A stretch of DNA of 39,022 nt. It comes from an uncultured Coriobacteriia bacterium. GTDB lineage: Bacteria; Actinomycetota; Coriobacteriia; Anaerosomatales; PALSA-660. The position numbers and the translations under genes were made by a program. Positions 1 to 39,022 of the stretch are shown one piece after another (within the stretch, counting starts at the first letter, position 1; each line of letters begins with the position of its first letter). The notes under the pieces were generated by a model. The model searched no databases, was not told the DNA's origin, and worked only from the letters and a program-made list of their open reading frames with translations. The DNA is taken from contig CAIKZH010000065.1 in assembly GCA_903831865.1 (NCBI GenBank), forward strand, positions 1 to 39,022, in the 5' to 3' direction.

Positions 1-59
1 CTGATGCGATACAGCCGCACCGCCTCGCTGCGGAACTCCGGGGGATACCGGTTGGACAT
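1..59 (-). CDS. IS3-family transposase OrfA, N-terminal fragment (runs off window)
   Basis: The reverse strand from 59 leftward encodes MSNRYPPEFRSEAVRLYRI before the window ends. This is the characteristic opening of IS3-type OrfA helix-turn-helix proteins (family pattern: aromatic-P-x-E-F-R-x-E-A-V-R-L). An AAGGGG ribosome-binding site lies just upstream, spaced about five bases from the ATG. Only 19 codons are visible, so whether the element is intact, frameshifted or fused to OrfB cannot be judged. The family call rests on this short motif plus the end-like sequence up to position 107. Confidence 0.7.
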   Translation of the reverse strand, partial: MSNRYPPEFRSEAVRLYRI

Positions 60-72
60 GTTGACCCCTTCC

Positions 73-92
73 AGGATGCGATTGCGCATCCT
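73..92. repeat. Perfect hairpin inside the IS end
   Basis: The arms AGGATGCG and CGCATCCT flank the four-base loop ATTG, forming an 8-bp perfect stem just upstream of the transposase ribosome-binding site. Hairpins near the outer end of insertion sequences are known to hide the transposase start from read-through transcripts. That role here is an inference. Confidence 0.6.
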
Positions 93-107
93 ACTCTCAG
101 GGTGTCA

Positions 108-1319
108 ACGAAACCGGGTCAACTCCCCAACGCCCAGAACTGGGCATTGGACGTGTACGGCGTCACCAGCGTGCTTGGCCCCAATTGGTACTCGATCGCA
201 GGATCCACCAACGGCTCCAACCAGTCGGTCGCCTACGTTCAGGGCGTCCCGGACGCGATAAGCGGCACGGCCCTTGGTAGCTCGGTCAACCCGGCCGACT
301 GCTGGGCGATCGGGTCGGTCATGTACGGCAACGGCGCATGGGCGTCCGGGTATCCGAACGCGGTCTTGAAGATGGGCGAAGTCCGTGTGTCAAACATCCA
401 GCGGAGCTCCGACTGGCTGAAGGCAACCCACTGGTCCCTCAAGGGCACATCATGGCCCGGCGATGGCTGGCTCTCATGGGGAGTGGAGTCGCCCACGGTG
501 GACACGGCACCGCCCGCCACGACGTCGAGCGTCGTGCCCCTCTACTCCAACAGCGCGACTATCACTCTCACCGCCACCGACGCGTTCTCGGGTGTGGCCG
601 CGACCTACTACAAGTTGGACACGGGCGCCGTCTCTCAAGGCACCACGATCGTGGTGTCCGCGCTTGGGACTCACAGCCTGGAGTTCTGGTCGGTGGACAA
701 GGCTGGCAATGCCGAGTCACACCACGTGGTGAGCTTCGCGATCCAGGACACGCTCGCACCGGTGACAGTTCCGAGTCCTCCCGCCCAGGCGCTGTACGAC
801 AACACATGCGCAATCACCCTGTCGGCGACGGACTGTGGCTGTGGCGTCGCAGCGACGTTCTACTCGCTTGACGCGGGCCCCACGCTCCAAGGGAACGTGG
901 TCTCCGTGAGCACACCCGGTTCTCACTACCTTGAGTACTGGTCTGTGGATAAGGTGGGCAACGTCGAGGCGCGTCACGCGCTGAGTTTCACGATTGTTGA
1001 GGTCGCCCCGCCCGCGACCACCATCACCATCAACCGGAGCACGTCCTCCGTCAGACTCCCTACGCCGTTCGTGCTCTCGGGGGTGCTCACGCCCGGAGTG
1101 CTGAACGCACCGTGCGTAGTGGAGGTCCAGAAGCCGGGGAGTGCGCGCTGGTCGTATTCGTCCGCACGCCTTGCCTACTCGACGACCGGCGCCGGGGCCA
1201 ACTGGTGGTATCGGTATACGCCGAAGTTGCGTGGCACCTACTCGTTCCGCGCTCGCTTCGCTGGTGACTCGACCGGTTTGCCGTCGCTCTCACGAACGCT
1301 AACGGTGGTCGTGCGGTAG
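108..1319 (+). pseudogene. 5'-truncated secreted repeat protein (LamG-like end, two OmpL47-type repeats, Ig-like tail)
   Basis: The frame is open from the window edge, and the first conventional start (GTG at 102) falls inside the IS end. No signal peptide is encoded, so this looks like the 3' part of a gene cut by the insertion. Residues 1 to about 130 (from 102) resemble the C-terminal half of a LamG/DUF2341 domain, including GEVRVSNIQRSSDWLK. Two roughly 85-residue repeats follow (about 498-750 and 750-1005), each with a YY/FY-x-LDxG stretch and an EFWSVDKAGN/EYWSVDKVGN motif typical of OmpL47-type or chitobiase C-terminal-like repeats. The last 100 residues look like an Ig-like sandwich ending in TLTVVVR. 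The intact protein was probably exported and cell-surface associated. An alternative is that the fragment is still translated from GTG 102 as a cytoplasmic relic. Confidence 0.6.
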
Positions 1320-1382
1320 CGCCGCCGCCCGTCTGGATCCTCGGCTTACCAATCCAAGGGGTGCGCGCGGTCTGGGCAAACG

Positions 1383-1412
1383 CTGTCATGGCTGCTGGCC
1401 GTCGGCTAGACT
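1383..1412 (+). promoter_or_regulatory. Candidate promoter for the nonulosonate operon
   Basis: CTGTCA (1383-1388) and TAGACT (1407-1412) are separated by 18 bases. Each matches four of six positions of the sigma-70/sigma-A consensus, and TAGACT is a common actinobacterial -10. Transcription would start near 1419, about 37 bases upstream of the first gene. This is a pattern match only. Confidence 0.4.
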
Positions 1413-1455
1413 CGGCATCGACCATCCGAAGTCACGCATCTGATTGGGAGCGTCG

Positions 1456-2454
1456 ATGGATCTTCGCGGCAAGAAGGTCGTTGTCACTGGTTCCGATGGC
1501 TTCATCGGCAGCCATCTCGTCGAGGCGCTCGTTGCTCATGGGTGCGCGGTTCGCGCCTTTGTCTTCTACAACTCGTTCAACTCGTGGGGATGGCTTGACT
1601 CGCTTCCTGCCGAGACGATGGCGGCTGTCGAGGTCTTCGCTGGGGACGTACGCGATCCGAACGGCGTGCGCGTGGCTCTCATGGGAGAGGACGTAGTCTT
1701 CCATCTTGCCGCCTTGATCGGGATTCCGTTCTCGTATCACTCTCCCGACAGCTACGTGGAGACGAACGTCCGAGGTACGCTGAACGTGCTGCAAGCTGCA
1801 CGTGATCATGGGCTCGAACGGGTTGTGGTGACCTCCACCTCAGAGGTTTACGGCACCGCTCAGTACGTCCCGATCGATGAGAAGCACCCACGACAAGGGC
1901 AGTCGCCGTACTCGGCCTCCAAGATAGGTGCGGACGCGATGGCGGATGCCTTCTACCGCAGCTTCGAACTGCCGGTCGTGACGGTGCGTCCCTTCAATAC
2001 ATACGGTCCGCGCCAGTCGGCGCGAGCGATCATTCCGACGATCGTGAGCCAGCTGCTTGCGGGCCGGACCACAATCGCACTTGGTTCGCTCGAGCCCACC
2101 CGCGATCTCACCTACGTGACCGACACGTGCGCTGGCTTCGTGGCTCTGGCCGAGTCGGATGCAGCGGTTGGCCGCGAAGTGAACCTGGGAGTCGGCGCAG
2201 AGATCTCCATCCGAGACCTCGCCAAGATGCTTATCGCGCAGATTGAGCCGAGCGCTCAGATTGTGAGCGATGCCGCCCGCCTCCGACCGCAGCGGTCGGA
2301 GGTGGAACGCCTGCTTTCCGACAACACCCTCGCGCAGCAGCTCGGAGGCTGGAGCCCAAGCGTCCCTCTTGACGAGGGTCTAGCTCGAACGATTGCTTGG
2401 ATGCGAGAGCCTGGGAACTTGGAGCGGTACAAGTCAGGGATCTTCAATGTCTGA
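1456..2454 (+). CDS. legB: NAD-dependent nucleotide-sugar 4,6-dehydratase, LegB-like
   Basis: This 332-residue extended short-chain dehydrogenase begins with the NAD-binding motif TGSDGFIG (residues 11-18). It carries the catalytic Y152-SAS-K156 pair after a TSTSEVYG strand, and an RPFNTYGPRQSAR substrate loop. These features, together with the LegC-like gene overlapping its end by 8 bases, fit LegB of the legionaminic-acid route, which converts NDP-GlcNAc to the 4-keto-6-deoxy sugar in the cytoplasm. The ATG at 1456 is chosen over the in-frame TTG at 1444 because GGGAG sits five bases before it. A PtmE-like enzyme downstream suggests a GDP-linked substrate, as in Campylobacter, but UDP is not excluded. 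A general epimerase role remains possible. Confidence 0.8.
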   Translation: MDLRGKKVVVTGSDGFIGSHLVEALVAHGCAVRAFVFYNSFNSWGWLDSLPAETMAAVEVFAGDVRDPNGVRVALMGEDVVFHLAALIGIPFSYHSPDSYVETNVRGTLNVLQAARDHGLERVVVTSTSEVYGTAQYVPIDEKHPRQGQSPYSASKIGADAMADAFYRSFELPVVTVRPFNTYGPRQSARAIIPTIVSQLLAGRTTIALGSLEPTRDLTYVTDTCAGFVALAESDAAVGREVNLGVGAEISIRDLAKMLIAQIEPSAQIVSDAARLRPQRSEVERLLSDNTLAQQLGGWSPSVPLDEGLARTIAWMREPGNLERYKSGIFNV

Positions 2455-3637
2455 TCCCTCCGTCGCCGCTCAAATCCCTCTGGCGGAGCCAGCGCTGGGT
2501 GGGAACGAGATCGACTACATGGTGGATGCAGTCTCATCGGGGTGGCTGTCGGCGGGTCCGTATGTGCGCCGTTTTGAGGATGCGGTAGCCGCTGCCACCG
2601 GGTCACGTAATGCGGTTGCGTGTGCAAGTGGAACAGCAGCGCTTCACGTCGCACTGCTTCTTGCCGGGGTTCGTCGCGCCGACCTGGTTGTCTGTCCCAC
2701 CCTGACCTTCATCGCCACAAGCAACGCGATCACGTACTGCGGCGCCGACCCGGTCTTTCTCGGATGCGATGACTCGCTCTGTCTTGATCCTGACGCGCTT
2801 GCTGGATTCCTCGAAGATGGCTGCGAGACGACCGACGTTGGCCTAGTGGAACTCTCCACCGGGAGGCGGGTGGCTGCCGTTGTGCCCGTCCATGTCCTAG
2901 GCACCCCGTGCTCGCCACGCGTGTTCGATGTCGCCGCCTCCTTTGGGCTGCGTGTTGTCGAGGACGCGGCCGAGGCGATCGGCTCGCGATGGGTGGGGGA
3001 GTCTCTCGGGGGGAGGGAAGTAGGCACAGCGGGGCTACTCGGAGTGCTGTCATTCAACGGCAATAAGCTGATCACAAGCGGTGGCGGTGGCATGATCCTG
3101 ACCGCCGACGACGACCTGGCGAAGCGTGCGCGCTATCTGGTCGACCAAGCCAAGGATGACGCGCTTCGCTACATCCACGGCGAGGTTGGCTTCAACTACA
3201 GGCTTGCGAATCCGCTGGCCGCACTTGGACTCGCCCAAGTAGAGCAGCTCGATCGCCTCGTTGCCGCGCGTCTGATCAACTTCGATCGGTATCGTGAGCG
3301 ACTACACGGAGGAAGGGGCATCCGGTTGCTCGAGCCGCCTCCGGAGGTGCGGTCGAACCATTGGTTCTACCCCCTGGTGGTCGACCCCCAGGAAGCGGGG
3401 ATCGATCGGGAGACACTGATGACCCGCCTACGGGAGCTCGGCATCCAGACGAGGCCTCTCTGGTATCCCAATCATCGACTGAAGCCCTACCTCGGTTCAC
3501 TCTCCTTCAATGTCGATCGGGCAGTCTGGTACTGGGAGCGCGTCCTTTGCCTCCCGTGCGGTGCTGCATTGTCCGCCGAGGAGATAGAACGTGTTTGCGA
3601 GGAGATCGCCAAGGCGCTTCCTGCCGTCTCAGCTTGA
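2447..3637 (+). CDS. legC: DegT/DnrJ/EryC1-type sugar aminotransferase, LegC-like
   Basis: A 396-residue PLP-dependent aminotransferase of the DegT/DnrJ/EryC1 (AHBA synthase) family. The Schiff-base lysine is K207 in SFNGNK-LITSGGGG, and the N-terminal region has the usual IPLAEPALGGNE and SSGWLSAGPYVRRFE stretches. The expected reaction is transfer of the glutamate amino group to C4 of the 4-keto sugar made by the preceding enzyme. The ATG at 2447 overlaps the LegB stop by 8 bases and has AGGGA upstream, so the two are probably translationally coupled. The SFNGNK-xITxGGGG variant is typical of LegC/PseC-like members. The substrate is inferred from context. Confidence 0.82.
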   Translation: MSDPSVAAQIPLAEPALGGNEIDYMVDAVSSGWLSAGPYVRRFEDAVAAATGSRNAVACASGTAALHVALLLAGVRRADLVVCPTLTFIATSNAITYCGADPVFLGCDDSLCLDPDALAGFLEDGCETTDVGLVELSTGRRVAAVVPVHVLGTPCSPRVFDVAASFGLRVVEDAAEAIGSRWVGESLGGREVGTAGLLGVLSFNGNKLITSGGGGMILTADDDLAKRARYLVDQAKDDALRYIHGEVGFNYRLANPLAALGLAQVEQLDRLVAARLINFDRYRERLHGGRGIRLLEPPPEVRSNHWFYPLVVDPQEAGIDRETLMTRLRELGIQTRPLWYPNHRLKPYLGSLSFNVDRAVWYWERVLCLPCGAALSAEEIERVCEEIAKALPAVSA

Positions 3638-3658
3638 CCACTGGTTTCTGCGACCTAC

Positions 3659-3687
3659 TTGACGTCCCAAGGGCACAGCTCTACTGT
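3659..3687 (+). promoter_or_regulatory. Candidate promoter embedded in the palindrome
   Basis: TTGACG (3659-3664, five of six to the -35 consensus) is followed after 17 bases by TACTGT (3682-3687, weak -10). If used, transcription would start near the centre of the palindrome, 20-40 bases before the regulator gene. The overlap with the palindrome makes autoregulation an attractive idea, but no binding data can be inferred. Confidence 0.35.
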
Positions 3688-3724
3688 TCATTGGATGAAC
3701 GGTAGAGTTGTGTCCTTGGGACGT
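3662..3724 (+). repeat. 63-base near-perfect palindrome with 30-base arms
   Basis: The arms at 3662-3691 and 3695-3724 are reverse complements except at three positions, separated by the loop TGG. All three mismatches become G-U wobbles in plus-strand RNA, so the transcript could form an uninterrupted 30-bp stem. The minus-strand RNA would instead have three A-C mismatches. No T-run follows, so it is not a classical terminator. It lies between the LegC-like gene and the regulator gene and covers the regulator's likely start region. Possible roles are an operator for the winged-helix protein, an RNA processing or stability element, or the relic of a small mobile repeat. Confidence 0.85.
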
Positions 3725-4367
3725 GATAAGAGCCGTGCAAGGAATCGACAGCATAGATGCCGAGGCGATTCGCGAGTTGCGGATGCTTCAAGCTCTAGAT
3801 GAGGACCCGACTGTGTCACAGCGCGCACTCGCCAGGGACCTGGGGGTCGCCGTGGGCGTAGTCAACTCGTGCATGCGAGCGCTTGTCCGCAAGGGCATCG
3901 TCAAGGTTCGAGGGGAGAACAACCGCACAATCACCTATCACCTGACTCACGAGGGTGTCGTTCGCAAGGCGGCTCTTGCGGTGCAATGGACCGCCAACAC
4001 GCTCGAGTTCTACCGCTCAGCGCGGCGCCAGGTTGCCGATCGAATCGCAGAGCTCGTAGAGGCGGGGCATCGCGCTGCAATCCTGTACGGGGCGAACGAA
4101 CTTGCAGAGATTGCGGTCCTAGTGGCCTCGGCGACGGAACTCAGAGTCGTCTCGGTCGTGGCTGGTGCCGATCGACCGGTCGCGGACTCGATCCTCGGCG
4201 TGGCGGTCGTGTCAGCAAGCGAAGCTACGTCGGTGGATGTGCGTGCAGATGTTGTCATTCTCACGGAGGTCGCCTCGCCTGAGCGAGTGGGCGCGTTGGT
4301 CGAGGCGTTCCCAGACGCGACCATGTGTAGTCTCCTCGGTCAGCTGCTCACAGAAGAGGCGTTGTAG
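3723..4367 (+). CDS. Winged-helix transcriptional regulator with C-terminal Rossmann-like domain
   Basis: About 214 residues. Residues 15-75 form a winged helix-turn-helix (SQRALARDLGVAVGVVNSCM recognition region, then a KGIVKVRG wing) of the kind seen in MarR/AsnC-like regulators. After a helical linker, residues from about 115 contain ILYGANELAEIAVLVA followed by beta-alpha alternation. This resembles the nucleotide- or ligand-binding N-domain of PglD-like or CoA-binding proteins. No family name can be given with confidence. The start is uncertain: GTG at 3723 or 3735 (the latter with a weak AAGAG), or TTG at 3708 inside the palindrome. It ends one base before the ABC transporter gene. The position suggests local control of the glycan genes by sensing a metabolite, which is inference. 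Confidence 0.65.
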   Translation: MIRAVQGIDSIDAEAIRELRMLQALDEDPTVSQRALARDLGVAVGVVNSCMRALVRKGIVKVRGENNRTITYHLTHEGVVRKAALAVQWTANTLEFYRSARRQVADRIAELVEAGHRAAILYGANELAEIAVLVASATELRVVSVVAGADRPVADSILGVAVVSASEATSVDVRADVVILTEVASPERVGALVEAFPDATMCSLLGQLLTEEAL

Positions 4368-4368
4368 C

Positions 4369-6171
4369 ATGCCTACTCTTCGGTTCATGCGTCGGTTGCT
4401 GCGAGAGCAGCCGCTCAGGTTCTCGGCGGTTGTCGTTTCCGCTGCGCTCGCCGGGATCCTCGACGGGATTTGGATCGCCGCTCTGGTCCCACTCCTCGAC
4501 GTGTTGGGCGGCCAAGGCTCCGGTGGGACGATTGGTGCGGGAGTGCATGCAGTCCTCGGCGTCGTCGGGCTGCCCTTGAGTCTCTACAGCATCCTCGGGT
4601 TCGTTCTCTTCTTCGTTCTTTGTCAGGCGGTGGCTACTATTGCCCAGGCCAAGATCGCGTATGGTTCGATCTACGGTTTCGAGTCTGATCTACGCAATCG
4701 TCTCTACGATGCGGTGTTCAGCGCACGTTGGCCGTTCTTCGTGCGAGAGAAGAGCGCTGACGTCGTTAATGCGCTGACCGTCGAGGCGACACGAGCCTCA
4801 GAAGCTTACAACTACCTGAATCAACTCCTCGGCATTGTTCTTACGGTTGCGGCGTACGTGGTACTCGCGGTCTTTCTGTCCCTACAGATGACCGCGATTG
4901 TCCTGGTTGCGGGCGCGACGTTCGCGTTTGCCCTGCGACGGCGCGTTGCGCGGGGAAGTCAGTATGGGCTCGCGGTTACTCGCCTGAACCAGAATGTTCA
5001 GAGCGCCGCCATGGAGAGCATCTCAGGTGCGAAGCTCGTGAAAGGCGTCGCCGCCGAACGTTCGTCGGTCAGCAGGTTTGTCACAACAACCCTCAACCTC
5101 GCGCATCAGCAGTACAGCATGCAGATGAATCAAGCGTGGGTGAAGCTCATCTACGACTCGCTGTCGGCGTTCGTCGTTGTGATTGGAATCTGGCTCGCCT
5201 CAACGAGATTTCACATGGCGCTTCCGGAACTCATGGTCTTCTTGGTCGTCTTCGCACGGATCGCGCCGCGGATAAGCAACATCTCAACTCTTCAGCACAG
5301 TCTGCTCTCGTTCCTGCCATCGCTGGACAGAATCGACGACCTCACCGGTAGGGCGGCCCGAATGCTCGAGGGCGGGGGCACGGTCCGCCTTCCCCACTTC
5401 ATGGGCGCGATTGAGTTCCGTGGCGTCACGTTCGGGTACGACGCTGCCGCCCCCATCGTGCGAGACTTGGACCTCACGATCGCCGCGGGTCGAACGACGG
5501 CTGTCGTTGGCCCTTCCGGCGCCGGCAAGACAACAATCATCGATCTGGTCATGCGGCTGATTCTGCCTCAGGCGGGCGCTGCAGAGGTGGACGGCGTTCC
5601 CATGCGCGAACTCGACGTCCCCGACTGGCGCAGTCGCATCGGCTACGTCGCGCAGGACGCCGTGCTCTTCCACGCGACAGTGCGCGACAACATCGCTTTC
5701 GGTGCGCCCGACGCGACGGACTCGGACGTGCGAGACGCGGCTCGGCTTGCATTCGCCGACGAGTTCATCAGCGAGATGGAGTGCGGCTATGACACGATCG
5801 TGGGTGATCGAGGATTGCGACTCTCAGGCGGACAGCGCCAGCGAATCGCGCTTGCACGCGCAATCGTGCGACGCCCCGAGATCCTTATCTTGGATGAGGC
5901 CACGAGCGCTCTCGATGCCGAGTCGGAAGCCAAGATTCAGCAGGCCGTCGCCAAGCTCGCGCGGTCTCTTACCGTGATAATCGTTACTCACAGGCTTGCC
6001 ACGGTGAGGGATGCTGATCTCATCTACGTGCTAGAGGGCGGTCGCATCGTGGAGCAAGGCACCTTCGACCAGCTTGTGGTCGCTCACGGTCGCTTCGAGG
6101 AGTTGCGCAGGTTGCAGTCGCTTCAAGGCGAGACGCACCCGCAGGGGGAGCGAGAAGGGGGCAAGGCATGA
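4369..6171 (+). CDS. ABC transporter with fused membrane and ATPase domains, PglK/MsbA-like flippase
   Basis: A 600-residue half-transporter that would work as a homodimer. An N-terminal membrane domain of about six helices (roughly residues 15-310) is followed by an ATPase domain with Walker A GPSGAGKTT (about 381-389), signature LSGGQRQRIALARA (from 485), Walker B ILILDEATSALD and switch histidine in VTHRLA. In glycan loci this architecture is found in PglK/WlaB, which flips lipid-linked oligosaccharides across the membrane, and in MsbA-type lipid exporters. No Wzx-type flippase occurs in the window, so this is the best candidate for moving the undecaprenyl-linked glycan outward. ATG 4369 is chosen because it follows the regulator stop by one base. 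The longer frame upstream overlaps the regulator and lacks ABC homology. Confidence 0.85.
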   Translation: MPTLRFMRRLLREQPLRFSAVVVSAALAGILDGIWIAALVPLLDVLGGQGSGGTIGAGVHAVLGVVGLPLSLYSILGFVLFFVLCQAVATIAQAKIAYGSIYGFESDLRNRLYDAVFSARWPFFVREKSADVVNALTVEATRASEAYNYLNQLLGIVLTVAAYVVLAVFLSLQMTAIVLVAGATFAFALRRRVARGSQYGLAVTRLNQNVQSAAMESISGAKLVKGVAAERSSVSRFVTTTLNLAHQQYSMQMNQAWVKLIYDSLSAFVVVIGIWLASTRFHMALPELMVFLVVFARIAPRISNISTLQHSLLSFLPSLDRIDDLTGRAARMLEGGGTVRLPHFMGAIEFRGVTFGYDAAAPIVRDLDLTIAAGRTTAVVGPSGAGKTTIIDLVMRLILPQAGAAEVDGVPMRELDVPDWRSRIGYVAQDAVLFHATVRDNIAFGAPDATDSDVRDAARLAFADEFISEMECGYDTIVGDRGLRLSGGQRQRIALARAIVRRPEILILDEATSALDAESEAKIQQAVAKLARSLTVIIVTHRLATVRDADLIYVLEGGRIVEQGTFDQLVVAHGRFEELRRLQSLQGETHPQGEREGGKA

Positions 6172-7244
6172 AGGCAAGCCAGAACCGAGGCACGCGAAAT
6201 GCCCTTGTCACGCCTGACGCTCTAATCAGCGCAGCGTTGCGCCAGATGGACGAGTCTGGCGACAAGATTCTGATAGTTGTGGACAGTTCGCGACACCTCT
6301 TGGGCACAGCGACTGACGGCGACGTGCGTCGCTGGCTCATTGCGGGCAACGGGTTGGACCATCCGATAGCCGAGGCAATGAATCCCACTCCACTGAGCCT
6401 GTGCGTGGGCTACGACGTCGCCGAGGCCCGCCAGTTGCTACTGACGAACAAGATCGACTGTATCCCCGTGGTGGACGATGAGGGCGTGGTCGTCTCCGCA
6501 ATCTGGTGGGTGGATCTTCTTGAGCAACCCCAACCAACTCTCCGTCAGGTCGGCCTGCCCGTCGTGATCATGGCCGGCGGCGAGGGCACTCGGCTCGCGC
6601 CCTACACGAAGGTCCTGCCGAAGCCACTGATTCCGATTGGTGAGACACCCATCGTGGAACTCATCATCGAGCGCTTCGTGTCGCACGGATGTCGCGAGTT
6701 CTACCTATCGGTGAATTACAAGGCAAACCTGATCAAGGCGTACTTCGCAGATCTGGCGCCTGCCTACGACATTCAATTCGTGGAGGAAGAGCGGCCCCTG
6801 GGAACCGCGGGAAGCCTCTCGCTTCTGCGCGGGCGCATCACGGGGACCTTCTTCGTCAGCAACTGCGACATCCTCATCGATGCGGACTACGCGAATGTTC
6901 TCGACTTCCACCGCTCCCAGGGCAACTTGATTACGGTGGTCGCATCTGCGAAGAACTTCACAATCCCTTATGGCGTGTGCGAGGTTGCCGGCGGAGGTCA
7001 GCTAAAGGGCATCACCGAAAAGCCCGGATTCGACTTTCTGGTGTCGACCGGCATGTGCGTTCTTGAAGCCTCAGTGATTGATGAAGTTCCGAATGATTGC
7101 CTGTATCACATTCCTGATCTTGTCAATTCGTGCGTGGCGGATGGCAAGAGGGTCGGCATCTATCCTGTGTCGGAGAAGTGCTGGCTAGACATGGGCCAGT
7201 GGGAGGAGTTCAGCGAGATGCGTGCGAGGTTTGGATCGTCGTGA
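6168..7244 (+). CDS. ptmE: CBS-domain sugar-1-phosphate nucleotidyltransferase, PtmE-like
   Basis: A 358-residue protein with two CBS motifs (about residues 8-125, including VTPDALISAALRQMDES and TDGDVRRWL) joined to a nucleotidyltransferase domain. The latter starts MAGGEGTRLAPYTKVLPKPL at residue 135 and includes SNCDILIDADY. This CBS-plus-transferase order is that of Campylobacter PtmE, the glucosamine-1-phosphate guanylyltransferase that supplies GDP-GlcN for legionaminic acid. The CBS pair probably senses adenylate or the pathway product. It overlaps the ABC gene by four bases (ATGA). The nucleotide used cannot be read from the sequence, so GDP specificity is inferred from the family. 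Confidence 0.8.
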   Translation: MKASQNRGTRNALVTPDALISAALRQMDESGDKILIVVDSSRHLLGTATDGDVRRWLIAGNGLDHPIAEAMNPTPLSLCVGYDVAEARQLLLTNKIDCIPVVDDEGVVVSAIWWVDLLEQPQPTLRQVGLPVVIMAGGEGTRLAPYTKVLPKPLIPIGETPIVELIIERFVSHGCREFYLSVNYKANLIKAYFADLAPAYDIQFVEEERPLGTAGSLSLLRGRITGTFFVSNCDILIDADYANVLDFHRSQGNLITVVASAKNFTIPYGVCEVAGGGQLKGITEKPGFDFLVSTGMCVLEASVIDEVPNDCLYHIPDLVNSCVADGKRVGIYPVSEKCWLDMGQWEEFSEMRARFGSS

Positions 7245-7434
7245 GGGGGCGCGTGGAACGGATCGGACTGATTGTTGGGGAAGGCACTGCGCAGCCGTCC
7301 TCGACGCTGCGCGGATGACCAAGTGGTTTGACCAAGTGGACGTTGTCGACGTGGCCGAGAATCTCGGCACTCAGGTCCCGATGGGCCAGGTCAATGAACT
7401 CGAGCGCATGAGTGACAACATGGGGGTGCTCCAA
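7245..7434 (+). other. 190-base gap with vestigial coding character
   Basis: No intact gene fits here. The forward frame from 7241 encodes VERIGLIVGEGTAQPSSTL before a stop at about 7318. The frame used by the next gene continues with FDQVDVVDVAENLGTQVPMG up to the chosen LegI start. Together they read like one broken protein joined by a frameshift near 7310. I cannot name the ancestral gene. In Campylobacter ptmF follows ptmE, so a decayed relative is possible but unproven. Confidence 0.35.
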
Positions 7435-8463
7435 ATGTCGGTGCCCGTGCCTTGGAAAGAGGGACACGTCTACCTCATCGCGGAAGCAGGCGTGAACCAC
7501 AACGGTTCGCTATCGCTTGCACACGAGATGATCGATTGCGCTGCGGAAGCTGGGGTGGACGCGGTCAAGTTCCAGATCGGTACGCCGGAGGCGGTGGTCT
7601 CCCGGTTCGCGCCAAAGGCCCAGTACCAGAAACAGACAACCGACGCATCTGAATCCCAACTGGAGATGATACGCAACCTCCAGCTGCCGCCTGACGCGTG
7701 GCCTGACCTGGTGTCCCGCTGCGTGCAAGAGTGTGTGGCGTTCCTCGCGTCGCCCTTTGATCTGCCGAGCGTGCGCTATCTCTCCGGCCTCGACACACCG
7801 GCGATCAAGGTCCCGTCGGGAGAGATTACCAATCTGCCGTATCTGCGCGCGGTCGGCGCCACCGGCATGCCCGTGTTGCTCTCGACGGGCATGTGCGATC
7901 TCGAGGAGGTGCGCTGCGCAATCGGCGTTCTCGCGAGCAATGGGACCCCTCGCGACGCTATCCTCGTGCTTCAGTGCACGACCGAGTACCCCGCACCCGT
8001 CGAGGACGCGAATCTGCGGGCTATGCAGACGATGGCCGTCGAGTTCGGCCTGCCCGTGGGTTACTCGGACCACACCCTCGGGCTCGAACTCTCGTTCGCG
8101 GCGGCAGGCATGGGCGCGCGAGCGATTGAGAAGCACTTCACGCTGGACAAGACAATGGAGGGCCCGGACCACGCCGCCAGTCTTGAGCCAAACGAGCTGA
8201 ACGAGCTCGTGCGGGCCATACGCTCGATCGAAGTCGCACTGGGCGACGGTGTCAAGAGGCCTGCCCGATCGGAGATCAAGAACCAGCCGATCGCTCGAAA
8301 GAGCATCGTGGCATCTCGGGCGATAGTAGCGGGGGAGGCGTTCTCGGAGGAGAACCTGACCACCAAGCGCCCGGGAAGCGGCGTCAGCCCCATGAGCTGG
8401 GACGAGGTCGTCGGCACTTGTGCGACGCGTGCTTTCGAACCGGATGAGCTGATCGAGCTATGA
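7435..8463 (+). CDS. legI: N-acetylneuraminate/legionaminate synthase, NeuB family
   Basis: This 342-residue protein has the NeuB fold: a TIM barrel with AEAGVNHNG (residues 16-24) and DAVKFQIGTPEAVVS, LCDLEEV-type and LQCTTEYPAP loops, GYSDHTLG, and EKHFTLDKTMEGPDH. A C-terminal SAF (antifreeze-like) domain follows from about residue 285 (ARKSIVASRAI, TTKRPGSG). It condenses phosphoenolpyruvate with a six-carbon 2,4-diacylamino-trideoxy-mannose-type sugar to give the nine-carbon acid. ATG 7435 is preferred because family members start about 10-12 residues before the first strand and GGGGGTG lies six bases upstream. Upstream starts (7408, 7381, 7222) would add non-homologous residues. Leg rather than Neu or Pse specificity is inferred from the neighbours. 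Confidence 0.85.
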   Translation: MSVPVPWKEGHVYLIAEAGVNHNGSLSLAHEMIDCAAEAGVDAVKFQIGTPEAVVSRFAPKAQYQKQTTDASESQLEMIRNLQLPPDAWPDLVSRCVQECVAFLASPFDLPSVRYLSGLDTPAIKVPSGEITNLPYLRAVGATGMPVLLSTGMCDLEEVRCAIGVLASNGTPRDAILVLQCTTEYPAPVEDANLRAMQTMAVEFGLPVGYSDHTLGLELSFAAAGMGARAIEKHFTLDKTMEGPDHAASLEPNELNELVRAIRSIEVALGDGVKRPARSEIKNQPIARKSIVASRAIVAGEAFSEENLTTKRPGSGVSPMSWDEVVGTCATRAFEPDELIEL

Positions 8464-9641
8464 CGCGCGTTTGTGTTGTCACAGGAGGTCGCGCGGACTA
8501 CGGACTCCTGCGTCCGGTCATGCGACGCATCGCGGCATCGGACGTGCTCCACCTCGCGGTTGCGGCCACTGGCGGCCACCTGTCGGCGAGGTTCGGCATG
8601 ACGGTGCGCGAGATCGAGGCGGACGGCTTCGTGGTTGACATCGCCGTGCCGATCCTTGGCGATGGTGATGATGACGTTGCGGCAGCGCATGCGGCGGCTG
8701 CGGCAACAGGAGGATTCGCAGACGCGTGGTCACGGAACCGGCCGGACGTAGTCCTCTTGCTGGGCGACCGCTATGAGATTCTCGCAGCCGCCACGGTGGC
8801 GCTCCTTCTGCGGATACCAGTCGCGCACATCGCGGGTGGCGAGGTGACCAAGGCTGCATTCGACGACCAGATCCGGCACGCCATCACGAAGATGGCGAGT
8901 CTGCATTTCGTGAGTGCCCAGACGTACCGTCGACGCGTCATCCAGATGGGCGAGCGCCCGGACCGCGTGTTCCTCGTAGGCGCGCTGGGTCTGGACAATG
9001 TGCTCGGGCTCGATCTGTTCGACCGCTCGGAAGTCGAGAAGCGTCTCGGCATCGGACGTGGATTGAAGTACGCGGTTGTCACGTTCCATCCGGTCACGCT
9101 TTCGCCCGAGACCACTCGCGTCGGGATCTCCGCGGTCCTCGAAGCGTTGAGCTCGCGGTCGGAGCTGTTCGCAGTCTTCACGATGCCGAACGCAGATCCC
9201 GACAGTCGGGTCGTCGAGAAACGGATTCGGGCGTTCGAGCAAGCGCGCCCAGGTTGTTGCAGCGTGCACGAGGCGCTTGGGGTGCAGCTCTACCTTTCGG
9301 CTGTGAAACACGCGAGCGTCGTGATCGGCAATTCGTCGAGCGGGATGGCTGAGGCTCCTGCGCTCGGGACGCCAGTCGTAAACGTGGGTGACCGGCAGCA
9401 AGGCCGGCTGCGCCCGTCGGGCGTTATCGACTGCGAGCCGACCCCTGAGGCCGTGGAGGCGGCCATCGACCGCGGTCTCTCCTCGGAGTTCGCTGAGGAG
9501 TTCGCGGCGGGTAGCGCCATGCTGGGCGATGGCCACGCTGCCGAACGCATCGTCGAGGTTCTGGAACGGACTGCGCCCGATTCGCTCGAGCTCGCCAAAG
9601 GATTCAGAGACCTTCCTGACGTCGACACCGGCGACGGGTAG
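8460..9641 (+). CDS. legG: UDP/GDP-sugar 2-epimerase (hydrolysing), NeuC/LegG-like
   Basis: A 393-residue GT-B fold epimerase. The start TGGRADYGLLRPVM, the RPDVVLLLGDRYEILAAA strand, the HIAGGEVT loop and the C-terminal VIGNSSSGMAEAPALGTPVV nucleotide-binding segment are diagnostic for the hydrolysing 2-epimerases NeuC, LegG and NnaA. In legionaminate synthesis LegG releases the nucleotide and inverts C2, giving the substrate of the synthase. It overlaps that synthase's stop by four bases (ATGA), so the two are almost certainly co-translated. The nucleotide carrier (UDP or GDP) is not visible. Confidence 0.85.
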   Translation: MTRVCVVTGGRADYGLLRPVMRRIAASDVLHLAVAATGGHLSARFGMTVREIEADGFVVDIAVPILGDGDDDVAAAHAAAAATGGFADAWSRNRPDVVLLLGDRYEILAAATVALLLRIPVAHIAGGEVTKAAFDDQIRHAITKMASLHFVSAQTYRRRVIQMGERPDRVFLVGALGLDNVLGLDLFDRSEVEKRLGIGRGLKYAVVTFHPVTLSPETTRVGISAVLEALSSRSELFAVFTMPNADPDSRVVEKRIRAFEQARPGCCSVHEALGVQLYLSAVKHASVVIGNSSSGMAEAPALGTPVVNVGDRQQGRLRPSGVIDCEPTPEAVEAAIDRGLSSEFAEEFAAGSAMLGDGHAAERIVEVLERTAPDSLELAKGFRDLPDVDTGDG

Positions 9642-9737
9642 CGATACTGCGCGTGACCGCATGCCGGGCTCCGGGTGTGGGAGCGCGCAAGTCGCCATAC
9701 ACACCATTCTGACGGACGGTGAAAGGGGCACGACGAC

Positions 9738-9983
9738 ATGACTGATTCCGAGAAGCTGGACGCCGCGTTCAGGGACGCGCTCAGCCTCGACGACGACCTC
9801 AATCTCGCCCACGCTGCCTACGGCGTGACGCGTGGTTGGGACTCGACCGCCCACATGCAACTTGTGGCCGAGATCGAGGACGCTTTTGACATCATGCTCG
9901 ACACCGATGACGTGATCGGCATGAGCAGCTACCTAGTCGCGAAGGACATCTTGCGGAAGTACCATGTCGGCCTCGACGATTAG
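9738..9983 (+). CDS. Acyl carrier protein
   Basis: An 81-residue acidic four-helix carrier. The phosphopantetheine attachment serine is S36 in GWDSTAHM, with EIEDAFDI and a DDVIGMSSY helix following as in ACPs. GAAAGGGG lies 10-17 bases before the ATG. It is not the housekeeping ACP by context: no fatty-acid synthase genes are near. Instead it is followed by a ligase, a LuxE-like and a LuxC-like enzyme and its own phosphopantetheinyl transferase. It probably carries a small carboxylic acid for modifying the nonulosonate or another sugar of the glycan. Confidence 0.85.
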   Translation: MTDSEKLDAAFRDALSLDDDLNLAHAAYGVTRGWDSTAHMQLVAEIEDAFDIMLDTDDVIGMSSYLVAKDILRKYHVGLDD

Positions 9984-10079
9984 CGGCGCAGTCGCCTCCA
10001 TGGCAGGTTCGGGCTGCCGAATAGCGACTTGCGCTTTGCTGGAGAGTGCGTTTGCAGGCGTCAGAGGAGCCGTGTCGAC

Positions 10080-11507
10080 ATGACGGTTCTGGGGCTTGAG
10101 GACTTCGACGGACCTGCGCTCATCGACTCCGTGTCGGGGCTCAGGCTCTCCCGAAGCGAGCTCGTCGACGAGGCGTTGTCCTTTGTGTCGCCGATAGGCG
10201 TTGCTAGGTCGCTCGTCCTTCTCTTGTGCGACATGAGCCCTTTCACGCCTGTCTTCTACGCCGGTGCGCTCCTTGCCGACCATCCGGTCGCACTTGTCGA
10301 CGCGAGGGCCCCTGCCGTCGCGACGGCAAGCACACTCGCCGCCTACGGGCCGGAATGGGTCGCGGGTCCCGTAGGCACCGCGAACACGCTGGCCGAGGCC
10401 GGCATCGAAGGCGCAGTCGCAAGGACGAGTCTCGGCGGCGAGCTCGTCCGCCTGGCCGTCGAGCGGCGCGCGCCCCTCCATCCAGAGCTCGCGCTGCTGC
10501 TCGCCACATCGGGCACGACGGGCTCGACCAAGTTCGTGCGGCTGACACGGGCGAACGTGGAATCCAACGCGAGGGCGATTGCCGAATACCTCTCGCTGAC
10601 GCCTGACGAACGTCCGATCGGCTCTCTCCCTCTGCACTATTCTTTCGGCCTATCGGTGCTCAACAGCCACTGGTCGGCAGGCGCTCCACTCGTGCTCACG
10701 CCAGCGAGCGTCTTGCAGCGGGCCTTTTGGGGCGTCATGGAGACGCATGAGTGCACAAGCCTTGCAGGCGTGCCCTTCACCTACGAGATGCTCGAACGCG
10801 TCGGATTCCGAGAGATGGAGCTGCCGGCGCTTCACACACTCCAGCAGGCCGGCGGGGCACTCGACATCGGCCTCGCAAAGGCGTTTGGTGAGCACATGGC
10901 GGCGCGCGGAGGCCGGTTCTTCGTCATGTACGGCCAGACCGAGGCGACTGCGCGTATCGCCTACGTCCCGCCAGACAGACTCGCCGACAAGCCTGGCTCA
11001 GCCGGCATCGCCGTGCCGGGAGGTCGGCTCGGGGTCGATCCCGGCCGAACGACCAGCGACGACGGGCGCTCAGTCGGGGAAGTCATCTACTCAGGGCCGA
11101 ACGTCATGATGGGCTATGCGAGCACCGCCGCCGACTTGGCGCTTGGCGACAAGCTCGGCGGCGTCCTGCGCACTGGAGACATCGGTTATCTCGACGACGA
11201 GTCCTTCCTCTTCCTCGTCGGACGCAGTAAGCGCATTGCGAAGGTGTTTGGGTTGCGTGTGAACCTCGACGAGGTCGAGAGACGTCTGCGAGCAGACGGT
11301 CCGGTTGCGGTCGTCGGCGCCGGCGAGTCAATCTGGGCGTTCATCGGCTTCGGCGACGTCGAGAAGGCCAAGCAGATCCGGCAGGTGCTTGCGCAGGAGT
11401 ATCGGGTGCACAAGAGCGCACTCCACGTCGAAGTCGTCGACCAGATTCCAACGACGAGTTCAGGCAAGACCGACTACGAACAGGTGCAGACGTGGATACC
11501 CAGCTAG
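10080..11507 (+). CDS. AMP-forming acyl-CoA/acyl-ACP synthetase
   Basis: A 475-residue ANL-superfamily enzyme. Motifs in order are the phosphate loop ATSGTTGSTK (residues 142-151), YGQTEATAR (from 284), TGDIGYLDDESFLFLVGRSK (from about 366) and the C-terminal catalytic lysine K463 in TTSSGKTDY. It should activate a carboxylic acid as an acyl-adenylate and load it on a pantetheine thiol, most simply the ACP encoded immediately upstream. The ATG at 10080 has AGGAG upstream; the in-frame GTG about 50 bases earlier would only add a basic, unrelated stretch. The substrate acid is unknown. Amino-acid-activating relatives also exist in flagellin-glycan loci. Confidence 0.8.
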   Translation: MTVLGLEDFDGPALIDSVSGLRLSRSELVDEALSFVSPIGVARSLVLLLCDMSPFTPVFYAGALLADHPVALVDARAPAVATASTLAAYGPEWVAGPVGTANTLAEAGIEGAVARTSLGGELVRLAVERRAPLHPELALLLATSGTTGSTKFVRLTRANVESNARAIAEYLSLTPDERPIGSLPLHYSFGLSVLNSHWSAGAPLVLTPASVLQRAFWGVMETHECTSLAGVPFTYEMLERVGFREMELPALHTLQQAGGALDIGLAKAFGEHMAARGGRFFVMYGQTEATARIAYVPPDRLADKPGSAGIAVPGGRLGVDPGRTTSDDGRSVGEVIYSGPNVMMGYASTAADLALGDKLGGVLRTGDIGYLDDESFLFLVGRSKRIAKVFGLRVNLDEVERRLRADGPVAVVGAGESIWAFIGFGDVEKAKQIRQVLAQEYRVHKSALHVEVVDQIPTTSSGKTDYEQVQTWIPS

Positions 11508-12556
11508 CCCATCTCCTGGAGGCGGCACAGTACTCCGTGCCCGTGGCGGCCAAGGAGCCACTCATGCTCGAGGGGCTGAACGATCTCTCGCGCCACCACT
11601 ACGAGTGCTCCATCGAGTATCGGCGGATCGTCGACACGGTGTTCGACGGTAGGGTGGAAGCGGCGCGGTTGGGTGACGTGCCATACGTTCCCGTGCGGCT
11701 CTTCAAACTTCTCGAGCTCAAGTCGATCGCGGACGAAGAGGTCTTCAAGTTGATGACATCGAGCGGCACGACGGGGCAACAACCCAGTCGCATCTACCTG
11801 GACGTTGCGGGCGCTCGGATCCAGACCCAAGCGCTGTCGAGCATCGTGACGCACTACATCGGCAAGCGCCGGTTGCCCATGCTTATCGTCGACCATCCCG
11901 GAGTCGTCAAGGACCGCGCGCAGTTCAGCGCCCGTGGCGCCGGTATTCTCGGTATGCTGAGCTACGGTCGAGATCACCTTTACGTTCTGCGCCAGGACAT
12001 GACAGTCGATCGCGCGGCCCTCAGCACGTGGCTAACGGAACATGCTGGACAAGACCTCTTGATCTTCGGGTTCACGTTCATGGTCTGGCAGTACCTGTTT
12101 GAGCCATTCAAAGCGAGCGCAATCGACTTGAGCAAGGCGACCCTGGTGCACAGCGGCGGCTGGAAGAAGCTCACCGACCTAGCCATCACGAACGAGGCAT
12201 TCAAGACCCATCTCCACGATGCGTTCGGTATTACCCGCGTGCACAACTTCTACGGGATGGTCGAGCAGGTCGGCAGCGTATTCTTCGAGTGCGACGCCGG
12301 CTACTTCCACCCCCCGAACTTCGCAGATGTCATCATTCGTGACCTTCTGAGCTGGGGCGTCGCCGAAGTCGGACAAGAAGGGGTCGTCGAGACCTTGAGC
12401 CTTCTGCCGAAGAGCTATCCCGGTCACTCACTGATGACCGAAGACCTGGGCGTTGTCCATGGAGTAGACGACTGCCCGTGTGGAAGAATGGGCAATCGTT
12501 TCACAATCGTGGGGCGCATCCCGAAGGCCGAGATCCGTGGGTGCAGCGACGCATGA
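11492..12556 (+). CDS. LuxE-like acyl-protein synthetase
   Basis: A 354-residue protein of the LuxE (acyl-protein synthetase) family. It has the P-loop TSSGTTGQQPS (about 88-98), a central VHSGGWKK segment, a VHNFYGMVEQVGSVFFEC stretch, and the family C-terminus DDCPCGRMG then GRIPKAEIRGCSDA. In luminous bacteria LuxE activates fatty acid as acyl-AMP, holds it on a cysteine near its C-terminus and hands it to LuxC; C351 in RGCSDA is the candidate acceptor here. The gene overlaps the ligase by 16 bases and the LuxC-like gene by four (ATGA), so the trio is one translational unit. There are no luxAB genes, so this is not bioluminescence. The acyl group is unknown. Confidence 0.8.
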   Translation: MDTQLAHLLEAAQYSVPVAAKEPLMLEGLNDLSRHHYECSIEYRRIVDTVFDGRVEAARLGDVPYVPVRLFKLLELKSIADEEVFKLMTSSGTTGQQPSRIYLDVAGARIQTQALSSIVTHYIGKRRLPMLIVDHPGVVKDRAQFSARGAGILGMLSYGRDHLYVLRQDMTVDRAALSTWLTEHAGQDLLIFGFTFMVWQYLFEPFKASAIDLSKATLVHSGGWKKLTDLAITNEAFKTHLHDAFGITRVHNFYGMVEQVGSVFFECDAGYFHPPNFADVIIRDLLSWGVAEVGQEGVVETLSLLPKSYPGHSLMTEDLGVVHGVDDCPCGRMGNRFTIVGRIPKAEIRGCSDA

Positions 12557-13806
12557 ACGACCGAGCTGACATGAACGCGGTAGTGCGGTCGGCGGTTTCC
12601 GACGTCACGTGGTCCGCCGACGAGATCGTGCGACGGCTGCGTGACGTCGGCGCTGCCAACGCGCCCTTCGCCGGTGAACTCATCGCGTTCTCGTCGGCGC
12701 TCTCGCGTCAGCTGCTTGGGGTACCGGGGGCGGACCCGCAAGTCGTAGCGCTCGGCTACTGGCTGCGCAAGGCGTCTGTCGAACGTCTCCGACGAGCCTT
12801 CGCCGAGCACGGCGACGAACGCACCGTCCTCGTGCCTCGTGGAATTGTCTTCAGCGTTACGCCCGCCAACGTTGACACGATGTTCGTCTACAGTTGGATT
12901 CTCGCGTTGCTGACAGGCAATGCGAACATCGTGCGGCTGTCCGAGAGGGGCGGCGGCGCGACGCTTCCGATTCTATCGGCGATATCGAGTGTGTTCTCCG
13001 ATGACCGCTTCGCCGAGATCAAGCGCCGGAACCTGCTCGTGTACACGGGCCATGACGACGAGGTCTCGCGCGTGTTGTCGGCCGCGTGCGACGTTCGGGT
13101 GGTGTGGGGCGGCGATGCGACGGTCAACCATTTTCGCCAGTTCCCGCTCGCCCCGCACGGTCGCGATATCACCTTCCCGGATCGTCACTCGTTCTCGATT
13201 CTCAGCTGTGAGGCGGTCGCACGCGCATCCGACGAGGATGTCGACACGCTGGCTGACCGCTTCTATAGTGACGCGTTCTGGTTCGACCAGGCCGCCTGCT
13301 CGTCCCCACGGTTGATCATCTGGCATCGCGCTTCCTCGGCGGACGCGAGCGCTGCGCGTGAGCGGTTTAGGGCGGCTGTGCAAGCCGCTGTCGACCGGCG
13401 CGGGTACGTTGCCGAGATTGGCTCGGCCGTCGACAAGATGGTGCTCGGGTTCGAGCGGGTGGCGTTGGGAACGGCGAGTCGCTATGAGCGCTCATCCAAC
13501 GAACTTACCTGGATCGAAGCGCCCGACCTTGCCGGGTACTCTCGTGACCATTGCGGTGGCGGTCTGTTCACTGAGTACGTGAGCGATGATCTCGATTCGG
13601 ACCTTCTCTCCTTCGTCTCGCAGCGCGATCAGACCGCTGCGTGCTACGGTCTCGACGCGTCGACGGTCGGGCGTCTCGCCCGGACGCTCAACGGCCGGGG
13701 TGTGGACCGCTGGGTCGAGATCGGGAGGGCGCTCCGATTCTCCTCGACGTGGGACGGCTACGACCTGCTGCAGGAGTTCGTGAAGAGGGTAGTGGTCGAT
13801 GTCTGA
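12553..13806 (+). CDS. LuxC-like acyl-CoA/acyl-protein reductase
   Basis: A 417-residue member of the LuxC acyl reductase branch of the aldehyde dehydrogenase superfamily. Visible landmarks are RGIVFSVTPANVDTMF and NANIVRLSER (nucleotide-binding half), GGDATVNHFRQFPL, the nucleophilic cysteine C249 in DQAACSSPR, and a C-terminal ALRFSSTWDGYDLLQEFV. LuxC takes an acyl group from LuxE onto its cysteine and reduces it to the aldehyde with NADPH. The start ATG 12553 overlaps the LuxE-like stop (ATGA). A GTG 75 bases upstream would read through the LuxE C-terminus and is rejected. The product is presumably an aldehyde made from an ACP- or protein-bound acid and used in glycan modification. Confidence 0.8.
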   Translation: MNDRADMNAVVRSAVSDVTWSADEIVRRLRDVGAANAPFAGELIAFSSALSRQLLGVPGADPQVVALGYWLRKASVERLRRAFAEHGDERTVLVPRGIVFSVTPANVDTMFVYSWILALLTGNANIVRLSERGGGATLPILSAISSVFSDDRFAEIKRRNLLVYTGHDDEVSRVLSAACDVRVVWGGDATVNHFRQFPLAPHGRDITFPDRHSFSILSCEAVARASDEDVDTLADRFYSDAFWFDQAACSSPRLIIWHRASSADASAARERFRAAVQAAVDRRGYVAEIGSAVDKMVLGFERVALGTASRYERSSNELTWIEAPDLAGYSRDHCGGGLFTEYVSDDLDSDLLSFVSQRDQTAACYGLDASTVGRLARTLNGRGVDRWVEIGRALRFSSTWDGYDLLQEFVKRVVVDV

Positions 13807-14230
13807 ACGGCACGAAGGGCACGACCGCTCGGCAGGCCTGCAGCCGTTAGCGGGCGTCGAGTTCAACGTCGGCATCGACATGGAGTCGCACGAACGGTTC
13901 GAGCACCTTGGCGAGTCGCGGGGCGCTACGCTGCGGTACGTGTTCGACAGCCCAGAGATTGACTACTGCGAGCGGTTCGAGAATGCCGCCGAGCGGTTTG
14001 CGGGCACGTGGTGCGCGAAGGAGGCTGTCGTCAAAGCGGCTTGGCCGTGGGTGCATCTCGAGCCGCGCCGCGTCACCATCGGGCACTCCGAGGACGGCGC
14101 TCCGCATGCTTCAATAGTCGATTGGGATGCCGACGCGGTGGGTTTGACCATCCGCGTGAGCGTATCCCACACGGATGGTCAGGCGATTGCCGCCGCAATC
14201 GTCTGGGGCCCGACAGGCGGAGCCGAGTGA
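13799..14230 (+). CDS. Holo-ACP synthase-like 4'-phosphopantetheinyl transferase
   Basis: 143 residues of the AcpS type. The first motif is VGIDMESHERF with the metal-binding D27, and the second is WCAKEAVVKAAW (W71-K78) with the metal-binding E75. Typical AcpS is about 125 residues; this one has roughly 20 extra N-terminal residues. It would transfer phosphopantetheine from CoA to S36 of the ACP encoded 3.8 kb upstream. It overlaps the reductase gene by eight bases, which makes it part of the carrier-protein module and suggests this ACP is served by a dedicated transferase rather than the chromosomal AcpS. Confidence 0.75.
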   Translation: MSERHEGHDRSAGLQPLAGVEFNVGIDMESHERFEHLGESRGATLRYVFDSPEIDYCERFENAAERFAGTWCAKEAVVKAAWPWVHLEPRRVTIGHSEDGAPHASIVDWDADAVGLTIRVSVSHTDGQAIAAAIVWGPTGGAE

Positions 14231-14297
14231 GTAGGTAGGTTAGCGCACCATCGACTATGGTCGCTTCAGCTCCCACGCACACAATTCGGAGGTTCGC

Positions 14298-14939
14298 GTG
14301 ACAACTCCCATCGTGATTCTCGGGGCTGGGGGCTTCGCACGCGAGGTCGCCGAGCTCATCCACGATCTCGGTCCCCATTGTGGATTCGAACTGCTGGGCT
14401 TCATCGATCGCGACGATTCGCGAGCCGGCGAGGTACAGAACGGCGTCGAGATTCTCGGCACGATCGAGCGCGTCAGCGGGGTTGAGGGATTGACGGCTGT
14501 CCCCGGGTCGGGCGAATTGAGAATCAGGAAGCGCCAACTCGCCGAGATCGCCGCAGCAGGGCTTGCGTCGCCATCTCTGGTGCACCCATCGGTGATCATG
14601 TCTCGCAGCGTCGAGCTTGGCCCTGGATGCATCGTATGCAGTGGAGCAGTGGTCTCCACGAACGTGACCATAGGCGCCAACGTGCTCGTGAACTGCATGA
14701 GCGCCATAGGGCACGATGTGACGATCGGCGACAATGTCGTGGTCTCGTCCGGCTCGCGAATCTCGGGAGGGTGCCAGATCGGCGACGAGGCGTTCCTAGG
14801 CACGAGTGCAGTGTTGCTTCCGCTCGTGAAGGTGGGAGCTGGCGCGACCATCGCCGCGGGGGCCGTGGCCACGCGTGATGTGAACGACGGAGAGTCGGTG
14901 TTTGGCGTGCCGGCTCGTGTGATGCGCCGCGGTGCCTGA
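14298..14939 (+). CDS. NeuD/PglD-family sugar acyltransferase
   Basis: 213 residues: an N-terminal Rossmann-like domain (ILGAGGFAREVAELI, residues 6-20) and a C-terminal left-handed beta-helix of hexapeptide repeats (about 95-205) with the likely catalytic H139 in GHDVTIG. Homologues N-acetylate UDP-4-amino sugars (PglD) or O-acetylate sialic acid (NeuD). Here it is the best candidate for the LegH step, acylating the 4-amino group made by the LegC-like enzyme. Given the ACP module immediately upstream, it may use an acyl-ACP or an unusual acyl group instead of acetyl-CoA. GTG 14298 is preceded by GGAGG, a strong start signal. Confidence 0.8.
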   Translation: MTTPIVILGAGGFAREVAELIHDLGPHCGFELLGFIDRDDSRAGEVQNGVEILGTIERVSGVEGLTAVPGSGELRIRKRQLAEIAAAGLASPSLVHPSVIMSRSVELGPGCIVCSGAVVSTNVTIGANVLVNCMSAIGHDVTIGDNVVVSSGSRISGGCQIGDEAFLGTSAVLLPLVKVGAGATIAAGAVATRDVNDGESVFGVPARVMRRGA

Positions 14940-14981
14940 CCCACGGCCGATTGCCCGCGACTTCGTAAGGAAGGTGTGTCG

Positions 14982-15704
14982 GTGTACCAAGGCAGGCGCA
15001 CGCTTGTGCTGATACCCGCTCGTGGCGGCTCGAAGGGGCTGCCGAGAAAGAACGTTCTCGACTTGGCCGGGAAGCCGCTCATCGCGTGGACGATCCAACA
15101 GGGGCTTGCGAGCGCTCACGTCGACGACGTCGTGGTATCGACTGATGATCGCGAGACCGCCGAGATTGCAGTGGCGTGGGGGGCCGAGGTCCCGTTTATG
15201 CGCCCTCAGGAACTGGCGGTCGACACGTCGCCGTCGATCGATGCTGTACTCCACGCTCTCGATACGCTGGCAGCTCAGGGGCGTTCCTGGGACTACCTGG
15301 TGCTTCTCGAGCCCACGAGCCCCCTGCGCACGAGCGGTGACGTCGATCGAGCCATTGAGCTTCTTTGGGCCAACGAGGCGACCGCGGACGCGGTCGTCAG
15401 TGTGGGCGAGGTGCACTTGGAGCACCCGTCGATCGTGAAGCGCATCGTGGACGGACGCCTTGAGCCGTACGTCCGTGAAGACACTCGGGCCATCCGCCGC
15501 CAAGACCTTGACACGGCGTACTTCCCATTCGGAGTGGTGTATCTCTCGAAAGTGAGTTCGCTGCGCCAAACGAAGAGCTTCTATCCTAAACGCACTGTGC
15601 CCATCATGATTGAACGATGGCAGGACTACGAGATCGACGACATCTATGACTTCGTGTGCGTCGGCGCGATCCTTGACTACCGACAGAAGGAGAAGACCAC
15701 GTGA
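14982..15704 (+). CDS. legF: CMP-nonulosonate cytidylyltransferase, LegF/NeuA-like
   Basis: 240 residues with the CMP-sugar synthetase opening LIPARGGSKGLPRKN (residues 10-24), DDVVVSTDD, LLEPTSPLR and RQDLDTAYFPFGVVYL. It activates the nonulosonic acid with CTP, giving the CMP-linked donor for a transferase. The GTG at 14982 is preferred over GTG 14976 because AAGGAAGG ends seven bases before it. It is followed by a GTGA overlap with the oxidoreductase gene. Relatives include CMP-Neu5Ac, CMP-Leg and CMP-Pse synthetases; the neighbouring LegB/C/G/I set argues for a legionaminate-type sugar. Confidence 0.83.
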   Translation: MYQGRRTLVLIPARGGSKGLPRKNVLDLAGKPLIAWTIQQGLASAHVDDVVVSTDDRETAEIAVAWGAEVPFMRPQELAVDTSPSIDAVLHALDTLAAQGRSWDYLVLLEPTSPLRTSGDVDRAIELLWANEATADAVVSVGEVHLEHPSIVKRIVDGRLEPYVREDTRAIRRQDLDTAYFPFGVVYLSKVSSLRQTKSFYPKRTVPIMIERWQDYEIDDIYDFVCVGAILDYRQKEKTT

Positions 15705-16705
15705 AGCTGCTTCAAGTCGGCCTCGGATCTATGGGCAAGCGCCGTCTGCGTAACATGGCCGCGCTCGGTGAGAAGGACGTCGTCGCCTTCGACCTGAGCG
15801 CAGAACGCCGCTCCTTCGCCGAGAGGGAATACGGCGTCCGAACGGTTGGCGAACTGACGCCCGAGCTCATCGCGGAGCGCGAAGCGTTCATCATCTCAAC
15901 GCCGCCGGACCACCATCTTCCGTATATCAAGCTAGCGGTCGAGAATCGCAAGGCCGCGTTCGTGGAGGCGAGCGTGATCTCAGACGGGCTGGCCGAGCTG
16001 GACGCGGCCGCACGCAAGGCGCGAATCGTCATCGCGCCGTCATGCACCATGCGTTTCCACCCCGCCGTGAACGCGATGCGTGAGGTCGTGACCTCGGGTC
16101 TGTACGGGAAGGTGACAACGTTCGACTACTACCTCGGCCAGTATCTGCCTGACTGGCACCCGTGGGAGGACATCAGCACCTTCTACGTGGGCAAGCGGGA
16201 AACGTCCGGCAGTCGCGAGATGGTGCCGTTCGAGCTGACGTGGATCGTTGATCTCGTCGGCTGGCCGAAGGAGGCGGTCGGCCTTATGGGGTCCACGATG
16301 GACCTGGGCGTTGACATCGACGACACCTATGGCATCGCGCTTCGCGGTGACAAGTGGATCGGCACGGTAACGGTCGACGTCGTCGCGCGCTATGCGCTTC
16401 GGCAGTTCGTTCTGAACCTCGAGGGGGCTCAGATCCAGTGGCGTTGGGACGAGGCGTTCGTGCGCCTCTACGACGCCGAGACCAAGGAGTGGACGCACGT
16501 CGACAACCCCAAGCTCGCCGCCGCGGCGGAGGGCTACAACGAGAACATCACAGAACAGATCTACATCGATGAGATGGATGCGTTCCGCGAGGCGGTTGCA
16601 GGGACCGCGCCATTTCCGAACACACTCGCCGACGACATCGCCATTCTCGGCATCCTCGAGGCTGTCGAGGGCACGAATCGCGGCGCAGCAGTAGGCAGGA
16701 GCTAA
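15701..16705 (+). CDS. Gfo/Idh/MocA-family NAD(P)-dependent oxidoreductase
   Basis: 334 residues. The N-terminal Rossmann domain has LLQVGLGSMGKRRLRNM, then FIISTPPDHHLPYI and AAFVEASVI, where the usual EKP lysine motif is replaced. The C-terminal beta-sheet domain includes MRFHPAVNAMREVV. Members oxidise or reduce sugar hydroxyls or ketones. The common EKP-type motif reads E-A-S here, so the normal lysine is absent; this also occurs in some nucleotide-sugar and nonulosonate-cluster members, but it makes a simple dehydrogenase assignment uncertain. It overlaps legF (GTGA) and is followed four bases later by the class III aminotransferase. The pair may oxidise and then aminate one sugar position. 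Confidence 0.75.
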   Translation: MKLLQVGLGSMGKRRLRNMAALGEKDVVAFDLSAERRSFAEREYGVRTVGELTPELIAEREAFIISTPPDHHLPYIKLAVENRKAAFVEASVISDGLAELDAAARKARIVIAPSCTMRFHPAVNAMREVVTSGLYGKVTTFDYYLGQYLPDWHPWEDISTFYVGKRETSGSREMVPFELTWIVDLVGWPKEAVGLMGSTMDLGVDIDDTYGIALRGDKWIGTVTVDVVARYALRQFVLNLEGAQIQWRWDEAFVRLYDAETKEWTHVDNPKLAAAAEGYNENITEQIYIDEMDAFREAVAGTAPFPNTLADDIAILGILEAVEGTNRGAAVGRS

Positions 16706-16709
16706 TCCG

Positions 16710-18032
16710 ATGATCACAAATGAGAACAGCGGAGTCGCCCTCTATCGCCACGCAAAGACACTGATTCCGGGAGGCACGCAGTTGCTTTCCAAGCGCCCCG
16801 AACTGTATCTACCGGGCGGGTGGCCGGCCTACTACTCGAAGGCCAAGGGCGCGTACACGTGGGATCTCGACGGCAACCGCTATGCGGACTTTGCTTCCAT
16901 GGGCATCGGCGCGTGCACGCTCGGCTTCGCCGACGACGATGTGGACGCGGCCGTCATCGCAGCAATCAACTCCGGATCGATGAGCACGCTCAATCCTCCC
17001 GAGGAGGTCGCACTCGCCGAGAAGCTCACGGGGCTGCACCGATGGTCCGATATGGCGCGTTTCCAGCGGTGCGGCGGAGAGGCCTGTGCAGTTGCGGTGC
17101 GGATTGCGCGCGCTGCTACCCGCCGCAGCGTGGTTGCCATCTGCGGCTATCACGGTTGGGCCGACTGGTATCTCGCGGCGAACCTCGGCGCCGCATCTGC
17201 GCTCGACGGGCAACTGTTGCCAGGGCTCGACCCGACTGGCGTGCCGCGCGAGCTGAAGGGTACCGCACTCACTTTCAGCTACAACCACCTCGACGAACTC
17301 GAATCCATCGTCGACAGAACGAACGGCGAGCTTGCCGCCGTCATCATGGAGCCGATGCGCGCGAGCGCTCCTGAGCGTGGCTTCCTTGAGGGCGTGCGTA
17401 CAATCGCCTCGAAGATCGGTGCCGTGCTCATCTTCGACGAGGTCACGTCGGGCTTCCGCATCAATCTCGGCGGCATTCATCTCACGATGGGTGTCGAGCC
17501 GGATCTCGCCGTCTTCGGCAAAGCGCTCGGCAACGGCTTCCCAATCTCGGCAGTCATCGGCCGCCGCTCATTGATGGACCATGCAGAGGAAAGCTTCATC
17601 TCTTCGACAATGTGGACCGAACGGATCGGGCCGGTTGCAGCGGTCGCCACGCTTGAGAAACTCGAGCGCGAGAATGTCCCTGCGGAACTCGTCCGGCACG
17701 GCGAGGCCATCAACGCCGGATGGGCCTCGCTTTCCGAGAAGTACGGCGTGCCCATCAACATCTCGGGTGTCCCGCCGCTCACGCACATCTGCTTCGATAT
17801 CCCGCAGGCGCTTGAGGCGCAAACGCTCTACACGCAGGAGATGCTCAAGAAGGGCTACCTGCTGGGTGGATCGGTGTACACATCGTTCGCGTATACCGAG
17901 GAGCTCATCGCACGGTTCGTAGAGGCGTCCGATGGCGTGTTCGCGATGATCCGCTCCGGTATCGACAGCGGTGACCTGACTCCAATGCTTGCCGGCCCGG
18001 TGAAGCATTCGGGCTTCAAGCGACTGACGTGA
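16710..18032 (+). CDS. Class III aminotransferase, glutamate-1-semialdehyde aminomutase-like
   Basis: 440 residues with the GSA-aminotransferase fold: IPGGTQLLSKRPEL at the start, WDLDGNRYADFASMG, RCGGEACAVAVRIARA, GYHGWADWY, FDEVTSGFR and the PLP lysine K271 in FGKALGNGFP. Heme GSA aminomutases share these motifs, but no hem genes are near and the gene sits inside a sugar operon, so a sugar- or aldehyde-aminating role is more likely. Candidate substrates are the product of the adjacent Gfo/Idh enzyme or an aldehyde made by the LuxC-like reductase. Its stop overlaps the next start (GTGA). Confidence 0.8.
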   Translation: MITNENSGVALYRHAKTLIPGGTQLLSKRPELYLPGGWPAYYSKAKGAYTWDLDGNRYADFASMGIGACTLGFADDDVDAAVIAAINSGSMSTLNPPEEVALAEKLTGLHRWSDMARFQRCGGEACAVAVRIARAATRRSVVAICGYHGWADWYLAANLGAASALDGQLLPGLDPTGVPRELKGTALTFSYNHLDELESIVDRTNGELAAVIMEPMRASAPERGFLEGVRTIASKIGAVLIFDEVTSGFRINLGGIHLTMGVEPDLAVFGKALGNGFPISAVIGRRSLMDHAEESFISSTMWTERIGPVAAVATLEKLERENVPAELVRHGEAINAGWASLSEKYGVPINISGVPPLTHICFDIPQALEAQTLYTQEMLKKGYLLGGSVYTSFAYTEELIARFVEASDGVFAMIRSGIDSGDLTPMLAGPVKHSGFKRLT

Positions 18033-19258
18033 AGCCGGTCCACCGACTCGTCATGCTGGCGCCTTGGTCGCCCTCCGAGGCGCAGCTCCAAGATCTAGGC
18101 TATCAGGAGCTGAGGCGCTCGGGCTGCGACGTCACAGTGCTCGACATGTCGACCCTGATAGGAAGCCGTGAACGTTCAAGGTCCATTCTGCCTGGGACTT
18201 TTCGCATGGCGGATCACGCTGAGTTCGAGACCTTCGTGGCCGGGTGCGACGATGAGACCGTCTTCATCGATTACCTTGTCGGGCTGGATCAGATCCCGCC
18301 TCAGATGAGCCACATCTTCCGCATTCTCCGACGCCACAAGACACGGTTGATGGTCATTGCGGCCCAGCCAATACCAGCCTCGGCTGCTTCGACCGACCCA
18401 CGTACGGTTCGCGCCGTAAGGCTGGCGAGGTGGCGCAAGTCGTCCGATGTCTCGGCATGGGCGCGGCTGGCCGCGGTCAAGACCATTGCGCTTGCGCGTC
18501 GGGAACGACTACTGTACCCGCTTCCCGACCGCGTGTTCTCGACGCGGTCTGACACTCTGGATCTCTTTGCGAAGCGGATGAGCTACCCTCCCGAACGCGT
18601 GGTCCACATTAACTCGCTCGACCAATGGCGATATCGCTCGTACATGCAGCAGCGTGGCGATACTCCTCCGATTACCGAGCGTATCGCGGTGTTCCTCGAT
18701 GAGGGAGCGTCTGTCCATCCCGACTTCGAGATCATGCGTAGGGAAGATCGCAGGCTGCCGCACGAGGAGTACGGCGCGGAGCTTCGGGGGTTCTTCGACG
18801 AGTTCGAGTCTCGGACCGGCTTGGCTGTCGTCGTTGCACTCCACCCTAGGTCCGACTACGACGACCCTGGCTTCTTCGGCGACCGACGCGCCGTGAGGGA
18901 CTCCAGCATCGATCTGGTTGCGAGGTCGTCCGCTGTCATCATCCACGCCACGACGGCCGTGAACTTCGCCGTACTGTTCGACAAGCCGGTCATGGTGATC
19001 GAAACCGCCGGCATGGAGCGTGTGGGCTACTCAGTGGTCGTGGCCTCTGTAGCAGGCGCCCTCGGGCTGGTGCCCGTCCAGGTGTTCAAACCTGCAGCGG
19101 TCGCGGCGGTCGAGTGGGATCCGTCTCATTGGTACAGGCGCGGCTTTCCGGAGTATCTCGACCGGTACGTGCGTTCGTCTGATGCAGGCGATGCGACGGT
19201 CTGGGAGACTGTATCGGACTCGCTGCGGGCGGAGCGGGTGTGGCCGCTATGCCCCTAG
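18029..19258 (+). CDS. Putative GT-B-like glycosyltransferase, family unknown
   Basis: 409 residues that I do not recognise as a named family. The C-terminal half has VVALHPRSDYDD (H272), then SSAVIIHATTAVNFAVLF (from about 300) and DKPVMVIE. This arrangement is found in GT-B enzymes and surface-polysaccharide proteins that bind nucleotide sugars: an HPR loop, then a serine/threonine-rich loop before a helix and a KPV strand. The N-terminal half looks like the first Rossmann domain (LVMLAPWSPSEAQLQ). No signal peptide or membrane helix is seen, so it is cytoplasmic. As the last gene after the CMP-sugar synthetase it is the best candidate for the nonulosonate transferase, an inference from position. 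Confidence 0.5.
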   Translation: MKPVHRLVMLAPWSPSEAQLQDLGYQELRRSGCDVTVLDMSTLIGSRERSRSILPGTFRMADHAEFETFVAGCDDETVFIDYLVGLDQIPPQMSHIFRILRRHKTRLMVIAAQPIPASAASTDPRTVRAVRLARWRKSSDVSAWARLAAVKTIALARRERLLYPLPDRVFSTRSDTLDLFAKRMSYPPERVVHINSLDQWRYRSYMQQRGDTPPITERIAVFLDEGASVHPDFEIMRREDRRLPHEEYGAELRGFFDEFESRTGLAVVVALHPRSDYDDPGFFGDRRAVRDSSIDLVARSSAVIIHATTAVNFAVLFDKPVMVIETAGMERVGYSVVVASVAGALGLVPVQVFKPAAVAAVEWDPSHWYRRGFPEYLDRYVRSSDAGDATVWETVSDSLRAERVWPLCP

Positions 19259-19414
19259 CGTCGTAGCCCGACGAGCCCTGAATCCCGAAGCCAGAGGCAA
19301 GTGTGTCGTCGGTCCTCCGTGGGGACGAGGTGAGCGTGCCCAACATCGAGTGCCGGCCCTGTCACTGTCGAGCCCGAGCGACGAATTCGACGCAAGTTTC
19401 GGTGCGAATTGCTT

Positions 19415-19423
19415 TGATATAGT
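19415..19423 (+). promoter_or_regulatory. Candidate extended -10 promoter
   Basis: TGATATAGT matches the extended -10 pattern TG-N-TATAAT with one mismatch. It stands in an AT-richer patch of a 227-base gap (19259-19485) that holds no gene. No convincing -35 is seen at 16-18 bases. Transcription would start near 19430 and drive the two dehydrogenases and the transketolase pair. Confidence 0.35.
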
Positions 19424-19485
19424 GGCCTTTCTGGCGTCGGACGACGCGGCAAGCCATCTCTGCTCGCGCCAAAGAGGGTATCCAG

Positions 19486-20253
19486 ATGATTCAAGCTTGG
19501 GCACAGCACGCCGCGCACTTCAGCACACGACACGTCGTTGTCACGGGCGCCAATGGTGGTATTGGCCAGGCAGTTGCGCAGGCGTTCGCCAGCGTGGGGG
19601 CAAGCGTTATCGGAGTCGACAGGACACTGGCAGAGGCCGAACAGTCGGTCGCGTGTTTGCCCACCGCAGCTCCTGGGGTCGTCCATGCCTACATAGAGAT
19701 GGACTTCTCCGATGCGTCTTCCATCGCGACGGGTCTGGGTCAGATTCGCTCCGCCTCGCGCGAGATCGTGGCTCTCGTCAACGTGGCTGGCATTGCGCAG
19801 GACGCGCTCGTCCACATGGTGACTGCGGAGTCGCTCCGCCGTCACATGCAGATCAACTTTGAAGCGCACGTGCAGATCACTCAGTACGTGACGAGAATGA
19901 TGCTGCGCACGGGTGGCGGCTCGGTGGTCAATGTCTCGAGCGTCACGGCGATTGATGGGAACCCCGGGCAGCTCGCCTACGCGTCGTCGAAGGGGGCGAT
20001 GCTGTCAGCGACGCGGACCCTGTCGATGGAGCTTGCTCCGAAAGGCATACGAGTCAACGCGGTCGCGCCGGGCGTCATCGACACCGAGATGAGCAGGAAG
20101 GTTGACGACGCATCCAGAGCCCGCTTGCTCGAGCGCGTCGCTATGGGAAGGATTGGCCAGCCCGACGAGGTCGCCCAGGTCATCCTCTGGCTGTGCTCTC
20201 CGGCATCCTCGTATGTGACCGGCCAGACTGTGAGGATAGACGGGTGCATGTGA
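19486..20253 (+). CDS. FabG-like short-chain dehydrogenase/reductase
   Basis: 255 residues of the classical SDR family: cofactor motif TGANGGIG (20-27), NVAG, the catalytic serine in [10 protein letters not shown], and Y165-x3-K169. C-terminal [19 protein letters not shown] and VRIDGCM follow as in 3-oxoacyl reductases. The preceding AGAGGG gives a good ribosome-binding site for ATG 19486. The next gene is a paralogous SDR that overlaps it by four bases. Campylobacter PtmA in the legionaminate locus is also an SDR of this size, so a sugar precursor is possible. Acting with the transketolase pair on a ketol product is the alternative. The substrate cannot be read from the sequence. Confidence 0.8.
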
Positions 20254-21008
20254 CGCGAAGTCGCATCCTCGAGGGTCAGAAGATCCTCGTCACCGGCGCA
20301 AACCGCGGAATCGGCTGGGCCACGTGCCGGGTCCTCGCCGCGAATGGGGCCGAGGTCGCTGCCGCGTCTCGTCGCAAAAGCGAAGAGTTCTCGGCACGTC
20401 TTCAGGCCCTCGCCGAGGAGTGCGAAGTGGCTGTCTACGAGGTGCGCCTGGACCTAACCGACGCCGATTCCATCAAGGCGGTCCTTTCGGCGATCCGCAA
20501 GGGCGACACGCCATTGTCCGGACTGGTGAACAACGCTGGTGTCACCTATAACGCGCTGTTCCAGATGTCCGAGGTAGCCGCCATGCGGGACGTCTTCGAA
20601 GCCAACTTCTTCGGTCTGGCGCTCCTCACTCAAGGATGCTCGCGGCTGATGGCTCGCGGGCAGAGCGGTAGCATCGTGAACATCGCATCGACGGCGGCCA
20701 TCGATGGGAATCCCGGCCGGTCGGTCTACGGCGCCTCGAAAGCCGCGGTCATAACGCTGACGAAGGCTTGCGCAAGGGAACTCGGGCTTCTCGGCATTCG
20801 GGTCAACGCTGTAGCGCCAGGTTTGACCGACACTGAGATGCTGTCAAGCATGACCGACGACGTGATCGCCGATGCCGAAGAGCACACTGACCTCGGCCGC
20901 CGAGGGCAACCCAGCGAGATCGCCGAGGCGGTCTGTTTCCTGCTGTCGCCGCTCGCCTCGTACGTCAGCGGCCAAGTTCTCCGAGTTGACGGGGGGATGC
21001 GCACGTGA
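20250..21008 (+). CDS. Second FabG-like short-chain dehydrogenase/reductase
   Basis: 252 residues, clearly related to the gene before it: TGANRGIG (15-22), [15 protein letters not shown]160-x3-K164 and [10 protein letters not shown]. Both proteins share an unusual AIDGNPG segment just before the active-site tyrosine, which suggests they arose by duplication and act on similar substrates. GTG 20250 is chosen because it overlaps the previous stop (GTGA), the coupling style used throughout the window; GTG 20244 is the alternative. Its own stop overlaps the transketolase N-subunit start in the same way. Confidence 0.8.
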
Positions 21009-21844
21009 ACAACCCAGCGCCGACCGACGGCCGTCTCGCCCAGATCGCCGCACGCTCGCGGAGGCAGATCGTGCAGATCGGTCACGGCGCCGGCGCTTTC
21101 GGGGCGCACTTCGGTCCCTCCCTTTCGTTGGTCGACATACTGACCGTGTTGTACGGAACGCGCGTGCGGCACGATTCAAGCATGTGCTCCGATCCGGAAC
21201 GGGACAGGGTCATCCTGAGCAAGGGGCACGGCAGCCTCGCGCTGTACGCTGTGCTCCATGAGTTCGGTTTCATCAGCGACGAGTGTCTGGCGTCTGCCGA
21301 GACCGACGGAACCGTGCTGCCGGGCCAGCCGTGCCGGAACCAAGAGCTCGGCATCGAGTTCTCGAGTGGCAGCCTCGGGATGGGCCTTTCCTTTGGTGTG
21401 GGGCTCGCCTTGTCTGCTCGCATGATGGGCAGTGATCGGTCGATTTTTGTCATCATGGGCGACGGGGAGACGAACGAAGGATCGGTATGGGAGGCGGCGA
21501 TGTCCGCAGCCCACTTCAGACTCGCCCGGCTGATCGCGATCGTGGATGTCAATGGCTTGCAGTCGGATGGGACCACGGCGGAGATCATGTCCTGCAGGCT
21601 TCGCGAGATGTGGGAAGCCAATGGCTGGGAGACTATCGAAGTCGACGGCCACTCGATCCCGGGCCTGAGGGCGGCACTGTCGCCAGCCACAGGATCTCGA
21701 CCGCGCTGCATCCTCGCCAGCACGGTCAAAGGCAAGGGCGTCTCTTTCATGGAGGGCGCTGCCGAGTGGCACCACGGGCGAATGACCGAGTCGCAGTTCG
21801 AGACGGCCGTGCATGACGTTGGGCGAGGTGAACAGACCGCGTGA
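21005..21844 (+). CDS. Transketolase, N-terminal (thiamine-diphosphate-binding) subunit
   Basis: 279 residues covering the pyrophosphate domain of transketolase. It contains GAGAFGAHFGPSLS, SKGHGSLALYAVL, GSLGMGLSFGVGLALS and the ThDP/Mg motif beginning GDGETNEG at 152 and ending near VDVNGLQSDG. Split transketolases need a separate C-subunit, which is the next gene with a four-base overlap. The housekeeping enzyme is usually elsewhere, so this pair is likely dedicated to a specialised two-carbon ketol transfer. Split pairs are known from antibiotic and branched-sugar clusters. Confidence 0.85.
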   Translation: MNNPAPTDGRLAQIAARSRRQIVQIGHGAGAFGAHFGPSLSLVDILTVLYGTRVRHDSSMCSDPERDRVILSKGHGSLALYAVLHEFGFISDECLASAETDGTVLPGQPCRNQELGIEFSSGSLGMGLSFGVGLALSARMMGSDRSIFVIMGDGETNEGSVWEAAMSAAHFRLARLIAIVDVNGLQSDGTTAEIMSCRLREMWEANGWETIEVDGHSIPGLRAALSPATGSRPRCILASTVKGKGVSFMEGAAEWHHGRMTESQFETAVHDVGRGEQTA

Positions 21845-22836
21845 CGATGCCATCCCCCAGAGGACTGTCTCGCTTGGGGCCGAGGGGCTCGTTCGGTGTT
21901 GCTCTCACGGACGTTGCTGAGCACGATGAGCGCATCATCGGCCTCACCGCCGACCTTGCTGTCACGTCCGGCATGCAGCGATTCCGCGCCCAGGTGCCGG
22001 ACCGCTTCTTCAACGTCGGCATCGCCGAGCAGAACCTCGTGGGCATTGCCTCTGGTCTTGCCGATGACGGCTGGATCCCGTTCGCCTCGACGTTCGCGAA
22101 CTTCGGAGCCATGCGCAGCTGTGAGTTCGTCCGGCACCATCTCGGCTACATGCGGCAGAACGTAAAGCTGGTGGGCATCGGGGCCGGATTTGCGATGGGG
22201 CAGTTCGGTACCACTCACTACGCGCTCGAGGATGTCGCGGTGATGCGTGCGATTCCTAACCTGACGATAGTCAGCCCAGCTGACTGCAGCGAGGTCTACC
22301 AGGCCGTCCAAGAGCTTGCGGGCTCCGGTGACCCCACCTACCTACGGCTGAGCGGCATCCCCTCGATGCCTCCCGTCGACCAAGGAGAGACGGAGTTTCG
22401 TGTTGGGCGCGCGCGAGTGCTGCGCTCCGGGACGGACCTGACGATCATCGCCACAGGCAGCATGGTCGCTGTTGCTCTCAATGTAGCGGATGCCCTTGCT
22501 GTTCAGGGTCTGTCCGTGGGTGTCGTTAACATGCACACCATCAAGCCGATCGACGAGGTCGCACTTACTAGCCTCGTGGGCCAGTCGGCCGCCGTCGCAA
22601 CCGTTGAAGAGCACTCGGTCCTTGGGGGGCTCGGCGGGGCGGTTGCAGAGGTCATGGCTGCCATTCCCGGGAGCCCGCCTGTGCTGCGAATTGGAGTGAA
22701 TGACTTCTTTCCCAAGGTCGGCTCGTATGAGTACGTCATTGCCCAGTGCGGATTGGACGCTCCCACGCTTGTGACAACCGTCGAAGGATGGCTGAGCGGA
22801 TTGGGGAAACAGAGCGTCGGGCGCGTCGCCCGGTAG
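21841..22836 (+). CDS. Transketolase, C-terminal (pyrimidine-binding) subunit
   Basis: 331 residues covering the pyrimidine and C-terminal domains: LTADLAVTSGMQRF, FFNVGIAEQNLVGIASGLA (with the cofactor-activating glutamate E63), GAGFAMGQFGTTHYALEDVA and TIVSPADCSEVYQAV. A C-terminal ATVEEHSVLGGLGGAVAEVM segment follows. It forms the active site together with the N-subunit, and the GTGA overlap supports equal synthesis. The usual E-H-A-M motif reads E-Q-N, normal for split and DXS-like members. After its stop comes a five-unit CCGG repeat and a 236-base gap. Confidence 0.85.
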   Translation: MTMPSPRGLSRLGPRGSFGVALTDVAEHDERIIGLTADLAVTSGMQRFRAQVPDRFFNVGIAEQNLVGIASGLADDGWIPFASTFANFGAMRSCEFVRHHLGYMRQNVKLVGIGAGFAMGQFGTTHYALEDVAVMRAIPNLTIVSPADCSEVYQAVQELAGSGDPTYLRLSGIPSMPPVDQGETEFRVGRARVLRSGTDLTIIATGSMVAVALNVADALAVQGLSVGVVNMHTIKPIDEVALTSLVGQSAAVATVEEHSVLGGLGGAVAEVMAAIPGSPPVLRIGVNDFFPKVGSYEYVIAQCGLDAPTLVTTVEGWLSGLGKQSVGRVAR

Positions 22837-22838
22837 CG

Positions 22839-22858
22839 CCGGCCGGCCGGCCGGCCGG
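22839..22858. repeat. Five tandem CCGG units
   Basis: Five perfect CCGG tetramers begin three bases after the transketolase stop, flanked by GCG and GCGCC. The unit is self-complementary, so the tract can fold into a GC stem. No T-run follows, so a rho-independent terminator is not supported. Confidence 0.8.
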
Positions 22859-22987
22859 GCGCCAAACGGCACTGCCCTTCTGATGCATACGGAAACCCCG
22901 ACGATGCGTTCACAGCGGCAATGCGGCTGGTCATCGTGAGTGATGCTCGAGCCGTCGGATACGCATGGACTGTGTCTCTCGGCTTGA

Positions 22988-23016
22988 TTGCCCCCAGTAG
23001 CCAGCGCAGCTACACT
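22988..23016 (+). promoter_or_regulatory. Candidate promoter for the acyltransferase gene
   Basis: TTGCCC (22988-22993) and TACACT (23011-23016) are spaced by 17 bases, each four of six to consensus. The start would be near 23023, giving a 50-base leader that contains the nine-G tract. The rest of the 236-base gap shows no gene. Confidence 0.35.
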
Positions 23017-23060
23017 CGGGGAGGTCCGAGCCTCTCGCTTGTCGGGCGCTGACCAGTGCC

Positions 23061-23069
23061 GGGGGGGGG
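23061..23069 (+). repeat. Nine-G homopolymer upstream of the acyltransferase start
   Basis: An uninterrupted run of nine G residues ends three bases before the TTG start of the acyltransferase. It probably serves as the Shine-Dalgarno sequence. Its length makes it prone to slippage, which could alter translation efficiency. Confidence 0.8.
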
Positions 23070-23072
23070 ACT

Positions 23073-24122
23073 TTGGGGCTCCAGCGTGTCCGCCAGATCG
23101 ATCACGTCAAGGGCATCGCAATCGTCTCCGTACTGGTCCTGCATACGTGGCCAATAGGTTTGCTATTGGCCGCCGGAGCGGTCCTACACATATGGCAGGC
23201 CGTCCCGGTCTTCATGGTCCTTCTGGGGCTCAATTCGACGATGTCGTTCCGAAAACATCAAGCCTACACATTGTCACAGGTCTACGCACCAGTTCTTCTG
23301 CGCGCGCGCACGATTCGCATCGTCGTGCCACTCGTGCCCGTTATGGTCGTGTCGGCAGTTGTGGCGGTGGCGCTGCGAGCAACCCATGCGACCTACCATG
23401 TGAATCTCGGGGCGTTCACGCTGCTGGGCTTCTTGCCAACGGGGGGCCCGGGAAACTACTTCACCGCGCTGCTGATCGAGTCTGTCATCGTGCTGCCATT
23501 CATGTGGTGGTGCTACAGGCGCTCGCCGATCGCGACGGTCGTCGCCGCGTACGCGATCGCGGTGTGCTTCGAACTGCTGGCGGGTCGGGTGTCCTTCTTC
23601 GTAGTGCATCCCCTGTTCTACGCCGGCTGCATTCTCAGGTTCCTTCCGGCAATCGCATGTGGAATGTGGCTTTCAGAGGGATGGGGACCGACGAGACGCA
23701 ATGTCTGGGTGCTCATCGCTGCGGCGTCGGGAGCGTTGGTGCTTCTGAGCCAGTCACTGATTGGGTTCAGCGTCCCGGGCTTCTTCGAGGGCGTCTCGCA
23801 GTCGTTTGTGGCCGCCGCATACGCAGCGGCTCTCTTGATGCTCGGTCTCGCGCTACTCCCTTCGTCATCCCGCGCCCCGGCGTGGTCGTGGCTCGGGACC
23901 GCTGGGCGAGCCAGCTACCACGTGTTTCTGCTCCAGATACTCTACTTCGGTGTGGTCGCCGTGCCCCTGCTGCACGCTTTGGGATTGGCCGGAGCAAACG
24001 CATCGCACGTCGCCGCGGCGACAGTCCTCAACATAGGCATGTGCGTACCCGCAGGCGTTGTCTACGAGCGCTTGGAGCGTCGAGCTCTGCGATGGTTCTC
24101 CGTGACGGGCGCTTCTGCCTGA
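23073..24122 (+). CDS. Acyltransferase-3 family integral membrane protein
   Basis: A 349-residue polytopic protein with about ten hydrophobic segments. The N-terminus VRQIDHVKGIAIVSVLVLHT has the family pattern of a basic/aspartate start, K-G-I-A, and a histidine near the end of the first helix (as in OafA/YrhL), the proposed catalytic His. Such enzymes O-acylate surface sugars using cytoplasmic acyl-CoA. At the C-terminus a YHVFLLQILYFGVVAVPL helix precedes a basic tail. The TTG start lies three bases after a nine-G run; no better ATG/GTG fits the conserved first helix. It could acetylate a residue of the glycan encoded here, or accept the special acyl group of the ACP module. Confidence 0.75.
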   Translation: MGLQRVRQIDHVKGIAIVSVLVLHTWPIGLLLAAGAVLHIWQAVPVFMVLLGLNSTMSFRKHQAYTLSQVYAPVLLRARTIRIVVPLVPVMVVSAVVAVALRATHATYHVNLGAFTLLGFLPTGGPGNYFTALLIESVIVLPFMWWCYRRSPIATVVAAYAIAVCFELLAGRVSFFVVHPLFYAGCILRFLPAIACGMWLSEGWGPTRRNVWVLIAAASGALVLLSQSLIGFSVPGFFEGVSQSFVAAAYAAALLMLGLALLPSSSRAPAWSWLGTAGRASYHVFLLQILYFGVVAVPLLHALGLAGANASHVAAATVLNIGMCVPAGVVYERLERRALRWFSVTGASA

Positions 24123-24388
24123 GCGCGGTTTGGGGATTCCGAGCGCTAAGCCAGCAGCCTGGTCGCTCTGGCTACGGGCTGGTTTGGACCGTTGGAACGG
24201 ATATGCTTGGAACCTGAACACGTGTCGCATGACTTCGGATTCAAGCCAGTCCCGGTCGACGCGCGTTGTGCAACAGCTGATGCGACTCCGCGGGTGGGAG
24301 TCCAGTTCGACGTGTTTGGGCGCACGAGTACCGCAGGCGGCTAGCGACAAGCCCTCGACCAAGGGAATCGTCTCAAGGTGGAGATCGC
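24123..24388. other. Gap of 266 bases at the boundary between two base-composition regions
   Basis: No gene, RNA or clear promoter is seen. The forward frames are open for up to about 90 codons but lack recognisable motifs. The stretch separates the lower-GC nonulosonate half from the higher-GC CDP-sugar half. It ends with GGTGGAG, the ribosome-binding site of the methyltransferase. Confidence 0.5.
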
Positions 24389-24922
24389 ATGACGGACATC
24401 CTTGACGTAGGGTGCGGGACCACGAAGCGGCCCGGGGCTGTAGGCATCGACATGAACCCGAGGTGCGGCGCGGACGTCGTTCACGACTTGAACGTGTTCC
24501 CCTGGCCTCTCGACGACGACAGCTTCGACGAGGTGTACGCGGACAACGTGATGGAGCACCTTGAGGACGTCGTCCGCGCTATGGAGGAGATCCACCGAGT
24601 CTCGCGGCCCGGGGCGCTGGTCAAGATCGTCGTGCCCTATTTCCGTTCCCGATGGGCCGCCATCGACCCTACGCACAGGCATCCCTTCGCAGTCGACTCG
24701 TTCGCGTACTTCGATCCGGCCGACCCGATCCACGATCGCTACCGCTACTCCGAGGCGACCTTCGCCATCGAGCGGCTGGTATTCAACGAGACGATCGAGA
24801 TGCGGCCGCTCAAGCGGTTGATCAAGCGCTACGCCGACCGGCATCCGCAGCGCTACGAGGCCCACTTCTCGCAGGTGTGGCCGTTGGACGACCTCACGTT
24901 CTACCTGCGGGTCCTGAAGTAG
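24389..24922 (+). CDS. SAM-dependent methyltransferase, type 11-like
   Basis: 177 residues. The SAM-binding motif I is ILDVGCGTTKRPG (4-16), followed by GIDMNP, a DDDSFDEVYADNVMEHLED segment (motif II/post-II) and RPGALVKIVVPYF. It lacks the variable cap of larger enzymes and resembles the small methyltransferases common in glycan loci. Methylation of a sugar hydroxyl or of a glycan end is a reasonable guess; the acceptor is unknown. It is the first gene of the right-hand block and shares one base of overlap with the glycosyltransferase gene downstream. Confidence 0.75.
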   Translation: MTDILDVGCGTTKRPGAVGIDMNPRCGADVVHDLNVFPWPLDDDSFDEVYADNVMEHLEDVVRAMEEIHRVSRPGALVKIVVPYFRSRWAAIDPTHRHPFAVDSFAYFDPADPIHDRYRYSEATFAIERLVFNETIEMRPLKRLIKRYADRHPQRYEAHFSQVWPLDDLTFYLRVLK

Positions 24923-26175
24923 TGGCTGCCGCCGCCCAGGAGCGGCCCCGCGTCCGCATCCACTCCGACAGTCCGTTCTTCTCCGGTGGCGAGCAGCTCG
25001 TGTCGGTGCTGCTGTCCGACCCGGACCTCGGCTGTGAGTTCGACCTGTCACTGCAGTACCGCGCTGACCCGCGCTACGAGAGCGGCATGCGCCAACGTCT
25101 GCCCCTCGACGCCCGCACGGTCGCCCTTCCCCTGATCGACGAGGCCGCCTGGACGTCAGCGCACTCCGGCCCGCTCGTCGGTCTGGCCAAGGCCTACGCG
25201 CACGCGACGGGCCTCAAGTACCGCTTCATGAGGCGTGACCTGCCCGTGATCCAACAGGCCTTCGAGACCGCGCGCCCCGACATCGTCCACATCCAGGACG
25301 GCGGATACCCCGGGGCGCACAGCTGTCTAGCTGCGGCGGTCGCTGCCAGGAGCTGCGGCGCGCGCACCGTCTTCATGGTCAACAACCTCGCGCAGCCCTA
25401 CGGCGATCGGTACCGGACCTTCGACCGGGGTTGGGACAGGCGTGTCGTCTCCTCCGTCGATCTGTGGGTGACAGGGTCTCGGGCCGCGGGGGCGCGGCTG
25501 CGCGAGGTCCTCGGCGTGCCGGGGTCGGCGCTTCGCGTCGTGCCGAACGGCTTGGACGCGCGACCACCCCGCCTTTCGCGCGACGACGCGCTGGCCGAGG
25601 TGGGCGCCGATGCCCGCCGCGTGGTCGTCGCGTGCGTCGCCAATCTGGAGAGGCGCAAGGGCCAGGAGCACCTGCTTCGCGCTCTGGCGAGTCTGCGTGA
25701 GATGCCCGGGCCCACACCTCAGCTGGTGCTGGAAGGGGAGGGCCCAGACTCGTCGCGCCTCCGGGCGCTCATCGGCGATCTCGGCCTCGGGGGCGACGCG
25801 CTGATGCCCGGTCGTCTGGCGCATGTGCCCGACCTCATGGCTGCCGCGGACGTGATAGTCCTGCCTTCGGTCGACCAGGAGGACTTCCCGAACGTCATCC
25901 TGGAGGCGATGGCCTACGGGAAGCCCGTGATCGCGAGCGCTCTTGCCGGGATCCCCGAACAGGTCGTGGACGGCCAGACAGGAGTGCTGGTGCCGCCGAG
26001 GGACGCGGGAGCGCTTGCGGCGGCGTTGCGCCGGCTCGCAGCCGATCCGACTCTCAGGCACCGGCTCGGCGAGGCGGGTAAGGTGCGACACGCGGCGCTC
26101 TTCACCGCCGGCGCCGCGGCCTCGCGCTGGGCCGACGTCTATCGTGACCTGCTGCCCGGCAGCTCGTCGCGCTAA
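24922..26175 (+). CDS. Glycosyltransferase family 4
   Basis: 417 residues with two Rossmann domains. The acceptor side includes IHSDSPFFSGGEQLVSVL and IVHIQDGGYPGAH. The donor side has VVPNGLDARP, VACVANLERRKGQEHLLRAL and the GT4 nucleotide-sugar motif EDFPNVILEAMAYGKPVIAS (about 320-339). GTG 24922 overlaps the methyltransferase stop by one base and gives a normal-length N-terminal domain; the open frame to its left runs antisense-like through the methyltransferase gene. The enzyme is cytoplasmic or membrane-associated and adds one sugar to the lipid-linked chain. Donor and acceptor are unknown. Confidence 0.8.
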   Translation: MAAAAQERPRVRIHSDSPFFSGGEQLVSVLLSDPDLGCEFDLSLQYRADPRYESGMRQRLPLDARTVALPLIDEAAWTSAHSGPLVGLAKAYAHATGLKYRFMRRDLPVIQQAFETARPDIVHIQDGGYPGAHSCLAAAVAARSCGARTVFMVNNLAQPYGDRYRTFDRGWDRRVVSSVDLWVTGSRAAGARLREVLGVPGSALRVVPNGLDARPPRLSRDDALAEVGADARRVVVACVANLERRKGQEHLLRALASLREMPGPTPQLVLEGEGPDSSRLRALIGDLGLGGDALMPGRLAHVPDLMAAADVIVLPSVDQEDFPNVILEAMAYGKPVIASALAGIPEQVVDGQTGVLVPPRDAGALAAALRRLAADPTLRHRLGEAGKVRHAALFTAGAAASRWADVYRDLLPGSSSR

Positions 26176-26215
26176 GATGGGCTTCGGTCCGCAGCCGAAC
26201 GGAGAGAGGCTCCGC

Positions 26216-26995
26216 ATGAAGGTCGTCATCCTGTGCGGCGGCAAGGGCACCCGGCTGGCGGAAGAGACCGTCGCGCGTCCCAAGCCGATGGTCGAGATAG
26301 GCGGCAAGCCGATGCTGTGGCACATCATGAAGTACTACGCCGCCTTCGGGTTCAACGACTTCGTGCTCGCGCTCGGTTACAAGGCGGGCTACATCAAGGA
26401 CTTCTTCTACCACTACCGGCTCACCTCGGCGGACTTCACCATCACGCTGGACCCGAACGTCGACCCGGTGATTCACGGCTCCGCCGAGCGAGACCCTTGG
26501 AAGATCACGTGCGTCGACACCGGCGAGGAGACGCTGAAGGGCGGGCGGATCAAGCGGGTCGAGGAGCACCTCGATGGCGAGCCCTTCATGCTCACCTACG
26601 GCGACGGTGTCGCCGACATCGACCTTCGCAAGCTTCTCGAGTCCCATCGCGTCACAGGTGGCATCGGCACGGTCACCGGCGTGCGACCTCCCTCGCGTTT
26701 CGGCGAGATGGTCCTCGACGGGGACAAGGTCGTGTCCTTCGAGGAGAAGCCGCAGCTGGCCCAAGGCGTGATCAACGGCGGCTTCTTCGTCTTCGAGCCC
26801 GCCTTCCTCGACTACCTCACTACCGATGAGGACTGCGACCTGGAGTTCGGCGCCCTTCAGAAGTTGGCTGGCGACGGGCAGCTGCACCTCTACCGCCACG
26901 ACGGGTTCTGGCAGTGCATGGACAACGTGCGGGAGCGCGACTACCTCGAGTCTCTCTACGAGTCCGGCGAGGCGCCATGGAAGGTCTGGAAGTGA
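26216..26995 (+). CDS. rfbF: Glucose-1-phosphate cytidylyltransferase
   Basis: 259 residues, the usual RfbF size. It opens MKVVILCGGKGTRLAEET and has RPKPMVEIGGKPMLWHIMK, YKAGYIKDFF, FMLTYGDGVADIDL, RFGEM and GFWQCMDN, all characteristic of RfbF/DdhA. It makes CDP-glucose from CTP and glucose-1-phosphate. GGAGAGAGG lies about nine bases upstream of the ATG. The next gene (CDP-glucose dehydratase) overlaps by four bases, confirming the pathway. Confidence 0.92.
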   Translation: MKVVILCGGKGTRLAEETVARPKPMVEIGGKPMLWHIMKYYAAFGFNDFVLALGYKAGYIKDFFYHYRLTSADFTITLDPNVDPVIHGSAERDPWKITCVDTGEETLKGGRIKRVEEHLDGEPFMLTYGDGVADIDLRKLLESHRVTGGIGTVTGVRPPSRFGEMVLDGDKVVSFEEKPQLAQGVINGGFFVFEPAFLDYLTTDEDCDLEFGALQKLAGDGQLHLYRHDGFWQCMDNVRERDYLESLYESGEAPWKVWK

Positions 26996-28071
26996 CGCTG
27001 TCCGAGACGTTCACCGGCAGGACCGTGCTGGTCACCGGGCACACCGGCTTCAAAGGGTCCTGGCTCACACAATGGCTCGTGAGCGCCGGGGCCCGGGTGG
27101 TGGGCCTGGCGCTTGAGCCGTACACCGAGCGTGACAACTTCGTCGTATGCGGCGTGGCGAAGGACATCGCCGAGTCCGCGGTCATCGACGTGAGGGACGG
27201 CGCAGGTGTCGCCGCCTTCGTGGCGAGGCATCGTCCAAGCGTGGTGTTCCATCTCGCGGCGCAGCCGCTCGTGCGACTGTCGTACGAGCAGCCGGCGCAG
27301 ACCTTCGAGACGAACGTCGTGGGCTGCTGCAACGTGCTCGACGCGGTGCGCGACTGCGACAGCGTCGAGGCGTGCGTGGTCATCACCTCGGACAAGTGCT
27401 ACCGCAACAACGAGTGGGTGTGGGGTTATCGAGAGACTGACACTTTGGGCGGTCACGATCCTTACTCGGCCAGCAAGGCCGCGCAGGAGATCGTCGTCTC
27501 CGCCTACCGGGACTCGTTCTTCGCCTCCGACGGACGCCACCTTGCCTCGGTGCGCGCCGGCAACGTCATCGGAGGAGGCGACTGGGCGGCCGATCGCATC
27601 GTGCCGGACGCCGTCCGCGCGCTGATGGAGGCGACTGCGGTGCCGGTGCGCAACCCCGCATCGACGCGGCCCTGGCAGCACGTGCTGGAGCCGCTCGGCG
27701 GCTACCTGCTTCTGGCCGCCCGCATGCTCGCGGAGCCGGGTGTCTTCGACGACGCGTTCAACTTCGGCCCCGCGTCCGACGCCGCCATCACCGTGGGGGA
27801 CCTCACCGACCGGGTAGTGGCGGCCTGGGGGAGCGGATCCTGGGAGCGGGCGGGCGAGCCGGTGGCCGTGCATGAGGCCGGTTGGCTGGCGCTCGACTGC
27901 AGCAGGGCGCAGCGGCTGCTCGGCTGGCGGCCGCTGCTCAGCATCGACGAAGCGGTCGGCTGGGCCGTCGAGTGGTACCGCGCGCACGCGGAAGGCGCCG
28001 ACTGTCGCGCCGTGGTGGATCGCCAGATCGCTGAGTACGAGCGGCGAGCGGACGCCGCCTGGAAGGCGTGA
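26992..28071 (+). CDS. rfbG: CDP-glucose 4,6-dehydratase
   Basis: 359 residues, the family length. VTGHTGFKGSWLTQWL (14-29) is the RfbG-specific variant of the NAD motif. ITSDKCYRNNEWVWGYRETD and the catalytic Y158-SAS-K162 follow, with GNVIGGGDWAADRIVPD further on. It converts CDP-glucose to CDP-4-keto-6-deoxyglucose, the branch point to 3,6-dideoxyhexoses, branched sugars and 6-deoxyhexoses. GTG 26992 overlaps the rfbF stop (GTGA); ATG 26977 would add five residues. No RfbH-type 3-dehydrase is present in the window, so the product is probably not a 3,6-dideoxy sugar unless rfbH lies elsewhere. Confidence 0.9.
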   Translation: MTLSETFTGRTVLVTGHTGFKGSWLTQWLVSAGARVVGLALEPYTERDNFVVCGVAKDIAESAVIDVRDGAGVAAFVARHRPSVVFHLAAQPLVRLSYEQPAQTFETNVVGCCNVLDAVRDCDSVEACVVITSDKCYRNNEWVWGYRETDTLGGHDPYSASKAAQEIVVSAYRDSFFASDGRHLASVRAGNVIGGGDWAADRIVPDAVRALMEATAVPVRNPASTRPWQHVLEPLGGYLLLAARMLAEPGVFDDAFNFGPASDAAITVGDLTDRVVAAWGSGSWERAGEPVAVHEAGWLALDCSRAQRLLGWRPLLSIDEAVGWAVEWYRAHAEGADCRAVVDRQIAEYERRADAAWKA

Positions 28072-28103
28072 CCGCGGGGCGCACACGAGCGGAGGTTGCT
28101 GAG

Positions 28104-28553
28104 ATGATCGACGGTGTCACCATCACGCCGCTCGCGCAGTTCCACGACGAGCGCGGCAAGATCATGAAGATGCTCACCCGCGACGACCCGGTGTTCCGGG
28201 AGTTCGGCGAGATCTACTTCTCGAGCGTCTATCCGGGCGTCGTGAAGGGCTGGCATCTTCATCGCGAGATGTGGCTGAACTACGCCGTCCCCTTCGGGCG
28301 CATCAAGTTCGTTCTGTTCGACGAGCGGGAGGACTCACCGACGCGCGGCGAGATCCAGGAGATCTTCATGTCTCCGGAGAACCACGTGCTGGTCACGATT
28401 CCTCCGGGCGTCTGGAACGGCTTCAAGGGCCTGGGCTCGGAGCCGGCGATAGTCGCCAACTGCGCGACGAGGCCCCACGACCCGGCCGAGATCTCCCGTC
28501 GCGACCCTCACGACAGCTCGATCCCCTACGACTGGGCGCGGCATGACGGCTGA
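28104..28553 (+). CDS. RmlC-like cupin sugar epimerase
   Basis: 149 residues with the RmlC fold, shorter than true RmlC (about 180). Landmarks are FHDERGKIMKML, GEIYFSSVYPGVVKGWHLH (with the conserved histidine), and VTIPPGVWNGFKGLG then CATRPHDPAE. Relatives epimerise C3 and/or C5 of NDP-4-keto-6-deoxy sugars. Here it follows rfbG, so it likely acts on CDP-4-keto-6-deoxyglucose. ATG 28104 with GGAGG upstream is preferred to GTG 28068. It overlaps the next gene by 11 bases. Confidence 0.8.
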   Translation: MIDGVTITPLAQFHDERGKIMKMLTRDDPVFREFGEIYFSSVYPGVVKGWHLHREMWLNYAVPFGRIKFVLFDEREDSPTRGEIQEIFMSPENHVLVTIPPGVWNGFKGLGSEPAIVANCATRPHDPAEISRRDPHDSSIPYDWARHDG

Positions 28554-29484
28554 GGCGCGGCCGGATCGCGCTACGCTCCTCGACGGAGCCCGCGTTCTCG
28601 TCACGGGCGCGACGGGGTTCATAGGCAGGCGTCTGGTGGACCGTCTATTGCGCGCCGGCGCCGAGGTGCACGCCATCGACCTGATGCCCGCAGGTGTGGT
28701 CGACGTGCAGGAGCATGTGTGCGATCTCAAGGACGCCGGCGCGACAAGAGCGGCGGTCGAGGCGTCGGATCCGAACATCGTCTTCCACCTTGCCGCCTTC
28801 AAGGAGCGAAGTGCGACGCCGGACGCGTTCGCCAGGGCGGTCCTCGACAACATCACCGGCACACTCGATCTGATCGTGCCGCTGTGCGGGCGGCCCAGTC
28901 TGCGTTCGGTGGTATCGGTCGGGACCGTGGAAGAATACGCGGGAGATGTGCCTCCCTACTCGGAAACGATGCGGGAGGCGCCCGTCTCCGCGTACTCGTT
29001 CTCCAAGACGGCGATGGTGCATCTGGTGCAGACCTTCCACCGCGCGCACGCCCTGCCCGCTGTGATCGTCCGTCCGACCGTCGCGTATGGGCCCGGGCAG
29101 GCCACCGACATGTTCATCCCGGCGCTCATCGCGTCGCTTCTTCGCGGTGAGCGCTTCCATATGACTGCGGGCGAGCAGACGCGCGACTTCATCTACGTGG
29201 ACGACGTCGTTGAGGCGCTCATCGCCGCCGCAACGACGCGTGACGCGGTCGGGGCGGTCTTCAACATCGGATCCGGAGAGAGTGTCACGGTGCGCGAGGT
29301 GGCCGAGCACGCCGAAACGCTCACAGGTGGCACCGGGCTCTTGGGCTTTGGCGATGTGCCGTATCGCGTCGGCGAGTCGATGGCGTACTCGGTCGACACT
29401 GACGCGGCTCGCCGGATGCTCGGCTGGGCCGCCGCGGTGAGCCTCGATGAGGGCCTACGGCGGACTGTGGACTCCTTCCGATGA
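28543..29484 (+). CDS. NAD-dependent epimerase/dehydratase (CDP-sugar branch)
   Basis: A 313-residue extended SDR with VTGATGFIGRRLVDRLL (20-36), VSVGTVEEYAGDVPPYSE, catalytic Y151-SFS-K155 and RPTVAYGPGQATDMFIPALI. It is probably a 4-reductase or epimerase that finishes a CDP-6-deoxyhexose after RfbG and the RmlC-like protein. ATG 28543 overlaps the preceding gene, and its own stop overlaps the next start (ATGA). It cannot be distinguished from GDP/dTDP sugar reductases on motifs alone. Together with the next gene it gives two candidate 4-keto reductases in this block. Confidence 0.78.
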   Translation: MTAEARPDRATLLDGARVLVTGATGFIGRRLVDRLLRAGAEVHAIDLMPAGVVDVQEHVCDLKDAGATRAAVEASDPNIVFHLAAFKERSATPDAFARAVLDNITGTLDLIVPLCGRPSLRSVVSVGTVEEYAGDVPPYSETMREAPVSAYSFSKTAMVHLVQTFHRAHALPAVIVRPTVAYGPGQATDMFIPALIASLLRGERFHMTAGEQTRDFIYVDDVVEALIAAATTRDAVGAVFNIGSGESVTVREVAEHAETLTGGTGLLGFGDVPYRVGESMAYSVDTDAARRMLGWAAAVSLDEGLRRTVDSFR

Positions 29485-30434
29485 GAGTCCTCGTCTCCGG
29501 CGGCCTCGGGTATCTCGGGGCGCACGTCGCCCGGCGTTTCGAGGAGCGCGGCGATGCCGTGCGGGTATTCGATCGCTCGGCGCATGAGGACCAGGCCGGG
29601 TGGGTCGCCGACCACGACGTGATCTTCGGCGACCTGACAGCACCCGCTTGGCTTGCGGGCATCTGCGAGGGGGTCGACCTCGTCGTCCATGCGGCGGCGC
29701 TCAATCAGCAGGCGTGCGCGGCCGACCCGCAGCTCGCGGTGCGCGTGAACGCTCTCGGGACGCGCAATCTGATCGCCAAGGCCGCCGAGGCCGGAGTGCG
29801 CCGCTTCGTCTACCTGTCGACTATCCACGTGTACGGCCGGCTCGCGGGCGCCACGGTGGACGAGACCTACCCTCCACGGCCGGCGACCGACTACGGCGTG
29901 ACGAAGCTCGCCGGCGAGGGCTACTGCCAGGTGTTCGCCGCCGCCTCCGCCCTGCAGGCGGTGTGCCTGCGCCCCGCGAACGGCTTCGGTCCTCCGGTCT
30001 TCGCGAGCGCGGACTGCTGGATGCTCGCAGTCAACGACTTCTGCCGGACGGCCTATCGCACGGGCGAGATCGTTCTGAACTCCCCTGGGAACCAGCGTCG
30101 GGACTTCCTCGCGCTCGCGGACACGGTTCGCGCGATCGAGACCGTCGCGGACGCCCCCGAGCTTGGCGCAGTTGGTGTCGCGGCCGTCTTCAACGCCGGC
30201 GCTGGGCTGTCGCTCACGATCCGGGAAGTGGCACGGATGGCGGCCGAGGTCTGCGGCGAGGTGTACGGCCGGCCCGTGAGGGTTGTCGCGCCGCCGGGCT
30301 CTGAGAACGTCCCCGACGACCCGGCGGTCGACTACCGCTTCGACCGCCTCGCGGCACTCGGGTACGAGCCTGCGACCGATCTTCGGGCGGGCATCCGTTC
30401 CGTGGCCGAGTACGTCGCCTCCCTCGGCGGCTGA
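29481..30434 (+). CDS. NAD-dependent epimerase/dehydratase, second of pair
   Basis: 317 residues, an extended SDR with SGGLGYLGAHVARRF (6-20), LVVHAAALNQQACAADP, YLSTIHVYG, catalytic Y138-GVT-K142 and LRPANGFGPPVFASAD. It is only distantly similar to the preceding enzyme, so a different step is likely, for example C4 reduction versus C2/C4 epimerisation. The start overlaps the previous stop (ATGA). It belongs to the CDP-sugar branch by position; the exact sugar is unknown. Confidence 0.76.
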   Translation: MRVLVSGGLGYLGAHVARRFEERGDAVRVFDRSAHEDQAGWVADHDVIFGDLTAPAWLAGICEGVDLVVHAAALNQQACAADPQLAVRVNALGTRNLIAKAAEAGVRRFVYLSTIHVYGRLAGATVDETYPPRPATDYGVTKLAGEGYCQVFAAASALQAVCLRPANGFGPPVFASADCWMLAVNDFCRTAYRTGEIVLNSPGNQRRDFLALADTVRAIETVADAPELGAVGVAAVFNAGAGLSLTIREVARMAAEVCGEVYGRPVRVVAPPGSENVPDDPAVDYRFDRLAALGYEPATDLRAGIRSVAEYVASLGG

Positions 30435-30441
30435 GCCCGGC

Positions 30442-31338
30442 ATGGCGCCCCGGTTCTCCGTCATCATGCCGACGCATCAGGCCGCGGCCTTCATCGAACG
30501 GACCGTGCAGTGCGTGCTCGATCAGACCTGCGCGGACTGGGAGCTTGTGGTGGTGGACAACGGCTCCACCGATGGCACCGAGGCCATCGTGCGGGCATTC
30601 GACGACGTGCGCATCCGATACCGGTGGCAGCAGGACTCGGGACTGCCGGCGAACTCGCGCAACGTGGCGATCCGTATGGCGGCCGGCGACTTCCTCGCGT
30701 TCATGGACGCCGACGACTGGTGGGCGCCCGACAAGCTGGAACGGGTGGCCGCGGCCCTCGACGACGATCCCGCGATCGATCTCGTGTGTCACGACATGGA
30801 CGTCGTCGACCCCCAGGGACGAGTGCTCGGCAAGCGGTCGTACTCTCTCGACGAGCGCGACGCCTATACGCAGCTCCTCTACCGGGGCTGCTTCCTGACG
30901 ACGTCGGCGACCACTCTGCGCTGCTCGCGCGCGCGGGAAGTGGGACTCTTCGACGAGCATCCCGACTTCCGCACCGTGGAGGATTTCGATCTCTGGCTCA
31001 AGGTGGCGCGGGCCGGCGGTCGCTTCCGGCTGCTGAACGAGACGCTCGGCGCGTACCTCGTGCACCCGGGTGGCGCGCTCGCGTCCGACGTGGAGCGGCA
31101 CTACGAGAACACGTGGACGATGCTGCACACGCATTACCTGCCATTGGCCGCGGCCGGGAGTCTCGACGTCCGCGCGGCTCTTTGGCGCCGCACCCGCTCC
31201 GGCCTTTCGCTGGTCCGGGCGCTCGCGAGGGCCAGGCGGCGGCTCCGCGCCGCCGCGCGTCTCGGGCGGCTGTCATGCGACCTTGCAGGCGACGCCGCGG
31301 CGTACCGTCGCGCCCGACGGGAAGCCGGTCGCCCGTGA
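30442..31338 (+). CDS. Glycosyltransferase family 2
   Basis: 298 residues of the GT-A fold: FSVIMPTHQAAAFIERTV, VVDNGSTDGTEAIV, the metal-binding DADDWW (about residue 89-94) and EDFDLWLKVARAGGRF. The C-terminus is a basic, arginine-rich amphipathic tail suited to membrane contact. It uses a nucleotide sugar to extend the lipid-linked chain. ATG 30442 lies seven bases after the epimerase stop; a longer open frame upstream runs through the epimerase and is not supported. Its end overlaps the next gene (GTGA). Confidence 0.85.
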   Translation: MAPRFSVIMPTHQAAAFIERTVQCVLDQTCADWELVVVDNGSTDGTEAIVRAFDDVRIRYRWQQDSGLPANSRNVAIRMAAGDFLAFMDADDWWAPDKLERVAAALDDDPAIDLVCHDMDVVDPQGRVLGKRSYSLDERDAYTQLLYRGCFLTTSATTLRCSRAREVGLFDEHPDFRTVEDFDLWLKVARAGGRFRLLNETLGAYLVHPGGALASDVERHYENTWTMLHTHYLPLAAAGSLDVRAALWRRTRSGLSLVRALARARRRLRAAARLGRLSCDLAGDAAAYRRARREAGRP

Positions 31339-32477
31339 ACGCGCTGGATGGCGTCGGCATCCTCTTCGTCAACAACTTCGCCGGACCGGGGCTTGGCGGG
31401 GGAGAGACCCATCTGCTCGCGATCGCTGCGGCCTGCCGCGATGCCGGGATGGGCGTCCACGTCGTGTGCGAAGCGGGTCGCGATCTGGAAGCGGCGGCGC
31501 GTCGTGAGGGTTACGGCGTGCTCGGTGTGCGCTTCCGCGGGACTGCGTCGCTCGCGGCCGTCGCTCGCGTCCGCGCCTACATGCGCGGGCGGGACGTGCG
31601 GATCGTGCACAGCGGCGGGGTGCTGTCGAACTTCGTCGCGCGGACGGCCGTGATCGGTCTGCCGGTCAGGGTCGTGACGACTGTGCAGGTCGAGCTGGAT
31701 GCCGCGGCGCACACACGTGCGGGAAGCGGCGGCGTGTGGCTGCGCAGGACCGTGGAGGGGGCGAGTCGCACCGGCACCGACGTCTTCGTGGCCGTCTCGG
31801 ATGCGATCGCCAGGGGGCTGGTGATCGCGGGCGTCCCTGCCGATCGGGTGACCGTTGTCCACAACGGAGTGGACGCGGATGCGCTCGACCGGGCCGCCGC
31901 GGCCGAGGCACCGGCCGGTCTGCCGGGCACTCGCCCTCTTGTCGGTTGCGTCGCGCGTCTCGAGCGCGTGAAGGGCGTCGATCTCTTTGTGCGCGTCGCG
32001 GGTGTCCTTTCCCGCGACCGCCCCGATGTGAGTTTCGCCGTCGTGGGCGACGGCTCGCAGCGCGCGGAGCTGGAGACGGCCTCGCGAGACGAGGGTCTGG
32101 CGGGTCGCCTCGCCTTCCTTGGCGTCGTCGCCTCGGCGGCGCCGGCGCTCGCGCGATTCGACGTGTGCGTGGTGCCTTCGCGCTCCGAGGGTCTGCCCAT
32201 GGTCGTGCTTGAGGCGATGGCGCTGGCGAGGCCCGTCGTCGCGACCGCGGTCGGCGGCATCCCGGAGGCCGTGGACGACGGCGCGACAGGGATCCTCGTT
32301 CGGCCCGAGGACCCGGAGGCGCTCGCGGCGGCGATCGGCTCCCTGCTCGACGACCGCGAACGCGCGTCGGCGATGGGTCGGGCCGGTCGCGAGCGGGTGG
32401 GTGCCCGCTTCTCGGCCGACGAGCAGCGCCGGCGCTATCTGGAGATCTTCGCCGGCCTGCTGAAGGACGGCGCCTGA
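31335..32477 (+). CDS. Glycosyltransferase family 4
   Basis: 380 residues: ILFVNNFAGPGLGGGETHLL (acceptor loop), IVHSGGVLSNFVARTAV, VVHNGVDADAL, VGCVARLERVKGVDLFVRVA and the donor motif SRSEGLPMVVLEAMALARPVV. GTG 31335 overlaps the GT2 stop. Both proteins probably act in sequence on the growing oligosaccharide. Donor specificity is not visible. Confidence 0.85.
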   Translation: MNALDGVGILFVNNFAGPGLGGGETHLLAIAAACRDAGMGVHVVCEAGRDLEAAARREGYGVLGVRFRGTASLAAVARVRAYMRGRDVRIVHSGGVLSNFVARTAVIGLPVRVVTTVQVELDAAAHTRAGSGGVWLRRTVEGASRTGTDVFVAVSDAIARGLVIAGVPADRVTVVHNGVDADALDRAAAAEAPAGLPGTRPLVGCVARLERVKGVDLFVRVAGVLSRDRPDVSFAVVGDGSQRAELETASRDEGLAGRLAFLGVVASAAPALARFDVCVVPSRSEGLPMVVLEAMALARPVVATAVGGIPEAVDDGATGILVRPEDPEALAAAIGSLLDDRERASAMGRAGRERVGARFSADEQRRRYLEIFAGLLKDGA

Positions 32478-32567
32478 GCGCCGCGACATGCGAGAATACG
32501 GCGACGGTCTCTCTTGGCGTCGGAGCACTGCGCGGAGAGTCGCGCCCGTCCGGGAGGGGATGCGCGA

Positions 32568-33155
32568 ATGGAGCGTGTGAGCAGGGAGACGGCCGAGCGG
32601 GCGGTGGCTCGGGCGCTCTCGGAGCACCGGCAGGCGCTCGACGGCGTCGAGGCAGCCGCGCCGGACCTCGCGCGGGCGGCGGAGATGATCGCCACCTCTT
32701 TCGCGGAGGGCGGGCGTCTTCTGGTCTGCGGCAACGGCGGCTCCGCCGCCGACGCGCAGCACATCGCGGCGGAGTTCGTGGGACGGTTCCTGACGGAGAG
32801 GCGCCCCTACTCGGCCATCGCGTTAAACGCGAACAGCTCCGTCCTCACTGCGCTCGGAAACGACTACGGGTTCGACCGGGTCTTCGACCGTCAGGTGAGG
32901 GCCCACGGACGGGCCGGCGACGTGCTGCTCGCGATCTCCACGTCCGGCCAGAGCCCCAACGTGCTGGCAGCCATGGACGCGGCCCGCGAGACAGGCATGG
33001 CGGTCGTAGGGCTCTCAGGTGGTGAGGGCGGAAGCATGGCGACACGCAGCGACGTCTGTGTGACCGTGTCAGCGGCCTCGACGCCTCGCGTCCAGGAGAT
33101 GCACATCCTGCTGGGCCATCTGCTGTGCGGTCTGGTCGAGGACGTCCTCGCGTGA
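32568..33155 (+). CDS. gmhA: Sedoheptulose-7-phosphate isomerase
   Basis: 195 residues with the SIS-domain motifs of GmhA: LLVCGNGGSAADAQHIAAEF (about 53-72), ALGNDYGFDRVF, ISTSGQSPNVLAAM and VQEMHILLGHLLC. It converts sedoheptulose-7-phosphate to D-glycero-D-manno-heptose-7-phosphate. DiaA-like proteins share the fold, but the adjacent gmhB settles the call. GGGAGGGG sits eight bases before ATG 32568. A 90-base gap precedes it. Confidence 0.87.
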   Translation: MERVSRETAERAVARALSEHRQALDGVEAAAPDLARAAEMIATSFAEGGRLLVCGNGGSAADAQHIAAEFVGRFLTERRPYSAIALNANSSVLTALGNDYGFDRVFDRQVRAHGRAGDVLLAISTSGQSPNVLAAMDAARETGMAVVGLSGGEGGSMATRSDVCVTVSAASTPRVQEMHILLGHLLCGLVEDVLA

Positions 33156-33661
33156 GCGACGCCGGCAGGCCCTGCGCCTTCCTCGACCGTGACGGGGTCG
33201 TGAACGAGGACACGGGGCATGTCCACACGCCTGCGGAGTTCCGCTTCATGCCCGGCATGCCGGAGGCGATCCGGCTGCTCAACGACGCCGGCTGGCTGGT
33301 TGTGGTGGTCACGAACCAGTCGGGCATCGGCCGAGGGCTCTACACCGAGGCGGAGTTCGAGGACTTCACGCGCTGGATCGACGAGCGGCTGGCCGAGGCC
33401 GGTGCGCACGTGGACGCGACCTACCACTGCCCCCACCACCCCACCGAGGCGCGCGGGGAGTATCTGATGGACTGCGAGTGTCGCAAGCCGGGCCCCGGGA
33501 TGCTCCTGCGTGCCATCGCGGAGTTCCAGCCGGATGTTCGACGCTCCTTCATGCTGGGAGATAAGCGCGGCGACATGGAGGCGGCAAGCGCGGCGGGCGT
33601 GCGCGGCGTCCTCTACGACGGCGGCGACCTGCGTGACGTGGTGGCAGGGCTCATCGCATAG
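33152..33661 (+). CDS. gmhB: D-glycero-D-manno-heptose 1,7-bisphosphate phosphatase
   Basis: 169 residues of HAD subfamily IIIA: catalytic DRDGVVN (12-18), VVVTNQSGIGRGLY, the zinc-loop CPHHPTEARGEYLMDCECRK-P and MLGDKRGDMEAA. It removes the 7-phosphate (or 1-phosphate relatives) from heptose bisphosphate. GTG 33152 overlaps the gmhA stop. Neither the kinase/nucleotidyltransferase HldE nor HddA/HddC is present in the window, so the NDP-heptose pathway must be completed elsewhere or the gene serves another phosphosugar. Confidence 0.87.
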   Translation: MSDAGRPCAFLDRDGVVNEDTGHVHTPAEFRFMPGMPEAIRLLNDAGWLVVVVTNQSGIGRGLYTEAEFEDFTRWIDERLAEAGAHVDATYHCPHHPTEARGEYLMDCECRKPGPGMLLRAIAEFQPDVRRSFMLGDKRGDMEAASAAGVRGVLYDGGDLRDVVAGLIA

Positions 33662-33719
33662 AATCCGTGTGGCGCGCGCTTCGAGCAGGTGCGACGGTCC
33701 TTCGGGCGGGAGTGAACGC

Positions 33720-35144
33720 ATGAGAGGCAAGACTGACCCGATCCACTTCGGCACCGACGGGTGGCGGGCGGTCATCGGCGACGAGTTCACCTTCGCCAAC
33801 CTGCGCCGGGTCGCGGACGCGGCCGGCCGGGTGTTCGCGGCCGATCATCCCGGCGGGCGCGTCATCGTGGGACACGACACCAGGTTCGAGGCCGCCGCTT
33901 TCGCGGCCGCCGCCGCCGAGGTGCTGGCGACTCACGGACTGGACGTCCGCGTGACCGATCGCTTCTGCCCGACGCCCGCGCTGTGCTGGTCGGTCGCTCA
34001 CGACGAGGCGGCCATCGGCGGAGTCATCCTCACCGCGAGCCACAATCCGTCGCGGTACCTCGGCTTCAAGGTCCGGATGGAGGACGGCGGCGCCTCGCCG
34101 GTGGCCTTCACCGACCGTATCGAGGCCGAGCTCCGCGAGTGCGCGCCCGACGCGCGCGGCGGATTCGAGACGTTCGACCTGATGACGCCGTATCTCGACG
34201 CCTTGCGGGCTTTCGTCGACGGAGACGCGATCCGCTCCGCGGAGCTGCACGTGGCCGTCGATCCGCTGTACGGGGCGGGCCGGGGCTATCTCGCAGGGGT
34301 GTTGCGGTCGCTCGGCGTCGACGTCACCGAGATCCACTGCGAGGACAACCCCGGGTTCGCGGGGCTCCACCCCGAGCCGATCCCTCCCCACATCGACGAG
34401 GTCTGCGCGCTCGTGCGCGACCAGGGCCTCGACGCTGCGTTCATCACCGACGGCGATGCGGACCGGATAGGCGCGGCGGACTCCACCGGCGCGTTCGTGG
34501 ATCCGCACCGGATCATCGCGCTGGTCGCCCGGCACCTCATCGAGGATCGCGGGATGCACGGCCGCATCGTGAAGACGCTCTCCACATCCGTGCTCGTGGA
34601 CCGGCTCGCCGCCTCGCTCGGAGCCACTGTGACGACCACCCCGGTCGGCTTCAAGTGGATCTACGAGGAGATGGTCAAGGGCGACGTGCTGCTGGGCGGC
34701 GAGGAGTCCGGCGGCATCGGCGTGCCCCAGCACGTGCGCGAGCGCGACGGGCTGCTCATGACCCTGTTGCTCACGGAGATGATGGCCACTCGTGGGTGCG
34801 GACTCGGCGAGCTCGTCGCGGACCTGCTGAGGATCACGGGCCCGATGGAGTACGGGAGATCGGACCTGAGACTGGAGCCCGGCGTGAAGGACGCGTTCGT
34901 CGCCTCATGGGCGGACCTCGCTGCCAAGACGATCGCCGGGCTCGAGGTGCGGGCGATCCTGCGCGAGGACGGCATCAAGTTCCTCTTGCCCGATGACGCG
35001 TGGCTCCTGATGCGCGCCTCGGGGACTGAACCGCTGGTGAGGGTCTACGCCGAGGCGCCCTCCGCAGGCGTGGTGGACGATCTTCTCGCGGTGGGTCGAG
35101 ACATGGCGGCCGCGGCCTCCGTCCCGTCGCCAGAGGTGGGGTAG
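33720..35144 (+). CDS. Phosphohexomutase (phosphoglucomutase/phosphomannomutase)
   Basis: 474 residues of the alpha-D-phosphohexomutase superfamily: FGTDGWRAVIGDEF (N-domain), phosphoserine S107 in TASHNPSRYLGFKV, metal loop DGDADRIG (about 244), GGEESGGIG and RASGTEPLVRVY. It interconverts hexose 6- and 1-phosphates, for example making the glucose-1-phosphate needed by RfbF. ATG 33720 has GGGAG upstream and fits the family start; a longer upstream frame lies inside gmhB. The next gene starts three bases after its stop. Confidence 0.87.
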   Translation: MRGKTDPIHFGTDGWRAVIGDEFTFANLRRVADAAGRVFAADHPGGRVIVGHDTRFEAAAFAAAAAEVLATHGLDVRVTDRFCPTPALCWSVAHDEAAIGGVILTASHNPSRYLGFKVRMEDGGASPVAFTDRIEAELRECAPDARGGFETFDLMTPYLDALRAFVDGDAIRSAELHVAVDPLYGAGRGYLAGVLRSLGVDVTEIHCEDNPGFAGLHPEPIPPHIDEVCALVRDQGLDAAFITDGDADRIGAADSTGAFVDPHRIIALVARHLIEDRGMHGRIVKTLSTSVLVDRLAASLGATVTTTPVGFKWIYEEMVKGDVLLGGEESGGIGVPQHVRERDGLLMTLLLTEMMATRGCGLGELVADLLRITGPMEYGRSDLRLEPGVKDAFVASWADLAAKTIAGLEVRAILREDGIKFLLPDDAWLLMRASGTEPLVRVYAEAPSAGVVDDLLAVGRDMAAAASVPSPEVG

Positions 35145-35147
35145 GCG

Positions 35148-36518
35148 GTGTCACGAGCGAGGTTCATCGGGCTCTCGGTCCTGTTCGACGCGATCGCCTA
35201 CAACGTCGCGGTGCTGGCGGCGTTCGTGGTCCGTTTCGGTCTGCGCGTCCCTTCGTTCAACCTGGCGCCGTTCGTCACGCTTGCGCCGTATCTGACGGTG
35301 CTCTTCCTGGGAGTCGCGTGGGTGGACGGCCTCTACGACGCGGAGCGCGTCGAGGGGCTTTGGGCGGTGGTCCGCGGCGCCGCGACCGCGGGCACGTTCA
35401 TGCTGCTCCTGACACTCGGCATCCTCCAGCTTGCGGGGATCACGTTCGACGCGTTCCCGCGGCTCGTCATCCTTCTCGCGTGGCCTCTGCACATCGCCCT
35501 GCTCATCGGGTGGCGCGCCCTGTCCACTCGGATCACGCCCATCCACTGGCCCGAGCAGAAGGTGCTGGTGGTCGGTACCGGCGCACTCGCGGTCGAGCTC
35601 GCGCGCGAACTCGACCGCCGCTCGAAGTGGGGCTACCGCGTGGTCGGCCTCGTGACTCGCGACGAGGACGGCGTGCGCGGCACGAAGCCCCTGGAGGGAT
35701 CGCCCGCCGTGCTGGGCACGGTGAGCGAACTCACCCGCATCGTGTGCGACCAGGGGATCGACCGGGTGATCGTGGCCTCTCCCGTCGCGCTTCGAGAGCT
35801 CGTGGAGGACATCGCCCTCAACGGAGAGGCGGACGTCCGCGTCGACGTCGTGCCGGAACTCTACGAGATCTTCATAGGCGAGGTGGACAGCATCGTCGCC
35901 GACATCCCGCTCATGGAGATCACGCACCGCTCGCCGCAGTGGTACGTGAGCGCGAAGCGCGTCGGCGACATCCTGGGTTCGCTCCTGCTGCTGATCGTCC
36001 TCTCCCCGGTCCTGCTGGTCGCATCCCTCGCCATCCTGTTCTCGATGGGCGCGCCGGTCCTCTTCTCGCAGGACCGCCTCGGCCAAGACATGCGCCAGTT
36101 CCGCGTACACAAGTTCCGCACGATGGTTCGTGACGCGGAGGCGTCGAGCGGCCCGGTGCTTGCTGAGGCTGAAGACCCCCGTATCACCGCGGTCGGCCGG
36201 GTGCTGCGGCGCTACCGTGTCGACGAGTTGCCGCAGCTCACGAACATCCTGAGAGGCGAGATGAGTTTCGTGGGGCCCAGACCGGAGAGGGCGTTCTTCA
36301 TCGAGACGTTCCTCGCGGAGATACCAGGATACCGGGAGCGCTTCAGGATCAAGCCCGGGGCGACGGGCCTCGCGCAGGTGAGTGGGGGCTACGCCACCAC
36401 GCCGGAGCGTAAGCTAAAGTACGACCTGATCTACATGTACCATCAGAACCTGCTTATGGACGTGCGCATCGTCGCCGACACGATCCGGGTCGTGCTGACC
36501 GGCCGTGGCGCTCGCTGA
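35148..36518 (+). CDS. Polyprenyl-phosphate hexose-1-phosphate transferase (WbaP/WcaJ type)
   Basis: 456 residues. Four N-terminal membrane segments (about 5-125) precede a Rossmann-like CoA-binding domain (VLVVGTGALAVELARELDRR) and the catalytic bacterial sugar transferase domain from about 260, with VGDILGSLLLLIVLSPVLL, FSQDRLGQDMRQFRVHKFRT and RRYRVDELPQLTNILRGEMS. The Asp-Glu pair in VDELPQL and the GPRPE motif are typical. It links a sugar-1-phosphate to undecaprenyl phosphate on the inner face and so starts the glycan. GTG 35148 follows GGTGGGGTAGG. Confidence 0.9.
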   Translation: MSRARFIGLSVLFDAIAYNVAVLAAFVVRFGLRVPSFNLAPFVTLAPYLTVLFLGVAWVDGLYDAERVEGLWAVVRGAATAGTFMLLLTLGILQLAGITFDAFPRLVILLAWPLHIALLIGWRALSTRITPIHWPEQKVLVVGTGALAVELARELDRRSKWGYRVVGLVTRDEDGVRGTKPLEGSPAVLGTVSELTRIVCDQGIDRVIVASPVALRELVEDIALNGEADVRVDVVPELYEIFIGEVDSIVADIPLMEITHRSPQWYVSAKRVGDILGSLLLLIVLSPVLLVASLAILFSMGAPVLFSQDRLGQDMRQFRVHKFRTMVRDAEASSGPVLAEAEDPRITAVGRVLRRYRVDELPQLTNILRGEMSFVGPRPERAFFIETFLAEIPGYRERFRIKPGATGLAQVSGGYATTPERKLKYDLIYMYHQNLLMDVRIVADTIRVVLTGRGAR

Positions 36519-36528
36519 AGGGACACAC

Positions 36529-38766
36529 GTGGCTTCTGGCAAAGGATCGGGCGGCGGATCGAGAAGGGGCACTGGCGGCGGTGGCGGGAAGGGCAAGGCC
36601 GGCTCCGCGAAGGGGAAGCAGCCCGCCAGCCAGCCGAACACGTCGGCCGTCAAGGCCACGGACGGGATGAGCCGCACACAGAAGGTCGTCTGGTTCTCGA
36701 TCCTCGGCCTCACGCTGCTCGTCCCTATCGCCATGAGCAACGCGAACTGGATCTATGCGGCGTTCCCCAGCCTGCCCGCCTTCCAGCTGCCGTTCACCTA
36801 CGACCAGTTCGACATCATCAAGGTGTTCGTCATGAGGGCGTTCGTGCTGGTCGGGCTCGGCGCCTGGTGTTTCGACTTCTTCCTCAACGGTGGCAAGCTC
36901 CGGCGTTCGAAACTCGACTGGCTGATCCTCGTCTTCCTCGGCTGGGTCCTGTTGACCTCGATCGTCTCCATCTCGCCGGCGACGGCGTTCTTCGGCAAGT
37001 ACCGCCGGTTCGAGGGCTTCTTCTCGTTCGTCACGTACGCGGCGGTCTTCTTCCTTGTGACGCAGGTGGTGGATCGGCCCAGCCGGATAAGGGCGCTGGC
37101 CCGGATGCTCGTCATCTCGGGCTTCATCGTGGCGCTGTACGGCGTCATGCAGTACGTCGGGCTCGATCCGATCAACTGGGGCAGCAATCTGCCATTCGAG
37201 GCGAGCCGCGCCTTCTCCACGTTCGGCAACCCCGACCTGCTCGGCGGATTCCTGATCTTCCCCCTCGCGATCTCGATCGCGCTCGCGCTCTCCGAGCCGA
37301 GAACAGGGTGGCGCATCTTCTACTGGATCGCCTTCCTGACCACGGTCGCATGCTGGATCGTGTCCTTCGTCCGCGGCGCCTGGATCGGCGGGACCATCGC
37401 ACTCGCGCTTGTGGCGGTGGCGGCGATCCTCGCTCAGACCAAGCTCAAGACCGTCGACTGGGTCTTCACGGGCGTGACTGGTGTCTCCGGAGCGGCGCTG
37501 ATAGGCCGGAGCCTCACGAGCAGCAACAGCGTCATGAACGTCGGGGAGCGGCTCGCCTCCATCCTGCAGTTCGGGCAGGGAAGCTCCCAGACGAGATTCG
37601 AGATCTGGCAGGCGGCCATCTCCGCTATCAAGGCGAGGCCGTTCTTCGGCTTCGGCGCGGACACGTTCCGGCTCGTGTTCCCGAAGTACAAGCCGCTCTC
37701 GTACGTGCGGGACGCGGGGTATCTCTCCGTGGCGGACAACGTCCACGACTATCCGCTGCAGCTCATGGCGGGTATCGGTGTCATCGGCTTCCTGATCCTG
37801 TACGGGCTCTTCGGGTGGGCGCTGTGGCTGGGAGCCCCGACGGCCTTCTCGCGCGGGAAGGGCACGGAGCGGCTGGTGGTGGCGGGGTTCTGGGCCGCGA
37901 TAGTGGGCTACATCGCGCACCTGTTCACCGGACTCTCGGTGACCGGCTCCACGGTCTTCCTGTGGATGGCTCTCGCCGTGATCGTCACTCCCCTCGGCTG
38001 GACGAAGGAGTTCCAGGTCAAGCGCTGGGGGCCGGCCGCCGCGCTCGTCACCGTGGCGCTGCTGGCCGCCGCCTGGGGCTACAACGTCGTGTGGGTCGTG
38101 GCCGACAACTTCTTCCTGCGAGGGCAGTTCTCGCAGGCCGGCGACAATGTGGGCCTGCTCAAGACGGCCATTGCCCTCGATCCGTACAACGACCAGTACA
38201 GGGCGATCCTCGGGCAGACGTACTACAGCCAGATGCGCTCGTACGAGACTCAGGCGAACACCGACAAGAGCGCCGGCAAGGACACGACGCAGGACATCGC
38301 GGGAGTGAAGACCGCATTCCTGAGCGCCGAGGCCACCTTCAAGCAGACCATCGCCTTCGTGCCGACGGAGTACGACAACTACGTGTTCCTGGCGCAGCTG
38401 TACAACGACGGAGGCCTGTATCTCGATCCGGCCTACTTCAGCAAGGCGCTCGCGACAGCCGACAAGGGCATCGAGGTCGAGCCGAACGGGCCGGCGATCC
38501 GCCTTCAGAAGGCGCTCGCCTACGCGTACATGAACGAGACCGCCAAGGCCGAGGCGGTGCTGAAGGCGACGGTCGGGATGGACCCGAACTACGCCGACCC
38601 GCGGCAACTCTACGCGCAGATCCTCACGCAGGCGCGCGACTTCGGCGGTGCGGCGGCGCAGTACCGGCTCCTGCTGAAGCTCAAGCCGGGCGACCCGGCG
38701 TTGACGAGCGCCCTCCAAGCGGTCGAAGCCTCATTGAGCGCGGAGACGACAGCCGTCAAGAAGTAG
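36529..38766 (+). CDS. Wzy/WaaL-type O-antigen polymerase or ligase with C-terminal tetratricopeptide repeats
   Basis: A 745-residue membrane protein. A 45-residue Gly/Lys/Ser-rich N-terminus precedes about ten transmembrane helices. The Wzy_C region contains QTRFEIWQAAISAIKARPFF and a following VHDYPLQLMAGIG, where the conserved histidine after V-x-N/D is likely catalytic. The last 200 residues form TPR-like helix pairs (ALDPYNDQYRAILGQTYYSQ, VEPNGPAIRLQKALAYAYMN, AAQYRLLLKLKPGDP). GTG 36529 is chosen because AAGGGA sits five bases before it. Such proteins polymerise chains or transfer them to protein or cell-wall acceptors. The extracellular TPR may bind an acceptor. The precise role is open. 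Confidence 0.78.
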   Translation: MASGKGSGGGSRRGTGGGGGKGKAGSAKGKQPASQPNTSAVKATDGMSRTQKVVWFSILGLTLLVPIAMSNANWIYAAFPSLPAFQLPFTYDQFDIIKVFVMRAFVLVGLGAWCFDFFLNGGKLRRSKLDWLILVFLGWVLLTSIVSISPATAFFGKYRRFEGFFSFVTYAAVFFLVTQVVDRPSRIRALARMLVISGFIVALYGVMQYVGLDPINWGSNLPFEASRAFSTFGNPDLLGGFLIFPLAISIALALSEPRTGWRIFYWIAFLTTVACWIVSFVRGAWIGGTIALALVAVAAILAQTKLKTVDWVFTGVTGVSGAALIGRSLTSSNSVMNVGERLASILQFGQGSSQTRFEIWQAAISAIKARPFFGFGADTFRLVFPKYKPLSYVRDAGYLSVADNVHDYPLQLMAGIGVIGFLILYGLFGWALWLGAPTAFSRGKGTERLVVAGFWAAIVGYIAHLFTGLSVTGSTVFLWMALAVIVTPLGWTKEFQVKRWGPAAALVTVALLAAAWGYNVVWVVADNFFLRGQFSQAGDNVGLLKTAIALDPYNDQYRAILGQTYYSQMRSYETQANTDKSAGKDTTQDIAGVKTAFLSAEATFKQTIAFVPTEYDNYVFLAQLYNDGGLYLDPAYFSKALATADKGIEVEPNGPAIRLQKALAYAYMNETAKAEAVLKATVGMDPNYADPRQLYAQILTQARDFGGAAAQYRLLLKLKPGDPALTSALQAVEASLSAETTAVKK

Positions 38767-38767
38767 G

Positions 38768-38784
38768 GACCGCATACGGCGGTC
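38768..38784. terminator. Small hairpin between the Wzy-like gene and rex
   Basis: GACCGC and GCGGTC flank a five-base loop (ATACG) just after the Wzy-like stop, a 6-bp perfect stem extendable by one wobble. No T-run follows. It could slow RNA polymerase or protect the 3' end, but a strong terminator is not supported. Confidence 0.3.
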
Positions 38785-38808
38785 TCACCATCGTGCGGAG
38801 GGAGAGCC

Positions 38809-39022
38809 ATGGACCGGCTGCCCGAACAGACGATCGCGCGCCTGCCCGTCTATCTTCGGTGCCTGTCGCAGGCCCGTTCCATCGGCATGCGCGTCATCAA
38901 CTCGCTCGGGATAGCCCAGATGGCCGGTACCAACGCCGCCCAGGTGCGCAAAGACCTCAGCTACCTGGGAGAGCTCGGGACACGCGGCGTCGGCTACGAC
39001 GTCGGGTCCCTCGCCGAGCACA
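38809..39022 (+). CDS. rex: Redox-sensing transcriptional repressor Rex, N-terminal fragment (runs off window)
   Basis: The first 71 residues, starting IARLPVYLRCLSQARS at about residue 9, contain the Rex winged-helix domain with the family motif AQVRKDLSYLGELGTRGVG, in which arginine and lysine contact DNA. Rex represses fermentation and respiration genes and is released by NADH bound at its C-terminal Rossmann domain, which lies beyond the window. GGAGGGAG precedes ATG 38809. The gene is not part of the glycan pathway and probably marks the end of the locus. Confidence 0.93.
   Translation, partial: MDRLPEQTIARLPVYLRCLSQARSIGMRVINSLGIAQMAGTNAAQVRKDLSYLGELGTRGVGYDVGSLAEH

Follow-up and report, generated by a model that had tools for sequence, protein, structure and literature searches.

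A LuxE/LuxC carrier-protein cassette in a bacterial legionaminate-type locus as a probable source of hydroxy-acids for sugar N-acylation

Why an operon for a legionaminate-type sugar should contain relatives of the luminescence proteins LuxE and LuxC together with a carrier protein of its own is the question raised by a 39,022-nucleotide stretch of DNA (the window) from an uncultured Coriobacteriia bacterium (assembly GCA_903831865.1, contig CAIKZH010000065.1). The five genes named in the original prediction were confirmed on the plus strand at 9738-14230. They encode an 81-residue acyl carrier protein (ACP; 9738..9983) with the phosphopantetheine site WDS36xxHM; an AMP-forming acyl ligase of 475 residues counted from the ATG (10080..11507; PF00501 AMP-binding, E 3.9e-34), the proposed ACP-loading enzyme; a LuxE-like acyl-protein synthetase of 354 residues with a C-terminal RGC351SDA (11492..12556; PF04443, E 2.7e-47); a 417-residue LuxC-like acyl-thioester reductase with the catalytic C249 (12553..13806; PF05893, E 1.2e-29); and an AcpS-type phosphopantetheinyl transferase of 143 residues (13799..14230; PF01648, E 8.8e-15). 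Overlaps of 16, 4 and 8 bases join the last four genes. The catalytic residues had been assigned correctly and are conserved among the aligned members of the cassette families: S36 of ACP in 77/77, C351 of LuxE in 84/84 and C249 of LuxC in 79/79. The ligase retains K463 in 80 of 80 members, along with conserved TSGTTG and YGxTE motifs, and all five cassette copies of AcpS keep D27 and E75; the assembly contains a second AcpS copy on another contig (C76). The window ACP alone matches PF00550 marginally (E 0.018), but 12 of the 19 aligned ACP family members match it, and the ACP family profile matches solved ACPs with a best E of 2.3e-08. The corresponding profiles of LuxE and LuxC match the solved proteins 7xc6_E (E 2.7e-25) and 7xc6_A (E 1.1e-11).

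The surroundings of the core are those of a legionaminate-type pathway, with NeuC/LegG on the 5' side and NeuD followed by a CMP-sugar synthetase on the 3' side, as previously described. Upstream, likewise on the plus strand, lie the 4,6-dehydratase LegB (1444..2454; TIGR04180, 485.1 bits, cut-off 475), a LegC-like DegT aminotransferase that makes the 4-amino acceptor (2447..3637; TIGR04181, 396 bits, just below the cut-off of 420), a PtmE-like protein combining CBS and sugar-1-phosphate nucleotidyltransferase domains (6168..7244), a NeuB/LegI-type synthase (ORF 7222..8463, conserved domain from about 7468; TIGR03569, 448 bits, cut-off 399.65) and the hydrolysing 2-epimerase NeuC/LegG (8460..9641; TIGR03568, 422 bits, cut-off 235.9). 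Thus LegB and the NeuB- and NeuC-type proteins exceed curated cut-offs (485/475, 448/400 and 422/236 bits). Downstream on the same strand follow a NeuD/PglD-family N-acyltransferase in the LegH position, the proposed acceptor-side enzyme (14298..14939; TIGR03570, 187 bits, cut-off 160.8), a CMP-nonulosonate synthetase of the LegF/NeuA/PseF type (14976..15704; PF02348, E 9.5e-25; TIGR03584, 148 bits, under the cut-off) and a Gfo/Idh/MocA-type oxidoreductase (15701..16705; PF01408, E 2.8e-05); a class-III aminotransferase (16710-18032) belongs to the same operon. The set from LegB to the CMP-synthetase resembles the CMP-legionaminate pathway of the Campylobacter/Legionella type, except that the acyl donor proposed here is a hydroxyacyl-ACP rather than acetyl-CoA. 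Among 69 genomes of the same order no other good LuxE homolog was found, so the cassette was probably acquired by the host and a role in the core metabolism of the order is rejected. One member of the same family has a Leg cluster without the cassette, a point in favour of the acyl-donor reading given below. Viral contigs yielded no copy, and viral carriage was dismissed. The assembly, which is 96% complete, contains no detectable flagellin (PF00669), and a flagellin glycan in this host was rejected on this ground.

The unit had been taken to end at 14230, and this has to be corrected. Some 5 kb further downstream, in the same co-directional run as the ACP, ligase, LuxE and LuxC genes, lie four overlooked plus-strand genes at 19486-22836: a FabG-like SDR, the putative aldehyde or keto reductase (19486..20253; 42% identity to the SDR in the cassette at locus L171), a second, transketolase-linked FabG-like SDR (20193..21008, start probably near 20253; 47% identical to the SDR preceding the transketolase genes of L171), and the N-terminal (TKN; 21005..21844; 44% identity to L171 TKN) and C-terminal (TKC; 21841..22836; 45% identity to L171 TKC) subunits of a transketolase. 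This two-subunit, split enzyme conserves the TPP-binding motif (GDGE...N in TKN) and the catalytic Glu, and its TKC matches the solved split transketolase 6yaj with E 6e-69. The order SDR-SDR-TKN-TKC is also found within a cassette elsewhere, and the four best TKN homologs among 395 genomes each lie 2.4-11.6 kb from LuxE; judged by this gene order and homology, the four genes belong to the cassette and complete it. In L066, L082, L108, L116, L163 and L171 the SDR directly before TKN is closer to the second SDR of the window than to the first. The distance of about 5 kb between the two parts was counted against the acyl-donor reading given below.

The core of ACP, SDR, ligase, LuxE and LuxC recurs in hundreds of glycan loci of many phyla, for which no product has been assigned. 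In a sample of 84 such loci the neighbours of LuxE include the ligase in 82, LuxC in 81, ACP in 73 and an SDR in 70. The proposed linkage of LuxE/LuxC genes with the NeuB family was recovered: within 2.5 kb, NeuB occurs in 24 of the 84 loci and an acyltransferase in 44, and 21 of the 24 NeuB-bearing loci also have the acyltransferase. A nonulosonate-specific module is nevertheless not supported, since NeuB accompanies only about 29% of the loci and many of the remainder are glycan loci of other types. In several pse clusters of Bacillales a PseH-like GNAT lies inside the cassette, between SDR and ACP. The adjacency of PseH or NeuD is partly expected, because pse and leg clusters need these genes anyway. 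Gene content, intact active sites and the recurrent cassette with its neighbours are thereby directly established. The window LuxE is about 47-56% identical to the LuxE proteins of the cassettes retained for comparison and groups in a quick tree with actinobacterial, acidobacterial and Deinococcus members. A DNA search for E. coli copies with a Rheinheimera cassette as the query gave no match.

Nor is the module novel. Its gene set is known, with unexplained function, from pse-linked flagellin glycosylation islands, as orf1-orf3-luxE-luxC in Aeromonas Group II and as ACP/FabG/CaiC/LuxE/LuxC in Enterobacteriaceae (PMC7874193, PMC4875605), and it mirrors rfbKLMN of Vibrio cholerae O1. There, RfbKLMN(O), encoded by VC0248-VC0252 and including RfbL, an iron-containing alcohol dehydrogenase (VC0250), the LuxE/LuxC protein RfbN and an acetyltransferase, are proposed to form the 3-deoxy-L-glycero-tetronate (2,4-dihydroxybutyrate) that is N-linked to perosamine (PMC3441752, PMC9201469). 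Both systems combine an ACP, an AMP ligase of about 471 residues in V. cholerae, a presumed alcohol-forming dehydrogenase, LuxE plus LuxC and an acetyltransferase-type enzyme in an amino-sugar glycan locus; they differ in that the window has an SDR in place of VC0250 and separate LuxE and LuxC genes in place of the combined RfbN, and in V. cholerae the acceptor is perosamine and no transketolase is known. The use of an alcohol dehydrogenase there and of an SDR here fits the prediction of an aldehyde-to-alcohol step. Rfb-type sets were recognised by gene order, length and families, and one set with the order ACP-ligase-Fe-ADH-LuxE::LuxC adjoins each of two legionaminate clusters. The RfbN-like fusions of these loci (L159/L160) form a long branch apart from the window LuxE in a quick tree; if they are true relatives, RfbN would represent a distant LuxE clade. 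The RfbKLMN route to tetronate is itself a proposed pathway, which was counted against a reading built on it. Beside nonulosonate genes, the flagellin-island sets and the window share an ACP, a FabG-type SDR, an AMP ligase and the LuxE/LuxC pair; these nonulosonate genes are pse in the islands but legionaminate-type here, in a genome without detected flagellin, and the window further differs in having its own AcpS, a split transketolase and SDRs placed about 5 kb beyond the core on its 3' side. The sfm genes of Shewanella oneidensis were discarded as a parallel, as LuxE/LuxC are not mentioned for them, and papers on the flagellin islands of Geobacillus and Clostridium do not mention the LuxE set.

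With a probability of roughly two in three, the cassette is a dedicated acyl-donor system that builds a small hydroxy-acid and attaches it to a legionaminate-type sugar. We infer the reaction sequence, the acid used, the acceptor for the transketolase and the position acylated as follows. LuxE would activate a small acid, probably a di- or hydroxy-carboxylic acid, with ATP and pass the acyl group from its C-terminal Cys to LuxC, where reduction by NAD(P)H would yield an aldehyde. In the transketolase variant this aldehyde would be the likely acceptor of a two-carbon ketol unit. A (poly)hydroxy-acid may then arise when the FabG-like SDRs reduce the aldehyde or the ketone. The AMP ligase would load this acid onto the ACP, primed at Ser36 by the cassette's own AcpS, and the NeuD/PglD-type enzyme would N-acylate the 4-amino group introduced by LegC, the later N7 once NeuC and NeuB have acted. 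NeuD-type acylation is favoured because the nearest solved relatives of this NeuD are the 4-amino-sugar N-acetyltransferases PglB, VioB and PerB. Of the fates originally suggested for a small, activated and ACP-carried acid, N-acylation of the sugar is the one best supported, by the recurrent linkage to NeuB and an N-acyltransferase. It also fits the unexplained units of 376.14 and 102 Da reported for the flagellin of Aeromonas piscicola: Pse5Ac7Ac with one acetyl exchanged for C4H6O3 has a computed mass of 376.148, a fit of formula that isomers such as O-methyl-glyceroyl satisfy equally. No mutant in a cassette gene with mass-spectrometric data was found in the literature, and the links to V. 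cholerae tetronate and to the Aeromonas units provide a directly testable function in place of the 'liposugar' guess.

For the transketolase variant, which is rare and of which no description was found in the searchable literature, we tentatively consider a new acyl-donor branch in which LuxE/LuxC would reduce the acid to an aldehyde, the dedicated split transketolase would extend this by a two-carbon ketol unit, the second SDR would reduce the extended product, and the acyl group would finally pass from the ACP to the nonulosonate. If this is true, carbon extension by transketolase would be coupled to glycan N-acylation and the N-acyl group would be polyhydroxylated; starting from malate, a 3-deoxyhexonyl group (+162 Da) would result. 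A further class of transketolase-extended, acylated sialic-acid-like sugars is predicted.

That the cassette instead produces a long-chain fatty product (aldehyde or acyl group), the 'liposugar' suggested for the Aeromonas and Enterobacteriaceae islands (PMC7874193, PMC4875605), would agree with its homology to the luminous LuxC/LuxE pair, a synthetase/reductase with conserved Cys residues (solved complex 7xc6), and to fatty-acid ligases, yet it is unlikely. Both LuxE and LuxC fall far short of the NCBIfam cut-offs for the long-chain equivalogs (59/550 and 30/750 bits), the window LuxE falls into a clade separate from the luminous proteins in the quick tree, no LuxD-like gene is seen in the operon, and the 376- and 102-Da units of cassette-bearing Aeromonas are too small to leave room for a long chain. 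The absence of luxAB noted originally extends to the whole assembly, where PF00296 finds no luciferase-family protein, a further point against the long-chain reading; bioluminescence is rejected on this ground together with the clade and the low equivalog scores.

LuxC is a member of the aldehyde-dehydrogenase-like superfamily, which speaks for a LuxC working backwards: an aldehyde made by transketolase or SDR would be oxidised to a thioester held on an enzyme or on the ACP, with LuxE serving as the acyl transfer partner. The recurrence in the cassette of transketolase genes, whose products make and use aldehydes, points the same way. Arguing against this quite improbable scheme are the SSGTTG nucleotide motif, which nearly all LuxE family members retain and which indicates ATP-driven activation of an acid, the lack of a transketolase in most of the 84 sampled cassettes, and the separate ligase that already accounts for ACP loading.

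The aldehyde of the original prediction is less likely an end product than an intermediate towards the hydroxy-acid. Its direct use on the glycan, for example by conversion to an amino-acyl or amino-alkyl group through the class-III aminotransferase that shares the operon with the Gfo/Idh oxidoreductase, is very improbable: such an aminotransferase occurs in one of the 84 loci, which places it outside the conserved cassette and led to its rejection as a core part.

Gene calls and Pfam matches bear out both the positions and the identities of the five genes (9738-14230, plus strand) which, according to the original prediction, form an acyl-activation and reduction module within a nonulosonate operon. 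They are located in positions 1-39022 of contig C65 (CAIKZH010000065.1), a stretch of 65% G+C from an assembly of 2.16 Mb in 192 contigs. The ACP is divergent and on its own falls under the Pfam cut-off; the profile of its family matches solved ACPs. S36 of the ACP, C351 of LuxE, C249 of LuxC, K463 of the ligase, and D27 and E75 of AcpS are intact and are invariant across the family of ACP-SDR-ligase-LuxE-LuxC cassettes. The presence of a second AcpS on another contig of the assembly (C76) suggests that the AcpS of the window is a dedicated copy. Genes for LegB, a LegC-like aminotransferase, a MarR-type regulator, an ABC exporter, a CBS-nucleotidyltransferase, NeuB and NeuC lie 5' of the core genes. 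NeuD, a CMP-sugar synthetase, a Gfo/Idh oxidoreductase, a class-III aminotransferase, an unassigned protein, two FabG-like SDRs and a split transketolase are encoded 3' of them.

A LuxE profile search of GTDB genomes revealed at least 581 relatives, of which 80 from many phyla were kept; a few further relatives came from plasmids. Of 84 loci compared, including the window, 65 had the full cassette nearby. NeuB was encoded within 2.5 kb in 24 of the 84 loci, and an acyltransferase of the GNAT, NeuD or hexapeptide type within the same distance in 44. The expected co-occurrence with NeuB-family genes was thus observed, yet the cassette serves glycan modification in general and is not restricted to nonulosonate loci. 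In several Bacillales pse clusters a PseH-like GNAT is placed between SDR and ACP, and AcpS belongs to the cassette in actinobacterial and Deinococcus copies.

Other LuxE-type gene sets were also encountered. On a Priestia plasmid (L039, 8690-14622), a LuxE of another type is accompanied by a fatty-acyl-AMP ligase, a phosphopantetheine-binding protein, an FAD oxidoreductase, an iron-sulfur scaffold protein and a cysteine desulfurase. A LuxE-type protein is followed by a protein of about 800 residues with a LuxC-like part in L169 (987-4551) and on a Salmonella plasmid (L038, 11941-16818), where the latter protein is annotated as AMP-binding and precedes a PaaK-like ligase. L167 (9049-12563) and L168 (9198-12505) contain a LuxE-LuxC pair of a separate clade, followed by an ABC ATPase gene and then, at a greater distance, by one for an SDR.

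The module itself is widespread and already described, and in this respect ordinary. What sets it apart is its product, which is proposed and not proven, together with the tetronate link and the transketolase form described below. The same gene set occurs adjoining pse genes in Aeromonas Group II flagellin islands (PMC7874193) and in Enterobacteriaceae (PMC4875605), and a 'liposugar' was proposed in both papers. The perosamine of Vibrio cholerae O1 is acylated with 3-deoxy-L-glycero-tetronate, and the link of RfbN, the combined LuxE/LuxC protein of the proposed tetronate pathway, to LuxE is cited in PMC4772473. Among 395 genomes from the order of one Shewanella cassette bearer, 60 yielded a hit to the LuxE family; in some of these the hit was just a weak one, to another ligase. 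In two of the 395, a run of ACP, ligase (473 residues), iron-containing alcohol dehydrogenase (Fe-ADH) and LuxE::LuxC fusion (825 residues) lies beside NeuB, NeuD and nucleotidyltransferase genes. These two Rfb-type sets adjoin the legionaminate genes of L159 (26-14036) and L160 (3-11115), so that some gammaproteobacteria may make legionaminates of the tetronate type. Two LuxE clades, each with a different alcohol dehydrogenase, are therefore at work in loci of one sort, as a route from acid via aldehyde to alcohol predicts. In the literature searched, the link between nonulosonates and tetronate-type N-acylation had apparently not been drawn.

The increment of a dihydroxybutyryl group is C4H6O3 (102.03 Da, computed); when the group takes the place of one acetyl of Pse5Ac7Ac, the computed mass is 376.148. 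Aeromonas piscicola AH-3, whose island contains the five cassette genes, synthesizes a 376.14-Da Pse derivative and an unknown 102-Da unit. Dihydroxybutyryl matches these masses, which is a fit and not proof, as O-methyl-glyceroyl shares the formula. The flagellin glycans of Plesiomonas are 316 and 358 Da, reported in a paper that does not mention LuxE.

A split transketolase (subunits TKN and TKC) adjoins the cassette in L037, L066, L082, L108, L116, L163, L164 and L171, a form for which the literature searched held no description. In L171, NeuD and a methyltransferase are followed by ACP-SDR-SDR-TKN-TKC-ligase-LuxE-LuxC. The SDR-SDR-TKN-TKC genes of the window (19486-22836) have the same order and are 42, 47, 44 and 45% identical to those of L171. 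When the window TKN was compared with the 395 genomes, the best four of 75 matches (G560, G706, G582, G828) all had a LuxE gene at a distance of 2.4-11.6 kb, and G596 and G776 had one within 15 kb; a rough estimate puts the number of such coincidences expected from chance alone below one. Based on the gene order and this proximity, the four window genes very probably belong to the cassette, at a site downstream of its core. The transketolase would lengthen an aldehyde acceptor by two carbons, followed by reduction.

The window LuxE has no well-scoring relative in 69 genomes of the host order, and G043, from the same family as the host, possesses LegB-LegC-NTase-NeuB-NeuC and lacks the cassette, which thus seems to have been added to a legionaminate backbone. 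The assembly encodes no luciferase-family protein, which rules out light as the product, and no flagellin, so a flagellin glycan is unlikely in this host.

The class-III (GSA-aminomutase-like) aminotransferase (16710-18032) adjoins the Gfo/Idh oxidoreductase in the nonulosonate operon and has a relative only in L069 among the sampled cassette loci. Between it and the SDR/transketolase genes lies a 409-residue protein (18029-19258) that matches nothing in Pfam or NCBIfam and could be a glycosyltransferase using the CMP-sugar. Further downstream, a run of genes (25943-30434) appears to encode a sugar-1-phosphate nucleotidyltransferase, a CDP-glucose-dehydratase-like protein, a dTDP-sugar-isomerase-like protein (28068-28550) and two NAD-epimerases. 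The same glycan locus may therefore contain a second pathway, for a deoxysugar.
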